In this document: one piece after another, positions 1 through 64,000 of the stretch
Layout of the letters: each line of letters starts with the position of its first letter
Numbering within the stretch: the first letter of the stretch is position 1
From: Streptomyces sp. BK208
GTDB taxonomy: Bacteria; Actinomycetota; Actinomycetes; Streptomycetales; Streptomycetaceae
Direction of reading: 5' to 3'
Assembly (NCBI RefSeq): GCF_004364245.1
Contig: NZ_SOAV01000013.1
Coordinates: forward strand, 62,001-126,000
DNA length: 64,000 nucleotides
Program-made: the position numbers and the translations under genes
Notes under the pieces: model-generated
What the model saw: only the letters and a program-made list of their open reading frames with translations
Databases searched by the model: none
Told to the model about the DNA's origin: nothing

Positions 1-143
1 CGGGGGCGCTGACCGTACAGCTTCTCGCCCGCCCGCTGCGCGACCTCCCGGGCGGCGTCCGTCGCCTCGGCCTCCGAGGACTGGGCCGGCCCGCAACCGG
101 CGACGCACAGCAACAGCGGGACGGCGAGCAGTGTGCGACGCAT
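1..143 (-). CDS. Lipoprotein, N-terminal part only
   Basis: The reverse strand from 143 opens with ATG and reads a short Arg-containing start, a Leu/Val-rich hydrophobic stretch and then VAGC, a lipobox, at about residues 14-17. This is a classical lipoprotein signal, so the product should be exported and acylated on the Cys. After the Cys comes an Ala/Glu-rich stretch (AQSSEAEATDAAREV). The gene runs off the left edge, so only 47 residues are visible and no functional domain can be named. It is divergent from the DinB-like gene at 280. Confidence 0.7.
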   Translation of the reverse strand, partial: MRRTLLAVPLLLCVAGCGPAQSSEAEATDAAREVAQRAGEKLYGQRP

Positions 144-279
144 GTGTACACCCTCTCCGGTGTCCCGTGCGGCGGGCCTCCGACCGCGTGTCGACCGGGC
201 CACGTGATCGTACACACCTTCGATGCGGGGCCGAGCGGCTCTCGGGCCGGAACGTCGTCCCCGTCTGTAGGGTGCGGCG

Positions 280-837
280 ATGACACGTAGCGAGCGGCTC
301 GCGGAGCAGCTGGACTGGTACTGGCACAAGAACCTGCGGCCGCGGCTGGACGGCCTCACCGACGAGGAGTACTTCTGGGAGCCGGTGCCCGACTGCTGGA
401 GCGTCCGCCCCCGCGGTACGTCGGCCGCACCGATGCCGGCGGGTTCGGGGGAGTGGACGATGGACTTCGCGTCCCCCGAACCGGTGCCGGCGCCGGTGAC
501 CACGATCGCCTGGCGGCTGGCGCACGTCATCGTCTCGTGCCTGGGTTACCGGGTCGGGTGGTACTTCGGCGGCCAGGACGTCGACTCCGACACATTCCCC
601 TACGCGGGGACCGCTGACGAGGCGCTGAAGCAGCTCGACGAGATGTACGGGAGATGGAACGCGGGCGTCCGCGAACTCTCGGACGCCGACCTGGAGAATC
701 CGCCCGCGGTGGGTCCCGAGCCGTATCCCATGGAGAACAGGGTCCTGCACGTCAACAGGGAACTGATCCATCACGGCGCCGAGATCTCCCTGTTGCGCGA
801 CCTCTACAGCCGGCAGGAGGGAGCAGTGACGCGATGA
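280..837 (+). CDS. DinB-like (DinB_2) superfamily protein
   Basis: A 185-residue protein of the DinB/YfiT four-helix fold, whose members are usually metal-dependent enzymes, some using bacillithiol or mycothiol. Visible support: W15-H16 in the first helix, H82 in a RLAHVIV stretch and H164/H165 in ELIHHGAEI, the three places where the family's metal-binding histidines sit. Length is usual for the family. The specific reaction cannot be read from sequence. The start ATG is preceded by TAGGGT at 268-273 with a 6-base gap and no Shine-Dalgarno sequence, which suggests a leaderless transcript starting at or near the ATG and supports this start. No operon partner is obvious. Confidence 0.75.
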   Translation: MTRSERLAEQLDWYWHKNLRPRLDGLTDEEYFWEPVPDCWSVRPRGTSAAPMPAGSGEWTMDFASPEPVPAPVTTIAWRLAHVIVSCLGYRVGWYFGGQDVDSDTFPYAGTADEALKQLDEMYGRWNAGVRELSDADLENPPAVGPEPYPMENRVLHVNRELIHHGAEISLLRDLYSRQEGAVTR

Positions 838-999
838 GATCGGCACTCCGGTATCCGCACGTCACCCCCTTTCCGGCCGCGGCAATTCGCAGCAGGAGCA
901 GGGAATGTGACGAGCCGTAGGTGTGAAAGGACACCCAGGGGCAACACGAAGGTCACCGAAGGAGAAACTCAACCGATCTACGACAGCCCGGGAGAAAAC

Positions 1000-1272
1000 A
1001 TGGCGACCTACAGCAGAACAGACACCCGAAAGGGCGGCAGGACCAGCGGACTGGCGATCGCCGGACTGGTCTGCGGCATCGTCGGACTCTTCATCCTGCC
1101 GATCGTCCTGGGCCCGCTCGCGATCGTCTTCGGTGCCGTGGCACTGCGGCAGACCGGTTCCGCGATGGCCAAGTGGGCGATCGGCCTGGGCGTGGTCGAC
1201 ATCCTGCTCATGATCGTGATGTTCGCTGTCGCCGCCAACAACGGAGGCAGCTTCTCCTGGCACATCGGCTGA
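1000..1272 (+). CDS. Small DUF4190-like membrane protein
   Basis: A 90-residue protein with a short basic N-terminus (TDTRKGGRTSG) followed by LAIAGLVCGIVGLFILPIVLGP-like and later hydrophobic segments, giving two or three membrane spans, and a short polar tail. The GLAIAGLVCGIVGLF pattern is typical of DUF4190 proteins, which are small membrane proteins of unknown role. The frame stays open upstream, but I place the start at 1000, where ATG follows a purine-rich GGGAGA and the family-like part begins. A very strong hairpin follows the stop, so it is probably transcribed on its own. Confidence 0.7.
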   Translation: MATYSRTDTRKGGRTSGLAIAGLVCGIVGLFILPIVLGPLAIVFGAVALRQTGSAMAKWAIGLGVVDILLMIVMFAVAANNGGSFSWHIG

Positions 1273-1290
1273 CTCAGCTCCACCGGCCTT

Positions 1291-1339
1291 CACCACGGGG
1301 CCCGCGCCGCTTCCCGGAAGCGGCGCGGGCCCCGTGGTG
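1291..1339. terminator. 24-bp hairpin terminator
   Basis: Positions 1291-1314 and 1316-1339 are perfect inverted repeats (arms beginning CACCACGGGGCCCG), 18 bases after the stop of the DUF4190-like gene. There is no T-tract, which is normal for streptomycete terminators. Confidence 0.8.
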
Positions 1340-1490
1340 TGCGTCGGTGCGGCACCGGTCCTCCGGCTTCCGCCGGGCTGCCGAGGTCGGTGTTACTTTC
1401 GGCCGCCAAGTACGCCGTACTGCGCCCCGGCAGAACCTCCCCGGGTGACATCTCCGAGGCCCCGTCCGGGGCCGCGTTAGGGTGCGGGCC

Positions 1491-2303
1491 ATGCACTCCA
1501 CCACCCTGCGCGGCATCACCGTCCGCTACGAGGACTCCGGGCCCGGGGACGGCCTGCCGGTGCTCCTGATCCACGGCCACCCCTTCGACCACACCCTCTG
1601 GGCACCGCAGGCCGACGCGCTGGCCGACGCCGGGTACCGGGTGATCACCCCCGATCTGCGCGGTTACGGCGGCAGCGGGGTCACTCCGGGCAAGGTGCTC
1701 CTCGCCGACTTCGCGGACGATCTCGCCGCGCTGCTCGACGAGTTGGCAATCGAGCGGGCCGTGGTCGGCGGGGTGTCCCTGGGCGGTCAGATCAGCATGG
1801 AGTTCCGTCTCCGGCACCCGGGGCGGGTGCTCGCCCTGGTCCTCTCCGACACCTCCGCCCCCGCCGAGACCGAGGAGGGCAAGGAGGTCCGCAACCGGAT
1901 GGCCGACCGGCTGCTCGCCGAGGGGATGAGCGGTTACGCGGACGAGGTGATCGGCAAGATGCTCGCGTCGTACAACGTGGCCGCGCTGCCGGAGGTCGCA
2001 GAGCGGGTGCTCCGGATGATGCGCGCCACCGACCCCGAGGGCGCTGCGGCGGCCCTGCGCGGACGGGCCGAACGGCCGGACTACCGGCCGGTGCTGACGG
2101 AAGTGGGCGAGCCCGTCCTGATCCTGGTCGGTGCCGACGACGTGTACACGCCGGTCTCCGCGGCGGCGGCGATCCGCACGCTGGTCCCGCACGCCGTCCT
2201 GACGGTGATCGAGAAGGCCGGCCACCTCCCCGGCGCGGAGCGGCCCGCCGCGTTCAACGCGGCCCTGCTCGACTTCCTGGGCACGGTCGCGGACCGCGGC
2301 TGA
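1491..2303 (+). CDS. Alpha/beta-fold hydrolase
   Basis: A 270-residue single-domain alpha/beta hydrolase. It shows the oxyanion-side HGHPFDHTLW motif near residues 28-37, the nucleophile elbow GVSLGG with Ser at about residue 96, an acid in GADDVYTP and a terminal His in KAGHLPG. This is the pattern of haloperoxidase/epoxide-hydrolase-like esterases. The substrate is unknown. A GTG nine bases earlier is in frame, but TAGGGT at 1478-1483 lies 7 bases before the ATG, the same leaderless layout as the gene at 280, so I use the ATG. A GC-rich inverted repeat follows the stop. Confidence 0.85.
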   Translation: MHSTTLRGITVRYEDSGPGDGLPVLLIHGHPFDHTLWAPQADALADAGYRVITPDLRGYGGSGVTPGKVLLADFADDLAALLDELAIERAVVGGVSLGGQISMEFRLRHPGRVLALVLSDTSAPAETEEGKEVRNRMADRLLAEGMSGYADEVIGKMLASYNVAALPEVAERVLRMMRATDPEGAAAALRGRAERPDYRPVLTEVGEPVLILVGADDVYTPVSAAAAIRTLVPHAVLTVIEKAGHLPGAERPAAFNAALLDFLGTVADRG

Positions 2304-2321
2304 CCCAGGAGAGGAGACAGA

Positions 2322-2357
2322 CCGTCCGGCCACCCTCGGGAGGGGACGGCCGGACGG
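2322..2357. terminator. Hairpin between convergent genes
   Basis: CCGTCCGGCC (2322-2331) and GGCCGGACGG (2348-2357) form a perfect 10-bp stem just after the hydrolase and before the 3' end of the opposing gene at 2444. A bidirectional terminator is the likely role. Confidence 0.55.
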
Positions 2358-2443
2358 CGTACACGGCTCCCGTGAGGTCCACTGGCGATGCCTCAGCTCC
2401 TCCCGGCCCCGGCCGAACCGGCACATGCTCCGCCGGGCAGAAC

Positions 2444-2869
2444 CTAGCGCTGTGCGATCGCCTTCACGGCGGTCAGGTCCTCCCCGGTCAGCTCCGCGAC
2501 GCGGTGGGCGGGCACGCCTGCCGCCAGGGCGCGGACGAGCAGTGCCTCCCGCCCCTCGACGCGGGAGCGGTAGGCCAGCAACTCCTCCTCCAGAGCCCCG
2601 ACGTCCTGGGGAGCGGCGTGCTGGCGGACCCGGCTCAGCTCCTCGTCACCGAGGGGGACCGGGAGCCGTTCGGCCCCCTCGGGGATGGCCGAGGTCTCCT
2701 CGGGAGGCAGGAGGCGAAGATCCGGGGACGACACCGTCACCCCCTGGGCGTCCAGCCACCCGCGCACCGCGGGCGTGTCCAGGCAGGCGATGTCCGCCAT
2801 CGCCGCCAGGGGCACGCCGAGCGTCGAAGCCGTGCCGTTCAGCAGCACAAGGTAGGCGTCATCGGTCAT
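2444..2869 (-). CDS. Small hypothetical protein with HTH-like C-terminus
   Basis: A 141-residue protein I do not recognise. The N-terminal part (TDDAYLVLLNGTASTLGVPLAAMADIACLDTP) is mixed. The middle is acidic with a likely short coiled coil (DVGALEEELLAYRSRVEGREALLV). The C-terminus (AAGVPAHRVAELTGEDLTAVKAI) looks like a helix-turn-helix of the kind in small streptomycete regulators or conjugal accessory proteins. The ATG at 2869 is preceded on its strand by AGGAACCGAGG. It lies between a convergent hydrolase and the divergent RsbW-like gene. DNA binding is inferred from the tail only. Confidence 0.55.
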   Translation of the reverse strand: MTDDAYLVLLNGTASTLGVPLAAMADIACLDTPAVRGWLDAQGVTVSSPDLRLLPPEETSAIPEGAERLPVPLGDEELSRVRQHAAPQDVGALEEELLAYRSRVEGREALLVRALAAGVPAHRVAELTGEDLTAVKAIAQR

Positions 2870-3104
2870 CCTCGGTTCCTCACGGGAGTAGGGGGTGGTG
2901 TCCTCACGGCCACACCTCTACCCTGTGCCGGCGGTCTCACCGGCTCCCACACGCCGGACACGGGCGTCGCACCCGGGCCCGGGACGGAGCCCCGGCCGGG
3001 TAGAGGGCGAGCGAGGTTCTCCTCCGCGACAGCGGGGCCCGCCGGGTGCGGCCGATCCTGCCGTGCTGTCGTGGCGCCGGGCAACCGTCCCGGTCATCGG
3101 CCGG

Positions 3105-3129
3105 GTGTACCGCGTGTATCCGGGGGTAA
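3105..3129 (+). promoter_or_regulatory. Possible SigB-type promoter
   Basis: GTGT (3105-3108), a 15-base spacer and GGGTAA (3124-3129) approximate the GTTT-N14/15-GGGTAA form recognised by streptomycete SigB-like factors. It lies about 27 bases upstream of the RsbW-like gene. Autoregulation by the sigma factor at 3782 would fit, but one -35 base differs and the match is short. Confidence 0.35.
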
Positions 3130-3155
3130 AGGCTCTCGATGTGACTGGGGAACGA

Positions 3156-3647
3156 ATGACGGCCGTCGTGATGGAGCCCGATCCGGCGGCGTGGGGCGGC
3201 ACAGCACCGGAGCGCGGCTCGCTGCGTACGAGCGTGGCCCTGGAGGGGACCGCCGGCATCGCCGAGGCTCGTCGGACGGCCGACGCCTTCCTCGACCGGG
3301 CGCGGAGCGAGCACGGCGTGTTCGTCGCGCAGCGCGCCCGGGACCTGACCCGGCTGGTGGTCAGCGAACTCGTCACCAATGCCCACAAATACGCCCCCGG
3401 CCCCGCGCTGATGGATCTGCACCTGCACGATGGCACGGTGGAGGTCGCCGTGTGGGACTCGGGACCGGCGCTGCCCATCGCCCGTGCCGCGGACGCCGGC
3501 CGGGTGGGACAGCACGGTCTCGAGATCGTGATGGCGGTCGCCCAGGGCTTCGAGGCGCGGCGGGAACCGGTCGGCAAACGGATCATCGTTCGCCTCTCCC
3601 TGGAAGACGACCCGCACGACGTCACCCCGGCACGCCGCCTGGGGTAG
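3156..3647 (+). CDS. RsbW-like ATP-binding anti-sigma factor kinase
   Basis: A 163-residue GHKL ATPase of the RsbW/SpoIIAB family. These proteins hold a SigB-type factor inactive and phosphorylate STAS antagonists. The N box is SELVTNAHKYAP (E71, N75), G1 is VWDSGPALP (D101) and the G2-like loop is GQHGLEIV near residues 119-125. The frame is open upstream to 2895, but family similarity begins after the ATG at 3156, so that start is used. It directly precedes the sigma factor gene at 3782, making that factor its most likely target, though many streptomycete RsbW-like proteins pair with distant partners. Confidence 0.85.
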   Translation: MTAVVMEPDPAAWGGTAPERGSLRTSVALEGTAGIAEARRTADAFLDRARSEHGVFVAQRARDLTRLVVSELVTNAHKYAPGPALMDLHLHDGTVEVAVWDSGPALPIARAADAGRVGQHGLEIVMAVAQGFEARREPVGKRIIVRLSLEDDPHDVTPARRLG

Positions 3648-3698
3648 GACTTCGGCCCGGTGGGCGACCGTCAGTCCCCCTGATGACGAAAAGGAGGC

Positions 3699-3785
3699 AT
3701 GAACGGCCCCGAACGGAGCAGACGAGGTTCGTCGGCGTGGGCCGGCACACCGCGGGGTGGGTTTCACCGGGAGGGCACATCATGA
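3699..3785 (+). CDS. Possible 28-codon leader ORF before the sigma gene
   Basis: ATG at 3699 follows a perfect AAGGAGG (3691-3697) and opens a 28-residue frame (starts MNGPERSRRG) whose TGA overlaps the sigma factor ATG as ATGA. The layout suggests translational coupling. The weak point is the single base between AAGGAGG and ATG, far less than the usual 5-9, so initiation here may be poor. No homology is recognised. Confidence 0.25.
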   Translation: MNGPERSRRGSSAWAGTPRGGFHREGTS

Positions 3786-4627
3786 CGACGACGACCGCAC
3801 GGGCCACTGAGCACGCCACTACGGCCATGCCGGAGATCTCGGACCCGTCCAAGGTGGCGCCCAAGGACGCGCGGGAGTTGTCGAAGCTGTTCTTCGGGCA
3901 GCTGACGGTGCTGGAGGAGGGCACGCCCGAGTACCAGTACGCGCGCAACACGCTGATCGAGATGAACATGTCCCTGGTCCGCTTCGCGGCCGGCCGGTTC
4001 CGCAGCCGGGGCCCGGAGGAGATGGAGGACATCGTCCAGGTCGGCATGATCGGACTGATCAAGGCCATCGACCGGTTCGAGCTGACCCGCGAGGTCGAGT
4101 TCACCTCCTTCGCGGTGCCCTACATCGTCGGCGAGATCAAGCGGTTCTTCCGGGACACCTCCTGGGCGGTGCACGTGCCCCGCCGTCTGCAGGAGGCCCG
4201 CGTCCAGCTGGCCCGGGCCACCGAGGAGCTGCGCACCCGCCTGGGCCGCACCCCCACCACCCGCGAGCTGTCCGAGCTGATGAGCCTGCCGGAGGACGAG
4301 GTGGTCGAGGCGCGGCTGGCGGCCAACGGCTACAACTCCGCCTCCCTGGACGCGGCCATCAACGGCAGCGAGGACGGCGAGTCGGCCCTCGCCGACTTCA
4401 TCGGCACCGAGGACGCCGCGCTGGCCCTGGTGGACGACTTCCACGCCCTGGCCCCGATGATCGCGGAGCTGGACGAGCGCGACCGGCAGATCATCCACTG
4501 GCGGTTCGTCGAAGAGCTCACCCAGAAGGACATCGGCGAGCGCCTCGGCGTCTCCCAGATGCACGTCTCCCGCCTGATCTCGCGGCTGCTGACCCGCCTG
4601 CGGGAAGGCATGCTCACCGAGGGCTGA
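3782..4627 (+). CDS. SigB/SigF/SigG-family RNA polymerase sigma factor
   Basis: A 281-residue group 3 sigma factor of the stress/sporulation type. Region 2 spans about residues 55-130 (DIVQVGMIGLIKAIDRFE core, then VEFTSFAVPYIVGEIKRFFRD and the HVPRR hinge). Region 3 is about 135-205. Region 4 is about 222-275 with the helix-turn-helix TQKDIGERLGVSQMHVSRLISR. All regions for core binding and -10/-35 recognition are present, with no ECF-type shortening. GGGAGG lies upstream of the ATG. The adjacent RsbW-like gene and the many STAS and phosphatase genes that follow indicate control by partner switching. Which of the SigB, F, G, K, L, M or N paralogues it matches cannot be settled here. Confidence 0.92.
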   Translation: MTTTTARATEHATTAMPEISDPSKVAPKDARELSKLFFGQLTVLEEGTPEYQYARNTLIEMNMSLVRFAAGRFRSRGPEEMEDIVQVGMIGLIKAIDRFELTREVEFTSFAVPYIVGEIKRFFRDTSWAVHVPRRLQEARVQLARATEELRTRLGRTPTTRELSELMSLPEDEVVEARLAANGYNSASLDAAINGSEDGESALADFIGTEDAALALVDDFHALAPMIAELDERDRQIIHWRFVEELTQKDIGERLGVSQMHVSRLISRLLTRLREGMLTEG

Positions 4628-4773
4628 CGACCCCGGCCGGGGCCGCGGGCCCTCCGACCCGACCGCCGCGCGTCCGCCAGGCCGGTCCGAACAGACCGGG
4701 CCGGCTCCGCCCCGCTCACTGCTGTCACTCCACGATCGCGCATGCGCGTGCACACGTAAGAAAGGGAAGTGCG

Positions 4774-5991
4774 ATGACGACTGTCCAGGAGGCGTCGTCG
4801 GCCTCGGTTGCCTCCGCGGACGACCACGGACGCCCGGACGAGCGCGCCGTACGCATACGGCGCCGGCTGGAGCGTCTGATCGGTATCGCGGCGACCGAGG
4901 GGAACGCCCTGTCCGCCCTGCGCAACGGGAACGAGATCTTCCCGGCCATGCTCGACGCCATCCGGTCCGCCGAGCACACCGTGGACATGATGACGTTCGT
5001 GTACTGGAAGGGCGACATCGCCCGCGACTTCGCCCACGCGCTGGCGGAGCGCGCGCGAGCGGGGGTGCGCGTACGCCTGCTGCTGGACGGCTTCGGCAGC
5101 AGGCTCATCGACAGCGACCTGCTGGCGGAGATGGACCGGGCGGGCGTCCTGGTGTCCTGGTTCCGCAAACCGGCACACCTGTCGCCCTTCAAGCAGAACC
5201 ATCGCTGCCACCGCAAGGTCCTGGTCGTCGACGAGGAGGTGGCCTTCACCGGCGGTGTCGGCATCGCGGAGGAGTGGTGCGGCGACGCCCGCAACCCGCA
5301 GGAGTGGCGGGACACCCACGTCGAGGTCCGCGGGCCGGCCGTCGACGGTGTCGCGGCCGCCTTCGCACAGAACTGGGCCGAGTGCCACGACGAACTGTTC
5401 GACGCACGCGACCGGTTCACCGGCCACCGCCCCCAGGGTGACGCGGTGGTCCAGGTCGTGCGCGGATCGGCGAGCTTCGGCTGGCAGGACATGCAGACGC
5501 TCGTCCGGGTCATGATCGAATCGGCCGAGGAGCGCTTCCGGCTGGCCACCGCCTACTTCTCCCCGGACGCCTACTTCGTCGAACTCCTGTGCGCCGCCGC
5601 ACGGCGCGGGGTCGAGGTGGAGATCCTGCTGCCCGGCCCGCACACGGACAAGCGCGTCTGCCAGCTGGCAGGGCAGCACCACTACGAGGAACTGCTGGCC
5701 TGCGGAGTGAGGATCCACCACTATCAGCCGACGATGATGCACGCCAAGGTGATGACCGTCGACCGTACGGCTGCCCTGGTCGGTTCGACCAACTTCAACC
5801 GGCGCTCCCTCGACCACGACGAGGAAGTCATGCTCGCCGTGCTCGACGCGGAGTTCACCGCCACCCTGGACCGGCACTTCGAGGCCGACCTGGCGGTCAG
5901 CGAGCCGATAGAGGGCGGCCGCTGGAGACGGCGGGCCGCGCTGCAACGCGTTCGCGAGGCCGCCGTCCAGCCCATCCGCCGGTTCCTGTAA
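4774..5991 (+). CDS. Phospholipase D / cardiolipin synthase-type enzyme
   Basis: A 405-residue PLD-superfamily protein with two HxK(x)4D motifs: H146-K148-D153 in HRKVLVVD followed by AFTGG, and H323-K325-D330 in HAKVMTVD followed by GSTNFNRRS. The spacing and the absence of membrane spans resemble soluble ClsB-type cardiolipin synthases or phosphatidyltransferases. It probably acts on phosphatidylglycerol at the inner membrane face. A purine-rich AAAGGGAAG precedes the ATG. It lies directly after the sigma factor gene, so it may be a stress-regulon target, though there is a gap of about 145 bases and no proof of co-transcription. Confidence 0.88.
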   Translation: MTTVQEASSASVASADDHGRPDERAVRIRRRLERLIGIAATEGNALSALRNGNEIFPAMLDAIRSAEHTVDMMTFVYWKGDIARDFAHALAERARAGVRVRLLLDGFGSRLIDSDLLAEMDRAGVLVSWFRKPAHLSPFKQNHRCHRKVLVVDEEVAFTGGVGIAEEWCGDARNPQEWRDTHVEVRGPAVDGVAAAFAQNWAECHDELFDARDRFTGHRPQGDAVVQVVRGSASFGWQDMQTLVRVMIESAEERFRLATAYFSPDAYFVELLCAAARRGVEVEILLPGPHTDKRVCQLAGQHHYEELLACGVRIHHYQPTMMHAKVMTVDRTAALVGSTNFNRRSLDHDEEVMLAVLDAEFTATLDRHFEADLAVSEPIEGGRWRRRAALQRVREAAVQPIRRFL

Positions 5992-6015
5992 CGGTCTCCC
6001 GCGGCACTCCGCCCC

Positions 6016-6030
6016 CCGGGGAGGCCCCGG
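6016..6030. terminator. Short hairpin between convergent genes
   Basis: CCGGGG (6016-6021) and CCCCGG (6025-6030) form a compact GC stem between the 3' ends of the PLD gene and the STAS gene on the opposite strand. It is short, so the call is tentative. Confidence 0.35.
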
Positions 6031-6045
6031 CGGGCGTCGAGCGGG

Positions 6046-6405
6046 TCAGCGCCCCAGGGAGGAGATGGCGGCCTCGGCGCTGTCGTGGAAAGTGAAGACC
6101 TGGTCCAGCCCCACCACTTGGAAGATGCGCATCTGGTCCGGTCCCACGCCCGCCAGGCTGAGTGGCGTGGCGGTCGCCTGCGACCGCTGGTAGGCGGTGA
6201 GGAGAACCGTGATGCCGGTGGAGTCGCAGTAGGTCAGACCGGCCAGGTCGAGGACCACGCCGTTCTCCTCGAACGGCGCGTCCTTCACGGCGCGGTTCAG
6301 GTAGTGAGCGGTGTGGTGGTCCAACTCGCCCGACACCTCCAGCACGTACGGCCCCCCGGACGTCTGGTGCGGGGTGACGGTCAAGAGGTGGTCGGAGTCG
6401 GTCAC
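6046..6405 (-). CDS. STAS-domain anti-anti-sigma factor
   Basis: A 119-residue RsbV/SpoIIAA-type antagonist. The STAS fold fills the protein: an N-terminal VLEVSGELDHHTA strand-helix and the phospho-acceptor loop YCDSTGI with Ser62. The dephosphorylated form should bind an RsbW-type kinase and free a sigma factor. The start is GTG at 6405, behind AGGAGA on the reverse strand. It ends tail-to-tail with the PLD gene and follows, in the same direction, the STAS/fusion cluster to its right after a 125-base gap, so it probably has its own promoter. Confidence 0.88.
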   Translation of the reverse strand: MTDSDHLLTVTPHQTSGGPYVLEVSGELDHHTAHYLNRAVKDAPFEENGVVLDLAGLTYCDSTGITVLLTAYQRSQATATPLSLAGVGPDQMRIFQVVGLDQVFTFHDSAEAAISSLGR

Positions 6406-6529
6406 CGGGTCTCCTGGATCCTGTTAGCTGGGGCACGAACGTGGTGGCCCTGACGAACTGCTATTCGGGCAGCATACCGATGACCTGCCGGAAACCTCCG
6501 GTGCCGTCGACGGGCGGGGGCCGAGCGGC

Positions 6530-6844
6530 TCAATCGGGGGCCGGAGAGCCGCCGGGTTCCGGGCCGCGGACCGTGGCCATGTCGCCGAGCCCCGAGACCG
6601 TCAGGACCGGTTCCAGCAACGGGGGCGCGATCAGTTCGAGGCGGGCCGCGTGGGCGAACAGCACGCTCAGCCCCGCACTGTCCAGGTACTCGACCGAGGT
6701 CAGGTCGACCACGACCGGTCCCGGTGTCTCGTCCAGTGCCCTGGCGAGGACCCCACTGTTGCTCATGTCGATCTCACCGGCGGCGGTCAGCCGGGGACGG
6801 CCGTCGGAGTACCGGCCGGAGGTGATGGAGAGCGGAGTGGTCAT
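6530..6844 (-). CDS. STAS-domain anti-anti-sigma factor
   Basis: A 104-residue single STAS domain with LTAAGEIDMSNS at the N-terminal strand and LDSAGLSVL as the acceptor loop (Ser56). Its ATG overlaps the stop of the upstream 1412-residue gene in a TGATG arrangement, so the two are translationally coupled. The natural reading is that the phosphatase and kinase domains of the large protein both act on this small partner. It is close to the minimum length for the family. Confidence 0.88.
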   Translation of the reverse strand: MTTPLSITSGRYSDGRPRLTAAGEIDMSNSGVLARALDETPGPVVVDLTSVEYLDSAGLSVLFAHAARLELIAPPLLEPVLTVSGLGDMATVRGPEPGGSPAPD

Positions 6845-9800
6845 CAGGCGATCCTCGTGTGCATGTCGACGACGGTGCCGGACGGGCCGGGAGTGATGGT
6901 GACATGTTGCATCAGGGCGCGCATCAGCTTGACCCCGCGGCCGCGGTGCGCGTTCTTCTCCGGACGGGGGGTCTTCCAGCGGCCGCTGTCGGCGACGGTC
7001 AGGCGCAGATCGTCGACGAGGGCCTCGGCCCGGAGGTGGATGGTCTCGCCGGGGGCGTCGCGGTGGCCGTGCTCGATGGCGTTGGCACACGCCTCTCCGA
7101 CCGCGACCAGGACGTTCTGCACGGTGCGGGGCGGCAGGTCGCATCGGCCGAGCCAGGTGCGCAGGGCGTGCCGGACGGGGGCGAGACGGGACGACTCGGC
7201 AGGGAAGGACAACTCCAGCGGAGCGGGATGGCGGTACAGGAGCAGGGCCACGTCGTCGTCGAACCCGTCTTCGGGCGCCAGCCGGTACATCAGGTGCGCG
7301 GCGAGACCGTCCACGGCGGTGCCCCGTCCTTCCCGGACGGCTTCGCAGGCCTGCTCGATGCCCTCGGTGAGGGCGTGGCGGCGTCGTTCGACGAGGCCGT
7401 CCGTGTACAGCAGCAGGGTGGCGCGGGCGGGTACGGTGCACTCGCCCTCCGGCCGGGCCCGGCCCGGGCGGACGGCCAGCGGAGTGGAACGGCCTTCCTC
7501 CAGGAGCACGGTGGTGCCGTCGGCACGGGCGAGTATGCCGGGCGGATGCCCGGCGCTCGAGTAGACCAGACGTCCGCTCTGCGGATCGAGGACCCCGCAG
7601 AAGACGGTGGTGCACGGTGCGCCGGAGATGCCCGCGGCGAACGTGTCCAGCGCCGTCAGGGTCCGCCCGGGACTCCCGTCCTGCAGCAGCAGGGCCCGGC
7701 AGGCGCTGCGCAGTTGGCCCATGACCGTCGCCGCCTGCAGACCGCGTCCGACGCAGTCGCCGACCACGATGCCGATGCGGCCGTCGGGCAGGGACACGGT
7801 GTCGTACCAGTCACCGCCCACTTCGAGGGGCCGGGTCGCCGGCTCGTACCGGACGGCGAATCCGTCCGGCAGCCGGGAGGGCCCGAGGAAGGAGCGCTGC
7901 AGGGTGATCGCCGTCTCGCGCTGCTGGTCGATCTGGTGGGCCCGCGTCAGCCCCTGGGCGAGGTGACCGGCCAGCAGGGTCAGCAGCAACTGGTCCTCGT
8001 CGGTGAACGACCGGCTGCCGCCCAGGTCGACCCAGAGGGCCATGGTGCCTTCGGGATGCTCCAGGAGGATGCCGGCCCCGGTGCCGTCGGTCGTCGGGCT
8101 CAGCAGGGCCCCCGTACACAACTCGGCCAGCCACACGCGGCGCTCGGCGCTCAGCTCCTCCCACGACGAACCGTCGGTGGCGGTGAGCGAGGGAACGTCG
8201 CCGTGACCGAAGACCGCGGCCGTCGCGCACTCGGCGCGCCACAGGGTCCGCAGCTCGTTCAGGGCGGCGGTCAGCGCCTCGGACAGACTGGTGGCCCGGG
8301 ACAGGCCGGTGGTCAGCGCGGCCACCGCCGTCTCGCGCTGCACCGCGTAGTGCTCGGCCGTCACGTCGCGGAACGTCCCCACGACGACGGTGCGCCCCGT
8401 GTCGGGATCCTGCGCCTGGGCGAAGGTGGCGGTGACCCACAGACGGTGCCCGTCCCGGTGGGTGACCGGAATCGTGTACGTGCCCCGGGAGTTGCCCATG
8501 AGCTGCCCGAAGGACTCGCCGACCAGCCGGTGTGCCTCGGGGTCGGTTGCGGCGTCCGGCCACCACGGGTGGGACGGCGGGTAGGGCAGGCCGTCGGCGC
8601 CGTAGCCGATGATGTCCGTGAACGCCGCGTTGATCTCGATGACGGCGCCGTCCTCGTCGCAGACGAAGAACGCCTCCTGGAGCGATTCCACGAGCGCGGT
8701 GCGCCAGCGCGCCTGGTGCCCGCGCAGCCGCGCCAGTTCGATGTTGGCCCGGACCCGGGCCAGCAGTTCGGCTGCGGCGAACGGCTTGACCAGGTAGTCG
8801 TCGGCACCGGCGTGCAGCCCCTCGACGGAGTCCTCCTGCCCGGCCCGCGCGGACAGGAGCAGCACCGGGACCGACGCGGTGCGCGGGTCGGCGCGCAGCG
8901 CGCCGACGAGTTGCAGACCGTCGAGACGCGGCATCATCACGTCGCTGATGACCAGGTCGGGTGCGTCCGAGCGGACGGCCTCCAGCGCCTCACCACCGTC
9001 GGTCACCTCCTCGACCCCGTACCCGTCGGCGGTCAGCAGCCGGGCGAGGTACTGCCGCATGTCGGCGTTGTCGTCGGCCACCAGTACACGCGCCGGTGCG
9101 GCCGGCGACACCTGAGGGGTGCCGGCCCCGGCCGGAGCGGCCGGGTACGAGCCGGACAGAGCCTCCGGGGCTTCCGCGGGCAGCCAGCGCAACGCCTCCT
9201 CCAGGTACGGATCCGCCGCGGCGGACACCCTGGAGCCGGCCGCCCCGGTGACGATCGACTCGGCCGGGAGGTGGGCGGTGCCGAAGGGGAGGCGGACAAG
9301 GAAACGGGTGCCCTCGCCCTCGGTGCTGTGGGCGGTGATCGTGCCGCCGTGCAGCGAGACCAGCTCCCACACCAGTGCCAGGCCGATTCCGCTGCCCTCG
9401 TTGGAACGCGACCGCACCTTCTCGATCCGGTGGAACCGCTCGAACAGCCGCGGCAGTTCGGCTTCCGGCACCCCGATCCCGGTGTCGGCGACCGTGACGA
9501 CCGCCTGGCCGTCCTCCGCCCCGACGCCGATGCGCACGGAGCCGTCGAAGGTGAACTTCAGCGCGTTGCTGAGGAGGTTCAGCACCACCTTCTCCCACAT
9601 GCCGCGGTCGATGTACACCGGTTCGGGCAGGGGGGCGCAGTCGACGTGGAAGGCAAGTCCGGCCCGGTCGAACGCGGACCGGAAGAGACTGGCCAGCTCG
9701 GTGGTTGCCGCGGCCAGGTCGACCGGCTCGTAGGCGGCCTGCATCCGGCCCGCCTCGATCCGGGAGAAGTCCAGCAGCGTGTTCACCAGCCTGCCCAGCC

Positions 9801-11082
9801 GCATCCCGTTGCGGTGGATCACCTCCACCTCCTCCCGCAGGCGGGCGTCGGCGTCCGCCAGCCGGCCCCGCAGTTCCTCCGCGGGGCCCATGATCAGGGT
9901 GAGCGGGGTGCGGAACTCGTGACTGATGTTGGAGAAGAACGTGGTCTTGGCCCGGTCCAGCTCGGCCAGCTCCTCCGCACGCCTGAGCTGCGCCCGATAA
10001 CTGCGGGCGGAGGCGATGCCGGTGGCGAGGTGCCCGGCGGTCAGGGCGATGAACCCGCGGTAGTGGTCGTCCAGTGCGCGGTACCGGTTCAGACCCGCCA
10101 CCAGGAAGCCGTACGGCATGTCTCCCTGCCGCAGCAGCGGGACGACGAGGGCCTGGGTGGGCGGCCTCTCCCAGTCGCCGCACGGCAGGTCGGAGAAGGG
10201 GGCTCCGTCCAGCTCGACCACCACGGACTCGGCACGGGCCAGACTCGCCGCGGGCCACACGGTGTCGGAATCGGCGAGGTCCAGCCAGGCGGGAGCGGCG
10301 GGATGCGTTCCGGTGACGCCGGTGGTGGCCACCAGCCTGGCCACTGCGCCGTCCTCGAAGAGGTAGGTCAGGGTGAAGGGCAGGTCCCGCCGGTTGCGGT
10401 CGAGCTGCCGGGCCGCGAAGGCCAGCATCTCGTCCTCCGTGCGGACCAGGTTCGGCTCGGAACCGAGGTCGCGCAGCGTCGCCATGCGGCGCTCGCCGAG
10501 GACCCGCTCCGTCTCCTCGCTGACCACGCACAGCATGCCGACCACCGCGCCGTCGTCGTCGCGCAGCGGGCTGTAGGAGAACGTGTGGTAGCTCTCCTCC
10601 GGGTAGCCGGAACGCTCCAGGAACAGGAGCAGTGCCTCGTCCCAGGTGGCCGAGCCGCTGCTGAGCACGGTGTCGATCCGCGGGCCGATGTCGTGCCAGA
10701 TCTCCGCCCAGACCTCGCTCGCCGGCCGGCCCAGCGCCCAGGGGTACTTCTGGCCGAGCGTGTCACGACGGTAGGCGGCGTTGCAGAAGAACGTCAGGTC
10801 CGGTCCCCACGCCATCCACATCGCGAAGCGCGACGACAGCAGGATGCTGACCGCCGTCCGCAGACTCTGCGGCCAGCCGGACGGCGGCCCCAGCGGCGTC
10901 GACGCCCAGGCCACCGCCGCGAGGTCACGGCCCACCTCCGGGTCCGCCCCGAACACGGCGTGCCCGGCCGCCGTCGGGGTCCCGTGCTCAGTGCCCTCGG
11001 GTCGTACCACGCGACACCCTCCCATCCATGTCCGGCCGTCCCGCACCGCGGTGCGACTCAAGGCTTCCACCCCATCGGTCAC
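6844..11082 (-). CDS. Hybrid histidine kinase / SpoIIE phosphatase / RsbW-like fusion
   Basis: A 1412-residue fusion. In order: a PAS-like region (about 45-195); GAF-like (205-360); HisKA with phospho-acceptor His388 in SNISHEFRTPL; a GHKL ATPase with N box LLSNALKF, ADTGIGVP and GSGIGLALV; a receiver with Asp714 in ISDVMMP; a second PAS (795-915); a second GAF (920-1050); a SpoIIE/PP2C phosphatase with VGGDWYD near 1088-1094, VGDCVGRG near 1107 and FDDDVALL near 1274; and a C-terminal RsbW-like ATPase (1290-1412) with GEACANAIEHGH and DSGRWKTP. All key residues are intact. The start is GTG at 11082 and a later start is possible. It is coupled to the STAS gene at 6530. The layout suggests phosphorelay input tuning an antagonist kinase/phosphatase pair in one chain. 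Confidence 0.92.
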   Translation of the reverse strand: MTDGVEALSRTAVRDGRTWMGGCRVVRPEGTEHGTPTAAGHAVFGADPEVGRDLAAVAWASTPLGPPSGWPQSLRTAVSILLSSRFAMWMAWGPDLTFFCNAAYRRDTLGQKYPWALGRPASEVWAEIWHDIGPRIDTVLSSGSATWDEALLLFLERSGYPEESYHTFSYSPLRDDDGAVVGMLCVVSEETERVLGERRMATLRDLGSEPNLVRTEDEMLAFAARQLDRNRRDLPFTLTYLFEDGAVARLVATTGVTGTHPAAPAWLDLADSDTVWPAASLARAESVVVELDGAPFSDLPCGDWERPPTQALVVPLLRQGDMPYGFLVAGLNRYRALDDHYRGFIALTAGHLATGIASARSYRAQLRRAEELAELDRAKTTFFSNISHEFRTPLTLIMGPAEELRGRLADADARLREEVEVIHRNGMRLGRLVNTLLDFSRIEAGRMQAAYEPVDLAAATTELASLFRSAFDRAGLAFHVDCAPLPEPVYIDRGMWEKVVLNLLSNALKFTFDGSVRIGVGAEDGQAVVTVADTGIGVPEAELPRLFERFHRIEKVRSRSNEGSGIGLALVWELVSLHGGTITAHSTEGEGTRFLVRLPFGTAHLPAESIVTGAAGSRVSAAADPYLEEALRWLPAEAPEALSGSYPAAPAGAGTPQVSPAAPARVLVADDNADMRQYLARLLTADGYGVEEVTDGGEALEAVRSDAPDLVISDVMMPRLDGLQLVGALRADPRTASVPVLLLSARAGQEDSVEGLHAGADDYLVKPFAAAELLARVRANIELARLRGHQARWRTALVESLQEAFFVCDEDGAVIEINAAFTDIIGYGADGLPYPPSHPWWPDAATDPEAHRLVGESFGQLMGNSRGTYTIPVTHRDGHRLWVTATFAQAQDPDTGRTVVVGTFRDVTAEHYAVQRETAVAALTTGLSRATSLSEALTAALNELRTLWRAECATAAVFGHGDVPSLTATDGSSWEELSAERRVWLAELCTGALLSPTTDGTGAGILLEHPEGTMALWVDLGGSRSFTDEDQLLLTLLAGHLAQGLTRAHQIDQQRETAITLQRSFLGPSRLPDGFAVRYEPATRPLEVGGDWYDTVSLPDGRIGIVVGDCVGRGLQAATVMGQLRSACRALLLQDGSPGRTLTALDTFAAGISGAPCTTVFCGVLDPQSGRLVYSSAGHPPGILARADGTTVLLEEGRSTPLAVRPGRARPEGECTVPARATLLLYTDGLVERRRHALTEGIEQACEAVREGRGTAVDGLAAHLMYRLAPEDGFDDDVALLLYRHPAPLELSFPAESSRLAPVRHALRTWLGRCDLPPRTVQNVLVAVGEACANAIEHGHRDAPGETIHLRAEALVDDLRLTVADSGRWKTPRPEKNAHRGRGVKLMRALMQHVTITPGPSGTVVDMHTRIA

Positions 11083-11172
11083 GGCGATGACGGAGGCGAG
11101 GCCATCGTCGCAGACGGCTGTCCGCGATCGACCGGGACCTCGTCTTCCCGCCCCCGTCCGGCGCCGTGGGCG

Positions 11173-12918
11173 TCACTCCCGGGACCTGGGCGGTGTGCGC
11201 ACGGCGAGCATGGCGACGTCGTCGTCGTTGTCGTCCGGCCGCACTCCGTCCAGCAGGGCGTCGCAGAACCGGGGGAGCGGACGGCGGGCGAGGGACGCCG
11301 CGTGCCGGCGCAGCCGGTCCAGCCCGCGGTCGATGGAACGGTGCGGAGACTCGACGAGGCCGTCGGTGTACAGCAGCAGCGTCGCCTGGGGCGGCAGAAC
11401 CGTGACCATGTCGGGGCGCGGCCGGTCCGCCCCGGTGCCGAGGAGGATGCCGTGGGCGTCGTCCAGATAGCGGGCCTGGCCGTCATGGGTGACGAGCAGG
11501 GGCGGCGGATGGCCCGCGTTGGTCCACCGCAGGAGCCACAGACCGTCCTCACCGCGCGAGATCCTGCCGAGGATCATCGTCACCATGGGGACCTCGACGA
11601 TGTGCATCACGGCCTCGTCGAGCTGCTTGACCACGGCACTGGGGTCGGCGGAGGGCTGGGACCAGGCGAAGGCGCGCAGCATGTTGCGTACCTGCGCCAT
11701 GCCGGCCGCGGCGTCGAGATCGTGGCCGACGACATCACCGATGGCCAGCGCGTGGGAGCCGGGGGACAGGGTGAACGCGTCGTACCAGTCTCCGCCCACG
11801 GACGAGGCGTGCGGCGCGGGGAGGTACCTGGTCATCATCTCGAGCCCGGGCACGCTGGGGAGCTGGGGCAGCAGATGGCGCTGCATGGTCTCGGCGACCT
11901 TGCGCTGGCGCTGGTACAGGCGGGCGTTGTCCAGGGCGAGACCCGTGCGGCGGGTCAGGTCCTCCAGCAGCGGCAGGTCCCCCGCGGTGAACGGGGCAGG
12001 ACGCTGGGAGCGGCCCAGGGTCAGGGCGCCGAGTACGTCCCGCAGACCCCGGATGGGCGCGATGATCGCCGAGTGCATGCCCGTCGCGGTGAAGAGACGG
12101 CGCTGTTCGACGGCGATCCCCGAGTCGGGCTCGCCCTGGTAGGTGGAGGGACCGGCGAGTGAGGAGGCGGCACCGCGCAGAGCCCTGGACAGCGGCATGG
12201 GGGACTCTTCCGGGACCGGCGGCATGGGACCTTGCAGATCCTCCCGCGCGATCAGGACGCCGTCCTTGTGCTCCATCACCAGCGTGCGCGTCACCTCGTC
12301 ACGTTCGGTGAGCAGGTCGAACACCGCCCAGTCCGCCAGCCGGGGGACAGTCAGGGCCACCATCCGGTGCAGCGCCTCGTCCACGTCCAGCGTCGACGTG
12401 AGCCGCGTGGTCGTCTCCGCCAGCAGGGCCAGCCGCTCCAGTTCCGTCAGGGGAGCGGTGTCCTCTCCATCGTTCTTGGCGAGTTCCACCTTGGGCTGCT
12501 CGTACAGGAGCACGAGCCCGCCCGGCGCCCCGGCGTCGAGTGCGAAGGGCGTGACGAACCAGGAGAGCGGGGCGAGGGAGCCGTCCCCCAGGACGAACCA
12601 CCCGGAGTCGCCGTGCTCCGTGCAGCCTTCGAGCAGCGCCTTCCTCAGCGGGCAGCGGGTGCGGGGCATGGTGTGTCCGTGGTCGTCCCGGTGCAGCAGG
12701 TCGTGGAAGTCCTCCCCGACGAGCTCCACGAGGCTCCTGCCCAGCAGCCCCAGAGCCGCGTCATTGGCCGCGACGATGGCGCCGTCGTCGTCCAGCACGA
12801 TGGCCGACGCCCTCATGGCGTCCAGCGGGATGCGGAACAGGGCATCGGGCCGCGGCCGGTTCCTGGGCACGGTGTAGTCGTCTTGCGTCCGGCCGTCGCG
12901 CCGCCGAGGACCGTCCAT
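11173..12918 (-). CDS. PAS-GAF-SpoIIE protein serine phosphatase
   Basis: A 581-residue RsbU/RsbP-like PP2C phosphatase. PAS spans about residues 30-145 (IVLDDDGAIVAANDAALGLLG). GAF spans about 165-340 (LTSTLDVDEALHRMV; APIRGLRDVLGALTLG). The SpoIIE domain fills about 355-575, with VGGDWYDAF, AIGDVVGHDLDAAAG and PDDNDDDVAML as metal-site motifs and TLLLYTDGLVES. The usual GHG reads GHD here, but the Asp ligands remain. It lies 90 bases upstream of the 1412-residue fusion in the same direction, probably as the first gene of that operon. The likely substrate is a phosphorylated STAS antagonist. Confidence 0.9.
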   Translation of the reverse strand: MDGPRRRDGRTQDDYTVPRNRPRPDALFRIPLDAMRASAIVLDDDGAIVAANDAALGLLGRSLVELVGEDFHDLLHRDDHGHTMPRTRCPLRKALLEGCTEHGDSGWFVLGDGSLAPLSWFVTPFALDAGAPGGLVLLYEQPKVELAKNDGEDTAPLTELERLALLAETTTRLTSTLDVDEALHRMVALTVPRLADWAVFDLLTERDEVTRTLVMEHKDGVLIAREDLQGPMPPVPEESPMPLSRALRGAASSLAGPSTYQGEPDSGIAVEQRRLFTATGMHSAIIAPIRGLRDVLGALTLGRSQRPAPFTAGDLPLLEDLTRRTGLALDNARLYQRQRKVAETMQRHLLPQLPSVPGLEMMTRYLPAPHASSVGGDWYDAFTLSPGSHALAIGDVVGHDLDAAAGMAQVRNMLRAFAWSQPSADPSAVVKQLDEAVMHIVEVPMVTMILGRISRGEDGLWLLRWTNAGHPPPLLVTHDGQARYLDDAHGILLGTGADRPRPDMVTVLPPQATLLLYTDGLVESPHRSIDRGLDRLRRHAASLARRPLPRFCDALLDGVRPDDNDDDVAMLAVRTPPRSRE

Positions 12919-13139
12919 GACGGCATGCTGTCAGGGCATGCGGTGCCGTCGCAACAGGCGCCGGGGAGCGAGGCGCGCTCCGGAGGCGTCCTCCGGCACC
13001 GCGAGGCCTGCGGCGGCGCCGGTCCGTCACCGTTGTCCGCACTTCTCTCCCTATGCGCCTGGTGTGAAGAAGGTGGGCGGGACGGGAGATGATCCGCCCT
13101 CCTCGACGTGCGGTCGCCACGACCTGCGACAGTGGAGTG

Positions 13140-13943
13140 ATGAACATCGAGCGCAGGAACAACGTCAGGGTCACCGGCAACCCGCTCGGGCGCACGGTGG
13201 TGCTGGCCCACGGATTCGGTTGTGACCAGAACATGTGGCGGCTGACGGTGCCGGCCCTCGTCGAGGACTATCGGGTGGTCCTGTTCGACTACGTGGGGTC
13301 GGGCCGCTCCGACCTGTCCGCGTTCACGGCGGACCGCTACTCCTCCCTGGAGGGGTACGCGCGCGACGTGGCGGAGGTCTGTGAAGCACTGGACCTGCGC
13401 GACGCGGTGTTCGTGGGCCACTCGGTGAGCGCGATGATCGGTGTGATGGCGGCCGGACTGGCCCCGTCGCGGATCGGTGCCCTGGTGATGGTCGCGCCGT
13501 CCCCGCGCTACATCGACGACGAGGGTTACCGGGGCGGGTTCAGCGCCGAGGACATCGAGGAGCTGCTGGCCTCCCTGGAGTCGAACTACCTGGGGTGGTC
13601 GGCGACGATGGCGCCGGTCATCATGGGCAACGCCGACCGGCCGGAACTGGGCGAAGAGCTGAAGAACAGCTTCTGCGCCACCGACCCGGACATGGCGCGC
13701 GTCTTCGCCCGGACCACGTTCATGTCGGATTCGCGGGACGACCTGAAGGGCGTGAGCGTGCCGACCCTGGTGCTGGAGTGCACGCAGGACGTCATCGCAC
13801 CGCGGGAGGTGGGCGCCTTCGTGCACGGTGCCGTCCGGGGCTCGTCCCTGGTCACGCTGGACGCCACGGGACACTGCCCGCAGCTGTCCGCGCCCGAGGC
13901 CACCAACGCCGCGATCCTCGACTTCCTGGCGCGTGTGAAGTGA
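13140..13943 (+). CDS. rsbQ: RsbQ-like alpha/beta hydrolase
   Basis: A 267-residue alpha/beta hydrolase closely matching RsbQ, the partner RsbP needs to sense energy stress in Bacillus. Ser95 sits in VGHSVSAMIG, the acid is in ECTQDVIAP and the His in DATGHCPQ. The N-terminal RRNNVRVTG and LAHGFGCDQNMW are characteristic of the RsbQ/strigolactone-receptor branch. Its TGA overlaps the next ATG (TGATG) and the next gene is an RsbP-like PAS phosphatase, which makes the assignment firm. It presumably supplies or hydrolyses an unidentified small hydrophobic ligand for the PAS domain. GTG at 13137 is an alternative start. Confidence 0.88.
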   Translation: MNIERRNNVRVTGNPLGRTVVLAHGFGCDQNMWRLTVPALVEDYRVVLFDYVGSGRSDLSAFTADRYSSLEGYARDVAEVCEALDLRDAVFVGHSVSAMIGVMAAGLAPSRIGALVMVAPSPRYIDDEGYRGGFSAEDIEELLASLESNYLGWSATMAPVIMGNADRPELGEELKNSFCATDPDMARVFARTTFMSDSRDDLKGVSVPTLVLECTQDVIAPREVGAFVHGAVRGSSLVTLDATGHCPQLSAPEATNAAILDFLARVK

Positions 13944-15229
13944 TGTGCCGCACAGGGCAGCAACCCGAACCCTTCGAATCCGACAGCGGAGGGACGTCGG
14001 GAGAGGTCTTCGCCTCGCTGCTGGAGGACAGCGCCGACGACCTCTACGAGAGCGCGCCCTGTGGGTACCTGTCCACCCTGATGGACGGCACGATCGCCAA
14101 GATCAACAGCACGCTGCTGGGCTGGCTGGGCCTGGATCGGCAGAGTGTGGTGGGCCGGATGCGCTTCACCGACCTGCTGACCGTGGGCGGCAAGCTCTAC
14201 CACGAGACGCACTTCGCGCCGCTGCTGCGGATGCAGGGCGAGATCGGCGGTATCGCCCTGGAACTGAAGGGTGCCGACGGCAGCCGCATACCCGTGCTCG
14301 TCTCCTCCGCCGTCAAGCGCGGCACGACCGGCGAGCCCCTGCTGATCCGGACCACCGTGTTCGACGCGCGGGACCGCCGGGCCTACGAGGAGGAACTGCT
14401 GCGGGCCCGGAAGGCGGCGGAGGAGGCGCGCGAACAGGCAGAGGCGGACCGGGCCCGGCTCCAGGACGCCCTGGCCGTGCTCCAGCAGTCACTGCTTCCC
14501 GCCAGCCTGCCGTCCGTACCGGGGATGGAGTCGGCGGTGCACTACCGCACGGCCTCTCCCGATCGTCTCGGAGGCGACTTCTACGACCTCTTTCCGAGCG
14601 ACGGCGAGAGCTTCGCCTTCTTCCTCGGCGACGTCTGCGGGAAGGGACCCCAGGCCGCGGCAGTCACCTCGCTGACCCGCTACACCCTGCGTGCGGCCGC
14701 CCTGCACGATCCGGATCCCGTCGCCGCCCTGACCACCCTCAACAAGGTGCTCAACGAGCGGTACAACGGTGGGGACCCGCGCTACTGCACGGTCGTCTTC
14801 GGTCTCCTGGAGCCGGACCCGGAGGCCGGCACGGTCACCGTCCGCCTGGCCTCCGGCGGACACCCCTCCGCCCTGGTCCTCCGCGCCGACGGCACGGCCG
14901 AGTTCCTGCCGACGCCGGGCGGGCTGCTCGTCGGCGTCCTGCCCACGGCTTCCTTCACCGCAGCCACCACCGTCCTCGGCCCCGGGGACACCCTCCTGCT
15001 GTACACCGACGGTCTGACCGAGGCGCGGACCGGCGAGGACCGCACCAGCCTGTACGGCGAGGAGGCCCTGCTCGACTTCGCCGCCGGCCACGCCGGTGAG
15101 CCGCCGCACGCCGTGATCAAGGCGCTGACCGACCTGCTGGACGGCTTCGGGGACGGCCTCGACGACGACACGGCCCTGCTCGCCCTCGGTGTCCCCGCCG
15201 CCGGCCGCGAGGGTGACGACGCCGCATGA
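13943..15229 (+). CDS. rsbP: RsbP-like PAS-coiled coil-SpoIIE phosphatase
   Basis: A 428-residue protein with PAS at about residues 30-140 (APCGYLSTLMDGTIAKINSTLLGWLG), a coiled coil at about 147-185 rich in Glu/Ala/Arg, and a PP2C domain at about 195-420. Phosphatase motifs are LGGDFYD (Asp212, Asp215), LGDVCGKG (Asp230) and LDDDTALLAL near the end. This domain order is that of Bacillus RsbP. The start overlaps the rsbQ stop and the stop overlaps the STAS start (ATGA), so all three should be made together. Predicted role: on energy stress, with RsbQ bound, dephosphorylate the downstream STAS protein. Confidence 0.9.
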   Translation: MCRTGQQPEPFESDSGGTSGEVFASLLEDSADDLYESAPCGYLSTLMDGTIAKINSTLLGWLGLDRQSVVGRMRFTDLLTVGGKLYHETHFAPLLRMQGEIGGIALELKGADGSRIPVLVSSAVKRGTTGEPLLIRTTVFDARDRRAYEEELLRARKAAEEAREQAEADRARLQDALAVLQQSLLPASLPSVPGMESAVHYRTASPDRLGGDFYDLFPSDGESFAFFLGDVCGKGPQAAAVTSLTRYTLRAAALHDPDPVAALTTLNKVLNERYNGGDPRYCTVVFGLLEPDPEAGTVTVRLASGGHPSALVLRADGTAEFLPTPGGLLVGVLPTASFTAATTVLGPGDTLLLYTDGLTEARTGEDRTSLYGEEALLDFAAGHAGEPPHAVIKALTDLLDGFGDGLDDDTALLALGVPAAGREGDDAA

Positions 15230-15558
15230 GCCAGCTGGAGATCATCACGCGAGAGGCCGCCCCCGGGCCCGTTCTGGAACTGCTCGGCGACCTCGACTAC
15301 GACACCGCCGGCCGACTGCGGGCACTGCTCGCGACGCTTGCCCTGCGGCAGGGCAGCCGCCTGGTCCTGGACCTGGGGGGAGTGACGTTCTGCGACTCCA
15401 GCGGCATCACGGCGCTGATCGTCGCCCGCAACCACGCACTGGCCGCCCAGGCAGAGGTCGCGCTCGCCGACGTCCCCGACCACATCATGCGCGTGCTGCG
15501 CATCGTCGGCCTGGACCAGATCTTCCCCATCGAGCCCGGCAGCGCCGCCGCCATGTGA
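15226..15558 (+). CDS. STAS-domain anti-anti-sigma factor (RsbV-like)
   Basis: A 110-residue antagonist: VLELLGDLDYDTAGRL at the N-terminal strand, then TFCDSSGITAL as the acceptor loop (Ser58 or Ser59). The ATG overlaps the RsbP stop by four bases, completing a coupled RsbQ-RsbP-RsbV-like operon. In Bacillus rsbQP is separate from rsbV, so having the substrate in the same operon is a notable difference. Downstream of the stop lies a small inverted-repeat element. Confidence 0.9.
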   Translation: MSQLEIITREAAPGPVLELLGDLDYDTAGRLRALLATLALRQGSRLVLDLGGVTFCDSSGITALIVARNHALAAQAEVALADVPDHIMRVLRIVGLDQIFPIEPGSAAAM

Positions 15559-15604
15559 CCCCGGTCAGAGCGTGGCGCCCCGTGACGGGAGCGCCGCGCT
15601 GCCC

Positions 15605-15785
15605 CTAGGGGGTGTCGTTTGGATCTTGCCGCGGTCGCGGGGTCCGGCACGCGTATCTGCGGCGTTGTCGTCACTCGCCGACGCTCCGCGTCGACTCCCT
15701 CCTCCGCCTTGCAGCTGCACGCACCAGACCCCCCGCTCGGGTCGACGACAGGGACCGCCGGCCTGATCCGAACGACACCCCCTAG
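15605..15785. mobile_element. 181-bp inverted-repeat (MITE-like) element
   Basis: The left end (15605-15625) and right end (15765-15785) are 21-bp inverted repeats with one mismatch, each CTAG followed by GGGGTGTCGTTyGGATC on the inward strand. Between them is GC-rich DNA without a transposase frame. The size, ends and lack of coding point to a non-autonomous insertion, possibly with CTAG or TA as the duplicated target. From memory, similar sequences recur in streptomycete genomes. The right end supplies the stop codon of the neighbouring winged-helix gene. Confidence 0.7.
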
Positions 15786-16147
15786 CGCGCGCCGCTCGTC
15801 TCCGCGTGGCGGGAGAGGGTGGCGCCGTGCGACGGCCGTCCGCGATCGGTCTCGTCCTGTACGAGCAGGGACAGGAGCGAGGCCACGGTCAGGCCGGCTT
15901 CGGCGGGGTGGCGCAGCACCCTGTCCGGCTGGATGCGGTAGGTGTTGGTGCGGCCGTCGCGGGTGTGGGAGAGGTATCCGTCCTGTTCCAGGTCGGAGAT
16001 GATCCGCTGGACGGCGCGCTCGGTGAGCCGGCAGTGGGCGGCGATGTCGCGGATCCGGATGTTCGGATTGTCGGCGATGGCCGCCAGCACGCGGGCGTGG
16101 TTGGTGACGAACGTCCATCCGAAGTGAGAATCACGTACCTCTGCCAT
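15782..16147 (-). CDS. Winged-helix regulator, copy 1
   Basis: A 121-residue MarR/ArsR-like winged helix: NHARVLAAIADNPNIRIRDIAAHCRLTERAVQRIISDLEQDGYLSHTRDGRTNTYRI covers helix 1, the recognition helix and the wing, given here as one domain at about residues 15-75. It is nearly identical to the gene at 17121 over about 275 bases, but the last 18 residues differ. Its TAG stop lies inside the right terminal repeat of the element at 15605, so the tail may have been rewritten by insertion. TAGAAT seven bases before the ATG at 16147 fits a leaderless promoter and fixes the start. No Cys or His sensor cluster is visible. Confidence 0.8.
   Translation of the reverse strand: MAEVRDSHFGWTFVTNHARVLAAIADNPNIRIRDIAAHCRLTERAVQRIISDLEQDGYLSHTRDGRTNTYRIQPDRVLRHPAEAGLTVASLLSLLVQDETDRGRPSHGATLSRHAETSGAR
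15846..16120. repeat. Duplicated block, copy A
   Basis: This 275-base block is nearly identical, in the same orientation, to 17191-17465 with only a handful of differences. It contains the conserved part of the winged-helix gene. Flanking DNA on both sides differs between copies. Confidence 0.85.
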
Positions 16148-16222
16148 GTACGGCATTCTACTAATCATCCCAGTGGGAAAATAGCCGGTCCTCCGCGATG
16201 CCGGCAGGACCGGCTCCGCGTC

Positions 16223-16420
16223 TCAGGCGGCCCGCATGCGCCCGCGTCCACCGCGGCGCTGTCGCGGGCGCCGGGGGACCTGCGCTTCGTCGAGAGCGAG
16301 GTCCTCGCCGGCCTCGGGATCACAGGCGGGGGCCATGAAGAGGTTCTGCCACTGCGGCTTGGCGGGAGGCATCCCGCCGTCGGCCTGCTCTCCGCGGTGG
16401 ACCTGGGGGTGGTGCTGCAT
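16223..16420 (-). CDS. Small basic protein, unknown
   Basis: A 65-residue frame too short for most callers. The ATG at 16420 follows AAGGAACAAGGA on the reverse strand, a good ribosome site. The N-terminus is His/Gln-rich (MQHHPQVHRGEQ), the middle has PAKPQWQNLFMAP and an acidic run, and the last 17 residues are strongly Arg-rich (RRPRQRRGGRGRMRAA). The basic tail suggests nucleic acid or phosphate binding, but I recognise no family. It sits between the winged-helix gene and the DUF6328 gene in the same direction. Confidence 0.5.
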   Translation of the reverse strand: MQHHPQVHRGEQADGGMPPAKPQWQNLFMAPACDPEAGEDLALDEAQVPRRPRQRRGGRGRMRAA

Positions 16421-16473
16421 TCCTTGTTCCTTACTTCGCTGCTTCTTCGTGCTTGCGCTGCGCGCGGTTCCCG

Positions 16474-17028
16474 TCAACGGGCCGCACGGCGGGCGGACCG
16501 GTGGCGAAGCCACAGGGGCAGGGCGTACCAGGACAGCGCGAACCAGACCATCACGCCGCCGACGAGCAGTTTCGCCATGAACCCCGGCACCACGACGTGC
16601 AGGATCAGGAGCAGGGTGCAGCCGATGGTCACGGCCATCAGGAGCATCCCGCACATCATCAGCCGGTGTGCCACCTCGACCATCTCGTCCTTCATCCGCT
16701 GCCCCGAGAGGAAGCGGTGGATGGAGACCGGGGCGATCAGGCACGCGGTGGCCGTGGCGCCGGAGACGACGGTGGTGACGTAGACGGCGTGGTCGAAGGT
16801 GTCCAGGTCGTGGAAGAGGGGGGTGAAGGCGACGCTGAGCAGGAAGCCGAAGAGGATCTGGACTCCTGTCTGAGCGACGCGCGTCTCCTGCATGATCTCG
16901 TTCCAGCGGCGGTTGACCCGCTCGCGCGGCGTCTCCGGTGCTTCGTCCGCGGCCGTACCGCCGTGTCCTTCGCACGCGCAGCATCCGTCGGCCCTTGCCT
17001 CCGGTGTCTCGATCGACTCCGTCGTCAT
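16474..17028 (-). CDS. DUF6328 family membrane protein
   Basis: A 184-residue protein. The cytoplasmic N-terminus carries two close cysteines in DGCCACEGH, then the family signature ETRVAQTGVQILFGFLL at about residues 47-63 runs into the first span. Four hydrophobic segments follow (LLSVAFTPLF; VTTVVSGATATACLI; MMCGMLLMAVTIGCTLLL; LVGGVMVWFALSWYALP), ending in Arg-rich RHRSARRAAR. The role of DUF6328 is unknown. It lies between two near-identical winged-helix regulators in the same direction, making it the obvious candidate for their control. Confidence 0.8.
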   Translation of the reverse strand: MTTESIETPEARADGCCACEGHGGTAADEAPETPRERVNRRWNEIMQETRVAQTGVQILFGFLLSVAFTPLFHDLDTFDHAVYVTTVVSGATATACLIAPVSIHRFLSGQRMKDEMVEVAHRLMMCGMLLMAVTIGCTLLLILHVVVPGFMAKLLVGGVMVWFALSWYALPLWLRHRSARRAAR

Positions 17029-17120
17029 GTTCGTGTTCCCCCTCCCTTTGTGGACCGTTCATCTGCCCGTTGAAGCCGGTCGCATGCCGGACGCGGCGAC
17101 GATGGCCGGGAAAGAGGTGC

Positions 17121-17492
17121 CTACCGCCCGTCCGTCGCCTTGTCGCCGGTGCCGGTCTTCCACGCCGGTCTGCTCGTGGACCCTCCGCGGTCGGTCTCGT
17201 CCTGTACGAGCAGGGACAGGAGCGAGGCCACGGTCAGGCCGGCTTCGGCGGGGTGGCGCAGCACCCTGTCCGGCTGGATGCGGTAGGTGTTGGTGCGGCC
17301 GTCGCGGGTGTGGGACAGGTATCCGTCGTCTTCGAGGTCGGAGATGATCCGCTGGACGGCGCGCTCGGTGAGCCGGCAGTGGGCGGCGATGTCGCGGATC
17401 CGGATGTTCGGATTGTCCGCGATGGCCGCCAGCACGCGGGCGTGATTGGTGACGAACGTCCATCCGGGGCGAGCTTCGGGCACTTCAACCAT
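17121..17492 (-). CDS. Winged-helix regulator, copy 2
   Basis: A 123-residue paralogue of the gene at 15782. The DNA-binding core from WTFVTNHARVL to LLVQDETDRG differs at very few residues (for example EDDGY for EQDGY). The tail (GSTSRPAWKTGTGDKATDGR) is unrelated to copy 1. TAGAAT six bases before the ATG at 17492 matches the leaderless arrangement of copy 1, although the surrounding DNA differs, which suggests the -10 is functional. The identical recognition helix predicts that both copies bind the same sites. Confidence 0.82.
   Translation of the reverse strand: MVEVPEARPGWTFVTNHARVLAAIADNPNIRIRDIAAHCRLTERAVQRIISDLEDDGYLSHTRDGRTNTYRIQPDRVLRHPAEAGLTVASLLSLLVQDETDRGGSTSRPAWKTGTGDKATDGR
17191..17465. 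repeat. Duplicated block, copy B
   Basis: Direct near-identical copy of 15846-16120. The two blocks are about 1.07 kb apart and bracket the DUF6328 gene and the small basic ORF. Confidence 0.85.
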
Positions 17493-17514
17493 GCACGCAT
17501 TCTACGGACCGTCT

Positions 17515-17542
17515 TTGCGTGAACCCTGCTACATGACATACT
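17515..17542 (+). promoter_or_regulatory. Possible housekeeping-type promoter
   Basis: TTGCGT (17515-17520), a 16-base spacer and CATACT (17537-17542) lie about 48 bases upstream of the STAS gene at 17591, back to back with the leaderless -10 of the winged-helix gene. Confidence 0.35.
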
Positions 17543-17590
17543 TTTCGTGTAACGGATAACAGGACCTGTGTAGCGCGGGAGGGACCCGAA

Positions 17591-17974
17591 GTGTCTTTGC
17601 ATGAGGCGGTCACTGGGTGCACGGACGCTGCCGACGCGGGCCGGACACAGGACCTCGGCCAGGCTGCGGTGACGCAGTACGAGTGGGGCGGCGTCTGTGT
17701 CGTCGGTGCGAGCGGCTCGTACGATCTGTACTCGATCACCCCACTGTCGGAAGCCTTGGACGCGGCGGTGAGGGAGTACTCGAAGGTGGTGCTGGACGCC
17801 TCCGGCATCACCTTCGCCGACTCGACCCTCCTGAATCTGCTGATCCTCACCCAGCGATCCGTCGACCTCCGAGTGGCCGCGCCGACGCAGCAGTTGCGCC
17901 GCCTGCTCGACATCACCGGGGTCGACACGGTCCTCAAGGTGCGGGAGACGGTGCAGGAGGCCGTTACGTGTTGA
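17591..17974 (+). CDS. STAS-domain anti-anti-sigma factor
   Basis: A 127-residue STAS protein. About 25 N-terminal residues precede the fold, which shows VCVVGASGSYDLYSITPL, then the acceptor loop FADSTLLNLL (Ser78) and a C-terminal RLLDITGVDTVLKV helix typical of the family. The GTG start follows GGGAGG. It is divergent from winged-helix copy 2, so the regulator could control both directions. No phosphatase or kinase is directly coupled, so its partner is likely one of the neighbours acting in trans. Confidence 0.83.
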   Translation: MSLHEAVTGCTDAADAGRTQDLGQAAVTQYEWGGVCVVGASGSYDLYSITPLSEALDAAVREYSKVVLDASGITFADSTLLNLLILTQRSVDLRVAAPTQQLRRLLDITGVDTVLKVRETVQEAVTC

Positions 17975-18153
17975 GTCCCGCGGTCGTGACCGGGAGATCG
18001 GATTAGACCTTTCGGAGCGGGGCATTCGGGATTCTGTTCGACGCGGTCCCGCCCGAGTCGCGGGAGCCGCGGAATCGACGGAGACAGTCACCGCCTCGCG
18101 GTGCGGCGGCAGGCCGCCGCGCAGGCGGGATTCACCAGGGGAGAGGTAACACG

Positions 18154-18396
18154 ATGATCCTTCCGGCGGAGAAGGAACTGCGTGCGGTGCTGGCCCGGTT
18201 CGCCCACGCGCGCATGGAGCACGACGTGTGTCCCACCGGCCACACCAGCAGGGCACTCGAGGACGCCACCTACACGCTGTGTGTGATCACCGGAGCCCGC
18301 ACCGCCGAGGACGCCCTGGTCACCGCGGACGCCCTGCTCGAGCGGTACACCGACCGTACGAGCGTCTCCCAGGACGAGGAAACGCTGGCCGCCTAG
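18154..18396 (+). CDS. DUF5133 family small protein
   Basis: An 80-residue protein beginning MILPAEKELRAVLARFAHAR with a later YTLCVITGARTAEDALVTADALL, the pattern of DUF5133, an actinobacterial family of unknown function common in streptomycetes. A good ribosome site (GGGGAGAGG) precedes the ATG. There is no signal peptide or membrane span and the length is typical. It faces the STAS gene at 18584 tail to tail. Confidence 0.8.
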   Translation: MILPAEKELRAVLARFAHARMEHDVCPTGHTSRALEDATYTLCVITGARTAEDALVTADALLERYTDRTSVSQDEETLAA

Positions 18397-18583
18397 TCGC
18401 CGCGCGGGAGAACGGAGAGTTGGGCGTCACCCCACAGGTCACGCTCGGCTTTCGCTCCCCTCGGCGCCCGGTCGGCGGAGCGTGGAGGGTGTCCGGAACC
18501 GGGGCGGCGTCGCCGTCGTTGTCGAGCGCGGTCGGTCCGGGCGTCCGGTCGCCGAACGCACCCGCGGTGCGACCGGCCCCCGT

Positions 18584-18976
18584 TCACCGACCCTGCGTGT
18601 CGGCCGCCGCTGTCGGCTTCTGTGTGGCGTGCAAGTGCTCGTAGGTGCCGGTGAGTTCGAGCAGCCGCCGGAGCGCCGGGCCGATGTTGTCCAGGTGGAA
18701 GCCGATGCCGTCCTGGCCGGCCGTGCGGTGGATCTGCAGAAGCGTGGACAGCCCCATGGAGTCGACCGTTTCGAGCTCCCGGCAGTCGAGGCGCAGATGC
18801 TCCGTGCCCTCGTGCTCCCGCAGGGCCCGTCGCACCCGGTCGAGCAGGTCCTCACAGGTGTCGTAGTCCAAGTCACCGGTGAGAGCCATGCGTACGGTGT
18901 GCGGCGGGCAGGAGGTCGGCGACGGAACGTCGGATTCCGAGTCCGGAGTCGTAGTCACGGTGGTGTCCAGGGTCAC
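18584..18976 (-). CDS. STAS-domain anti-anti-sigma factor of the B12-sensor operon
   Basis: A 130-residue antagonist with VRMALTGDLDYDTCEDLL at the first strand and helix and TVDSMGLSTLL as the acceptor loop (Ser73). The N-terminal 25 residues are low-complexity Thr/Ser/Pro and the tail is also disordered. The GTG start lies three bases after the stop of the B12-binding gene, which itself overlaps the phosphatase, so the three form one operon. The likely cycle is that the phosphatase at 20083 dephosphorylates Ser73 under control of the B12 protein. The kinase is not in this operon. Confidence 0.87.
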   Translation of the reverse strand: MTLDTTVTTTPDSESDVPSPTSCPPHTVRMALTGDLDYDTCEDLLDRVRRALREHEGTEHLRLDCRELETVDSMGLSTLLQIHRTAGQDGIGFHLDNIGPALRRLLELTGTYEHLHATQKPTAAADTQGR

Positions 18977-18979
18977 GGG

Positions 18980-20086
18980 TCAGAGGCGGGCGGTGAGGGT
19001 GCTGCGTCCGGCGTCGATGAAGTCACGGGCGCGCGGGAAGTCGCGCAGCTGCTCCTCCAGCAGGTCGAGGGCGGGCGCGAGGGCGCGCGCGGGTACTCCT
19101 CGGGCGGTTAGGACGTCGGCGGTCCAGGCGATGAACTCGGTGAATATCTGGGGGGCGTCGACGTAGAGGGACGCGGTCAGGAAGTCGACGATGTGGGCCA
19201 GGTCCTCGGCGGTGCGTTCGCGCTGTTCGTCGGTGTAGTCGCGCATGAACGCGGAGCGCTCGCGCAGGGCGTGGAAGGTGTCGCGTACCAGTCGGGCGGA
19301 GGAGCGGGCGACCATGGTGTACTCCTGGTCGCCCAGGTGGGGCAGGTCGTCGATCACCTGGTGGGCCGGTGACGGCCTCGGGAGTGGGCCGGCGGCGAGC
19401 CTGTCTGCGGCCGCCCGCGCATCGGGTGCCCAGGCGTCCGCGCCCAGCAGGTGGGCGTAGCGGCCGTCGGCGCCGAAGGCGAGACCGCCCGTCATGACGG
19501 GTGCCCCGGCGGCCTGGACTGCGGTGATCGCGCGGTGGGCGAGCGGGAGACGGGTGGCCAGGGAACTGGACAGGCACACCGCGTCCGGACCGGTGCGGTG
19601 GATGTGGCCGATGAGATGCGCCGTGGGCACCTGCGCGCCGAGGTAGTCGACCTGCCACCCCCGCAGGCGCAGGGTCTCCGCCACCAGACGCGCCGGCAGC
19701 GCGTGCCACTCCTGGTCCACGCAGGCGACCACGATCCGACCGTGCGGTGTGCCGGTGCGGCGCACGGGCAGGACCGCGATCGCGCGGTCGTTGATGGCCG
19801 TGGCGGCGTGCTCGCCGGCCACGCTCAGGCGGTTGGCGGCCCATTCCACGCCCACCCTGCGCTGGACGGCCCCGATGACGTCCAGCAGCACCGTCTCGGG
19901 TTCCAGGCCCGCGCCGAGGGCGTCGTCGACGACGTCGAGGGCCGCGTAGCTGTCCCCGGCGAGCACGGTGGACCAGAGCCGGTCCACCCAGGGCGCGGCC
20001 TGCGCGTCGCGGTGGGGCGTGGTGGGGCGGGCGTCGACGCCGTGCTCGCCGGTTCGCTCGCCGACGTCGGTGATGCGGAGGGTCAT
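18980..20086 (-). CDS. Cobalamin-binding sensor protein (CarH-type Wx9EH motif)
   Basis: A 368-residue protein. Residues about 30-105 form the helical cap of B12 proteins and contain W82-x9-E92-H93, the signature of CarH/LitR/AerR light-sensing domains. The Rossmann-like B12 domain follows (about 115-235) with E126-W-H128 as the likely lower ligand site (the usual ExHxxG ends in Pro here). H93-to-H128 spacing is 35 residues, which from memory matches His142-His177 in Thermus CarH. There is no MerR DNA-binding domain. Instead a helical C-terminal domain (about 245-368) follows, which I cannot name. Overlap with the phosphatase (ATGA) and the STAS gene 3 bases downstream suggest it delivers a light or B12 signal to partner switching. 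Confidence 0.85.
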   Translation of the reverse strand: MTLRITDVGERTGEHGVDARPTTPHRDAQAAPWVDRLWSTVLAGDSYAALDVVDDALGAGLEPETVLLDVIGAVQRRVGVEWAANRLSVAGEHAATAINDRAIAVLPVRRTGTPHGRIVVACVDQEWHALPARLVAETLRLRGWQVDYLGAQVPTAHLIGHIHRTGPDAVCLSSSLATRLPLAHRAITAVQAAGAPVMTGGLAFGADGRYAHLLGADAWAPDARAAADRLAAGPLPRPSPAHQVIDDLPHLGDQEYTMVARSSARLVRDTFHALRERSAFMRDYTDEQRERTAEDLAHIVDFLTASLYVDAPQIFTEFIAWTADVLTARGVPARALAPALDLLEEQLRDFPRARDFIDAGRSTLTARL

Positions 20087-21702
20087 GCCGTGTACCTTCC
20101 CCGCGTCGTCCCGTCCACCGCACTGAGATGGGAGCCGCGAGGAGCGGTGATGGCCATGACGGCGATGTCGTCGTGGCGTCCGTCACCGAGCCACTGCGAG
20201 GTGACCATCTGGATCCGCTCGACGACGGCCTCGGCAGGCATGCCGACGCACTCGGCCGCGGCGCTCTTGAGGCGCTGGTCGCCGAAGAGGGTGTCACCCA
20301 GCGGCCCGCCTCTGGCTTCGGTGACTCCGTCGGTGAACAGCAGGCACGTGTCGCCCGGCGCGAGCCGCACGTGCGCGGTGTGGGCGCTGATGGCGGGCAG
20401 CACGCCGATCAGGCTTCCGTGGGTGTCGACCTCCTCCACGGTCCCGTTGCCGCGCAGGACGAGCGGTGGGGGATGGCCCGCGGCGGTGAGGCGGAGGACC
20501 ACGTCGCGTTCCTCGCGGCGGACCGAGGCCAGCACGAGGGTCGCGAAGCGGGTGTGGTGGCTGGTGCGCATCGCGTTGTTCAGCAGCCGCAGCATCCTCG
20601 TGTGGTCGTCGGCCATGGGGAGCAGGGCCTGCAGCGTGTTGCGGATCTTGCCGGTGAGCACGGCGGCTTCCAGCCCCTTGCCCGCCACGTCCCCGAGGAC
20701 GGCGAGGGTCTCGGGAAGGTCCTCGCCGGGCGGGTGGACGTCGTAGAAGTCACCGCCGACGCGTTCCGTGTCCTTGCTCGGCCGGTAGCCGCCCGCGAAG
20801 TCCACCCCCTCAAGCTGCCGCAGGGTGGGCGGCAGCAGTTCCCGCATGAGGGTGTCGGAGATCATGTTCTGCTCGGCGTAGAGACGGGCGGCCGACATGG
20901 CCGCGCCGGCCCGGGCGGCGAAGAGCCTGGCCAGCATCTCGTCCCCGTCGGTGAAGGCCGCCTCCTTGCCGCGGCGCAGAAGCACCAGCGCGCCCGCCGA
21001 CACGCCGTGGCCAGGCAGCGGGGTGACCGCCAGGGAGCCGACCTCTCCGAAGCCCTCGGGGACCAGCCACCGGGGCGCGGACGCGGGGTCTATCCACTGC
21101 GCGGGCACCGGCGGGAAACCGCGCAGGGCCTCGGTGAGACCGGGCACCGTGTCCGGGGACTCCACGACGGTGCGCCGGGAGACCTCGCCCCGGTGGTCGC
21201 AGAACACCAGCGGCAGCTTGCCGGTCGTGGTGGGGGAGACGACCAGCGCCGCGTCCGCCAGGTGCTGGGTGGACAGACGCGCCGTGACCTCCATGCAGCG
21301 GTCCAGATTCAGTGAGGACAGCAGCGCGGTGGACGCCTCGTTGAGGAACTGGGTCCGCGCCCGTTCCGCCTCCAGCTCCGTGCGGAGCGACTGGCGCTCC
21401 GTCTCGTCGACCAGCCACCACGCGGTCCGGTCCCCGGCCGCCGCCGACGGATGCGCGGAGAAGAACCGGTCACCGACCGGACCCCGCACGGACTCGGCCA
21501 GGGGGGCTCCGCTCGCTGCGGCGAGCCAGGCGGGGGACCGCAGCCGCCGCCCGTAACGGGCGGCAGGCAGGAGGCCGGAGGCCGCGGCATTGAGTTCCAC
21601 GACGTGCCCGTCTGCGCCTATGACCACCACCGGGTACGGGGCGGTGGCGGCGCTCACCGTGCTGGCAGCACCGGTGCGGGGGCGGGCGGGGGTAGAAGTC
21701 AT
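20083..21702 (-). CDS. PAS-GAF-SpoIIE protein serine phosphatase
   Basis: A 539-residue phosphatase. A PAS-like segment (about 20-100: PVVVIGADGHVVELNAAASGLL), a short linker helix, a GAF domain (about 115-295) and a SpoIIE domain (about 305-525). Metal-site motifs are VGGDFYDVH, VLGDVAGKGLEAAV and GRHDDIAVMAI, all with intact Asp. FTDGVTEARGG is also canonical. It is the first gene of a three-gene operon, overlapping the B12-binding protein by four bases. Neither the PAS nor the GAF contains a recognisable cofactor ligand, so the B12 protein is the best candidate for input. Confidence 0.9.
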   Translation of the reverse strand: MTSTPARPRTGAASTVSAATAPYPVVVIGADGHVVELNAAASGLLPAARYGRRLRSPAWLAAASGAPLAESVRGPVGDRFFSAHPSAAAGDRTAWWLVDETERQSLRTELEAERARTQFLNEASTALLSSLNLDRCMEVTARLSTQHLADAALVVSPTTTGKLPLVFCDHRGEVSRRTVVESPDTVPGLTEALRGFPPVPAQWIDPASAPRWLVPEGFGEVGSLAVTPLPGHGVSAGALVLLRRGKEAAFTDGDEMLARLFAARAGAAMSAARLYAEQNMISDTLMRELLPPTLRQLEGVDFAGGYRPSKDTERVGGDFYDVHPPGEDLPETLAVLGDVAGKGLEAAVLTGKIRNTLQALLPMADDHTRMLRLLNNAMRTSHHTRFATLVLASVRREERDVVLRLTAAGHPPPLVLRGNGTVEEVDTHGSLIGVLPAISAHTAHVRLAPGDTCLLFTDGVTEARGGPLGDTLFGDQRLKSAAAECVGMPAEAVVERIQMVTSQWLGDGRHDDIAVMAITAPRGSHLSAVDGTTRGRYTA

Positions 21703-21944
21703 GCAACGGGGCCCCTACGCGTGGACCCTCACCTCACTCAGCGAAGAAAACAGATGTCTAACGACAACAGTCCCGTAGTGCGGTGGTTTCGTGCAACCAC
21801 CGCAGTCACCCACATCCGTCACACCCGGCCGGGCGAGGGCGGAAAACCCTGGATTTCGCGGGGATTCCGGGCTGCCCGCACGACGGCGAACCCGCTCAGA
21901 CCTTCACGATCCGTCCACACTACGCGGGAAGGGCCGGCGGTGGG

Positions 21945-23117
21945 TCAGCGTCCCAGCCAGTCCAGGCAGACCACCAGGGCGTCGTCGACCGAGGACGACG
22001 GGCCGCGATGGCCGGACAGTTCACGCAGGACGGCACGCGGGACCTCCGCGGAGGGAAGCAGGCGGGTGGCCTGGATGGCGCGGCTCAGCGCGGCGTCGCC
22101 GTACGCCTCCCCCTCGGGCGAAGCCACTCCGTAGACGCCGTCGCTGACGAAGACGAGCCGGTCACCGGGCTCGGCCCGCATCTCCTGGTGCACGTAGTCG
22201 GTCTCCTCGAACATCCCCAGCGGCAGCTGCGCCTCCAACTCGACGCGCTCGACGACACCGTCGCGCAGCCGCAGCAGCCGAGGTGAGCCGGCGTCCACGA
22301 CGGACACACGCCCGGTGGCCAGCTCGAAGTCCAGCATCAGCACCGACAGGTAGCAGCGGCCCCGGTAGTGCGCGTACACGGCCTGGTCCGCGAGGGCGGC
22401 CTGGTCGGCCAGGGAGAGGCCGGCCCGGCGGGCGTTGCGCAGCGCGCTGATGGCCAGATTGGTCAGCAACGAGGCTTCTGTGCCCTCGCCCATGCCGTTG
22501 GTGACGTACAGCATCAGGCGGTCCGCGGTGGCGGACCAGTCGAAGTTGTCGCCGAAGATCGCGTAGGCGGGCTCCAGCTGGGCGCCCAGCTCGTACTCCG
22601 GCCGCACGCAGGAGCGGCCGGGCAGCAGCTGCCACTGCATCTCCGCGGCCAGCGTCAACCGGTCCCGGCGCCGCGCCTGCATGTACACGTCGGTCTCGCG
22701 CTCCGCCACGACGACCTCGTGTGCGAGCACCTGGGCGACGTCGGCCAGTTCGGCCAGGGCCCCTTCGGCCTGTTCGCCGTCGAGCAGCGTCACCGACAGC
22801 ACGCCGAGCCGGTCACCGCGCACCGTGACCGGAAGATGCTGGCGCACCAGGCCGTCGGGCAGCGCCTCGACGTGCGGTTCCTGGGTGGCGAAGGCGCGGC
22901 CCGCGGCACTGTCGTGCACGGGGACCGGTTCGGTGGTGTGCGGCAGCACGGACACCGGCTGCAGCACGGTCAGGCCGTAGTCGGCCATGAACAGGTCGAC
23001 CGACCGGGCCGCGTACTGCTCCGTCAGCACGTCGCGGACGGCGTCGAGCAATTCATGGGGCGCCGCCGTACGCAGAGCGCGTTCAGCGGCCACGAATCTG
23101 TTCACGAGGAAGAACAC
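21945..23117 (-). CDS. GAF-SpoIIE phosphatase-like protein with altered metal site
   Basis: About 390 residues. A GAF-like domain (about 20-140), a linker and a PP2C/SpoIIE fold (about 150-390). The first motif reads FGDNFDW, keeping both Asp. The second, normally GDV/DAMGxG, reads TNGMGEG with Asn at about residue 207 where the metal-binding Asp should be. The C-terminal Asp pair survives in SSVDDALVV. The protein may be weakly active or a non-catalytic binder. A TTG three bases earlier is also in frame; I use GTG at 23117 because AAGAGA lies just ahead. The 242 bases before the next gene on this strand suggest it is monocistronic. Confidence 0.82.
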   Translation of the reverse strand: MFFLVNRFVAAERALRTAAPHELLDAVRDVLTEQYAARSVDLFMADYGLTVLQPVSVLPHTTEPVPVHDSAAGRAFATQEPHVEALPDGLVRQHLPVTVRGDRLGVLSVTLLDGEQAEGALAELADVAQVLAHEVVVAERETDVYMQARRRDRLTLAAEMQWQLLPGRSCVRPEYELGAQLEPAYAIFGDNFDWSATADRLMLYVTNGMGEGTEASLLTNLAISALRNARRAGLSLADQAALADQAVYAHYRGRCYLSVLMLDFELATGRVSVVDAGSPRLLRLRDGVVERVELEAQLPLGMFEETDYVHQEMRAEPGDRLVFVSDGVYGVASPEGEAYGDAALSRAIQATRLLPSAEVPRAVLRELSGHRGPSSSVDDALVVCLDWLGR

Positions 23118-23278
23118 CAATCTCTTGCCGGGCCCCGTGCGGAGCCTCGTCGAATATGCGTGAGCCGAGTGTGCCGGATGCGCCGGGCGTGCCCGGTGTG
23201 TCGTCGCCGGTCAGCCGAGTCATCCGCCTGCCGCGGCGGCGCCTAGTAAGCTGACAGCGTCCCAGCGTCTGCGAGAGT

Positions 23279-23755
23279 GTGACCGTGACTGCTTCCCGTC
23301 CCAGCCCCGACGAGGTCGCACGCGTGACCTCCACGGCCGCGGAGCTGCTGGAAGTGGTCTGGGGCCGGGCTTCGACCGCGCCCGCCTCCGTCTCCCAGCT
23401 GCGCGTGCTGTTCATCCTCGAGCACCACGAGGGGATCAACCTGCGCACGCTCGCCGGTTCCCTCGCGTCCACGCCGCCGTCGACCAGCCGGTTGTGCGAC
23501 CGCCTGCAGGCTGCCGGCTTCGTCGAGCGCACGGTCAGCTCGACCAGCCGGCGAGAAGTGCGCCTCTACCTCAGCAAGAGGGGGCGTGCCTTCCTCGACG
23601 ACCTGCGGGAGCGAAGGGAGCGGGAGCTGCGAGCGGTGCTGGACCAGATGCCCGCCGCCAAGCGGACCGCCCTGCTGACCGGTCTTGAGGCCTTCTGCGA
23701 GACCGCCGCAAGCCAGCTCCACCACGACGCCGGCCCCGGAACCCGCTCCGCCTGA
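23279..23755 (+). CDS. MarR family transcriptional regulator
   Basis: A 158-residue MarR protein: LRVLFILEHHEGINLRTLAGSLASTPPSTSRLCDRL covers the DNA-binding helices and FVERTVSSTSRREVRLYLSKRG the wing, at about residues 40-105. The C-terminal helices (RERRERELRAVLDQMP) would form the dimer interface. The start is GTG at 23279. It is divergent from the SpoIIE-like gene at 21945 with about 160 bases between, and 400 bases upstream of the carotenoid oxygenase. Either could be its target, but no inverted repeat pins it down. Confidence 0.85.
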   Translation: MTVTASRPSPDEVARVTSTAAELLEVVWGRASTAPASVSQLRVLFILEHHEGINLRTLAGSLASTPPSTSRLCDRLQAAGFVERTVSSTSRREVRLYLSKRGRAFLDDLRERRERELRAVLDQMPAAKRTALLTGLEAFCETAASQLHHDAGPGTRSA

Positions 23756-24161
23756 ACCCCGCAGCGGAGCGGCACGGCTCCCGGCACCGCCCCGGCGGGA
23801 ACCGGCGCTCGACCCGGCCGCCCCCTCCACCGAGACATGCGGCGTCGTCCTCCCCATGGCCCCTCCCCTTGTTCCCTGCTCCTTCGCGAGCGTCGCCCCG
23901 GCTGTCTGTGCACCGCATACCCCGCTTGCCCGCGTCGAACGGAACCGTGGCGTTCATCTCGTACAGAACACCCAAACGTGCGTATAGCGCACGCCGCGCC
24001 CGGGCCGCGCGCACCACCGCGGGGGAGTGGGGTGGTGCCGGCACCACCGGTGATCCGGTGCCTGGGCCCCCTGCCTCGCGGGCGACCGCGGAGGAGGGTT
24101 GGTCCCGTCACCACGGACCCGGCCGGAGCACCGGGCACCGACAACGGAACGAGGGATCACG
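23756..24161. other. 406-base intergenic region
   Basis: No gene I can support. Open frames here lack ribosome sites or are shadows of the MarR gene. A TATAGC hexamer inside GTGCGTATAGCGCACG (23980-23995) forms a small dyad and is a possible -10 region or operator for the carotenoid oxygenase. The match is weak. Confidence 0.4.
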
Positions 24162-25679
24162 ATGGCCAGTCACACGCGGCGGAGAGTTCTCAAGGGCGCG
24201 GCGGTCGCGGCAGCGGGCGGTGTGGTGGGGAGTGGACTCGGGCCCGGGTCCGGCTTCTTCACTGCCGCGGCGCAGGCGAATCCCGTGGCGCCGAAGTGCG
24301 TCGAAACCGGGGAGACCCCGTTCCTGGAAGGGGCCTTCGCGCCGGTCACCGAGGAGCTGACCGCCTTCGGCCTGAACGTCGTCGGCCGTGTCCCGCGCGA
24401 CCTGGACGGCCGGTACCTGCGCAACGGCCCGAACGCGCTGGGTCTCGAGGACGTCCGCGCCCACCACTGGATGATCGGCGACGGGATGGTGCACGGAGTC
24501 CGGCTGCGCGGCGGGCGCGCGGAGTGGTACCGCAACCGCTGGGTGCGGTCGTCGCAGGTGAGGGCGAAACTGGGTGAGCCCGGGTCCGGGCATGCACCGC
24601 CGGACGACTTCGCCTGCAACACGCACGTGATCCCGTACAAGGGACGCATACTCGCGCTGCAGGAAGGCGGGCCACTGCCGTACGAGCTGGACGGCGAACT
24701 GGGCACCGTGCGCCCGTACGACTTCCGCGCCACGATCGAGGGCGCCTTCACGGCACACACCAAGTACGACGCGGCGGCCGACGAACTGCACGCGATCGCG
24801 TACTACCCCACCTGGGACCACGTGCGGCACATCGTGATCGACCGCACCGGCCGGGCGAGGGCCGCGCGGCGGGTCCCCGTCGCGGACGCGCCGATGATGC
24901 ACGACTTCGCCCTCACGGAGAAGTACGTGGTCATCGTGGACGTCCCGGTCACCTTCGACGGCGCCGCCGCCGAGGCGGGCGCGATCGTGCCGTACGTGTG
25001 GAACGACAGGCACCCCATGCGCATCGGGCTGCTGCCGCGCGCCGGCGGCACCACGCGCTGGTTCGAGATCGACCCGGTGTACTACTCGCACACCCTCAAC
25101 GCCTACGACCAGGGCGACACCGTCGTGGTGGAGTACACCGGATTCCCCGCCCCCTTCCACGCGGCCGGGCGCGGCCTGGGCGGACCCTCCGCCACCGGCT
25201 CCCCGACGCTCGACCGATGGACGATCGACCTGCGCGCGGACCGGGTCCGAGCCGCGCGGCTGGACGACCGGCCGCAGGAGTTCCCGCGTATCAACGAAGC
25301 CCTGGTCTCGCGTCGCCACCGCTACGCCTACACCGCGAGCGCGGCCGAGATGTGGCGCGCGTACGAGGCCGTCGACGGGGCGTGTCCGGACGACAAGTTC
25401 ACCAACTGTTTGGTGAAGCACGACATGGCACGGGGCAGCCGGCAGGTCCACCGCTTCCCGCGGGGTGCCGCGGCCAGCGAGCCGGTGTTCGTCCCGCGGC
25501 GCGGTGCGCGGGACGAGGACGACGGTTACGTCCTGTCGTACGTGAACGACCCCGACCGGGGTGCGACCGACCTGGTGATCCTCTCCGCACAGGACTTCAC
25601 AGGCCACCCACTGGCCCGCGTCCAGCTGCCCGGACGCGTTCCGCTGGGGTTCCACGGCAGCTGGATCCCGGACGCCTGA
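24162..25679 (+). CDS. Tat-exported carotenoid cleavage oxygenase family protein
   Basis: A 505-residue RPE65/carotenoid oxygenase family protein. The start has a twin-arginine signal, TRRRVLKGAAVAAAGG, then a mature region beginning near residue 40. The four Fe(II)-binding His are visible: H199 in TAHTKYD, H247 in MMHDFALT, H310 in YSHTLNAYD and H498 in GFHGSWIP close to the C-terminus. LRNGPNALG near residue 86 is also typical. The family cleaves double bonds in apocarotenoids or stilbenes using O2. Export across the membrane is unusual for carotenoid enzymes and might favour lignostilbene-like substrates. GAGGGA precedes the ATG. Confidence 0.9.
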   Translation: MASHTRRRVLKGAAVAAAGGVVGSGLGPGSGFFTAAAQANPVAPKCVETGETPFLEGAFAPVTEELTAFGLNVVGRVPRDLDGRYLRNGPNALGLEDVRAHHWMIGDGMVHGVRLRGGRAEWYRNRWVRSSQVRAKLGEPGSGHAPPDDFACNTHVIPYKGRILALQEGGPLPYELDGELGTVRPYDFRATIEGAFTAHTKYDAAADELHAIAYYPTWDHVRHIVIDRTGRARAARRVPVADAPMMHDFALTEKYVVIVDVPVTFDGAAAEAGAIVPYVWNDRHPMRIGLLPRAGGTTRWFEIDPVYYSHTLNAYDQGDTVVVEYTGFPAPFHAAGRGLGGPSATGSPTLDRWTIDLRADRVRAARLDDRPQEFPRINEALVSRRHRYAYTASAAEMWRAYEAVDGACPDDKFTNCLVKHDMARGSRQVHRFPRGAAASEPVFVPRRGARDEDDGYVLSYVNDPDRGATDLVILSAQDFTGHPLARVQLPGRVPLGFHGSWIPDA

Positions 25680-25686
25680 GGCCTTT

Positions 25687-25738
25687 GGCCGCCCGGGAGC
25701 CCCGGCGGGTCGTCGCGCGAGCACCCGCCGCGGCGGCC
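25687..25738. terminator. Nested hairpin between convergent genes
   Basis: CGGCGGGT (25703-25710) pairs with ACCCGCCG (25723-25730), and GGCCGCC (25687-25693) with GGCGGCC (25732-25738). The structure sits between the oxygenase and the VOC gene and could serve both. Confidence 0.6.
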
Positions 25739-25743
25739 GGCCT

Positions 25744-26187
25744 TCAGCCGAGCTGCTCGGCGAGTCCGACGACGATGTTCTCGGGGCCGCGGACGTAACA
25801 GAGCCGGTAGACGTTCTCGTACTGCACGATCTCACCGACGAGTTCGGCCCCGCCGCGGTCCCGCAGCCGGGCCACGACGTCATCGACGTCGTCGACGGCG
25901 AACATGACCCGACGAAGGCCGAGGGTGTTCGCCGGTGCGTCGTGCGGCTCGGGAACGACGGCCTCCGGGCGGTGGAACTTCGCCAGCTCCACCCGGCCCT
26001 GACCACCCGGGACCCGCAGCATGGCCACGTCCTGCCGGACGTCGCGGAGGCCGATGACCAGCTCCGCACCGGGCCATTCGAGCGGTCCCCTGCCCTCCAG
26101 CTCCAGGCCCAGCTCGACGAAGAACGCGATGACGGAGTCGAGGTCGTCGACGACGATGAGGACGTTGTCCAACCGCTGGACGGTCAT
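25744..26187 (-). CDS. VOC (glyoxalase/dioxygenase fold) protein
   Basis: A 147-residue protein with two beta-alpha-beta-beta-beta units: RLDNVLIVVDDLDSVIAFFVELGLELEG at the start and RVMFAVDDVDDVVARLRDRGGAELVGEI in the second half, ending YVRGPENIVVGLAEQL. The conserved final Glu ligand is present in the PEN segment, while the first-unit His is replaced by Asn (DNVLIV), as in several VOC subfamilies that act as resistance proteins or unknown lyases. GGAGGCTCC lies on the reverse strand just before the ATG. The function is not predictable beyond the fold. Confidence 0.85.
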   Translation of the reverse strand: MTVQRLDNVLIVVDDLDSVIAFFVELGLELEGRGPLEWPGAELVIGLRDVRQDVAMLRVPGGQGRVELAKFHRPEAVVPEPHDAPANTLGLRRVMFAVDDVDDVVARLRDRGGAELVGEIVQYENVYRLCYVRGPENIVVGLAEQLG

Positions 26188-26412
26188 GGGGAGCCTCCTT
26201 CGAGTGACGCGGTCACCGTAGCGTGTGCCGGAGCCGCTCGTCGGCCGCCGCGGGACGCAGACCCCGACACGCCGCAGCCGTACCGACGCCGCGCCGGACC
26301 GGCGCCCGTGACGCGGTGCCGGACCGCCGAAGTCGACCCGCGCCGCGTCCCGGACAACTGGCTGCAGGACCGGCCCGTGCCGTGCTCCTGGCCGCAGGCC
26401 GCCGATCCCGCT

Positions 26413-27396
26413 TCAGGCGTAGCGCGCGAAAAGCGCCTGGAGGTACCCCTCCAGCCGCCTGGTCAGCAGGGCGGGGGTCAGATCGGTACGGCCCACCTCG
26501 CGCCACGGGACGGCGACCTTCTCGGCGTCCGGAGCGAAGGCCAAGGCGTCCAGCAGACGCCAGTAGAGATGAGAGGCGTGATCTTCAGCCAGCGTCCCTC
26601 CCGCCGCAACGTAGAGGTCGGCGAACCGCATGCCCGCGGAGACCCCGTGCAGCAGGGCGAGGGCCGTCGAGCAGTGGGCCACGTCCAGGTCGGCCGGTCC
26701 CCACGAGGTCTCCACCCAGTCGACGACGCCGCTGATCCGCAGCCCGTCTACGTCGCCTGTGAAGAGGACATTGCCGGGATGGAAGTCCCGGTGCAGGAAG
26801 CAGGCCGGGTACTCCGGGGGCTCGCGGCGGATCACGTCCACGGCCCATTGCCACAGCTCAGGCCGCTCGGTGTCTTCGGGCGGGCTCACCCGCTCGGGAG
26901 ATGCCCACGCCTGGTACGCGCGCGGCCGTGTCTGGGCGGTCACCGACACCCGGTGGATACGCAGCAATTGGCGGGCCAGCAGTTCGGCACGCCGACCGGC
27001 TCCCTCGTCGCTCAGGCGCACGGCCCCGGGCAACAGGGACATCAGCAAGGAGGGGTGATCGCAGTACTGCGCTGTGGCGTCCACGGCCACCAGCGCGGCC
27101 GCGGGTACGTCCGTGCTGCCGAGCAGACGCAGGATGGCTGCCTCGCGGTTCAGCAGGCCCTCCGCGTGGCGAACGTAGAAGGGTTTGACGAAAGAACGCA
27201 GGACCAGCGACCGTCGACCGTCCCGCCCGCAGATGTCCAGACGGCGCATCTCCGACGTCCAGCCGCCACGCAACCGTGCAACATCCTCGATGCGTTCTTC
27301 CTCGGCCAGCCCCTTCTCCACCCAGGCGCGCGTCACATCCCAGCTCTGGCCCTCGCGATCGACACCGACGTGCTCAGTTCCCTCGCCCGCAACCAT
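26413..27396 (-). CDS. APH-fold phosphotransferase
   Basis: A 327-residue protein of the aminoglycoside phosphotransferase/choline kinase fold. The Brenner motif is LHRDFHPGNVLF (catalytic Asp in HRD, metal Asn in GN) at about residues 208-219, followed by GVVDWVETSWGPADLDVAHC, which supplies the DxD-type metal Asp. The N-lobe Lys is probably in VLRSFVKPF. True resistance enzymes and many phosphorylating housekeeping enzymes share this pattern, so the substrate is open. It is divergent from the ABC-F gene, with about 250 bases between, and such pairing with another resistance-type gene is suggestive only. Confidence 0.8.
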   Translation of the reverse strand: MVAGEGTEHVGVDREGQSWDVTRAWVEKGLAEEERIEDVARLRGGWTSEMRRLDICGRDGRRSLVLRSFVKPFYVRHAEGLLNREAAILRLLGSTDVPAAALVAVDATAQYCDHPSLLMSLLPGAVRLSDEGAGRRAELLARQLLRIHRVSVTAQTRPRAYQAWASPERVSPPEDTERPELWQWAVDVIRREPPEYPACFLHRDFHPGNVLFTGDVDGLRISGVVDWVETSWGPADLDVAHCSTALALLHGVSAGMRFADLYVAAGGTLAEDHASHLYWRLLDALAFAPDAEKVAVPWREVGRTDLTPALLTRRLEGYLQALFARYA

Positions 27397-27480
27397 GAAG
27401 GCAGGCTATCGATCTCATCGACGAACACATGTGGCTCCGCCCTCGGATCAGGGAGAGCCAGCGAGGCGAGACGTATCGTA

Positions 27481-27509
27481 TTGCCAAGTCGCCCGTCATG
27501 GCGTACTGT
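27481..27509 (+). promoter_or_regulatory. Promoter of the ABC-F gene
   Basis: TTGCCA (27481-27486), 17 bases, TACTGT (27504-27509): a good match to the vegetative streptomycete consensus. Transcription should begin near 27516-27517, at the ATG of a four-codon frame. Confidence 0.6.
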
Positions 27510-27516
27510 CCTTCGC

Positions 27517-27531
27517 ATGGGTTCCCTGTGA
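27517..27531 (+). CDS. Possible leaderless leader peptide MGSL
   Basis: ATG-GGT-TCC-CTG-TGA starts seven bases after the TACTGT hexamer, so it would be the first codon of a leaderless mRNA. It ends 114 bases before the ABC-F start. A hairpin follows (CGACGGCG 27544-27551 with CGCCGTCG 27565-27572) and a second (GGCC 27607-27610 and CGGG 27613-27616 with CCCG 27620-27623 and GGCC 27627-27630) abuts the AGGAGGG ribosome site. This is the layout of antibiotic-induced attenuators, but the frame is so short that chance is a real alternative. Confidence 0.35.
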   Translation: MGSL

Positions 27532-27645
27532 GATCACCGGCACCGACGGCGTAGAGCACCGCTCCGCCGTCGCCGCGCCCCGCCGTGCAGCCATTCACCC
27601 CGATCCGGCCCCCGGGAATCCCGTGCGGCCAGGAGGGAACCGATC

Positions 27646-29295
27646 TTGCACACCGCACAACTCACCCTCTGTCACGTCACCAAGCGCTACCCCGGCCGCA
27701 CCGTTCTGGACCAGGTCTCCTTCACGCTCAAGCCGGGCGAGAAGGCCGGGCTGATCGGCGACAACGGCGCGGGGAAGTCCACCCTGCTCAGGATCCTCGC
27801 CGGGCAGGAGCGCCCGGACAGCGGCGAGGTGACCGTGACCGCCGCCGGCGGGATCGGCCATCTCCCGCAGACCGTCCCGCTGCCCCCGACCGCCACCGTC
27901 CAGGACGCGGTCGACCTGGCCCTCGCGGACCTGCGCGCTCTGGAGGCGGAGCTGCGCCGGGCCGAGCGGGCACTCGGTGACGGCGACGATCCGGCGGCGC
28001 TCTCGGCGTACGCCGTGCTCCTCGCACGCTACGAGGCCCGGGGCGGCTACGACGCCGATCACCGGGTGGACATCGCGCTGCACCACCTCGGGCTGCCGGC
28101 GCTCCACCGGGAGCGCCTGCTCGGCACCCTGTCCGGGGGCGAGCGCTCCCGTCTCGCCCTGGCCGGGGTCCTCGCCGGCCGCCCGGAGGTCCTGCTCCTG
28201 GACGAGCCGACGAACGACCTGGACGACCGGGCCGTGGAATGGCTGGAGGCGCAACTGCGGGCGCATCGCGGCACGGTGCTCGCGGTCACCCATGACCGGG
28301 TCTTCCTTGAGCGCCTGACCACCACGGTCCTGGAGGCCGAGGCGGGAAGGATCACCCGCTACGGAGACGGCTACACCGGCTACCGCACGGCGAAGGCTGC
28401 CGAGCGCCGTCGTCGGCTCCAGGAGTACGAGGAGTGGCGGTCCGAACTGGCCCGCAGCGAACGGCTGGCCACCGGCCACGCCGCCCGCCTCGGAGCCATC
28501 CCGCGCAAGGCGGCGCTGGCCAACTTCGGCCACGGCGGCTTCCGGGCCCGAGGCCGGGCGCACGGGGCGATGGCTCGCGTCCGCAACGCCCGTGAGCGGG
28601 TCGAGCGGCTGAACGGGAACCCGGTGGCGCCGCCGCCGGACCCGCTGGCCTTCACGGCGTACGCGAGGGCGGCGGGGGAGGCGGCGGCAGGCGTCGAGAC
28701 TCCTTCCGCGGAGCCTGTGGCGGTACGACTGGCGGACGTGCGTGTGGGTGACCGTCTTCGCCTGGGGTCCCTCGTCCTCGGCAGCCGCGGCCGGCTTCTC
28801 GTCACCGGCCCCAACGGCGCGGGCAAGACGACGCTGTTGAAGGTGCTCGCGGGTGAACTGGGTCCGGACGAGGGCACGGTGCGGGTTCCCGGCCGGGTCG
28901 GTCATCTGCGCCAGAGCGAGACGCCGTGGCCGGCCCATCTGAGGGTGGTCGAGGCGTTCGGGCTGGGCCGCCCGGGCACCGCCGACGAGCACGCCGACGC
29001 CCTGCTCGCCCTCGGCCTCTTCCGCGCGGCGGAACTTGGGCTGCGCATGGGCGAGTTGTCGTACGGCCAGCGCCGCCGCGTGGACCTGGCCCGGCTGGTC
29101 TCGGAGCCCGCCGACCTCCTGCTGCTGGACGAGCCGACGAACCACCTTTCCCCGGCCCTGGTCGAGGAACTGGAGGAGGCGCTGACGGGTTTCCCGGGCG
29201 CGATCGTGCTGGTCACACACGACCGTGCCCTGCGCGGACGCTTCCAGGGCGAGCGTCTGCGGCTGCCGGTGGCGGCGGGCGTCCCGACGGGGTGA
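27646..29295 (+). CDS. ABC-F family ATPase, resistance-type
   Basis: A 549-residue protein with two ABC domains and no membrane spans. Domain 1: GDNGAGKS (Walker A, about residue 38), LSGGERSR signature, LLLDEPTNDLD (Walker B) and the switch His in VTHDR. Domain 2: GPNGAGKT, LSYGQRRR, LLLDEPTNH and VTHDRALR. The interdomain linker (about 240-320) is Arg-rich, as in ribosome-binding ABC-F proteins of the OleB/TlrC/VarM type that displace ribosomal antibiotics. The start is TTG at 27646, eight bases after AGGAGGG (27631-27637). The leader region suggests inducible expression. Confidence 0.88.
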   Translation: MHTAQLTLCHVTKRYPGRTVLDQVSFTLKPGEKAGLIGDNGAGKSTLLRILAGQERPDSGEVTVTAAGGIGHLPQTVPLPPTATVQDAVDLALADLRALEAELRRAERALGDGDDPAALSAYAVLLARYEARGGYDADHRVDIALHHLGLPALHRERLLGTLSGGERSRLALAGVLAGRPEVLLLDEPTNDLDDRAVEWLEAQLRAHRGTVLAVTHDRVFLERLTTTVLEAEAGRITRYGDGYTGYRTAKAAERRRRLQEYEEWRSELARSERLATGHAARLGAIPRKAALANFGHGGFRARGRAHGAMARVRNARERVERLNGNPVAPPPDPLAFTAYARAAGEAAAGVETPSAEPVAVRLADVRVGDRLRLGSLVLGSRGRLLVTGPNGAGKTTLLKVLAGELGPDEGTVRVPGRVGHLRQSETPWPAHLRVVEAFGLGRPGTADEHADALLALGLFRAAELGLRMGELSYGQRRRVDLARLVSEPADLLLLDEPTNHLSPALVEELEEALTGFPGAIVLVTHDRALRGRFQGERLRLPVAAGVPTG

Positions 29296-29313
29296 AGCCC
29301 GTCGAGTCCGTGC

Positions 29314-29346
29314 CGACCGCCGCCCGTCATCGCCGGGCGGCGGTCG
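29314..29346. terminator. 13-bp hairpin terminator
   Basis: 29314-29326 (CGACCGCCGCCCG) pairs perfectly with 29334-29346 across a 7-base loop, just after the ABC-F stop. Confidence 0.75.
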
Positions 29347-29459
29347 CCCCGTCGTCGACCGACGACCGATGCACTCCTGGCGGAGTACCGGAATGCTTCC
29401 GGAGAGGCGTGGCGGCCGTCGGCGCACTCACCCGTGGACACCCCGGCGAGCGGCCCGGG

Positions 29460-31154
29460 TCAGACGCGTTCCAGCCGCCAGAGCTGTGGTTGCAGCCCGT
29501 TGCACGTCCACTGCTGGACATTGGCGCCCGGCTCCCGCGACCCCAGCGCGACGTCCAGGCACTGGCCGCTGGAGCGGGCGACCAGCCGGTAGTAGCCCCG
29601 GCCCGCGTTCTCCAGCCGCCAGTCCTGCGCCGCCGCCCCGTTGCAGTACCACTGCCGGACGTTCGCACCCGGGGCGGGGGAGCCGTTCTCCACGTCCAGG
29701 CAGTGGCCGCTGTTGCGCGCCGTCAGCGTGAACCGGCTGCCGCCGTGGGCGCGCACCGTCCAGTCCTGCGGACCGAGACCGTTGCACGTCCACTGCTGGA
29801 CATTGCCCCCGGGCTCGCGCGCATCGGCCGCGACGTCGAGACAGTGCCCGCTGCCCGCGTTGACCAGCCGGTAGCGGGCACCGTCGACGACACCGGCCGC
29901 GTCCCCGGTGCCGGTGACGCTCCCGGTGGCGAAGTACGGCCTGCACACCGAGCCGTCCCAGTCGGTGGCGATCTCAAGGACGCGGCGGCCGTCCGCGGAC
30001 GGCAGGAGGGGCGAGCTGTAGTTCTGGCAGTAGTTGACCTCCGGCGCGGGTACGGTGACCGGCGCCTCGATCTCGTACCACGGCCCGCTGCCGTTCTCCG
30101 TGTTGGCGAGGATCGTGCGGCCGCTCTCGGCGGCGGGCGTGCCGTCCCTGTCGAGGAGCCGCTGGCCGATCAGCAGCAGCCGCCCGTTCGGAGCGCCGTC
30201 CGGTGACGGTGCCCAGGCGACGGTCGGTGCCGCGCGGAAGTACTTGCCGTCCACCGTCTCGGGCCGCTGTCCGAGGAAGGCGGGGTCTCCCCAGTTCCAG
30301 CCGTCCGTGGACGTGCGGAAGTGCACCACGCACTGGTACTGGCCGCCGGGGTTGCAGATCTCGTAGCTCATGAAGTAGCCGCCGTTCGGCAGTTTCCGCA
30401 CCACCGGCATCCCGGGCCGGTCCTCGGCCCGGGCGCTCGCCACGGTGGCGTGGTGGTCCTGCCAGTGGACGCCGTCGTAACTGCGTGCCGCGACCAGCTT
30501 CTGACTGTGCCCGGGGTCGGTCTCGTCGGAGTAGTGGCAGACCAGCGCGCCGTCCGCCGCCACGGAGAACTCCGGCTCCCACAGACCGCCGGTGCCGCCC
30601 GCGACGGCACAAGAGGACAGGTAGGACCAGGTACGTCCCACGTCGTCGCTCCGCCAGATCCGCAGCGCCATCCGGCGGTCCTGCTGGTCCTGGCCTGCGG
30701 ACGAGGCCCACAGCAGGGTGCCGGCACGCAACCCTCCCACCTGCCGGGGCAGTTCGAACAGGGTGGTGCAGCACAGGCCCTGGCCCGCCGCCGACGCGGG
30801 GTCGACGACTCGGCCGACCTCGCGGAAGCTCGTACCCGCGTCGGTGCTCTCGTGGATGGCGCCCACACCGCCTGCGCCGTCGAAGGTGACGACGCTCGCG
30901 AGGACACGGCCGTCGGCCGCGCCGTTGTGGGCGAGCCGGACGGCACGGGGGTAGAGGCCCGTGCCGTCGCGCAACGGCGTCCCGGTGGCCGCGGGGGAGG
31001 CGGCCACCGCCGCGGCGGAGTCCGGAGAGGAGTGGGGCGACGGCGCATCGGCGCCGGCCGGACCGGCCACGGCCAGGCTGAGGACGCCGGTCAGAGCGCA
31101 CAGCGTGGCGCGGTTCCGGGAGCGTTGGAGGAAGTGGAACAGGCGGAGGAACAC
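29460..31154 (-). CDS. Secreted sialidase-like beta-propeller with ricin-type lectin domain
   Basis: 564 residues. A signal peptide (about 1-36, ending near AGADA) starts from GTG at 31154 with AGGAAGGAAG seven bases before it. The catalytic part (about 60-425) has Asp-box-like repeats (ESTDAGTSF, RSDDVGRTW, SYDGVHW, TSTDGWNW), as in sialidases and GH93 exo-arabinanases. The C-terminal 130 residues form a ricin B lectin trefoil with three repeats of the GHCLDV...NVQQWTCNG type. It should bind and trim an extracellular polysaccharide. It is divergent from the LacI gene, and the intergenic region holds a near-perfect double operator, so it is probably a target of that repressor. Confidence 0.82.
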   Translation of the reverse strand: MFLRLFHFLQRSRNRATLCALTGVLSLAVAGPAGADAPSPHSSPDSAAAVAASPAATGTPLRDGTGLYPRAVRLAHNGAADGRVLASVVTFDGAGGVGAIHESTDAGTSFREVGRVVDPASAAGQGLCCTTLFELPRQVGGLRAGTLLWASSAGQDQQDRRMALRIWRSDDVGRTWSYLSSCAVAGGTGGLWEPEFSVAADGALVCHYSDETDPGHSQKLVAARSYDGVHWQDHHATVASARAEDRPGMPVVRKLPNGGYFMSYEICNPGGQYQCVVHFRTSTDGWNWGDPAFLGQRPETVDGKYFRAAPTVAWAPSPDGAPNGRLLLIGQRLLDRDGTPAAESGRTILANTENGSGPWYEIEAPVTVPAPEVNYCQNYSSPLLPSADGRRVLEIATDWDGSVCRPYFATGSVTGTGDAAGVVDGARYRLVNAGSGHCLDVAADAREPGGNVQQWTCNGLGPQDWTVRAHGGSRFTLTARNSGHCLDVENGSPAPGANVRQWYCNGAAAQDWRLENAGRGYYRLVARSSGQCLDVALGSREPGANVQQWTCNGLQPQLWRLERV

Positions 31155-31203
31155 GACGGTCTTCCTTCCTGCGAGGAGGAAATCCGCGCCAGGTTAGAGG
31201 AGC

Positions 31204-31235
31204 GTGTACATCGATGTAAATACATCGATGTACAC
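31204..31235. promoter_or_regulatory. Double palindromic operator
   Basis: Two 15-base arms, 31204-31218 and 31221-31235, are exact inverted copies around AA. Each arm holds the palindrome TACATCGATGTA. The CG-centred form is LacI-like and lies 50 bases upstream of the lectin gene start. Confidence 0.7.
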
Positions 31236-31384
31236 GGGGTGTGCGGGTGATCCCGAGGCGTTCGTGCGGCAGACTTCCTCCGCGGCCGGGTCCGCCTCGT
31301 CGCCGGTCTTCCGTTCGGCCGGGCGAACGTCGGTGCGGCCGGAAGGCGTACGGCCGAGCATGCCTTGTCAGTGCGGCGGCAACG

Positions 31385-31401
31385 GATGTATAACGTTGCA
31401 A
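31385..31401. promoter_or_regulatory. LacI-type operator before the regulator gene
   Basis: TGTATAACGTTGCAAAA (31385-31401) shares the TTGCAACG half-site, on the reverse strand, with the site at 32848. It lies about 90 bases upstream of the LacI start and suggests autoregulation. Confidence 0.5.
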
Positions 31402-31492
31402 AATCAGCGCACGGGCTCGGCGCACGGCTCAGGGGGACGACACCGGACCCGCACCGACCACCCGAGTCGGGCCGCTCAGGGAAGGGAACGCC

Positions 31493-32524
31493 GTGCGGGT
31501 CAGCCTCAAGGACGTCGCCGCGCACGCGGGGGTCTCGATCAAGACCGTCTCCAACGTGGTGAACAACTACCAGCACGTCGCTCCCGCCATGCGGGAACGC
31601 GTGCAGCGTTCCATCGACGAACTCGGCTACCGGCCCAATCTCACCGCCCGGCACCTTCGGGCGGGACGCACGGGCATCATCGCGCTCGCCCTGCCCGAGC
31701 TGGGCAACCCCTACTTCGCGGAACTGGCCGCGGCGGTCATCGACACGGCGGCCCAGCACGACTACACCGTGCTGCTCGACCACACCGGCGGGCGCCGTGA
31801 GCAGGAGCTGCTGGTGAGCCAGGGCTTCCGGGCGCGGGTCATCGACGGACTGATCCTCAGCCCCATCGAGCTGGAGACCGAGGACCTGCGCGATCGCGCC
31901 GGGAACGTGCCGCTCGTGCTGCTGGGCGAGCGGGACTACGACCTGCCCTACGACCACATCGCCATCGACAACGTCGCCGCCGCCCGCGAGGCCGTCGCGC
32001 ACCTGGTCGCCCTCGGCCGCCGGGAGGTGGCCTTCATCGGCGCCCGGCGCGGGAGCAATCAGCCGGCCCAACTCCGGGTGCGCGGCTGGCGCGAGGAGCT
32101 GGCCGCGGCCGGGCTGCCCGTCGACGAGGGACTCGTCGCGGCCACGGACGGCTGGGGACACGCGGACGGCGCGGCGGCCATGACCCGTCTCCTCGACGAG
32201 GGCAGGCGTCCCGACGCCGTCTTCGCCTTCAACGACCCCATGGCGATCGGCGCGATGCGGGTGCTTCACGCGCGGGGACTGCGGGTGCCCGAGGACATCG
32301 CGGTGGTCGGATTCGACGATGTCGTCGAGGGGCGCTTCGGAGCCGTGTCCCTCACGTCCGTCTCGCCGGACAAGGCGGCCATCGGCCGGCTCGCGGTGGA
32401 GTCGGTCCTCGCCCGGCTCGGGGGCGCCGCTCCGGAACCCCGGCGTGTCTGGGCCGGCTACCGACTGGTCGAGCGGGAGAGCACGTTGGGGCGCCGCGCC
32501 GCCGACGAGGCACCGAGCGGCTGA
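31493..32524 (+). CDS. LacI family transcriptional regulator
   Basis: A 343-residue LacI/GalR protein. The HTH and hinge occupy about residues 1-58 (VSLKDVAAHAGVSIKTVSNVVNN ... LGYRPNLTARHLR). The periplasmic-binding-like effector domain follows (about 62-330) with DGLILSPIE, VVGFDDVVEG and the ligand-contact segment FAFNDPMAIGA. The start is GTG at 31493 behind GGGAAGGGAA. It lies between the divergent lectin gene and the sugar ABC transporter, and operators with a common TTGCAACG or ACATCGATGT core flank both, so it is probably the local repressor. The inducer is unknown. Confidence 0.92.
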   Translation: MRVSLKDVAAHAGVSIKTVSNVVNNYQHVAPAMRERVQRSIDELGYRPNLTARHLRAGRTGIIALALPELGNPYFAELAAAVIDTAAQHDYTVLLDHTGGRREQELLVSQGFRARVIDGLILSPIELETEDLRDRAGNVPLVLLGERDYDLPYDHIAIDNVAAAREAVAHLVALGRREVAFIGARRGSNQPAQLRVRGWREELAAAGLPVDEGLVAATDGWGHADGAAAMTRLLDEGRRPDAVFAFNDPMAIGAMRVLHARGLRVPEDIAVVGFDDVVEGRFGAVSLTSVSPDKAAIGRLAVESVLARLGGAAPEPRRVWAGYRLVERESTLGRRAADEAPSG

Positions 32525-32975
32525 CGGCGGGACCGCCCTCCCGGGGAGGCAGGAGACACCGGCGTCCGGCCGGGGGAGCGCGACCGCCGAAGGCGCTGTG
32601 ACAGCGTTGTCAGCCGCTGACGCGCATCAGTTTTCACGCACCCCCGGTGACGAGTCAAGAGGTGGGTGCCGTCCCGGTCGCCGGGAGACCCGGCGCCGTC
32701 GCCGGGAACTCCCCGTCGACGGCCGGACCGACGCCGAGACCGTGGCCCGCCCTCACGTCCGCCGGGCCGCGGTCACCCGGTCCGCCGCGTGCACCCGCCG
32801 GTCCCGTGGCCCGCCCGCGTCTCCTGCGCAGGGGGTTTACAGGTCCCTTGCAACGATGTAAAACCCTCTTGCGGCGCACCGGACACAGGGCCGGCGCCCA
32901 GGGGGTCGGCCGGTTCTGCTCGTCGTTCGGTTCCCCCATTCCCTTTCAGCGTTCGCCCGGATCGGGGTCACCACC
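32525..32975. other. 451-base control region before the transporter operon
   Basis: No gene is supported. Two sites are visible: TGACAGCGTTGTCA (32599-32612), an imperfect LacI-type palindrome, and TTGCAACGATGTAAA (32848-32862), which matches the sites in front of the lectin and LacI genes. The transporter start is about 115 bases after the second site. Confidence 0.5.
32848..32862. promoter_or_regulatory. LacI-type operator before the transporter
   Basis: TTGCAACGATGTAAA combines the TTGCAACG half seen at 31385 (reverse strand) with the CGATGTAAA half seen at 31204. Its position fits repression of the sugar transporter. Confidence 0.55.
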
Positions 32976-34070
32976 ATGCAGCGCACCACTCCTCGCCGTT
33001 CTCTCCTCGCCCGTCCCGCGGTCGTGGCCCTGGCCGCCGCCGTGGCCCTGACCGCGACCGCCTGCGCGAAGACGGAGGACGACAGTTCGGACAACCAGCA
33101 GTCGGAGACGGCCGCGGGCGCCGAGCAGAAGGTCGTCACTCCGAAGCCCGGCAGCAAGACCTGCACCATCGACGCCTACGGCGCGAAGAAGATCGATCTG
33201 AAGAACGCCACCGTCGGCTTCTCGCAGTCCGAGAAGGAAGCCAACCCGTTCCGCATCGCCGAGACCCGGTCCATCAAGGACGAGGCGAAGAAACGGGGCG
33301 TCAGGCTGCTGACGGCCAACGCCCAGTCGCAGTTCTCCAAGCAGATCAGCGACGTGCAGAACCTGCTGGCCAAGGGTGCCGACCTGCTGGTGATCGCGCC
33401 GCTCAACTCCGACGGCTGGGACCCGGTGCTGCAGGCGGCCGCCGCCAAGAAGGTGCCGATCATCACGATCGACCGCAAGATCAACGCCGAGCCCTGCAAG
33501 GACTACGCCTCCTTCATCGCCTCCGACTTCGTCGAGCAGGGCCGACGCGCCGCCGACCAGATGATCGAGGCGACGGGCGGCAAGGGGGAGGTCGCCATCC
33601 TGCTCGGCGCGGCCGGGAACAACGTCACCACCGAGCGGACCAAGGGGTTCAAGGAGCGGATCGCCGAGAAGGCCCCGGACCTGAAGGTCGTCTTCGAGCA
33701 GACCGGTGACTTCGCCCGCGAGAAGGGCCAGCAGGTCACCGAGCAGCTCATCCAGTCCAAGCCGGGCATCAAGGGGATCTACGCCGAGAACGACGAGATG
33801 GGTCTCGGCGCGGTGACCGCGCTCAAGGGCGCGGGCAAGAAGGCCGGCGACGTCAAGATCGTCACGGTGGACGGCACCCGCAACGCCGTACAGGGCGTCG
33901 TGGACGGCTGGATCAGCGGCGTCGTCGAGTCCAACCCGCGGTTCGGTCCGCTGGCGTTCCAGACGCTGGACACCTTCACCAAGGGCGAGGAAGTCCCCCA
34001 GGACATCATCATCGAGGACGGCGCCTACAACGGGGACAACGCCGAGCAGGACATCGGCAAGGCCTTCTGA
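32976..34070 (+). CDS. Sugar ABC transporter substrate-binding lipoprotein
   Basis: A 364-residue CUT2-type binding protein. Signal peptide with lipobox ATAC about residues 27-30. The mature protein has two Rossmann lobes: TVGFSQSEKEANPFRIAETRSIK, ADLLVIAPLNSDGWDPVLQAA, IITIDRKI, GIYAENDEMGLGAVTAL and VTVDGTRNAVQGVVDG. The arrangement resembles YtfQ (galactofuranose) and related pentose or hexose binders. It is the first gene of a four-gene transporter operon with only a 64-base gap to the ATPase. The exact sugar is not determined; arabino- or galactofuranose fits the neighbouring enzymes by inference. Confidence 0.9.
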   Translation: MQRTTPRRSLLARPAVVALAAAVALTATACAKTEDDSSDNQQSETAAGAEQKVVTPKPGSKTCTIDAYGAKKIDLKNATVGFSQSEKEANPFRIAETRSIKDEAKKRGVRLLTANAQSQFSKQISDVQNLLAKGADLLVIAPLNSDGWDPVLQAAAAKKVPIITIDRKINAEPCKDYASFIASDFVEQGRRAADQMIEATGGKGEVAILLGAAGNNVTTERTKGFKERIAEKAPDLKVVFEQTGDFAREKGQQVTEQLIQSKPGIKGIYAENDEMGLGAVTALKGAGKKAGDVKIVTVDGTRNAVQGVVDGWISGVVESNPRFGPLAFQTLDTFTKGEEVPQDIIIEDGAYNGDNAEQDIGKAF

Positions 34071-34134
34071 CCCTCCTCCGGGCCCGGACACCGGGCCCCG
34101 GCCCCCTCTCACCCCTTCCTTCCTGGAGGCACAG

Positions 34135-35697
34135 GTGGCACCCCCCGCCGAAGTCCTCGCCGTCCGCGGACTCAGCAAGACCTTCCCCGGCGTCCGGGCC
34201 CTGGACGACGTGGACCTCACCCTGCACCCCGGCGAGGTGCACGCCCTGATCGGCGAGAACGGCGCCGGCAAGTCGACCCTCATCAAGCTCCTCACCGGCG
34301 TCTACCGGCCCGACGCGGGTGACATCACCTTCCAGGGCCGCAAGGTCTCCTTCGCCACTCCACTGGAGGCCCAGAAGGCCGGCATCTCGACCATCTACCA
34401 GGAGGTCAACCTCATCCCCCTGCTGAGCGTGGCCCGCAACCTCTTCCTGGGCCGCGAGCCACGCAACCGCTTCGGCCTGCTGGACGTCGCCCGCATGAAC
34501 CGCGAGGCCGAGCAGGCACTCGGCACCTACGGCGTCCGGGTGGACGTGCGGCAGCCCCTGCGCACCCTCGGGGTCGGCGCCCAGCAGATGGTCGCCCTGG
34601 CCCGCGCCGTGGCGACCGACGCCCGGATCGTCGTCATGGACGAGCCGACCTCCTCGCTCGAACCCCGCGAGGTCGAGACCCTGTTCTCGGTGATCCGGCG
34701 CCTGCGCGACGCCGGCATCGCCGTGGTGTACGTCAGTCACCGCCTGGACGAGCTCTACGCGATGTGCAGCACCGTCACCGTGCTGCGCGACGGGCGCCGC
34801 GTCCACCACGGCCGGCTGGCCGACCTGGACCGCCTCGCCCTGGTCTCCACCATGCTCGGCCGGGACCTCGGCGACGTCCGCGAGGAGGGGGCGACGAAGT
34901 TCTCCGGCGACCACCAGGCCGCCGGCACCAGGCCCGTGCTCCGGGCCGAGGGCCTCACGGTCCCGCACAAGCTGCACGAGGTCTCCGTGAGCATCCGCCC
35001 GGGCGAGGTCGTCGGGCTGGGCGGCCTGCTCGGCTCGGGACGCACCGAGACGGCGAAGGCCATCTCCGGTGCCCTCGCGAGGAGTTCGGGCGAGATCACG
35101 GTGGCCGGCGCTCCGCTGCGCGGCGGTTCCACCCCGGCGGCCATCCGCGCGGGGATCAGCCTCCTGCCCGAGGACCGCAAGAGCGAGGGCATCGTCCCCG
35201 GCCTGTCGGTCCGGGAGAACATCGCCCTCGCGGCGCTGCCCCGCCTCTCCCGCTTCGGCCTCGTCTCCGAGGCCCGCGTCGACAGCATCGTGGACACCTT
35301 CGTCAAGCGGCTGCGCATCAAGGCGTCCTCCCCACACCAGAAGGTCGGCGAGCTGTCCGGCGGCAACCAGCAGAAGGTGCTCCTCGCCCGCTGGCTGGCC
35401 ATGAACCCCAAGGTGCTGCTCCTGGACGAGCCCACCCGCGGCATCGACGTCGGTGCCAAGGCGGAGGTCCAGAAACTCGTCGACGAACTGGCCGAGGACG
35501 GCCTGGGCGTCCTGCTCATCTCCTCCGACCTGGAGGAACTCATCGAAGGGTCCGACCGCGTGGTCGTACTGAAGGACGGTGCGGTCGTCGGCGAGCTGAC
35601 CGGCGACGACGTCACCGAGGACAAGCTGATGCGCACCATCGCCGGCGGTGGCGAGCCGGTGCACGACGCGGTGAAGGAGGCGGCCACCGATGGCTGA
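34135..35697 (+). CDS. Sugar ABC transporter ATPase (CUT2, tandem domains)
   Basis: 520 residues with two ABC domains. Domain 1 has GENGAGKST (Walker A) and VMDEPTSSLE (Walker B), but its signature reads LGVGAQQMV rather than LSGGQ, as often in CUT2 ATPases. Domain 2 has a degenerate Walker A (GLLGSGRTE) with a full ELSGGNQQKV signature and LLLDEPTRGIDVG. It energises the two permeases that follow. The GTG start lies behind CTGGAGG. The stop overlaps the next start by eight bases. Confidence 0.92.
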   Translation: MAPPAEVLAVRGLSKTFPGVRALDDVDLTLHPGEVHALIGENGAGKSTLIKLLTGVYRPDAGDITFQGRKVSFATPLEAQKAGISTIYQEVNLIPLLSVARNLFLGREPRNRFGLLDVARMNREAEQALGTYGVRVDVRQPLRTLGVGAQQMVALARAVATDARIVVMDEPTSSLEPREVETLFSVIRRLRDAGIAVVYVSHRLDELYAMCSTVTVLRDGRRVHHGRLADLDRLALVSTMLGRDLGDVREEGATKFSGDHQAAGTRPVLRAEGLTVPHKLHEVSVSIRPGEVVGLGGLLGSGRTETAKAISGALARSSGEITVAGAPLRGGSTPAAIRAGISLLPEDRKSEGIVPGLSVRENIALAALPRLSRFGLVSEARVDSIVDTFVKRLRIKASSPHQKVGELSGGNQQKVLLARWLAMNPKVLLLDEPTRGIDVGAKAEVQKLVDELAEDGLGVLLISSDLEELIEGSDRVVVLKDGAVVGELTGDDVTEDKLMRTIAGGGEPVHDAVKEAATDG

Positions 35698-36652
35698 GGC
35701 CACCCTCCGCACCCCGGCCCTGGACCGGGCCCGCGTCCTGCAGTGGCTGCAGACCTACGGCGTGTACGCCGGCGTGGCTCTGCTGCTGGTCGTCAACATC
35801 GTCATCACCCCGCACTTCATGTCCGCGGAGAACTTCCGCACCCAGGCCGTCCAGGTCGCCCCCGTCATCATCGTCGCGCTGGGCATGGCCCTGGTCATCG
35901 GCACCGAGGGCGTCGACCTGTCGGTCGGCGCCGTGATGGCCCTGGCCGCCTCGGTGACGGCCCTCTACCTCGGCTACGGCCTGGTGCCCGCGCTGCTGGT
36001 GGTGGCCCTGTTCGCCGCCGGAGTGGGACTGGCCAACGGGGCGCTGGTCGCGTTCATCGGCGTCCAGCCCATCGTGGCCACGCTGGCGCTCATGGTCGGC
36101 GGCCGGGGTCTGGCCCTGGTCCTGCTGCCGCAACTGGAGGACCTGCACAACCCGGCGCTGGCCTCTCTCGGCTCCGGTGACATCGCCGGCGTCCCGTACC
36201 TGATCCTGATCGCCGCCGCGCTGGCCGTGCTGGTCGCGTTCGTCGTCCGCCGCACCACCTTCGGCCGCCAGCTCCTGGCCATCGGCGACAGCCGTCCCGC
36301 GGCCCAGCTCGCCGGCCTGCCGGTGCGGCGCGTACTGATCATCGTGTACGTCGCCTGCGCGCTGCTCGCCGCAGTCGCGGGGGTGCTGGCCACCGCCCGC
36401 CTCCAGGCCAGCGACCCGACGTCGCTCGGCAACCTGATGGAACTGTCCGCCATCACCGCCGTCGTCGTCGGTGGCACCCCGCTGACGGGCGGACGCGTCA
36501 ACATCGCGGGCACCGTGGCGGGAGCGGTCCTCATCCAGCTGCTCACCGCCACCCTGATCAAGCACGATCTGCCCCCCTCGTGGACCCAGATCGCCCAGGC
36601 CATAGTGATCGTGTGCGCGGTCTACGCGGCACGGGGACGGGGGAAGCGATGA
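35690..36652 (+). CDS. Sugar ABC transporter permease 1
   Basis: A 320-residue CUT2 permease with about eight to ten membrane spans and the family signature GTEGVDLSVGAVMALAAS at about residues 66-83, plus GGTPLTGGRVNIAGTV near the C-terminus. It resembles YtfT. It overlaps the ATPase by eight bases and the second permease by four (ATGA), so translation is coupled. Confidence 0.92.
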   Translation: MAEATLRTPALDRARVLQWLQTYGVYAGVALLLVVNIVITPHFMSAENFRTQAVQVAPVIIVALGMALVIGTEGVDLSVGAVMALAASVTALYLGYGLVPALLVVALFAAGVGLANGALVAFIGVQPIVATLALMVGGRGLALVLLPQLEDLHNPALASLGSGDIAGVPYLILIAAALAVLVAFVVRRTTFGRQLLAIGDSRPAAQLAGLPVRRVLIIVYVACALLAAVAGVLATARLQASDPTSLGNLMELSAITAVVVGGTPLTGGRVNIAGTVAGAVLIQLLTATLIKHDLPPSWTQIAQAIVIVCAVYAARGRGKR

Positions 36653-37683
36653 CCGCCACCGGGACGGACCGGCCCGTGACCACCGCGAGCAACGAACCGA
36701 CCGACGCCACCGCACCGGTGGGTTCCGCGCGCTCCGAGCGGCTGAGCGCCCTGGTCCAGCAGCACGGCGCGCTCGCGGTGCTGGTCCTCGTCTCGGTCGT
36801 CGCCTCCTTCAGCTTCGACTCGTTCGCCACCGGCGACAACGTCTCCAACATGGCCACCGGTTCGGCGTTCCTCGCGATCGTCGCCCTCGGCATGACCTTC
36901 GTCATCATCACCGGCGGCATCGACCTGTCCGTCGGATCCCTGTTCGCCCTCGGCGGCGTCCTGGCGGCCTGGGGGTCCCGCCACGGCACCCTGGTGGCGC
37001 TGCTGCTGCCCCTTCTGGTCTGCGGCCTGATCGGAGTCGTCAACGGCCTGCTGGTCGCCCGCTCCCGGCTGGCCCCCTTCATCGTCACACTGGCCGCCAT
37101 GCTGGGGGCGCGCGGACTGATGCTCGCCCTCACCGACGAGGGCGCCAACACCTACCTGATCGGCAAGGGTTCGTTCCTCGCAGAACTCGGGCAGGGCAGC
37201 ACCCTGGGCGTGGGCAACCCGGTGTGGATCACGCTGGTGCTGTTCGTGGCGGGGGCCGTGGTGCTGCGCCGGACCCGCTTCGGACAGCACGTGTACGCCG
37301 TCGGCGGCAACGAGGACGCCGCCGCGCTGATGGGCGCGCCGGTGGCCCGCACCAAGATCGCCGTCTACACCCTGTCCGGGGCGCTGGCGGGTCTGGCCGG
37401 AGCGCTCAACGCCGCCTGGCTCGCCTCCGGGGTGACCATCCTCGGCAACGGCATGGAACTGGACGCCATCTCCGCCGTCGTCATCGGCGGCACCCTGCTC
37501 ACCGGGGGTCTCGGCTACGTCAGCGGTTCACTGGTCGGTGTCCTGCTCCTGAAGGTCATCCAGAACATCATCAACCAGATCGGATCGCTGGACTCCTCCT
37601 ACCAACTCGTCGTCAGCGGCGCCTTCCTGGCGCTCGTCGTGATCGCCCAGACCTGGCTGGGACGGAGACGGCAACTGATGTGA
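36649..37683 (+). CDS. Sugar ABC transporter permease 2
   Basis: A 344-residue second CUT2 permease, YjfF-like. About 30 polar residues precede the first span; ITGGIDLSVGSLFALGGVLAAW is the conserved loop, and GGTLLTGGLGYVSGSLVG marks the C-terminal part. The ATG at 36649 overlaps the stop of permease 1. Two distinct permeases form the heterodimer with the tandem ATPase. The operon ends in a strong hairpin. Confidence 0.92.
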   Translation: MTATGTDRPVTTASNEPTDATAPVGSARSERLSALVQQHGALAVLVLVSVVASFSFDSFATGDNVSNMATGSAFLAIVALGMTFVIITGGIDLSVGSLFALGGVLAAWGSRHGTLVALLLPLLVCGLIGVVNGLLVARSRLAPFIVTLAAMLGARGLMLALTDEGANTYLIGKGSFLAELGQGSTLGVGNPVWITLVLFVAGAVVLRRTRFGQHVYAVGGNEDAAALMGAPVARTKIAVYTLSGALAGLAGALNAAWLASGVTILGNGMELDAISAVVIGGTLLTGGLGYVSGSLVGVLLLKVIQNIINQIGSLDSSYQLVVSGAFLALVVIAQTWLGRRRQLM

Positions 37684-37696
37684 CGGTGTCCAGGAC

Positions 37697-37737
37697 ACGC
37701 GGCGGCCGGTGCCCGGCAAAGGCACCGGCCGCCGCGT
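37697..37737. terminator. 17-bp hairpin terminator of the transporter operon
   Basis: 37697-37713 pairs perfectly with 37721-37737 across the 7-base loop CGGCAAA, 14 bases after the permease stop. Confidence 0.85.
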
Positions 37738-37874
37738 TGTCTGCCGGTGGTGCCGTGTGCTCGTAGTGCCGTGTGCCGTGAGCAGGCAGCGTGGTGAGGC
37801 TCCAGCGTCGTGTAGTGCGGCACCCGGGTCGGGGGTCCGTGCGGGCGTCGCCGTGCCCTGGTCCCGGAAACACG

Positions 37875-37914
37875 CGGTCCCGGCGAGTGCGCCGATCGGC
37901 ACTCGCCGGGACCG
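37875..37914. terminator. 16-bp hairpin terminator of the GH2 gene
   Basis: CGGTCCCGGCGAGTGC (37875-37890) pairs perfectly with 37899-37914, 16 bases beyond the GH2 stop on the reverse strand. Confidence 0.8.
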
Positions 37915-37929
37915 TCACCGGAGCCCGGG

Positions 37930-40900
37930 CTACGGCTTCTCCTGCGCGTGGAGCGTGCTCACCTCCTCGGCGGTGAGTGCCCGGTCGTAGGCGTGGACCT
38001 CGTCGACCGCGCCGTTCCAGAAGTCGGTGTCGTCTCCGTTCCACTGGGCGCGACCGACCGCGAGCGGCCCGGAACCGACGTAGTTCGCGCCGCCGGCCGC
38101 GGTCGCCGCCAACTGCCCGTCTACATACAGCGCGATCTCGTCGTTCCCGCCGTCGCGTACCCCGACGAGGTGGTACCAGCGGCCCGTCTCCGGGGTGGTG
38201 ACCAGCCGGGCACGGTGCTCGCCGGGCGTGCTGAAGGCGAAGGCGCCCTGGCCGTACTGCAGGTAGAACGGGCTCGCCCGGAACCGGCCGTCCTGGCTCA
38301 CGGCGGTGGCGTAGTTGCCGGGGAGCGCGTCGAGCCTCACCCAGGCGGAGACCGAGTAGCTTCCGGTGGTGTCGAGCACGGGGCCGTCCGTCTCGGCGGA
38401 CTGCCCCTGACCGTCGAACTTCAGCGCGCTGCCGCTGACACCGGGCGTCCAGGTGGTGCCCTCGGAGAGCCGCAGAGGCCTGGAGTTCGGGCCGTCGTCC
38501 CGCGCGGTGGTGCCGGCGCCCTCGTCGAGGGCCCAGTGCCCGCCGCCCTTCAGCTCCGGCCGCTCACCCGCGGCGGCGCCGGCCGCCAGGACCCTGCGGT
38601 TGACCTCACGCACCCGGTCAGGGTCGACCTTGATCTCCCGGCGGTCGTACGTGTACAGGCCGTTGAGCTCGTTCTCCAGGTCGGTGATCTGCGTGTACAC
38701 CGAGCCCGACAGCTCGGCGCCGGCCTGTTCCAGGTAGAACTTCTCGGTGTTCTCGACGTACTTGCGGGTCAGCGCCTCCTTGTCGGCGACGCCGCTGTAG
38801 ATCACGGTCGGGGCGCCCGGCCACATGTGCCCCGGTGTGCGCAGCGTGAAGCCGCCGTGCTCACCGTCGAACGCGGCACGGTGGTCGGGGAACGGCGGGT
38901 CCTCGTTGTTGTAGTCGTGGTGGTCGACGATGTCGCCCTTGCCCGAGTCGCCCTTGGAGTTGCAGCAGTTCACACCGCTGTGGGCGTTGACGACACGGGA
39001 CGGATCGGCGGCCTTGACGGCCTCGGCGATACGGCCGCTCTCCTCGCGGTCCCACTCGCCCCAGCCCTCGTTGAAGACGATGTTGCCGATGACGGCGGGG
39101 GAGTCGTGGTGCTGCCGCATCGCCTCCATGCCCTGGTCGACGAAGGCCTTCTGCCCGCTCGTGCCGGTGATGTTCCCGGAGACGAAGTCCTGCCAGACCA
39201 GCAGGCCCAGGCGGTCCGCGTGGTAGAACCACCGGGCCGGCTCCACCTTGATGTGCTTGCGCACGGAGTTGAAGCCCAGTTCCTTGTGCGCCTTCAGGTC
39301 GAAGGCGAGTGCCTCGTCGCTGGGGGCCGTGTACAGGCCGTCGGGCCAGAAGCCCTGGTCGAGTGTGGCGAGCGAGAAGACGGGCTTCCCGTTCAGCACC
39401 AGCTTCTGGTATCCGCCGACCTTCTCGACGCCTACCTCGCGCATGCCGAAGTAGCTGCCGACCTTGTCGGTGGACCTGCCGTCGGTGAGTTCGACGTCGA
39501 GGTCGTACAGGTAGGGGTCGTCCGGGCTCCACAGGTGCTGCTTCGCCACCGGCAGCCGCAGCTCCTCGTTGGCGGGCCCGCGCACCCGGCCGACGACCTT
39601 GCCGCGCTTGTCACGGGCGACGGCCTCGACGCGCGCCTCGGGGGAGGCGCCCTCGGACTCGACGGTCACCGCGAGACTGCCGGAGTCGATGTCGGGGGTC
39701 GTGACCACGTCGTCGACGGAGGTGCGGGCGACCGGCTCCATCCACACCGTCTGCCAGATTCCCGACGACTGGGTGTAGAAGATGCCCCCCGGGTTCCGGG
39801 ACTGCTTGCCCATCGGCTGGTCGGCGCCACCGGTGTCGGTGACCGCGACGACGATCTCCTGCGGTCCCTTGTCCTTGAGTGCGTCGGTGACGTCGGCGCT
39901 GAACGCGTTGTAGCCGCCGGTGTGTTCGGCGACCTTCCTGCCGTTGACCCAGACGGCGGCCTCGTAGTCCACGGCGCCGAAGTTGAGCTTCAGCCGCTGG
40001 CCCTTGCCACCCTTGCCGACCTTCCAGCTCCCGGGCACGTCGACGAGCTTGCGGTAGAACATGTGGTCCTCGTGCCGCTCGATCCCGGAGAGCTGGGACT
40101 CGACCGGGAACGGCACGACGATCCTCTCGTCGAGATCCTTGCCGAAGACCGGCGGTTCGCCGGCTTTCGCGGCGGCGAACTGCCAGGGCCCGTTCAGGTT
40201 CTTCCACTTGGCACGCACCTGCTGCGGGCGCGGGTACTCCGGCAGCGGGTGCCTCTCGTCGAGCCGGTCGCCCCACATGGTGGTGAGCCGGTGAGCGGAG
40301 TCGTTCTGCGCGTAGCGGTGGATGTCCGGCACGGTCTCGCCGCCGGAGGTCAGCCCGCCCTCGCCGTCGTAGGCCACCCGGACCTGCTGGCCCTTCTGGA
40401 TCGGCTCCCCGAGGGTGACCAGCAGGGTGTTGCGGTCCCCCGGGGCCACCGAGACCGAGTCGATCGGCATCGGGGTGGTGTCGGCCTCGATCTCCAGGTG
40501 GTCCGCCAGCGCCTTGCCGGCGCCGCGGACGCTGCCCTCGAACCGGGCCCGCACCTGCCGGCCGTTCTCCGGGACCGACGGCTCGACCGGGTAGACCTCG
40601 AACCCGTCCGGCGGTGTGAACGCCGACATGGGAACGGCCTGCCTGGGCAGGGTCGGGGTCGACCAGCGCAGGAACATGTTGGCCCCGCCGGTGTCCTGGA
40701 ACATCTCCAGGCGGAAGTCGTGCTTCTCACCGGCGGCCAGCCTGACCGGCGCACTGGTCTGCTCGTTGTCCCAGTCGGGCTCCCAGTGATCGATGACCGG
40801 TTCGCCGTCGACGAAGAGCCGGAAGCCGTTGTCTCCGCTGGCGTAGAAGGTGTAGTCACCGGTGGCCGGTGCTTCGAGCTGCCCGGTCCAGCGGGCGGTG

Positions 40901-41205
40901 GTGTGTTCCGTCCGGCCGGTCAGTTCCTGGAAGACGCCGGTCAGCCCGGAGAAGTTGATCTGCGGGTCCAGCAGGGTGCCGCCCAGCTGCGCGAAGTCCC
41001 GTGCGCCCGGCGCCGACATGCTGAAGTACTCGCCCTTGAGACCGTGCACCGCGACGGCGGCCTGTTCCGACGCGGTGGCCGCCGTACCGGTGGGCACCGC
41101 GGCGGCCGAAGTGCCGGTCACCAGGCCGGTGGTGGGGAGTGCCAGGGCCGCGGCGGTGAGCAGGGCCCAGGCTTTCGCTCTTGGGCGGGTGTGTCTTTGT
41201 CTCAT
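37930..41205 (-). CDS. Secreted GH2 glycosidase with PA14 and LamG-like domains
   Basis: 1091 residues. A signal peptide (about 1-36, TGTSAAA), a PA14-like domain (about 55-190: LKGEYFS, GDYTFYASGDNGFRLFVDG, SAPVRLAAGEKHDFRLEM), a GH2 sugar-binding and immunoglobulin region (about 330-620: YRKLVDVP, YEAAVWVNGRKVAEHTGGYN), a GH2 TIM barrel (about 620-870) with acid/base Glu in FNEGWGEWD and a likely nucleophile Glu in FDGEHGGF, and a C-terminal LamG-like domain (about 905-1085: SVSAWVRLD, YVDGQLAATA). The substrate sugar cannot be told, but beta-galactosidase-like enzymes have this order. The ATG at 41205 follows AGGAAGG. A LacI-type palindrome lies just upstream. Confidence 0.88.
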   Translation of the reverse strand: MRQRHTRPRAKAWALLTAAALALPTTGLVTGTSAAAVPTGTAATASEQAAVAVHGLKGEYFSMSAPGARDFAQLGGTLLDPQINFSGLTGVFQELTGRTEHTTARWTGQLEAPATGDYTFYASGDNGFRLFVDGEPVIDHWEPDWDNEQTSAPVRLAAGEKHDFRLEMFQDTGGANMFLRWSTPTLPRQAVPMSAFTPPDGFEVYPVEPSVPENGRQVRARFEGSVRGAGKALADHLEIEADTTPMPIDSVSVAPGDRNTLLVTLGEPIQKGQQVRVAYDGEGGLTSGGETVPDIHRYAQNDSAHRLTTMWGDRLDERHPLPEYPRPQQVRAKWKNLNGPWQFAAAKAGEPPVFGKDLDERIVVPFPVESQLSGIERHEDHMFYRKLVDVPGSWKVGKGGKGQRLKLNFGAVDYEAAVWVNGRKVAEHTGGYNAFSADVTDALKDKGPQEIVVAVTDTGGADQPMGKQSRNPGGIFYTQSSGIWQTVWMEPVARTSVDDVVTTPDIDSGSLAVTVESEGASPEARVEAVARDKRGKVVGRVRGPANEELRLPVAKQHLWSPDDPYLYDLDVELTDGRSTDKVGSYFGMREVGVEKVGGYQKLVLNGKPVFSLATLDQGFWPDGLYTAPSDEALAFDLKAHKELGFNSVRKHIKVEPARWFYHADRLGLLVWQDFVSGNITGTSGQKAFVDQGMEAMRQHHDSPAVIGNIVFNEGWGEWDREESGRIAEAVKAADPSRVVNAHSGVNCCNSKGDSGKGDIVDHHDYNNEDPPFPDHRAAFDGEHGGFTLRTPGHMWPGAPTVIYSGVADKEALTRKYVENTEKFYLEQAGAELSGSVYTQITDLENELNGLYTYDRREIKVDPDRVREVNRRVLAAGAAAGERPELKGGGHWALDEGAGTTARDDGPNSRPLRLSEGTTWTPGVSGSALKFDGQGQSAETDGPVLDTTGSYSVSAWVRLDALPGNYATAVSQDGRFRASPFYLQYGQGAFAFSTPGEHRARLVTTPETGRWYHLVGVRDGGNDEIALYVDGQLAATAAGGANYVGSGPLAVGRAQWNGDDTDFWNGAVDEVHAYDRALTAEEVSTLHAQEKP

Positions 41206-41287
41206 CGAACCTTCCTCGCGCAAGGGCCCCGTCCCGGGGCCTTTCGGCAGGCGGCGGCACCGGCTGGGCAGGCGCCGGACGACGATT

Positions 41288-41301
41288 CTTCCAACGTTGG
41301 A
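41288..41301. promoter_or_regulatory. LacI-type operator before the GH2 gene
   Basis: TTCCAACGTTGGAA is a perfect 14-bp CG-centred palindrome, 83 bases upstream of the GH2 ATG. The core differs from the TTGCAACG sites, so it may bind the same or another LacI protein. Confidence 0.65.
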
Positions 41302-41551
41302 AATTCTTGACAGCGGAATGACAACACGTCCGTCGGTGGCTGTCCAGACCTCGGACAACGCCGCCGCGCCGGCTCCCGGGGGAGGTGTCCGGGCCCTCGG
41401 GGAGGTCGGACGTCCGGCAGGCTGCGCAGGGCCGAGACGGTGCCCAACCGCCGTTCGCGGCGGGCCTGGACCGACTCCGTCGGATCCGCCGCGGCTCCTT
41501 CCGGCCGGGCGGGCCGTCCGGAGGCCGTCATGCCGCCGGACCCGAGGCGGC

Positions 41552-42025
41552 TCACCGTCGCAGCCGGTCCAGTTCACCGCCGATCGCGTCCCGCAGTACG
41601 TCGTGTTGCGGACCGAGCCTGAACCGGCTGTCGCTCCACCGCTCGGGCGGGTGGAGCCACACGGGCTTGCCCACCACATCGGCGGGCTCCCACGCGAACC
41701 GCGGCCACACGTGCGCGTGCAGGAACGGATCGGTGTTCCCCAGGATCTCCAGGTTGACCCGGCGGAAGGCGGGGTCCAGCCGCCGACAGGCACGCTCGAC
41801 CGCCTCACCGAGCTGGTCCATGTCCGACAGGAAGGACAGCCGCTTCGCCCTCGGCAGGTCCGACAGCCGCTGCACATCCGGTTCGTCCACGAGCAGGACC
41901 GAGTAGCCGGGCAGGAACTGGACGTCCCCGATCACCGCGAACCCTGCCGTCAACCGCCGCAGCACGGTGGGGTTCTCGCCCCGCAGCGCCGTCCCGATCC
42001 GATCCGCCCGCCAGTCACCGGCCAT
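41552..42025 (-). CDS. HIT-like nucleotide hydrolase family protein
   Basis: A 157-residue HIT-superfamily protein. The core is GYSVLLVDEPDVQRLSDLP in the first half and then EILGNTDPFLHAHVWPRF. The active-site track reads H-A-H-V-W instead of the H-x-H-x-H of full HIT enzymes, so the last His is a Trp, as in some streptomycete 'diadenosine tetraphosphate hydrolase-like' proteins. The second His of HxH, the usual nucleophile, is kept. The start is ATG at 42025; the frame is open upstream but no family residues extend there. It is divergent from the MFS gene. Confidence 0.72.
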   Translation of the reverse strand: MAGDWRADRIGTALRGENPTVLRRLTAGFAVIGDVQFLPGYSVLLVDEPDVQRLSDLPRAKRLSFLSDMDQLGEAVERACRRLDPAFRRVNLEILGNTDPFLHAHVWPRFAWEPADVVGKPVWLHPPERWSDSRFRLGPQHDVLRDAIGGELDRLRR

Positions 42026-42066
42026 GGGCGGAACATACCGGCGTGCGCCGTCGGGCGTCGTTCGGG

Positions 42067-42072
42067 TAGCGT
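42067..42072 (+). promoter_or_regulatory. -10 element before a leaderless mini-ORF
   Basis: TAGCGT with ATG seven bases downstream (42080), the same geometry as at 280 and 1491. No convincing -35 is visible. Confidence 0.4.
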
Positions 42073-42079
42073 GCGGAGC

Positions 42080-42145
42080 ATGTCGAGCCCCGAAGCATCC
42101 AGGGTGGGGGCTTTCGGTCACGCCGTCAGCCCCCTGCACCACTGA
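42080..42145 (+). CDS. Possible 21-residue leader peptide of the MFS gene
   Basis: ATG at 42080 opens MSSPEASRVGAFG... for 21 residues, ending in His-His before TGA. It would be the first frame on the MFS transcript and starts seven bases after a TAGCGT hexamer. The 127 bases after it contain CACCGCGG (42172-42179), which can pair with CCGCGGTG (42218-42225) ahead of the MFS ribosome site. Chloramphenicol exporters are classically controlled by such leaders. No experimental support. Confidence 0.4.
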   Translation: MSSPEASRVGAFGHAVSPLHH

Positions 42146-42271
42146 CTCCGTAGCCCTGCCGTCCCGTCGCGCACCGCGGCCGGACGCCGGTGCCCGTGGG
42201 TGGCCCGTGGGTGCTGACCGCGGTGACGAGAACGCCTTCCTCGCTGTTTCTCATCGCCTCGGAGCCACTCG

Positions 42272-43450
42272 ATGCCTCTTCCGCTGTACCTGCTCGCCCT
42301 GGCCGTCTTCGCCATGGGCACCTCCGAATTCATGCTCGCCGCCCTCCTGCCCGGCATCGCCCGCGACCTCCACGTGACGGTCGGGACGGCGGGCTCGCTC
42401 ACCTCGGCCTTCGCACTCGGCATGGTCGTCGGCGCACCCCTGGTGGCCGGGCTCGCCCGCAACCGGCCCGCGCGGTCCGCTCTCCTCGGATTCGTCCTCG
42501 TCTTCGCCGCGGCGCACGCGCTGGGCGCCACCACCACGCACTTTCCCGTCCTGTTCGCCACCCGGATCGTCGCGGCGCTCGCCAACGCGGGCTTCGTCGC
42601 CGTGGCACTGACCACGGCCGCCCGGCTGGTGGCAGCGGACAGGAAGGGGCGCGCGCTGGCGGTGCTGCTGTCCGGAACGACGGCGGCCACGATCGCCGGG
42701 GTCCCGGCCGGGTCGGTGGTCGGCACCATGCTCGGCTGGCGAGCCACCTTCTGGGTCGTCGCGGCCCTCTGCCTGCCCGCGGCCATCGGCATCCTCAAAG
42801 GCGTCCCGGCAGACCCCGTCCCGGACGACGCGCCGCACCGGCCGGCCCTGCGAGCGGAACTCCGGCAGCTCAGGAGCCCGCGTCTGGGCCTCGTGATGCT
42901 GCTCGGCGCCCTGGTGAACGCGGCGACCTTCGCGAGTTTCACCTTCCTCGCCCCCGTCGTGACCGACACCGCAGGCCTGGGAGACCTCTGGATCCCGGTC
43001 GCCCTGGTGCTCTTCGGCCTCGGTTCCTTCGTCGGCATCACCGTCGCCGGAAGGGTGTCGGACACCCGCCCCGGTCTGGTCGTCACCTGCGGCGGTCCGC
43101 TGCTCCTCCTCGGCTGGCCGGCCCTGGCCGTGCTGTCCGACCGGCCGGCCGCTCTGTTCGCCCTCGTGTTCCTGCAGGGCGCGCTGTCGTTCGCGCTCGG
43201 CAGCACCCTGATCACGCGGGTCCTCTACGAGGCGGCGGGAGCACCCACCATGGGCGGTTCGTACGCGACCGCGGCCCTCAACACCGGCGCCGCGCTCGGA
43301 CCGCTCGTCGCGGCGGCCTCCCTCGACACCTCCCTCGGAGATCTCGGGCCCCTGTGGGTCAGTGCCCTGCTCGTCGCGACCGCGCTGCTCGTCGCCTGTC
43401 CCTTCCGCAGCGTGCTCGCCGTCGGTCGCGGGACGAGGGTGCCCCGGTGA
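42272..43450 (+). CDS. DHA1-type MFS exporter (chloramphenicol-exporter-like)
   Basis: A 392-residue twelve-span MFS transporter. The opening MPLPLYLLALAVFAMGTSEFM and LLPGIARDLHV, followed by TAGSLTSAFALGMVVGAPL, is the signature of the Cmx/CmlR/PbuE-type DHA1 group, which exports chloramphenicol or other drugs or purine nucleosides. The loop LARNRPARSALLG replaces the usual GxxxDRxGRR of motif A. The start is ATG, seven bases after GGAG (42261-42264). It converges on a second MFS gene. Confidence 0.85.
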   Translation: MPLPLYLLALAVFAMGTSEFMLAALLPGIARDLHVTVGTAGSLTSAFALGMVVGAPLVAGLARNRPARSALLGFVLVFAAAHALGATTTHFPVLFATRIVAALANAGFVAVALTTAARLVAADRKGRALAVLLSGTTAATIAGVPAGSVVGTMLGWRATFWVVAALCLPAAIGILKGVPADPVPDDAPHRPALRAELRQLRSPRLGLVMLLGALVNAATFASFTFLAPVVTDTAGLGDLWIPVALVLFGLGSFVGITVAGRVSDTRPGLVVTCGGPLLLLGWPALAVLSDRPAALFALVFLQGALSFALGSTLITRVLYEAAGAPTMGGSYATAALNTGAALGPLVAAASLDTSLGDLGPLWVSALLVATALLVACPFRSVLAVGRGTRVPR

Positions 43451-43507
43451 CCCCGATGTGCCGGGCGCGGATCGCGGACGCCTGACCGACGGTTCAGCGG
43501 TGCAGGG

Positions 43508-44761
43508 TCATTCCTCGGTGCGCGTGCTGCGGACCGGTTGTTTCGCGGCCGCTTCCGCGGGGGCCCCGATGTCGCTTCGGGAGCGGTGCGACGTGTGGCG
43601 GCCGGCGGCAGGGGCGGCCAGGGTTGCCGTGGCGACGAACGCCAGCACCACGACCATCGCCGACCGCAGGCCGTAGTGGTCGCCCAGGAAGCCGAGGGTG
43701 GGCGGTCCCACCAGGAAGGCGAGGTAACCGATCGTCGCGACGAGACCGACGCGGGCGGTCTCGTCCGGCCCCGAGTCGCCCGCCGCCGACAGGGCCACCG
43801 GGAAGCCCAAGGACGCGCCCAGTCCCCAGAACAGCACGGCGGCCGCGGCCACGACGGTGTTGTCGGAGAAGATGACCAGGGCCAGGCCGAGGGCTCCGGA
43901 GATCGCACTGGCCCGTATCACCGTCGCCCGGCTGTGGCGACCGAGGAGGAACGTACCGCTGAAGCGCCCCAGGGTCATCGCGGCGGCGAACCCCACGTAG
44001 ACGAGGGAGCCGACGGCGGCGTCGAGCCCGTGGCCGTCGACCATGAGCAGCGGCAGCCAGTCGTTGGCGGCGCCCTCGGCGAGAGCCATGGCCAGGACGA
44101 TGACCCCGATCATCAGGAGCCTCCTGTCCCGCCACACCCGCGGCCTCGCACTCCGCGCGGTGTCCGAAGCGGGCGGTGCGCCGCGCATACCGGTCCCGGC
44201 GGGGACGGCGCCGATGGCGTACGCGAAGATCGCGGCCGCCACCACGGCCGTGGCCCACAGATGCCAGTGGGCGGGGAACGCCGCGGCGGTCGCGACCATG
44301 CCGGCCAGGCCCCCGACGACGGTGCCCAGACTGAAGCAGCCGTGGAGCGTGGGCAGTACCGCCGTGCCGGTGATCCGCTCCACGTGCGCACCGTCCACGT
44401 TGATCGCGACCTCGCCCGCCCCGACCCCGCCGCCGAACAGGCACAGCCCCGCCGTGACCAGGGGAGCGGAGGCGAGCGCGGTGCCCACGCCGACGACGAC
44501 CACGCTCGTGATGACCATCAGGGTGGCCACTGCCGTCACCGGCCTGGTCCCCCACCGCGACACCAGGCGGCCCGAACACAGGATGCCGGCCATCGAGCCG
44601 ACCGACAGGCCGAACAGCACCAGCCCCATCTGCCCTGTGGAAACGCCCAGTCGGTCACGGATGTCCGGGGTGCGGGTGACCCAGGAGGACATGACGACGC
44701 CGTTGAGGAAGAAGAACAGGAACAGTGCCCGACGGCGTCGGCTCACGGCGTGGTCGTCCAA
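43508..44761 (-). CDS. MFS transporter (FucP/YbjJ-like)
   Basis: About 417 residues and twelve spans. Motifs: NGVVMSSWVTRTPDIRDRLGVS near the start and SGRLVSRWGTRP as motif A, typical of YbjJ-like putative sugar or drug transporters. It ends in a hydrophilic Arg-rich tail. The start is uncertain: TTG at 44761 has GGAG seven bases before it, while GTG at 44746 lies 15 bases later. A TetR gene is divergent with an operator-like dyad between, so this is its likely target. Confidence 0.82.
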   Translation of the reverse strand: MDDHAVSRRRRALFLFFFLNGVVMSSWVTRTPDIRDRLGVSTGQMGLVLFGLSVGSMAGILCSGRLVSRWGTRPVTAVATLMVITSVVVVGVGTALASAPLVTAGLCLFGGGVGAGEVAINVDGAHVERITGTAVLPTLHGCFSLGTVVGGLAGMVATAAAFPAHWHLWATAVVAAAIFAYAIGAVPAGTGMRGAPPASDTARSARPRVWRDRRLLMIGVIVLAMALAEGAANDWLPLLMVDGHGLDAAVGSLVYVGFAAAMTLGRFSGTFLLGRHSRATVIRASAISGALGLALVIFSDNTVVAAAAVLFWGLGASLGFPVALSAAGDSGPDETARVGLVATIGYLAFLVGPPTLGFLGDHYGLRSAMVVVLAFVATATLAAPAAGRHTSHRSRSDIGAPAEAAAKQPVRSTRTEE

Positions 44762-44830
44762 GGAGGGGCTCCGCCGGTGTTGGGGACCATGGGGGACAGG
44801 CAGGCGACGTCTCCGCGCACCCACCGAGTA

Positions 44831-44844
44831 TGCACAAATGTACA
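44831..44844. promoter_or_regulatory. TetR-type dyad
   Basis: TGCACAAATGTACA is a near-palindrome between the divergent MFS and TetR genes. It is the best candidate for the TetR site. Confidence 0.5.
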
Positions 44845-44862
44845 CACCGGGCGGAAGGCCGA

Positions 44863-44929
44863 GAAGACGAGACCATGAAGACGAGACAGTGAAGACAAGA
44901 CAGTGAAGACAAGACCGGGAAGGCAAGGC
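44863..44929. repeat. 14-bp tandem repeat, five copies
   Basis: GAAGACGAGAC or GAAGACAAGAC with a three-base spacer, starting at 44863, 44877, 44891, 44905 and 44919. The third and fourth are exact and the last has diverged. It lies directly upstream of the TetR start. Confidence 0.8.
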
Positions 44930-44940
44930 GGACAACGGCG

Positions 44941-45498
44941 ATGACAGGCAGCACCCGCGGCCCCAACGACCCCCGGCGCCGCGAACGCATTCTCGACGCC
45001 GCGCTCGACGTCGTCGCCGAGCACGGCGCCATCAAGGTGACCTTTCGCAGGATCGCCGAGACGGCGGGTGTGCCGCTCGGTTCGCTCACCTACTACTTCG
45101 ACGACATGCAGCACCTGCTCACCGAGGCGTTCACCCGGCACGCCGAGTCCGTCTCCACGCGCTACGGCGCCCTTCTGGAGGCGGCGAGGACCCGTCAGGA
45201 GGCCCAGGAGGCAGTCGTCGAGATCATCTGCGGCAAGGTGTGGGGGACCGACCGCAACCTGCTGCTCGGCTACGAGCTCTACGCCTTCGCCACCCGTCAC
45301 CCCGAGGTGCGTACGGTCATGCGGTCCTGGATGCGAGCGAGCCGGGACTCGCTGGCCAGACACTTCGACCCGCTCACCGCACGCGCCCTCGACGCCCTGA
45401 TCGAAGGGCTCTCCATCCACAACTCGGTCGACCAGCGGCCCACCGACCGCGCGGAGGTGGTCGCCATCGTCGAAGCCGTCGTCGACCGGCGCCGCTGA
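44941..45498 (+). CDS. TetR family transcriptional regulator
   Basis: A 185-residue TetR protein. The DNA-binding domain is at about residues 12-58 (RERILDAALDVVAEHGAIKVTFRRIAETAGVPLGSLTYYFDD). The C-terminal ligand domain is typical of the YbiH/RutR-like group, with GYELYAFATRHPEVR. It is divergent from the MFS transporter at 44761 and is preceded by the 14-bp tandem repeat. It probably represses that exporter. Confidence 0.9.
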   Translation: MTGSTRGPNDPRRRERILDAALDVVAEHGAIKVTFRRIAETAGVPLGSLTYYFDDMQHLLTEAFTRHAESVSTRYGALLEAARTRQEAQEAVVEIICGKVWGTDRNLLLGYELYAFATRHPEVRTVMRSWMRASRDSLARHFDPLTARALDALIEGLSIHNSVDQRPTDRAEVVAIVEAVVDRRR

Positions 45499-45520
45499 GT
45501 CCGCCCGCGGCCCGGCGGAC
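45499..45520. terminator. Short hairpin between convergent genes
   Basis: GTCCGCC (45499-45505) pairs with GGCGGAC (45514-45520) right after the TetR stop. Confidence 0.45.
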
Positions 45521-45596
45521 GCGGTGGACACAGGGGATGCAGCCCCCTTCCGCGTGGAGGTGGCCGTTTCCGCCACACCCCTCCCGCACGCGGGCG

Positions 45597-47027
45597 TCAG
45601 GACCCGGCCGTCAGATTGCGCCGCAGCGAGCCGGGCGCGCGCAGGGCCTTCTCGATCTGCTCCAGCGACTTGTTGCGGGTCTCGGGCACCTTCAGGAGGA
45701 CGAAGGCCACGCACAGGACGTTCATGGCCGCGTAGACGAAGAACGTCCCCGACCGGCCGATGGCGTTGACGGTGCTCAGCGCGGTGACCGCGATCAGCAG
45801 GTCGAACCCCCACACGGTGAGCGTGGCGAGACTCGTCGCCGGACCGCGCACGCTCAGGGGGAGGATCTCGGGAGCGATGAGCCACACGACCGACTGCATG
45901 CCGATGCCGTTGAAGAGGATGTAGGCGAACAGTGCCGCGATCACGGTCCAGCGCTGGGCGGGGGAGTCGTCCATCAGGAACGCCGCTCCCAGTACCGTCA
46001 TGGCCAGCGCGGACAGCGGCACGAAGTACAGCATCGTCCGGCGCCGGCCGAGGGAGTCCACGGCGATCGCGCCCGTGACGCCCGCGACGACGAGCATCGC
46101 TCCGATACCGATTCCGGTCAGAAGCGCGACGGAGTCGCCGAATCCCGCGTCGGACAACATGGTCGGGGCGTAGTAGACGACGGCGTTGATACCGGTCAGC
46201 TGGGAGAAGGCGGCCACCCCCAGGGCGACGACCAGGGCGGGCCGGACCCACGGCCGGGTCAGGGCGCGGCGGTCGGCCGGGGGAGCGGAGGCGGAGACCT
46301 CGCGGATACTGGCGATCTCGGCCGTGACATCCGCGTCCTTCGGCCGCAGGCGCCGCAGAACCGACTCGGCCAGCTCCTCCCGGTCGTGCTCGACCAGCCA
46401 CCGGGGGCTCTCCGGCAGCCTGAGCATCCCGGCCGCCAGTACGGCCGCCGGGACGACGGCGAGCCCGAACATGATCCGCCACCCGCCACTGCCCGCGAAC
46501 AACCAGCCGCAGAGGTAGGCGAGCAACTGGCCGATGGCCACCATCAGTTGGAACAGCACCATGAGACGGCCGCGGATGGCCGCTGGTGCGACCTCCGCGA
46601 TGTAGACCGGGACCATGTTGGACGCCCCGCCCACGGCCAGGCCGAGTACGAAGCGTGCCGCGATCAGGGTTCCGGTACCCGGCGCCAGAGCGGCTCCCAG
46701 GGCGCCGGCCGCGAAGACCGCCGCGACCCAGACGACCACCCGGCGGCGCCCGAAGCGTCCGGCGAGCCGGCCCGAGCACAGCGCGCCGGCCATCGCGCCG
46801 ACCAGGATCACGCTCACCACCGTCTCCTGGCCCCGGGACGACAGTCCGAGGTCCTCGCGGAGGTAGAGGAGCGCACCGGAGATGATGCCCGTGTCGTAGC
46901 CGAAGAGCAGACCACCGAGGGCGGACACCGCCGCCACCGCGTAGACCTGGGCCGGCTGCCGGCCGGACGAGCCCGCGGCGGTGCCCTTGGTCTCGGCGAC
47001 GGCCACCGCGGCGGCGCTCTCAGGCAT
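45597..47027 (-). CDS. MFS sugar/polyol porter
   Basis: A 476-residue sugar porter of the XylE/IolT/GLUT kind. Twelve spans; GGLLFGYDTGIISGALLY at span 1, GRLAGRFGRRRVV as motif A, PESPRWLVEHDRE after span 6, QLTGINAVVYYAPTM at span 7 and VPETRNKSLEQIE after span 12. All sugar-porter signatures are present. The start overlaps the PhyH-like gene by eight bases, so transporter and enzyme are co-expressed. The substrate is probably a sugar or inositol. Confidence 0.92.
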   Translation of the reverse strand: MPESAAAVAVAETKGTAAGSSGRQPAQVYAVAAVSALGGLLFGYDTGIISGALLYLREDLGLSSRGQETVVSVILVGAMAGALCSGRLAGRFGRRRVVVWVAAVFAAGALGAALAPGTGTLIAARFVLGLAVGGASNMVPVYIAEVAPAAIRGRLMVLFQLMVAIGQLLAYLCGWLFAGSGGWRIMFGLAVVPAAVLAAGMLRLPESPRWLVEHDREELAESVLRRLRPKDADVTAEIASIREVSASAPPADRRALTRPWVRPALVVALGVAAFSQLTGINAVVYYAPTMLSDAGFGDSVALLTGIGIGAMLVVAGVTGAIAVDSLGRRRTMLYFVPLSALAMTVLGAAFLMDDSPAQRWTVIAALFAYILFNGIGMQSVVWLIAPEILPLSVRGPATSLATLTVWGFDLLIAVTALSTVNAIGRSGTFFVYAAMNVLCVAFVLLKVPETRNKSLEQIEKALRAPGSLRRNLTAGS

Positions 47028-47871
47028 CGCCCATGACCAGACCCTCGATGGTGTGCTTCTGCGTCACCGGCGTGAGCTCCTCCACGACCGGGCAGTCGAG
47101 GTGGCGACGGACCCGCTCGGGCAGTGCTTCCCAGAACGGGCGGGAGACGGCCGTGTCGTGCCGGTCCCCGTTCGTCGCCTCCGGCCCGTCGACGCCGAGG
47201 ACCAGCACGGGCCGTGACTTCGCGGAGTCGTTGGTCGTGCCGCGGTGGATCGTCAGCGCCGTCCGGGCCGATATGTCGCCGCGCCGCGGGTACTTGCGTA
47301 CCGCTCGCTCCGCATAACGGTCGTAGTGCGACCGGGGCGGGAACATGCCGTGCTCGAACTCCTCGTCGTCGTCCCACTGCGTGCCGGGGGCGATCTCGAA
47401 GGGACCCATGTCCTCCTCGGTGTCGACCGTGGTCACGTTGAAGGCGAGCGAGGTGAGGCGCCGGTCGCGACGGGTCTCCTCGGGCATGGGGAAGTCGCGG
47501 TGCCAGGGCTGGTTGACGGCGCCTTCGAGGGGGACGTCGAAACCGAGCTCGACGATCCGGTAGTCCGGGCCGAGCGCCGCGGTGCACAGGGAACGCACCC
47601 AGGGGTGGTCGACCAGCTCCACGAAACCCCTGATCTGCTCGGGATGGATCTCGACGTAGTACCGGTTCGGTCCACGGCCCACCGCGCCGCCGGGCCGGGA
47701 CCTGGCCTCCGCGAACGCCTTGGCGACGTCCTCGCCGAGCCGGTCCGCCCACTGCGGGGTGAAGGCGCCCCTGCGCGCGGTGATGCCGTCCGCGTACAGG
47801 GCCGCCACGTCCGCCGTCACGTCGACGTCCAGGCCGGCGGCGTCGACACCGGGAAAAACAGACACGCTCAT
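47020..47871 (-). CDS. Phytanoyl-CoA dioxygenase-like Fe(II)/2-oxoglutarate enzyme
   Basis: A 283-residue PhyH-family protein. The metal triad is HxD in QPWHRDFPMP (about residues 122-124) plus a distal His in LTIHRGTTNDS (about 208). An Arg for 2-oxoglutarate lies in KSRPVLVLGV. The family hydroxylates small molecules or releases carbon fragments. Being first in an operon with a sugar porter and divergent from a LacI regulator suggests it acts on an imported, possibly methylated or modified, sugar-like compound; this is inference from context. The start lies behind GGAGG on the reverse strand. Confidence 0.85.
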   Translation of the reverse strand: MSVSVFPGVDAAGLDVDVTADVAALYADGITARRGAFTPQWADRLGEDVAKAFAEARSRPGGAVGRGPNRYYVEIHPEQIRGFVELVDHPWVRSLCTAALGPDYRIVELGFDVPLEGAVNQPWHRDFPMPEETRRDRRLTSLAFNVTTVDTEEDMGPFEIAPGTQWDDDEEFEHGMFPPRSHYDRYAERAVRKYPRRGDISARTALTIHRGTTNDSAKSRPVLVLGVDGPEATNGDRHDTAVSRPFWEALPERVRRHLDCPVVEELTPVTQKHTIEGLVMGDA

Positions 47872-47907
47872 GGTGCGCCTCCTCGCGCTGTGCTGACTGC
47901 GACCATG

Positions 47908-47933
47908 TTGCGACGTTGAATGCGACGTTGCAA
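47908..47933. promoter_or_regulatory. Two tandem LacI-type sites
   Basis: TTGCGACGTTGAA (47908-47920) and TGCGACGTTGCAA (47921-47933) repeat a TGCGACGTTG core with a central CG between the divergent PhyH-like and LacI genes. Confidence 0.65.
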
Positions 47934-47987
47934 TAGCTTCCCGGGAGATTCTGGTGACCGTTACCCGGGCATGCGAGGATGTCGGCT

Positions 47988-49004
47988 GTGAGCAGTCGCC
48001 TGAAGGACGTCGCCGCCCTCGCCGGGGTGTCGACCCGTACCGTTTCCAACGTCGTCAGCGGCTCGGGCTCGGTGGCCGAGGAGACACGGGCGCGGGTCCA
48101 GGCGGCCCTGGACGAGCTGGGCTACCGGCCGAACGTCGCCGCTCGCAACCTGCGCGCCGGACGCACCGGGCTGATCGGCCTGGCCATTCCCGAGCTCTAC
48201 TCGCCGTACTTCGGCGAACTCGCGAGCCAGATCGTGCACGCCGCCCAGGAGCGCTCGTGGACGGTCGTGATCGACCAGACCTTCGGGGACCCCGACGCGG
48301 AGCGGCGGCTGCTCGACGGCACCGGCGGGCGCCTGGTCGACGGTCTCATCATCAGCCCGTGGGCGCTCGGGCCGGAGGAGCTGACCAACACGTCCCGTGA
48401 CGTGCCCGTCGTCCTCCTCGGTGAACGGCAGCCGCACGGTCTCGCCGACCGCGTCGCCGTCGACAACGTCCTGGCTGCCGAGGAGGCGACGTCCCATCTG
48501 CTCGCCTCCGGCCGCAGGCGCATCGCCGCGATCGGTCCGCAGCCGCACCTGCGCAACGAGACGGCCCGGCAGCGGCTGGAGGGATACCGCAACGCCCTGC
48601 GAGGCGCCGGGCTGCAGCCGGACCGGGCCCTCGAGCAGGCCGTGACGACGCTGCACCGCAAGGACGGAGCGGAAGCGATGACCGCTCTGCTGGACGCGGG
48701 CACCCGCCCGGACGCCGTCTTCGCCTTCACCGACGAACTCGCCCTGGGCGCTCTGCACGTGGCGCACCAGCGAGGCGTGAGTGTGCCGCGTGAGCTGGCC
48801 GTCGTGGGCTTCGACGGCATCGAGGACGGGCAGTACGCCAACCCGCCGTTGACGACGGTCGTCCCGGACAAGCGGCAGATCGCCGAGCGGGCCCTCCAGT
48901 GCCTCGCCGACCGCATATACAGCCCGGCCTCGGCGGTGCCGCCCCTCGACATCGTGATCCCGCACCACCTCGAGGTGCGCGGGAGCAGCGCGCAGGCCGA
49001 CTGA
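47988..49004 (+). CDS. LacI family transcriptional regulator
   Basis: About 338 residues. HTH and hinge at about 1-58 (SRLKDVAALAGVSTRTVSNVVSG ... LGYRPNVAARNLRAG), then the effector domain (GLIGLAIPELYSPYFGEL, DGLIISPWAL, VAVDNVLAAEEATSHL, VVGFDGIEDGQ). It is clearly a paralogue of the LacI at 31493, with a similar hinge but a different effector pocket. GTG at 47988 has GAGG nine bases ahead; ATG at 47979 overlaps that site, so I prefer GTG. It probably represses the divergent PhyH-porter operon. Confidence 0.9.
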   Translation: MSSRLKDVAALAGVSTRTVSNVVSGSGSVAEETRARVQAALDELGYRPNVAARNLRAGRTGLIGLAIPELYSPYFGELASQIVHAAQERSWTVVIDQTFGDPDAERRLLDGTGGRLVDGLIISPWALGPEELTNTSRDVPVVLLGERQPHGLADRVAVDNVLAAEEATSHLLASGRRRIAAIGPQPHLRNETARQRLEGYRNALRGAGLQPDRALEQAVTTLHRKDGAEAMTALLDAGTRPDAVFAFTDELALGALHVAHQRGVSVPRELAVVGFDGIEDGQYANPPLTTVVPDKRQIAERALQCLADRIYSPASAVPPLDIVIPHHLEVRGSSAQAD

Positions 49005-49148
49005 CGCCCCGGACCGGGGAGTTCGGGGCCCGGTGCCGCTGCCGGGTCCGGAACCGCCCGGTCCGCCATCGCCCACGTCCGGCCTCCGGGGCGGCTCGCT
49101 CCTCGCCCGGCACGGCACGCGTACGCCGACGGGCCGCCGGCCGACCGC

Positions 49149-49211
49149 GGACCTCGGACCTCGGACCTCGGACCTCGGACCTCGGACCTCGGACCTCGGA
49201 CCTCGGACCTC
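49149..49211. repeat. 7-bp tandem repeat, nine exact copies
   Basis: GGACCTC is repeated nine times without error from 49149 to 49211. It is not in a gene I can support. Seven is not a multiple of three, so copy-number changes would shift any frame across it. It lies 240 bases upstream of the EshA-type gene. Confidence 0.95.
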
Positions 49212-49453
49212 GGGGCGAGGATGGCGTGATGTCGTGCACGGGACCGATAAACCGCATCGGGGCGATTGTCACCGCTTCGAGGTAAGCCCGCCGTGACCCC
49301 GGCGGACACCGCCGTTCCAGCGGCTAGCTTTCTGAGCACGGACGGATCCCCGTGATCCGTCCGGCCCGATGCCCACGCCTCTCCGCCTCTCCGTCTCCCG
49401 TCGACGCACCCGCGTGCGCCGGTCGGTCCGTCGTGCAAGGAGAACGTCTCCCG

Positions 49454-50869
49454 ATGTCCGTCGACAGCCTCCCGGAAGCTCAGACCCGCTCCGACGCGCC
49501 GCAGCAGTCCCTGAGCACCGCCGCCGCCCGCAACCTCGCCACCACCACCAAGTCCGCCCCGCAGATGCAGGAGATCACCTCCCGCTGGTTGCTGCGCATG
49601 CTGCCCTGGGTCGAGGCAGGGGGCGGCGCCTACCGGGTCAACCGGAGGCTGCGGCACACCCTCGGCGACGGGCGCATCGACTTCGTCCAGGACGGCGCCA
49701 CGGTCCGGGTGATCCCCCGGGAGCTCACCGAACTGGCCGTTCTGCGCGGCTTCACGGACACGGACGTCCTCAGCACCCTCGCCGACCGCTGCGCGCAGCT
49801 CGACTTCACGGCGGGCGACGTCCTCGTCGAGCGCGGCAGTCCCGCGGACCGCATCCACCTCATCGCCCACGGCCGGGTGAGCCAGACCTCCGAGGGCAAG
49901 TACGGCGAGCGGGTATCCGTCGCGGTGCTCGCGGACGGCGGCCACTTCGGCGAGAGGGCCCTGACCGACCCCGACGCCCGCCACGACTGCACCTTCACCG
50001 CCGAGACCTCGGGCACTCTGCTCACCCTCTCCCGCGCCGACTTCACCGCGGTCCAGGCCTCGGCACCGCAGCTGCGGGCCCATGTCGAGGCCGTCGGCTC
50101 CCGTACACGGCAGCCGCAGACCAAGCACGGAGAGGCGGAGATCGCCGTCAAGGCCGGCCACGTCGGCGAGGCGGAACTGCCCGCCACCTTCGTGGACTAC
50201 GAGCTGCGGCCGCGGGAGTACGAGCTCGCCGTCGCCCAGACCGTTCTGAGGATCCACACCCGGGTCGCGGACCTCTACAACGACCCGATGGACCAGAGTG
50301 CGGAGCAACTCAGGCTCGTCGTCGAGGCATTGCGGGAGCGGCAGGAACACGAGCTGATCAACAACCGGGAGTTCGGGCTGCTGCACAACGTCGACTTCAA
50401 GCAGCGCATCCAGCCCCGCAGCGGTCCGCCGACGCCGGACGACATGGACGAGCTGCTCTGCCGTCGGCGCGGCACCAAGATGTTCCTCGCGCACCCCAGG
50501 ACCATCGCCGCCATCGGACGCGGCCTCAACGCCTGCGGTCTCTACCCCGACCACGTCGACCTCGGCGGACAGTCCGTCCCCGCCTGGCGCGGCGTCCCCA
50601 TCCTGCCCTGCAACAAGATCCCGATCAGCGAGGAACAGACCAGTTCCATCATCGCGATGCGTACCGGTGAGAAGAGCCAGGGCGTCATCGGCCTGCGGCA
50701 GACGGGACTGCCGGACGAGTACGAACCGGGCCTGTCCGTCCGGTTCATGGGCATCAACGAGCAGGCGGTCACCTCCTACCTCGTCAGCACCTACTACTCC
50801 GCCGCGGTGCTCCTGCCCGACGCCCTCGGCGTGATGGAGAACGTCCAGATCGCCCCCGTGTCGCGCTGA
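49454..50869 (+). CDS. eshA: EshA-type family 2 encapsulin shell protein with cyclic-nucleotide-binding domain
   Basis: A 471-residue protein matching the family 2B encapsulins: an N-terminal arm (about 20-60: [29 protein letters not shown]), an inserted cyclic-nucleotide-binding domain (about 97-210) with the phosphate cassette GGHFGERAL at 162-170, and then the HK97-like shell domain (about 225-471: [37 protein letters not shown]). AAGGAG precedes the ATG by 11 bases. The next two genes make 2-methylisoborneol, known cargo partners for this shell type. It would assemble into a protein compartment holding the terpene cyclase. Confidence 0.9.
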
Positions 50870-50953
50870 GGGCCCCGAGCGGCCCCAGGGCCGCCCCTCG
50901 ACGCCTCCCCTCCGCCACCCAGCGTTCCACCCCACTGCAGCAAGGAGCCGCCG

Positions 50954-52318
50954 ATGCCCGACTCCCGGCCCCTCGGACCACGCCCCCCTGAACCGGGGCC
51001 GACGCCGCCCACCGCCGTGCCGGACCCACCCGCCCCGGCGACCCCGGGCGTCCCGGTCGCACCGACCGTGTCCGACTTCCTGGCGGCACTGCACCCGCCG
51101 GTCACGGTCACCGGCCCGGCACCGTCCCCGAAGCCCGCCGCCGCGGCGCCGCCCCCGACACCCGCCCCCTCCACGCCGGCCACGTCCGCCCCGGATGCGG
51201 CCGCCCCGAATGCGGCCGACACCGCTCTCCAGCGGGTTCTGCGCGGCCCGACCGGGCTGGGCACGACCGGACTCGCCCTGGCCGGCAGATACGAGCAGCA
51301 CCCGGAGCCGGTGGTCCCGGCACAGGCCACACCCGCGGCCGGACGCGCCGTTCCCGGCCTCTACCACCACCCCGTCCCGGAGCCCGACCCCGCGCGCGTC
51401 GAGGAGGTGAGCCGCCGGATCAAGCGCTGGGCCGAGGATGAGGTCCGGCTCTATCCCGAGGAGTGGGAAGGACAGTTCGACGGCTTCTCCGTCGGCCGCT
51501 ACATGGTCGGCTGCCACCCCGACGCCCCGTCCGTCGACCATCTGATGCTCGCCACCCGCCTGATGGTCGCGGAGAACGCGGTGGACGACTGCTACTGCGA
51601 GGACCACGGCGGGTCACCTGTCGGCCTCGGCGGTCGCCTCCTCCTCGCCCACACGGCGATCGACCACTTCCACACCACCGCGCAGTACACGCCGGCCTGG
51701 CGGGAGTCGCTCACCTCGGACGCCCCGCGCCGCGCCTACCGCAGCGCGATGGACTACTTCGTCCGCGCGGCGACCGACTCCCAGGCCGACCGCTACCGGC
51801 ACGACATGGCCCGGCTGCACATGGGTTACCTCGCCGAGGCCGCCTGGGCCCAGACCGGGCACCTCCCGGAGGTGTGGGAGTACCTGGCGATGCGCCAGTT
51901 CAACAACTTCCGCCCCTGTCCCACGATCACCGACACCGTCGGCGGCTACGAACTGCCCGCCGACCTGCACGCCCGACCCGACATGCAACGGGTCATCGCC
52001 CTCGCCGGCAACGCGACCACGATCGTCAACGACCTCTACTCGTACACCAAGGAACTCGACAGCCCGGGCCGCCACCTGAACCTGCCGGTGGTGATCGCCG
52101 AGCGCGAGCAGCTCTGCGAACGCGACGCCTACCTCAAGGCCATCGAGGTCCACAACGAACTCCAGCGCGCCTTCGAGGCAGCCGCGGCCGAGCTCGCCGC
52201 GGCCTGCCCCCTGCCCACCGTGCTGCGCTTCCTCAAAGGCGTGGCCGCGTGGGTCGACGGCAACCACGACTGGCACCGCACCAACACCTACCGCTACAGC
52301 CTGCCCGACTTCTGGTAA
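50954..52318 (+). CDS. 2-methylisoborneol synthase (monoterpene cyclase)
   Basis: A 454-residue class I terpene cyclase. The first about 110 residues are Pro/Ala-rich and disordered, as in streptomycete MIB synthases, and probably carry the signal for loading into the encapsulin. The catalytic domain has DDCYCED at 211-217, the metal-binding motif of this subfamily, and the NSE triad N359, S363, E367 in NDLYSYTKE. WHRTNTYRY near the C-terminus is also conserved. It cyclises 2-methyl-GPP to 2-methylisoborneol. It sits between the shell gene and the methyltransferase. Confidence 0.93.
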   Translation: MPDSRPLGPRPPEPGPTPPTAVPDPPAPATPGVPVAPTVSDFLAALHPPVTVTGPAPSPKPAAAAPPPTPAPSTPATSAPDAAAPNAADTALQRVLRGPTGLGTTGLALAGRYEQHPEPVVPAQATPAAGRAVPGLYHHPVPEPDPARVEEVSRRIKRWAEDEVRLYPEEWEGQFDGFSVGRYMVGCHPDAPSVDHLMLATRLMVAENAVDDCYCEDHGGSPVGLGGRLLLAHTAIDHFHTTAQYTPAWRESLTSDAPRRAYRSAMDYFVRAATDSQADRYRHDMARLHMGYLAEAAWAQTGHLPEVWEYLAMRQFNNFRPCPTITDTVGGYELPADLHARPDMQRVIALAGNATTIVNDLYSYTKELDSPGRHLNLPVVIAEREQLCERDAYLKAIEVHNELQRAFEAAAAELAAACPLPTVLRFLKGVAAWVDGNHDWHRTNTYRYSLPDFW

Positions 52319-52333
52319 GGAACGGACGTATCT

Positions 52334-53236
52334 GTGACCACTGAGACCACCACCACCTCATCCACCTCATCCACCTCCTCCACCGCCGTCGCGAAGATCC
52401 CGTCCCCGGCGACGCCGTACCAGCAGGACATCGCCCGCTACTGGAACAACGAGGCACGGCCGGTCAACCTCCGGCTCGGTGACGTGGACGGGCTCTACCA
52501 CCACCATTACGGCATCGGGGCCGTGGACCGTGCCGCGCTCGGCGACCCGGCACACAGCGAGTACGAGAAGAAGGTCATCGCGGAACTGCACCGTCTGGAG
52601 TCGGCACAGGCGGAGTTCCTCATGGACCACCTCGGCACGGTCGGCCCCGGCGACACCCTCGTCGACGCCGGCTGCGGACGCGGCGGCTCCATGGTCATGG
52701 CCCACCGCCGCTTCGGCTGCCGGGTCGAGGGGGTCACGCTGTCCGCCACCCAGGCGGAGTTCGGCAACAGCCGCGCGCGTGACCTGCGCATCGACGAGCA
52801 TGTGCGCTCCCGTGTGTGCAACATGCTCGACACCCCCTTCGACAAGGGCAGCATCACGGCCTCGTGGAACAACGAGTCGACCATGTACGTCGACCTCCAC
52901 GACCTGTTCGCCGAGCACTCCCGCTTCCTGAAGGCCGGCGGCCGGTACGTGACGATCACCGGCTGCTGGAATCCCCGCTACGGCCAGCCGTCGAAGTGGG
53001 TCTCCCAGATCAACGCCCACTTCGAGTGCAACATCCACTCACGCCGCGAGTACCTGCGCGCCATGGCCGACAACCGGCTCGTGCCGCACACCATCGTCGA
53101 CCTCACCGCGGACACACTGCCCTACTGGGAGCTGCGCGCCACGTCCTCGCTGGTCACCGGCATCGAGAAGGCGTTCATCGAGTCCTACCGCGACGGCTCC
53201 TTCCAGTACGTCCTGATCGCGGCCGACCGGGTGTGA
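52334..53236 (+). CDS. Geranyl diphosphate 2-C-methyltransferase
   Basis: A 300-residue SAM-dependent methyltransferase. A Thr/Ser-rich N-terminus (about 1-20), then YQQDIARYWNNEARPVNLRLG and YHHHYGIG, both typical of GPP methyltransferases. The SAM motif is DAGCGRGGSM at about 111-120, followed by GVTLSATQAEFGNSRA. It adds a methyl to C2 of GPP, giving the substrate for the cyclase. The GTG start is only 16 bases after the cyclase stop with AAGGA between, so it is co-transcribed. It ends in a strong hairpin. Confidence 0.93.
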   Translation: MTTETTTTSSTSSTSSTAVAKIPSPATPYQQDIARYWNNEARPVNLRLGDVDGLYHHHYGIGAVDRAALGDPAHSEYEKKVIAELHRLESAQAEFLMDHLGTVGPGDTLVDAGCGRGGSMVMAHRRFGCRVEGVTLSATQAEFGNSRARDLRIDEHVRSRVCNMLDTPFDKGSITASWNNESTMYVDLHDLFAEHSRFLKAGGRYVTITGCWNPRYGQPSKWVSQINAHFECNIHSRREYLRAMADNRLVPHTIVDLTADTLPYWELRATSSLVTGIEKAFIESYRDGSFQYVLIAADRV

Positions 53237-53242
53237 GCCCGA

Positions 53243-53284
53243 CTCGCGGGACCGGAGCCCTTCCGGCGGCTCCGGTCCCGCGAG
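53243..53284. terminator. 17-bp hairpin terminator of the MIB operon
   Basis: 53243-53259 (CTCGCGGGACCGGAGCC) pairs perfectly with 53268-53284 across an 8-base loop. Confidence 0.85.
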
Positions 53285-53357
53285 CCGCGCCGACGCGGGA
53301 CGGACCCACTCGGCCGAGGTCGCGGACGTGTCCGCCGACCGGAGGTAGGCTGCGGCG

Positions 53358-53891
53358 GTGCGTACGGTCGAGCTCCTGTTGGACGAGACGGCGGAGTCGG
53401 CGGTCCTGGAGGCATGGCGGCGGCTCGCCGACGCGGGACTGCCCAGTCAGGCCCGGCACCGCTCGCCGACCAACCGCCCCCACCTGACCCTGGCCGCCTG
53501 CCCGGAGCTGACCGCCCCGATCCGGTGGGAGCTGGCCGAGGTGGCCGCCTCCCTGCCCCTGCCGGCACGCTTCACCGGCGTGGTGCGCTTCGAGCGACCC
53601 ACCTCGGTGCTGGCCTGGGCGCTGGACCGCGACGCCGCGCTGGCCGCTCTGCACCGCCGGGTGTGGGAGGCGGTGGCCTCGGACAGCCCGGCCCAGACCC
53701 TCAGTCCCTTCCACGAGCCCGGTCGCTGGAGCCCGCACATCACCCTCGGCCGGACCCGCCGGGCCGGGGCGTTCGCCGACCGAAAAGTCCCCGAGCTGCT
53801 GCCGTCCCCGCCCCTCGCGGCCGCTCTGGTCACCCTGCGCAGCTACGACACCGAGGCCGGCACCGTGGAAGTGCTGCGGCCCCGCCCCTGA
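53358..53891 (+). CDS. 2H phosphoesterase (2'-5' RNA ligase-like) protein
   Basis: A 177-residue protein with the two HxT motifs of the 2H superfamily: RPHLTLAA at about residues 40-47 and SPHITLGR at about 125-132. The superfamily hydrolyses cyclic phosphodiesters in RNA and nucleotides. The GTG at 53358 has TAGGCT (53346-53351) six bases before it, matching the leaderless layout elsewhere in the window. There is a second, more diverged 2H protein at 61592. Confidence 0.82.
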   Translation: MRTVELLLDETAESAVLEAWRRLADAGLPSQARHRSPTNRPHLTLAACPELTAPIRWELAEVAASLPLPARFTGVVRFERPTSVLAWALDRDAALAALHRRVWEAVASDSPAQTLSPFHEPGRWSPHITLGRTRRAGAFADRKVPELLPSPPLAAALVTLRSYDTEAGTVEVLRPRP

Positions 53892-53997
53892 GCGGCCCGC
53901 CGGGCAGCCGGCAGCTCGGTGACGCCCTTTCCCGGAAGCTTCCCGCGATGAGTTTCCGGTGGCCTCGCGGTCTACCCGTCGAGGAAGGGAGCGCACC

Positions 53998-54603
53998 ATG
54001 CGCAAGGTCATTGTTTGCACGTTCCTGACGCTCGACGGCGTCATGCAGGCGCCGGGCGGCCCGGACGAGGACGCGGAGAGCGGTTTCGAGCACGGCGGCT
54101 GGCAGAAGCCGGTGGACGACGACGAGGTGGGCGCCGCCATCGCCGGGTGGTACGAGGGCTCCGACGCGATGCTGCTCGGCCGCAAGACCTACGACATCTT
54201 CGCGTCGTACTGGCCGACCGCCGATCCGGGCAACCCGTTCACCGACCGGATGAACAGCATGCGCAAGTACGTGGCGTCCCGGACCCTGACGTCCGTCGAC
54301 TGGCAGAACTCCACGCTGCTGGCGGGCGACACCGCCGATGCCGTACGCGAACTGAAGGCGACCGACGGCGGCGACATCAACGTCGTCGGCAGCGGCGACC
54401 TCGCCCAGACGCTCATGCGGCACGACCTCGTCGACGAGTACCGGCTGACCGTCCACCCGGTGATCATCGGCACCGGCAAGCGGCTGTTCGCCGACGGGGC
54501 GATCCCGACCGCGCTGGAGCCGGTGAGCGTGACGACGACGAAGGGCGGCACCGTCGTCGGCGTCTACCGCCCGAACGGCAGGCCCACCTACGACAGCTAC
54601 TAG
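53998..54603 (+). CDS. DHFR-like/RibD C-terminal reductase
   Basis: A 201-residue YyaP/YwjB-like protein of the dihydrofolate reductase fold: VIVCTFLTLDGVMQAPGGP at the start, AMLLGRKTYDIFASYWP for cofactor binding, INVVGSGDLAQTLMRHDLVDEYRL and PVIIGTGKRLF. The NADPH-binding GR and GSG motifs are intact. The actual substrate of this family is generally unknown. GAAGGGAG precedes the ATG at 53998. Confidence 0.88.
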   Translation: MRKVIVCTFLTLDGVMQAPGGPDEDAESGFEHGGWQKPVDDDEVGAAIAGWYEGSDAMLLGRKTYDIFASYWPTADPGNPFTDRMNSMRKYVASRTLTSVDWQNSTLLAGDTADAVRELKATDGGDINVVGSGDLAQTLMRHDLVDEYRLTVHPVIIGTGKRLFADGAIPTALEPVSVTTTKGGTVVGVYRPNGRPTYDSY

Positions 54604-54683
54604 GTCTTCCGGCCGGTCGGCTCCAGCAGGCCGTCGGGCCCCGTCGGACGAGCCCGCGGAGCACGAGGGGCGAAGGTCTCCGG

Positions 54684-55349
54684 TCAGGACCGGGGGAGGG
54701 TGGCGGTGGCCTTGGTCCCGGCCTCGACCTGGGTGATGCGCCGGGCGAACATGGCCGCTCCCTGGGTGAGCATCGGCTCGGCCTCACCGCCCTCCACGAA
54801 GGTGGTGGCGACCACCGTGCCGATCCGCATGGTGAGGTACACGCCCCGCAGACCGCCTGCCGACTTGGAGTAGGCGAGGCTCTCGTTGCCGACGGCGGGC
54901 TTGGGCGACACAGGGTGCCGGCCGGCCTCCCGCTTCAGTCCGTCCCTGGCGTCCTGCCGGGTGGTGTAGGTCGTCAGGTGAAAGCCGACGCAGTACGTGT
55001 CGTCGCCTCCCAGGGCGTACTTGGCGCGCCCGAACCACTTCCCCCTGCACTCCCGCACGCTGGGACAGCCGAGACGGCCGTCCGCAGCAGTGACGGAAGC
55101 GCCGACGCCCTGCAGGCCGCCCATGGCGCCGGGATCCGGAAGAGCGTTCTCCACCTGCTCCTTCCGGCTCAGCACGGTGGCCGGGTCCGCCTGCCGGTGC
55201 ACCGGGCCGCCAGAGGATCGCTCATGCCCGCCACCGCCCCCGGACGTCTCGGCACCGTTGCCTCCGCACGCCGTCAAAGCGGCGCACAACACCCCGGCCA
55301 GCGCTGCGGCCCTCACGCGACGCCGTACCGAACGACTTGCTCCCACCAT
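54684..55349 (-). CDS. Lipoprotein of unknown function
   Basis: A 221-residue protein with an Arg-rich start (SRSVRRRVRAAALAG), a hydrophobic stretch and the lipobox LTAC near residue 28, followed by a Gly/Ser-rich linker (GGNGAETSGGGGG). The folded part (about 60-221) contains four Cys-flanking segments (GCPSVRECRG, DDTYCVGFH) likely forming disulfides, and a beta-rich end resembling LpqN/PknH-type sensor-domain proteins. The start at 55349 puts the signal at the expected distance. No operon partner. Confidence 0.72.
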   Translation of the reverse strand: MVGASRSVRRRVRAAALAGVLCAALTACGGNGAETSGGGGGHERSSGGPVHRQADPATVLSRKEQVENALPDPGAMGGLQGVGASVTAADGRLGCPSVRECRGKWFGRAKYALGGDDTYCVGFHLTTYTTRQDARDGLKREAGRHPVSPKPAVGNESLAYSKSAGGLRGVYLTMRIGTVVATTFVEGGEAEPMLTQGAAMFARRITQVEAGTKATATLPRS

Positions 55350-55415
55350 GCTCCACCCCGTAAGTGATCGACAAAGCACACAGAGACCGGTCTGCCCACG
55401 TCCCGCCGGCGCGCC

Positions 55416-55910
55416 CTACACAAGCTGGGAGACCCGGTACCCGATCCCGCCCTCGACTAGATAACCCGTGCTCACGCAGACCACGTCGTTGAGCCACCCG
55501 TAGCGTCCGGAGCCCGTCTCGAAGAGCGGGTTCGTGCGGAAGTAGTAGCGCGCGGGGTCGACGAGGTGGCGCCGCTCGGGGTCCGCCACCGCCGCCCGCA
55601 CCTCCGGCGGGGTGACCCACCGTCCGCTGTACGTCATGTGCAGGAGGTCGCCGTCGTGGGTGCGCAGGGGCAGCCGGACGTCGAGCGCGAGCCCGCCGTC
55701 CGGCCGGAACAGGCCCCAGTCACCACCCACGGGCAGTACGTCGCCCCGGATCCGTGGGCCCTCGAACGTGCCGCCCGCCGAGCCGAAGAACATCCGCCGG
55801 CCCAGTGGTCCCGGCCCGATGTCCAGCCGCGGGTCCAGGTCGACGACCATGTCGAAGAGGCGGACGGTACGGGGCTGGGCGACGTCCTTCACGCGCGGGT
55901 CGAGTGCCAT
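55416..55910 (-). CDS. DUF3237 family protein
   Basis: A 164-residue all-beta protein of the DUF3237 barrel: RLFDMVVDLDPRLDIGPGPLGRRMFFGSAGGTFEGPRIRGDVLPVGGDW at the start, given here as about residues 17-65, then YSGRWVTPPEV and YYFRTNPLFETGSGRYGWLNDVV. The pattern GPRIRGDVLPVGGDW is the family hallmark. Function is unknown but members sit in aromatic or polyketide catabolism clusters. It is five bases downstream of the SnoaL-like gene in the same direction. Confidence 0.85.
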   Translation of the reverse strand: MALDPRVKDVAQPRTVRLFDMVVDLDPRLDIGPGPLGRRMFFGSAGGTFEGPRIRGDVLPVGGDWGLFRPDGGLALDVRLPLRTHDGDLLHMTYSGRWVTPPEVRAAVADPERRHLVDPARYYFRTNPLFETGSGRYGWLNDVVCVSTGYLVEGGIGYRVSQLV

Positions 55911-55916
55911 GGCCGC

Positions 55917-56375
55917 TCACCGTCCGTCCGGGAACAAGGTGGCCCTGACGGTGTCCGTCGAGACCCCCGACTGCGCGCACAGCTCCGCCAGATCGAAGCA
56001 GAACAGCTCGCTCGCGATCAGGCCCTCCCGGAATCCGAAGCGGAGGGAGACCGGCAGCTCGGCGCGCCGCCCGTTCGGCCGGACCCCGAACCGTTCGCCG
56101 GTCATCGTCAGGCGCGCCGTCCCCCAGCACGCCAGCACGTCGTCGCCGGTCGCATGGCCTTCCAGCGTGACGTCGTAATCGGGGAACGACGTGAAGAAAC
56201 GGGTCAGCGTCTTCTCGTTGGCGGCGAGGCCGCGCGCCACCGTGCCGAAGGCCGGAGCCTCCAGCGTCATGTCGGGGTGGAAACAGCGCAGGGCGGCGGG
56301 TACGTCCTGCCGGTTCTTGGCATCGGCGAGGGCGCGCGCCAGCTGAAGCGCCCGTAAGGCGTTCTCTGGGGTCAT
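55917..56375 (-). CDS. SnoaL-like (NTF2-fold) protein
   Basis: A 152-residue NTF2-fold protein: ALADAKNRQDVPAALRCFHPDMTLEAPAFG at the start, FFTSFPDYDVTLEGHATGDDVLACWG in the middle and LRFGFREGLIASELFCFDLAELC near the end. This is the ester-cyclase/SnoaL-like group, which includes polyketide cyclases and detoxifying enzymes. It shares an operon with the DUF3237 gene and is divergent from a TetR with a perfect palindrome between, so the pair is probably TetR-controlled. Confidence 0.85.
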   Translation of the reverse strand: MTPENALRALQLARALADAKNRQDVPAALRCFHPDMTLEAPAFGTVARGLAANEKTLTRFFTSFPDYDVTLEGHATGDDVLACWGTARLTMTGERFGVRPNGRRAELPVSLRFGFREGLIASELFCFDLAELCAQSGVSTDTVRATLFPDGR

Positions 56376-56382
56376 GAACTAA

Positions 56383-56398
56383 ACGTACGGCCGTACGT
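56383..56398. promoter_or_regulatory. 16-bp perfect palindrome (TetR operator candidate)
   Basis: ACGTACGGCCGTACGT lies eight bases from the SnoaL-like start and 35 bases from the TetR start. Confidence 0.7.
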
Positions 56399-56432
56399 AC
56401 GTATTCGGCAAGGGATCTGGCACGATACGGGC

Positions 56433-57047
56433 ATGAGCGACGAGGACACCGGACTCCGAAGGGCCCCGGAGCGAACCACCGACCGGCGATTGCTGCGCGG
56501 AGCGCGTTCACGGCGCGCGATTCTGCGGCGGGCGGTCGACATGGCCTCTCTGGACGGCCTGGACGGGCTGAGCTTCGGCGTCCTGGCCACCGGCTCCGGC
56601 ATGAGCAAGAGCGGTGTCCAGACCCTCTTCGGAACGAAGGACAATCTCCAGGTCGCCACGGTCGAGTGTGCGGGCGGTGTCTTCGACGAGGTCGTCGTCC
56701 GCCCCGCCGGCACCGCACCGCGCGGCGCCCCGCGTCTGCGAGCGCTGGTCGAGGCCTGGATCGTCTACGCCTCCGAACCCCTCTTCCCGGGCGGCTGCTT
56801 CTGGGCGGCCAACCAGGCGGCCTTCGACAGCCGCCCCGGCCCTGTCCACGACGCGCTCTTTGCGGGCCGGCGCGGCTGGCGCACCCTTCTGGCCGGCGAA
56901 CTTCGTCACGCCGGCGCGGCCGACGCCGAACTGGCGGCGTTCCAGCTCGACGCGGTGCTCGTCGCCGCGAACACCGCGTTGCGGTGCGGGGACGGCGAGG
57001 CGGTGGAGCAGGTGCGCAGAGTGACGGAGAACCTTCTTCGGAAGTGA
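56433..57047 (+). CDS. TetR family transcriptional regulator
   Basis: A 204-residue TetR protein with RAILRRAVDMASLDGLDGLSFGVLATGSGMSKSGVQTLFGTKDNL as its DNA-binding region, at about residues 28-73. The C-terminal domain (YASEPLFPGGCFWAANQAAFDSRPGPVHDAL) resembles the YxaF/LmrA-like group. It is divergent from the SnoaL/DUF3237 pair and probably represses it and itself through the palindrome at 56383. Confidence 0.9.
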   Translation: MSDEDTGLRRAPERTTDRRLLRGARSRRAILRRAVDMASLDGLDGLSFGVLATGSGMSKSGVQTLFGTKDNLQVATVECAGGVFDEVVVRPAGTAPRGAPRLRALVEAWIVYASEPLFPGGCFWAANQAAFDSRPGPVHDALFAGRRGWRTLLAGELRHAGAADAELAAFQLDAVLVAANTALRCGDGEAVEQVRRVTENLLRK

Positions 57048-57431
57048 GTTCCGACTCCCTCCAGGACGGCGGGGCTTCTTCACATCCGTAACCCCCTGCG
57101 ACCACCGCCGCTGTTACTCACTTTCGGGTGAACGTGCCGAGGCCCCCGGGGTGGCGTGCTCTGGCGCTCGGGAGCCACGAGCCAGTACGCGTAAGCCTCG
57201 TCGGGCCGCATGCCCGTCAACCTGGTGCCTTCGGTGCATATATGGATGTTGCAGGCGACTGTCACGACGGTATGGGTGAACGGCAACACCGTTCACGTCT
57301 TCTCCACGTGCCGGTCGCGGTGCGGGCAGGGTGTGGTCGTGCGGCCGATCCGGCCGCCATCCGCACCAGGCGCAGTCCGGTCCGCGGCGTGACCGCGGTC
57401 GGCTGTGTCCGCACGAAGCAGGGGAGAACCT
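57048..57431. other. 384-base intergenic region
   Basis: No gene supported. It contains an 8-bp dyad, GTGAACGG (57276-57283) with CCGTTCAC (57289-57296), a possible regulator site about 135 bases before the lamin-tail gene. Confidence 0.4.
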
Positions 57432-57908
57432 GTGTCGAACTTCCTCACCTCCCGCCGGCTCACCGCCGCCGTTCTCACGGTCGGTGCCCTGACCGCCGCG
57501 GTCGCGGTGCCGGCGTCGGCGGCCGACCACCGGCCGCAGCGTCCGAACGTCGAGATCAGCCGTGTCCAGTACGACTCCCCGGGGCGCGACGACCACTCCA
57601 ACCGTTCGCTGAACAAGGAGTGGGTGGAGATCACCAACAACACCCGCCACGCGGTGAACCTGAAGGGCTGGACCCTCAGGAGCGAGGACGGCCACACCTA
57701 CAGGTTCCGTCACTACCGCCTGGACGGGCGGGCCACCGTCCGCGTCCACACCGGCCAGGGCCGCGACACCGGTCGTGACGTGTACCAGGACCGCCGCGAC
57801 TACGTGTGGGACAACCGGTCCGACACCGCCACCCTCCGCAACGACCACCGCCGGTTCGTCGACGACAAGTCCTGGGGCCACAAGCGCCACGGCGGCCGTC
57901 ACCAGTAG
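57432..57908 (+). CDS. Secreted lamin-tail-domain protein
   Basis: A 158-residue secreted protein. A signal peptide (about 1-31, ending PASAA), then a lamin tail domain: VEISRVQYDSPGRDDHSNRSLNKEWVEITNNTRHAVNLKGWTLRSEDGHTYRF covers its start (about 39-91), with a later HTGQGRDTGRDVY and WDNRSDTATLRND. Bacterial LTDs are thought to bind cell wall or act as adhesive modules in secreted enzymes; here the domain stands alone. The tail is His/Lys/Arg-rich (KSWGHKRHGGRHQ). The GTG start follows GGGGAG. A strong hairpin follows. Confidence 0.85.
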   Translation: MSNFLTSRRLTAAVLTVGALTAAVAVPASAADHRPQRPNVEISRVQYDSPGRDDHSNRSLNKEWVEITNNTRHAVNLKGWTLRSEDGHTYRFRHYRLDGRATVRVHTGQGRDTGRDVYQDRRDYVWDNRSDTATLRNDHRRFVDDKSWGHKRHGGRHQ

Positions 57909-57960
57909 CCGGCGGTCGAGCCGGTAGCCGGGCCCGGGCACCGGCGCGGCACGCCGCAGC

Positions 57961-57995
57961 ACGGCGCGCCATCCCTTCCAGGGGTGGCGCGCCGT
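57961..57995. terminator. 15-bp hairpin terminator
   Basis: ACGGCGCGCCATCCC (57961-57975) pairs with 57981-57995 with one G-U pair and a 5-base loop. Confidence 0.8.
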
Positions 57996-58108
57996 CGGCT
58001 TGTGCCTCGACTCCCTCAATTCGCTTGCCCCGGCGGCAGGTCGGCGCTGCACTGTGGGCGGACACCGTGATCCGGTGGTGCCGGTACACCGAGGAGGCAG
58101 CGGCAGCG

Positions 58109-59362
58109 ATGGACATCCGTCCCACCACCGACAAGGATCTCGGCGTTTTCGTGGACACGGTCCATGCCGCGTTCGGGCGCTTCCCCGAGACCCCGGTCGA
58201 GGGCGGCGGGCTCTGGTGGTCGGCGCTCGAGACGGACCGCTGCCTGCTCGCCCGGACGGCGGACGGACGGGCCGTCGGCACCACCGCCGCGTACTCCTTC
58301 GAGCTCACCCTGCCCGGGAAGACCGTCGTCCCGGCGGCCGGGGTGACCGCCGTCGGTGTCCTGCCCTCGCACCGGCGCCAGGGGGTGCTCACCGCGATGA
58401 TGCGGCATCAGCTTGCCGAGGTGCGGGGCCGCGGGGAGTTCCTGTGCGTGCTGCTGGCCTCAGAGGCCCCGATCTACGGGAGGTTCGGCTACGGACCGGC
58501 GACCTACACGGCGCGGCTGACCGTGCCGCGCCACGGGGCCGCCCTCGCCGCTCCCCGGGCGGCCGGCGCGACCGGCGCGCCGGCGAAGGACTCGGACAAC
58601 GGCTCGGTCGACGGCTCGCACGACGGCTCGGTCGAGGTCCTTCGTCGCACCGAGTGCGGAGAGCTGCTGGAAGAGGTCTACGACCGCTATCGCCGCGCTC
58701 AGCCCGGCGCGCTGTCCCGGCCGCACCGCTGGTGGGCCCTGCGCGCGGGGCAGCCCCCGATATCGCCGGCGCCGCGCTACGTCGCCGTCCACCGGGACGC
58801 CGACGGCGTCCCGGACGGGTACGCGAGCTACTCGATCGAGTCCGGCACCCTGACGGTCGACGAGACCGTCGCCACCGACGACGCCGCCTTCACGGCCCTG
58901 GCCCGGTTCGTCCTCGGTCACGACCTGGTGTCCCGGGTCACGTTCAAGCACGTCCCGCCCGACCACCCGCTGCGCTGGCGGTTCGCGGACTTCCGCGCCG
59001 GTGAGGTGAGCGGCGACACCGACTGGCTCTGGGTGCGGCTGCTGGACGTACCGCGTGCGCTGACGGCACGCGGCTGGTCCGTGGACGGCGAACTGGTCCT
59101 CGACGTCCACGATCCGTTCCTCGGCGGGCGCGACCGTCACCTGCTGACCGTCCGGGACGGCAAGGCCCACTGTGTTCCGACGGACCGGGAGCCCGATCTG
59201 TCCCTCGACATCCGCGACTTGGGCTCCGTCTACCTCGGCGGCACTTCCCCGAGCACGCTCGTGCGGGCCGGGCACGTCCGGGCGCACCGTCCCGGCGCGG
59301 CGGCCCTCGCCGACGCGCTCTTCCGCGACGAGCGCTCCCCGCACTGCCTCCACTGGTTCTGA
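58109..59362 (+). CDS. Eis-like GNAT acetyltransferase
   Basis: A 417-residue protein of the Eis family: an N-terminal GNAT domain with the acetyl-CoA loop VGVLPSHRRQGVLTAMM at about residues 83-99, a second GNAT-like middle and a C-terminal SCP2-like domain (about 300-417: LVLDVHDPFLGGRDRHLLTV, LSLDIRDLGSVYLGG, RDERSPHCLHWF). The terminal carboxylate PHCLHWF is the catalytic base in Eis-type enzymes. It can acetylate amines, including aminoglycosides in Mycobacterium; the substrate here is unknown. A low-complexity DNGSVDGSHDGSV insert occurs near 170. GAGGAGG precedes the ATG. Confidence 0.87.
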   Translation: MDIRPTTDKDLGVFVDTVHAAFGRFPETPVEGGGLWWSALETDRCLLARTADGRAVGTTAAYSFELTLPGKTVVPAAGVTAVGVLPSHRRQGVLTAMMRHQLAEVRGRGEFLCVLLASEAPIYGRFGYGPATYTARLTVPRHGAALAAPRAAGATGAPAKDSDNGSVDGSHDGSVEVLRRTECGELLEEVYDRYRRAQPGALSRPHRWWALRAGQPPISPAPRYVAVHRDADGVPDGYASYSIESGTLTVDETVATDDAAFTALARFVLGHDLVSRVTFKHVPPDHPLRWRFADFRAGEVSGDTDWLWVRLLDVPRALTARGWSVDGELVLDVHDPFLGGRDRHLLTVRDGKAHCVPTDREPDLSLDIRDLGSVYLGGTSPSTLVRAGHVRAHRPGAAALADALFRDERSPHCLHWF

Positions 59363-59387
59363 CCGCGCCAGGTTGCCGACCGCATCA

Positions 59388-59399
59388 CGAACGTGTTCG
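59388..59399. promoter_or_regulatory. TetR operator CGAACGTGTTCG
   Basis: CGAACnnGTTCG dyad just upstream of the -10 hexamer TACGAT (59401-59406) and 15 bases from the TetR start. Same motif as the two sites at 60250 and 60265. Confidence 0.75.
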
Positions 59400-59413
59400 T
59401 TACGATCGGTCGC

Positions 59414-60154
59414 ATGGCAGCGAGAAGAGACCCGATCAGCCGCCGGGAGCGCCCGGCCAAGCCGGCCCTGTCCCGGGGATGGATCGTCGACACCGCGGTG
59501 GCGATCATGCGTGCGGAGGGGCTGGAGAAGGTCACCATGCGCCGCCTGGCGAAGGAGCTGGACACCGGCCCCGCCTCCCTCTACGTGTACGTGGCCAGTA
59601 CGGCGGAACTGCACGCGGCCGTGCTCGACGCGCTGCTCGGCGAGGTCGACCTCGCCGCAGCGGACGCAGCGGACGCAGCGGACGCAGCGGACGCCGCGGG
59701 GGACTGGCGCGGGCGGCTCCGCGCGGTGCTGACGTCGTACACCCTCGTGCTGTTCGCGCATCCGCAGCTGGCCAGGTCGGCCCTGGTCGCCCGCCCCAGC
59801 GGCCAGAACTACCTGCGCCTGGTGGAACGCGTCCTCGATCTCCTCTCCCGCAGCGGAGCCCCCCGTGCCCAGGTCGCCTGGGGCGTGGACATGCTCCTGC
59901 AACACGCCACCGCGACCGCGGCCGAGCACTCGACCCAGGCACACGATCCGACGTCCGGAGACGACTGGAACGCCACCGTCCGGGCTCTGCGCGACGCGGA
60001 CGAGGCGACCCACCCCGCGATCGCCTCCCACCTGACGGTCCTGACCAGCGGCTCCGCCCAGGACCGTATGGGCTGGTTCTTCGACGTGCTCGTCAACGGG
60101 ATTACCCGGACGCCCGTGCCCGGCACGGGTGACCAGGGGGACACCGTCGACTGA
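59414..60154 (+). CDS. TetR family regulator of the TetX-like gene
   Basis: A 246-residue TetR protein. The DNA-binding part is GWIVDTAVAIMRAEGLEKVTMRRLAKELDTGPASLYVYVAS at about residues 22-62, as in classical TetR/TetR_C proteins. About residues 82-93 are a DAA repeat encoded by four exact 9-bp copies, an apparent internal expansion between the two domains. TACGAT lies seven bases before the ATG, so the mRNA is probably leaderless and the operator at 59388 would block it. It is followed by the FAD monooxygenase under a promoter with two copies of the same operator. Confidence 0.9.
   Translation: MAARRDPISRRERPAKPALSRGWIVDTAVAIMRAEGLEKVTMRRLAKELDTGPASLYVYVASTAELHAAVLDALLGEVDLAAADAADAADAADAAGDWRGRLRAVLTSYTLVLFAHPQLARSALVARPSGQNYLRLVERVLDLLSRSGAPRAQVAWGVDMLLQHATATAAEHSTQAHDPTSGDDWNATVRALRDADEATHPAIASHLTVLTSGSAQDRMGWFFDVLVNGITRTPVPGTGDQGDTVD
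59657..59692. repeat. 9-bp in-frame tandem repeat, four copies
   Basis: GCAGCGGAC is repeated exactly four times inside the TetR gene, coding for (AAD)n. Being a multiple of three it leaves the frame intact. Confidence 0.9.
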
Positions 60155-60249
60155 GGCCCGGGCCGCAGAGCGAAAGGCCTGGTAGGGACCCGATCGAATC
60201 GCCGGATCGGCTTCCCGGCGGGACTTCTGCAGCTACGCGCACTCCATGA

Positions 60250-60283
60250 CGAACTTGTTCGCTACGAACGCGTTCGTTACACT
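60250..60283 (+). promoter_or_regulatory. Operator-promoter of the TetX-like gene
   Basis: Two CGAACnnGTTCG dyads (60250-60261, 60265-60276) overlap a promoter made of TTGTTC (60255-60260), 17 bases and TACACT (60278-60283). Repressor bound here would cover both -35 and spacer. Confidence 0.75.
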
Positions 60284-60325
60284 GCCGGAGTCCCGCATCC
60301 ACCAGCACACCGCCCGGAGGCATCG

Positions 60326-61465
60326 ATGAGCACCGACCACCACCCCATCGCGATCGTCGGCGGCGGCTTGGGCGGCCTCACCGCCGCCCGGGTCCTGCAC
60401 GTCCACGGCATCGAGTCCACGGTCTTCGACCTCGAAGCAGGCCCCGAGGCCCGTACGCAGGGCGGCATGCTCGACATCCACGAGGAGAACGGCCGGCAGG
60501 CGATCCGTGCCGCCGGCCTCCACGACGAGTTCCGCAAGATCATTCACGAGGGCGGTCAGGCGATGCGGCTGCTCGGCCCCGACGGCACCGTCCACCTCGA
60601 CGCCGAGGACGAGGGCGACGGAGGCCGCCCCGAGGTCGACCGCGGTGACCTGCGCGACCTGCTGCTGAACTCCCTGCCGGAGGGCACGGTCCGCTGGGGC
60701 CGCAAGGTCACCGGGGTCAGGCCGCTCGGCGACGGCCGCCACGAGGTCACGTTCGCGGACGGCTCAGCCGTCACCACCGGACTGCTGATCGGTGCCGACG
60801 GCGCCTGGTCGCGCGTCCGGCCCCTGCTGTCGGACGCCGCACCCGCCTACACCGGCATCTCCTTCGTGGAGAGCGACCTGTACGAGGCGGACAGGCGCCA
60901 CCCGCGCAGTGCGGCCCTCATCGGCGGCGGATTCTTCCTCTGCCTCGGCGACCGGCGCGGCTTCCTCGCCCACCGGGAGACCGACGGCAGCCTCCACGTG
61001 TACACCGCGCTCAAGGCGGAAGAGGACTGGGTCGACACGATCGACTTCACCGACCGCGCCGCCGCCAAGGCCGCGGTCCTCGCCCACTTCGAGGGCTGGG
61101 ACGAGGACCTGCGCGGCCTGGTCGCCCACGCGGACACGCTCACCCCGCGCCGCATCCACGCCCTGCCCGTCGGTCACCGCTGGCAGCGGACCCGCGGCGT
61201 CACCCTGCTCGGCGACGCCGCCCACCTGATGTCCCCCTTCGCCGGTGAGGGCGCCAACCTCGCCCTGTACGACGGCGCCGAGCTCGCCCTCGCGCTCGCC
61301 GCCCACCCCGAGGACACCGAGGCCGCGCTCACCGCCTACGAGGAAGCGCTCTTCCCCCGTGGCGAAGCATCCGCCGTCGAGTCGGCACACAGCCTGGACA
61401 CCATGTTCGGCACGGACGGCCTGGAGCAGATGATCGGGTTCTTCACCTCCGCGCCCGCCGAGTGA
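60326..61465 (+). CDS. TetX-like FAD-dependent monooxygenase
   Basis: A 379-residue class A flavin monooxygenase. FAD/NAD motif GGGLGGLTAARVL at about residues 11-23; TQGGMLDIHEENGRQAI, EVDRGDLRDLLLNSLPEGT; and LLGDAAHLMSPFAGEGANLAL near 290-310. The GGMLDIH and DRGDLRDLLLNSL segments and total length match the TetX tetracycline-inactivating group. It may hydroxylate a tetracycline-like or other phenolic compound. The start is ATG at 60326 with GGAGG upstream. It is controlled by the TetR at 59414 through shared operators. Confidence 0.88.
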   Translation: MSTDHHPIAIVGGGLGGLTAARVLHVHGIESTVFDLEAGPEARTQGGMLDIHEENGRQAIRAAGLHDEFRKIIHEGGQAMRLLGPDGTVHLDAEDEGDGGRPEVDRGDLRDLLLNSLPEGTVRWGRKVTGVRPLGDGRHEVTFADGSAVTTGLLIGADGAWSRVRPLLSDAAPAYTGISFVESDLYEADRRHPRSAALIGGGFFLCLGDRRGFLAHRETDGSLHVYTALKAEEDWVDTIDFTDRAAAKAAVLAHFEGWDEDLRGLVAHADTLTPRRIHALPVGHRWQRTRGVTLLGDAAHLMSPFAGEGANLALYDGAELALALAAHPEDTEAALTAYEEALFPRGEASAVESAHSLDTMFGTDGLEQMIGFFTSAPAE

Positions 61466-61591
61466 AGCGCCGGACGGGCGCCCGCCGGGCGAGGGCCGGT
61501 GAACCCGGAAGCGACGCGGCCCGAGAGGCCCGTCCGGAGCCGTAGGGTCGGTTCGGCAGGAGGACGACGGAGCGCGGAGGGAGCGAGTCGG

Positions 61592-62101
61592 GTGCCCCGG
61601 ACGGGAACGACGGCGGTGCTGGCGCTGCTGCCGGAGGCCGAGCCGCTGTTGGGGTCGGCCGCCGAGGTGGACGGGTCGGTGGTGCGACCGGGCGTGCCCG
61701 CACACGCCGCGCTGCTCTATCCCTGGTTGCCCCACGAGGAGTTGGGAGCACCCGAGCTGCACCGGCTGCGGGCCGCCCTGCCGGCCGGCCCGGTCTCCGT
61801 GACGCTGGCCGAGGTCGAGCGGACCGGCGGATTCGTCGGTGTCCCGGTGCCCGGACTGACCCACCTGGCCGATGCGGTGCGCAGCGCGTTTCCGGCGCAC
61901 GTACCCTACGGCGGCCGTTTCGGCCCGCGCCCGCCCGTGCACGTCACCGTGGCTCTGGAGGCGGCCCCGCACACCGCTGCGGACATCGCGCGCCGGACCG
62001 CCGCCGCCCTGCCGATCACCGCGCGGGTCACCGCCCTTCACGTGGTCGGCCTCACCGAGGCGGGGTGGCGGAGCCTCGCCGAACTGCCGCTGGGCCCCTG
62101 A
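61592..62101 (+). CDS. 2H phosphoesterase-like protein, diverged
   Basis: A 169-residue protein with the fold pattern of 2'-5' RNA ligase-like proteins: HAALLYPW at about residues 38-45 (the first HxT is HAA here) and PVHVTVALEA near 118-127 (HVT intact). With one motif altered, activity is doubtful. GGAGG lies 11 bases before the GTG start. It follows the TetX-like gene by about 125 bases. The 2H protein at 53358 is the better-preserved homologue. Confidence 0.68.
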   Translation: MPRTGTTAVLALLPEAEPLLGSAAEVDGSVVRPGVPAHAALLYPWLPHEELGAPELHRLRAALPAGPVSVTLAEVERTGGFVGVPVPGLTHLADAVRSAFPAHVPYGGRFGPRPPVHVTVALEAAPHTAADIARRTAAALPITARVTALHVVGLTEAGWRSLAELPLGP

Positions 62102-62424
62102 CGCGGCAGGCGCCACGTGCCGCCGACGGCTGCCGGACGGGCACCGGTCGAGGCCGAGACACCTCAGGCCGCGCCGGACGACTCGCCGGTGGGATCCGCT
62201 CCGTGCGGCACGTCCCTTTACCAAACGAGCCCTCGCCGGACGGCACTTCCTCGCGACTTCAGCCTGATTTCACCCCCTGCACAGCGATCCGGCCAACCTC
62301 CCACGATTTCCCACCTTCTGGACAACCGGACACGCGGGCGCGCCCTCTCACAGCGCGGGCACAGCAACGTGCCCGCCTGCTTCCTTCCCACAGCACCCCC
62401 CAGCACCTGAAGGACGAGGGATCG
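62102..62424. other. 323-base intergenic region
   Basis: No gene supported. GCGGGCAC (62355-62362) pairs with GTGCCCGC (62369-62376), forming a hairpin about 50 bases before the lysyl-oxidase-like start, either in its leader or as an operator. Confidence 0.4.
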
Positions 62425-64000
62425 ATGACCAGAACGCGCACCACCCGGCTGCGGCGTCCACTGCTCGCAGGCACCACCGCCGTCGCCGCCATGGCCGTGA
62501 CCGCCGGACTCGTGGCGGCCACCACGGAGCCGGCGAAGGCGGCGACAGGACCGGAGCTGAGCCTCATCGCCGCGACCGGCTCACTCACGCTCACCTCCTG
62601 GAAGGAGGACCCGGGCGTCTACCTCGACCTGGGCACCTACCTCACCGCGGACGGCAGGCCACTGGAGCTGAAGGTGACCCGGAAGTCGTACAAGGACCCG
62701 GTGACCGTCACCCAGACCGTGTACGAGGGCGGCAAGGCCAAGGCCAAGACGTTGCCCAAGGGCACGGTGAAGGACTTCTCCGGGCTGCCCGGCTTCGCGG
62801 AGATCACGGTCACCGACAAGGCGGGCAAGAAGGTCCTCAGCCGGACCGAGAACTTCTGCCCGAACAACGCCAGCGGCCGGGTACGCCCCGACGCGCCCGC
62901 CACCTCCAAGTATCCGGAGAGCTGCCCCACCAACCCGTTCACCCTCGGTTCGGTCTGGGGCGTCGAGAAGGGCTGGGCGGCCAACACCTACGCGGGTTCC
63001 TACACCGAGCCCGTCGCCCTGCCGGCCGGGACGTACACGGCCAAGGTGGGCGTCGCCAAGAAGTACCGCGATCTGTTCGGCATCGCCGACAAGCCCGCCA
63101 CCGTCAAGGTCACCGTGGTGGAACGCAGTTACGAGGACGAAGAGGGGGCCGCAGGGGCGAGCGCGTCCCTGAGCGCGACCACGGGCGAACACGCCGGTCA
63201 CGATGGCGCCCACCGGGCCCCCACCGCGCACGCGGGCCACGGACCGGGGCACGCCCCGACACCCGCGCAGGCCGCCGCACCCGTCACGAGCGGCGCGGGT
63301 CCGTCGTACAACGTGGGCCACGGACCGCTGAAGGCGGCGCCCCCCGCCCTGCCGTGGGCGCTGAAGAAGAAGCAGGCCGCGCGCTCCATGCCGGTCGGCG
63401 ACAAGGGAGGCCAGACCGACGGCTCGCGCAAGGCACTCGCGCTCCAGCCGCTGGCGAAGCGCCCCTCGGGCAAGCCCTCACTCCCGGACGTCCCCAAGCC
63501 CGACCTGCGCTCGCTGCCTGCCTACGGCATCGTCGTCAGCGACGGTGAGAAGAACGTCCCCGGCAAGGACTACCTGGCCTTCAGCGCCAACGTCTGGAAC
63601 GCCGGTCCGGCGCAACTGGTCGTGGACGGCTTCCGGTCGCCCGGCAAGGCCAAGATGGACGCGTACCAGTACTTCTACGACGCCAAGGGCAAGCAGGTCG
63701 GCTACACCCCGACCGGCACCATGGAGTGGGACCCCCGTCCGGGCCACGTGCACTGGCACTTCACCGACTTCGCCAGCTACCGGCTGCTGAAGGCGGACAA
63801 GAAGGAGGCCGTGCGCAGCGGCAAGGAGGCCTTCTGCCTGGCCAACACCGACGCGATCGACTACACGGTCAAGAACGCCAACTGGCACCCGTTCAACACG
63901 GATCTGTCCACCGCCTGCGGGGAGGAGAACTCCATCTCCGTGCGCGAGGTGCTCGACGTCGGCTCCGGCGACACGTACTCCCAGGACCTGCCGGGCCAGT
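62425..64000 (+). CDS. Secreted lysyl-oxidase-like protein, 3' end missing
   Basis: The frame is open from ATG at 62425 to the window edge (525 codons). A signal peptide with an Arg-rich n-region (TRTRTTRLRRP) ends near PAKAA (about residue 40). Two beta-rich repeats follow, then a His-rich stretch (about 253-285: EHAGHDGAHRAP, AHAGHGPGHAP) and, from about 365, the lysyl-oxidase domain with the copper motif GHVHWHF near 434. Streptomycete lysyl oxidases oxidise peptidyl lysine and need copper; the His-rich part could deliver it. AAGGACGAGGG precedes the ATG. The quinone-forming Lys/Tyr and the C-terminus lie beyond the window or near its edge. Confidence 0.85.
   Translation, partial: MTRTRTTRLRRPLLAGTTAVAAMAVTAGLVAATTEPAKAATGPELSLIAATGSLTLTSWKEDPGVYLDLGTYLTADGRPLELKVTRKSYKDPVTVTQTVYEGGKAKAKTLPKGTVKDFSGLPGFAEITVTDKAGKKVLSRTENFCPNNASGRVRPDAPATSKYPESCPTNPFTLGSVWGVEKGWAANTYAGSYTEPVALPAGTYTAKVGVAKKYRDLFGIADKPATVKVTVVERSYEDEEGAAGASASLSATTGEHAGHDGAHRAPTAHAGHGPGHAPTPAQAAAPVTSGAGPSYNVGHGPLKAAPPALPWALKKKQAARSMPVGDKGGQTDGSRKALALQPLAKRPSGKPSLPDVPKPDLRSLPAYGIVVSDGEKNVPGKDYLAFSANVWNAGPAQLVVDGFRSPGKAKMDAYQYFYDAKGKQVGYTPTGTMEWDPRPGHVHWHFTDFASYRLLKADKKEAVRSGKEAFCLANTDAIDYTVKNANWHPFNTDLSTACGEENSISVREVLDVGSGDTYSQDLPGQ

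Follow-up and report, generated by a model that had tools for sequence, protein, structure and literature searches.

Which signal does a B12-binding protein transmit when its gene lies between those of a SpoIIE-type phosphatase and a STAS protein, and where does this signal go? Such a locus is found in the window, i.e., the whole 64,000-nucleotide stretch of Streptomyces sp. BK208 DNA analyzed here. On the minus strand, the first operon gene encodes a SpoIIE/PP2C-type Ser phosphatase (20083..21702, 539 aa; PF07228), followed by the B12 protein (18980..20086, 368 aa) and a STAS anti-anti-sigma protein with a GTG start (18584..18976, 130 aa; STAS_2). The 3′ end of the SpoIIE gene overlaps the start of the B12 protein gene by 4 bases, and 3 bases separate the latter from the STAS gene. 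Coordinates, strands and spacings of the three genes agree with the initial annotation.

Identity of the B12 protein

The sequence identifies the B12 protein as a stand-alone photocobilin, composed of a B12-binding part and a C-terminal bilin-binding globin domain, and not as a CarH protein without a DNA-binding domain. The assignment follows from a match of 274.8 bits to SasPcob (8j2w) over residues 35-368, with 47% identity (155 of 329 aligned residues), whereas CarH-type chains gave 33-36 bits and matched the B12 part only. Pfam identified B12-binding (PF02310, 65.7 bits) and B12-binding_2 (PF02607, 49.8 bits), and the NCBIfam CarH model scored 52.6 bits against a cut-off of 400. In line with the initial annotation, Pfam gave no match to a MerR-type DNA-binding domain in this protein. 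Its C-terminal part, previously considered an unassigned helical region, can be aligned to the globin domain that binds biliverdin in solved photocobilins. A single heme oxygenase gene in the genome (237.9 bits) could serve as biliverdin source. The genome also codes for a LitR-like B12 regulator.

All seven SasPcob chromophore residues that were checked are kept in the alignment: W82, E92, H93, H128, H157, D295 and W321 correspond to SasPcob W61, E71, H72, H108, H137, D270 and W296. Among 99 photocobilin rows (the query plus 98, fragments included and two rows identical), they are conserved in 97, 95, 95, 96, 94, 97 and 96 rows, respectively. PF02607 and PF02310 together with W82, E92, H93 and H128 give the four-helix bundle and Rossmann domain, with Trp, Glu-His and lower axial His, that are expected of the B12 part of a photocobilin. 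The E/DxH motif of PMC10979010 is present as well. Photocobilins carry a light signature of GxxW, EH, GxxH and GxxxP (PMC11796333), of which GVEW, EH and GAQVP were found by eye in the window protein, and GxxH reads QEWH. Gln at this first position (Q125) occurs in 15 of the 99 rows.

The initial annotation had proposed a CarH-type sensor from W82-x9-E92-H93 and H128, and had pointed to Ala83 after the Trp. These residues are all in place, and a bis-His photoswitch of CarH type without DNA-binding domain would indeed have the W-x9-EH motif and the His ligand in common with the protein. We take the position after the Trp to be that of the second His in the CarH bis-His light state, with His132 of Thermus CarH as the presumed numbering behind the comparison. 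Position 83 is Ala in 90 rows, a gap in 4, Glu in 2, Gln in 2 and Val in 1, and His in none of the 99. Together with CarH matches confined to the B12 part, this makes the CarH-type form highly improbable. The Ala83 oddity is explained by the family, since SasPcob has Gln there and carries water/hydroxide as ligand in its light state, with no bis-His rearrangement of the CarH type.

Gene neighborhood in relatives

The gene order was searched in 81 loci, comprising 80 named genome contigs and the window. Profile-based counting placed SpoIIE directly upstream of the photocobilin in 78 loci and STAS directly downstream in 65; a gene-caller-based count was lower (SpoIIE 75, STAS 57, both 55 of 81) and was not used. 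A stop/start overlap of the form [A/G/T]TGA links SpoIIE and photocobilin in 74 of the 81 loci, and such overlapping codons occur in several genera. As for the three SpoIIE misses, in L008 only 882 bases lie between the match and the contig end, with no SpoIIE seen there; in L044 only photocobilin residues 116-366 were matched; and in L065 an 807-bit SpoIIE match overlaps yet fails the position rule. In a second draw, all 28 loci had SpoIIE upstream; nine of them came from the window's own genus, and one was common to both draws (L142 and L069 denote one and the same site). Such a conserved order argues against a chance arrangement, and the three-gene SpoIIE–B12 protein–STAS operon is genuine. 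In 16 of the 81 loci, eight of them linked to carotenoid (crt) genes, no STAS gene was detected directly downstream; the adjacent STAS protein is thus not always the substrate.

Several other genes recur less regularly. A HATPase gene lies within 4.5 kb of the operon in 29 of the 80 named loci, and Amycolatopsis L028 carries STAS, HATPase, SpoIIE and photocobilin in a single run. Sigma genes were near the operon in six of the 80, where the 11 strong paralogues of a 7.7 Mb genome would lead one to expect roughly 2; this excess is modest, so the sigma-factor linkage is weak. A MarR gene occurs in 28 named loci, and a gene similar to the window's upstream neighbor, a second SpoIIE phosphatase (21945..23120, minus strand, 391 aa; PF07228 124.6 bits), in 20. 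These two neighbors might suggest another target for the photocobilin, such as a diguanylate cyclase (DGC) or a transcription regulator, with the operon coupling expression only; light-state holo SasPcob is able to stimulate a foreign DGC in vitro. SpoIIE, however, is the sole near-constant neighbor, with overlapping codons in several genera, which renders action elsewhere improbable and favors a direct complex of SpoIIE and photocobilin.

Linkage to carotenoid genes

At least two crt gene families lie within about 8 kb of the operon in 13 of the 80 named loci, at three separate places in the tree, with ten of the 13 forming one clade. In L047, profiles confirmed the identities of crtY, crtI, crtB and CbiZ. 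In Streptomyces griseus NCTC13033 (L041), the operon and crtY are separated by a SigB/F/G gene (281.8 bits), whose product is probably the CrtS factor; L080, also recorded as S. griseus, lacks crt linkage. In the window genome the operon (contig C13) is not beside crt genes, and crtY is on contig C16. Among 13 relatives with a strong crtY, the window's own genome included, a LitR-like gene was within about 10 kb in three, a photocobilin in two and both in none. A carotenoid cleavage dioxygenase gene beside the operon in the window (24285-25676) was considered as a part of the system and rejected, since the flanks covered for the 80 named loci showed no such gene. The carotenoid linkage adds support to a light-related reading, and carotenoid genes probably belong to the output in some relatives.

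Alternatively, the photocobilin could be a cofactor or redox sensor through which the phosphatase learns of the status of adenosylcobalamin, bilin or heme, with light being incidental. CbiZ, a corrinoid-salvage enzyme, is encoded upstream of SpoIIE in nine of the 80 loci; adenosylcobalamin tightens biliverdin binding of SasPcob about tenfold; and without biliverdin the dark and light effects of SasPcob on the DGC are reversed. The nine CbiZ cases, however, belong to one clade, the adenosyl-pocket residues hardly vary, nor does the bilin Asp, and the carotenoid linkage fits light better. We hence regard a cofactor sensor as unlikely.

Phosphatase, STAS protein and candidate sigma factor

The SpoIIE phosphatase consists of a PAS-like and a GAF-like part, a long helix and a PP2C domain (PF07228, 140.9 bits; GAF 18.3 bits, below the GAF cut-off). 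Its AlphaFold2 model (mean pLDDT 84.3, pTM 0.50) had its best fold matches in 3pu9, Rv1364c (3ke6) and RssB (3f79). Phytochrome chains were also matched, at low TM-score. The Asp residues of the PP2C metal site, in the GDFY, GDV, DG and DD columns, are invariant in 47 sequences. A C-terminal SpoIIE tail was considered as a docking peptide; its strict pattern occurs in 34 of 76 linked SpoIIE proteins and was not used as evidence, because, by eye, its TRGR part falls on the sequence that presumably serves as ribosome site for the gene that follows.

In the STAS protein (STAS_2, 63.8 bits), Ser73 sits in V-D-S-M-G and by position is the putative phosphoacceptor, as implied initially. The 65 linked STAS proteins carry DSxG in 51 cases, DCxG in seven and DATG in one, with no clear motif in six. 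Directly beside the operon, the window contains no gene for a HATPase anti-sigma kinase or a sigma factor; genome-wide, there are 89 HATPase_c_2 matches. At 14 kb from the operon, a HATPase_c_2 protein (3156..3644, plus strand; PF13581, 33.8 bits) precedes a SigB/F/G-type sigma factor with Sigma70 regions 2, 3 and 4 (3683..4624, plus strand). In the tree, a branch with the value 96 unites this sigma factor with those encoded near the photocobilin operon in L012, L031, L042 and L073; L119, a near copy encoded at another place in this genome, falls into the group too. The pair is a weak candidate for anti-sigma kinase and output of the operon in this strain.

Leader and upstream DNA

The SpoIIE leader (21709..21735, minus strand) has its ribosome site GAGGTG at 21735-21730 and a hairpin at about 21728-21709, ahead of the ATG at 21702. 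With a hairpin threshold of −8 kcal/mol or better, 49 of the 76 SpoIIE genes linked to a photocobilin have this arrangement, versus 52 of 1171 other genes in the same loci. In 24 of the 58 listed leaders, picked for similar spacing and omitting other hairpin-bearing leaders, 97.2% of cells were paired, compared with at most 60.5% for slid partners and 93.7% for shuffled letters. A search of window positions 17000-27000 against Rfam gave no hits with E values of 1 or below. Further upstream, two dyads at 21780-21803 and 21753-21768 (21753..21803, minus strand) form a possible operator, and similar TTGCC...GGCAA dyads were seen by eye, rather than by a statistic, in many relatives. A SigB-type promoter, searched with what we take to be its consensus, preceded SpoIIE in seven of 76 loci (shuffle mean 1.54, maximum 6); six of the seven belong to one clade, and we do not claim it as an operon feature.

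Proposed mechanism and significance

We consider it fairly probable that the operon is a light-input partner switch running from photocobilin via SpoIIE and STAS to a stress sigma factor. The photocobilin would bind adenosylcobalamin and probably biliverdin. By analogy to SasPcob, in which light breaks the Co-C bond and converts the dimer to a monomer, illumination should have the same effect here. The photocobilin may then contact the co-translated phosphatase and alter its activity either in the dark or in the light state. As in its family, the phosphatase would dephosphorylate STAS at Ser73, and dephospho-STAS would free a SigB/F-type sigma factor from its HATPase anti-sigma kinase. Carotenoids protect against light, and for this reason our guess is that light raises the phosphatase activity. 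Counting against a light switch are the QxxH reading of the GxxH motif of PMC11796333 and the LitR-like regulator elsewhere in the genome. Our literature search turned up no experiment on this operon with light, cofactors or the phosphatase that would speak for or against the route.

A light-controlled partner switch, as proposed initially, is still the best reading, now together with carotenoid linkage in some relatives; the CarH sensor had to be replaced, and the route is not new. According to PMC10979010 (section 9), SasPcob 'potentially interacts' with STAS, SpoIIE and PP2C-like phosphatases, so the core idea is already known as a published prediction. Beyond the main text of that paper are the SpoIIE linkage counts, the codon overlap, the carotenoid linkage, the S. 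griseus sigma placement and the recurrent SpoIIE-leader hairpin. According to the same authors, the function of stand-alone photocobilins 'is less clear' (PMC10979010); with a near-constant SpoIIE partner, partner-switch genes and carotenoid linkage, it becomes directly testable with named genes.

More tentatively, and with greater doubt than belief, we may speculate that actinobacterial stand-alone photocobilins target the co-made SpoIIE as a two-colour (B12 and bilin) switch driving a SigB-type sigma factor. In lines of the S. griseus NCTC13033 type, the photocobilin would replace LitR beside the carotenoid cluster, with the crtY-adjacent sigma factor as output. If true, a single signal chain would connect the photochemistry of vitamin B12 and bilin with a sigma factor controlled through a Ser phosphatase, and would form the green/red counterpart of the flavin-based YtvA route. 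This would answer both the role of stand-alone photocobilins and the signal behind the S. griseus sigma-B-like carotenoid regulator, and could offer a light-control tool for Streptomyces gene expression.

Comparison with known systems

SasPcob of Saccharothrix syringae (PDB 8J2W dark, 8J2X light; PMC10979010) is like the window protein in the long match, the seven contacts and the predicted STAS/SpoIIE partners; it differs in about half of the aligned residues, with Gln in place of Ala83 and Gly in place of Q125. Light state and bilin binding of the window photocobilin are predictions from its sequence. Photocobilins alter DGC activity by light-dependent protein contact (PMC10979010, section 8). 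AbDPcob (PDB 8J2Y), a photocobilin fused to a diguanylate cyclase, has the same sensor domains, and light activates its attached enzyme, whereas the window output is a separate SpoIIE protein. AbPcob has His in place of the bilin Asp, which the window photocobilin keeps (Asp295). The CarH/LitR photoreceptors, of which a LitR-like gene marks three of the 13 crtY-bearing relatives, share the B12 domain and the W-EH motif; unlike them, the window protein has a globin domain and no MerR domain. Light also enters a partner switch through YtvA (LOV-STAS), which acts on sigma-B in Bacillus, and through flavin sensors with SpoIIE phosphatase domains (PMC4844311); these use flavin, whereas the window system would use B12 and bilin in a separate protein. 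Rv1364c-type RsbU-RsbW-RsbV switches, finally, share the PP2C domain fold (3ke6) and the STAS/HATPase logic, which in the window system is distributed over separate proteins with an added, predicted light sensor.

Results

The SpoIIE phosphatase (21702-20083; Pfam SpoIIE, 140.9 bits), the B12 protein (20086-18980; Pfam B12-binding, 65.7 bits, and B12-binding_2, 49.8 bits) and the STAS protein (18976-18584; Pfam STAS_2, 63.8 bits) are the products of three consecutive, like-oriented genes of the minus strand. The coordinates confirm the order, the 4-base overlap of the first two genes and the 3-base gap before the third described in the initial annotation. The genome comprises 7.7 Mb in 33 contigs, and the window's closest named relatives are Streptomyces.

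Against all PDB sequences, the B12 protein gave its top matches over residues 35-368 with 8j2w (274.8 bits) and 8j2x (274.6 bits), and matched 8j2y with 141.9 bits; CarH-type chains reached only 33-36 bits, on its B12 part, and the NCBIfam CarH model, whose cut-off is 400, scored 52.6 bits. According to PMC10979010, these three entries are the photocobilins SasPcob (stand-alone, from Saccharothrix syringae; 8j2w and 8j2x) and AbDPcob (a diguanylate cyclase fusion; 8j2y), which bind adenosylcobalamin and biliverdin. The same paper names SasPcob Asp270 as the main bilin contact, a position taken by His in the poor bilin binder AbPcob. Mapped from the printed alignment, the window photocobilin and SasPcob are identical in 155 of 329 columns (47%), and the seven SasPcob residues checked, Trp61, Glu71, His72, His108, His137, Asp270 and Trp296, are all kept as W82, E92, H93, H128, H157, D295 and W321. 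In a 99-row photocobilin alignment (query plus 98, with two identical rows and fragments included) each of these chromophore residues is conserved in between 94 and 97 rows. The window's genome has one gene for heme oxygenase, the usual biliverdin source. Because of the photocobilin match, the kept residues and this gene, the C-terminus, initially considered an unassigned helical region, is predicted to be a bilin-binding globin domain, as it aligns with that of SasPcob. A red response should hence be expected besides the green one, judged from sequence. W82, E92, H93, H128 and Ala83 had been named correctly, and Ala83 had been noted as a difference from CarH. It is not odd, since in the alignment SasPcob has Gln after the conserved Trp, and its light state carries a water or hydroxide ligand, not two His (PMC10979010).

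We compared the window with the best 80 of 262 relatives, one genome per species. SpoIIE lay directly upstream of the photocobilin gene in 78 of these 81 loci, its stop overlapped the in-frame photocobilin start in 74, and STAS followed directly downstream in 65. The 19 loci not titled Streptomyces (10 other genera and one [Kitasatospora]) had SpoIIE in 19, the codon overlap in 18 and STAS in 17 cases. A further sample of 296 genomes from the class gave photocobilin matches (E up to 1e-20) in 47 genomes and 21 of 114 genera. The 28 loci examined are drawn from its better matches; nine belong to the genus of the window, and L142 is the same place as L069, a locus of the first set. SpoIIE preceded photocobilin on the same strand in all 28, and STAS lay within 1.5 kb downstream in 19. 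SpoIIE is therefore the core partner of photocobilin, and STAS is common there without being constant. Among the 65 STAS proteins so linked, the motif is DSxG in 51, DCxG in 7 and DATG in 1, with no clear motif in 6. Photocobilin genes are doubled in tandem behind a single SpoIIE gene in two genomes, G211 and G067 (loci L156 and L157). A MarR gene (window 23324-23752) recurs beside the operon in 28 of 80 named loci and a second SpoIIE gene (21945-23120) in 20, the latter also present in 19 of the 28 MarR-bearing loci.

In the SpoIIE leader, a ribosome site, GAGGTG or a near variant of it, lies 27-38 bases before a start codon, with a stable hairpin between them. This arrangement, with a hairpin of -8 kcal/mol or better, was found for 49 of 76 photocobilin-linked SpoIIE genes versus 52 of the 1171 remaining genes in these loci; the rule, identical for both sets, lets the start codon vary, and some photocobilin genes are among the 52. 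In 24 selected rows, which are related and include the window row shifted by one gap, 97.2% of the pair cells held, compared with at most 60.5% for slid partners and 93.7% for shuffled letters, and none of 500 shuffles reached 97.2%. Two-sided change occurred at one of nine pairs, in nine rows (eight A-U and one U-G for G-C), and the number of such pairs was no more than shuffles give (385/500). The helix is thus well kept, whereas covariation is thin. An Rfam search over positions 17000-27000 gave no match at E up to 1. Upstream of the leader, TTGCC...GGCAA dyads were seen by eye in the window (21753-21803) and many relatives; they are possibly a repressor site.

An AlphaFold2 model of SpoIIE from 47 sequences had a mean pLDDT of 84.3 and a pTM of only 0.50. 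Reading its secondary structure suggests a PAS-like part (~20-100), a GAF-like part (~101-250), then a long helix (252-288) and the PP2C domain. This domain matches the folds of 3pu9, Rv1364c and RssB, and the SpoIIE profile scored 56 bits with Rv1364c. In the model, the domain order is reasonably clear, but the relative placement of the domains does not.

Carotenoid genes of two or more families are found no farther than ~8 kb from the operon in 13 of 80 named loci. In L047 we found profile matches to lycopene cyclase (359.7 bits), the phytoene desaturase family (590.2) and squalene/phytoene synthase (241.7); for the remaining loci, crt genes were identified through homology to this and similar clusters. 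On a photocobilin tree built with a quick method, crt linkage changes four times, all forced by starred branches, and occupies three separate places: a ten-member clade (L042 and the L047 group), L060 with L065, and L041. L077, with one further crt-like gene at a contig edge, stands beside L060 and L065. A chance meeting is estimated at ~0.3%, for a 17-kb stretch, an 8-Mb genome and one crt cluster. Upstream of SpoIIE, CbiZ (adenosylcobinamide amidohydrolase) occurs in the crt-linked clade in L047 (174.4 bits), L049, L050, L051, L053, L062, L063, L068 and L079; STAS was not found downstream of photocobilin in seven of these nine.

L041 (S. griseus NCTC13033) reads SpoIIE2, SpoIIE, photocobilin, STAS, MarR, SigB/F/G (reverse), crtY, a crtT-like methyltransferase and a crtU-like desaturase; L080, the photocobilin locus of a second record under the name S. 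griseus, has no crt linkage. Lee, Ohnishi and Horinouchi reportedly found in 2001 that a sigma-B-like factor is responsible for carotenoids in S. griseus, and PMC5993118 cites this work for copy-number activation of a cryptic carotenoid cluster. The SigB/F/G gene beside crtY in L041 is probably the gene for that factor, CrtS.

Of 61 genomes, made up of the window's own and those of 60 relatives, 13 carry a strong crtY. Within ~10 kb of it lay a LitR-like gene in three (G021, G026, G034), called by similarity to one protein with its B12 part profiled and the MerR-type start read by eye, and photocobilin in two (G016, G027); in none of the 13 were both near one crtY. Because G027 stands near the L047 group, G016 alone counts as new evidence. 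Anywhere in the genome, photocobilin occurred in seven of the 13 (G000, G003, G016, G020, G027, G029, G034), and the window's genome, G000, has crtY, photocobilin and a LitR-like gene on three different contigs. Near the window operon lies a carotenoid-cleavage-dioxygenase-like gene (24285-25676, plus strand; RPE65, 367.4 bits; NF052295, 452.6 bits, below the cut-off of 675), of which no counterpart was found in the flanking sequence covered for the 80 named loci.

A HATPase_c_2 gene lies at most 4.5 kb from the operon in 29 of 80 named loci, nine of them a single clade, against ~7 expected by a rough estimate from 72 above-cut-off matches in the 7.7 Mb genome. A SigB/F/G gene lies within six of the 80 loci (rough expectation ~2), and in Amycolatopsis L028 the genes for STAS, HATPase, SpoIIE and photocobilin follow one another in a single run. 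In the window, profile matches place a HATPase-sigma pair (3156-3644 and 3683-4624) 14 kb from the operon. On a tree, this sigma gene groups with operon-near sigma genes of L012, L031, L042 and L073, and also with a near copy, L119, on another contig away from the operon. As the genome has 89 HATPase_c_2 matches, we regard the pair as a lead, not an assignment, for the operon's output. L119 (contig C1 of the same genome) and 3683-4624 are nearly identical, and both have a HATPase match a short way upstream. Positions 3156-23120 of the window form an island rich in partner-switch parts, with the HATPase-sigma pair, several SpoIIE genes, one of them for a 1370-aa hybrid kinase-SpoIIE-HATPase protein (6847-10956), and four profile-detected STAS genes (6533-6844, 15226-15555, 17669-17971, 18584-18976).

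Discussion

The window and its relatives offer sensor sequence identity, a near-fixed partner, codon overlap, partner-switch genes and, in some of the relatives, carotenoid linkage. According to PMC10979010, the SasPcob light state is a monomer, and photocobilins alter a diguanylate cyclase via protein contact. We infer a chain, including the direction of the light effect on the switch, in which the photocobilin would contact SpoIIE and light would control its phosphatase rate; SpoIIE might then dephosphorylate STAS at Ser73, and a sigma factor would be released downstream.

In the literature searched, with most subscription journals outside it, we found no functional test of this operon and no statement on the carotenoid link. 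The gene context makes the open question of stand-alone photocobilin function testable. The route had been considered undescribed; the photocobilin family and a predicted STAS/SpoIIE link in Saccharothrix are, however, already in print (PMC10979010). Light input to partner switches is also known through flavin proteins (PMC4844311). Compared with SasPcob, the window protein departs at the published light signature GxxH (PMC11796333), which here reads QEWH, with Q in 15 of 99 rows.
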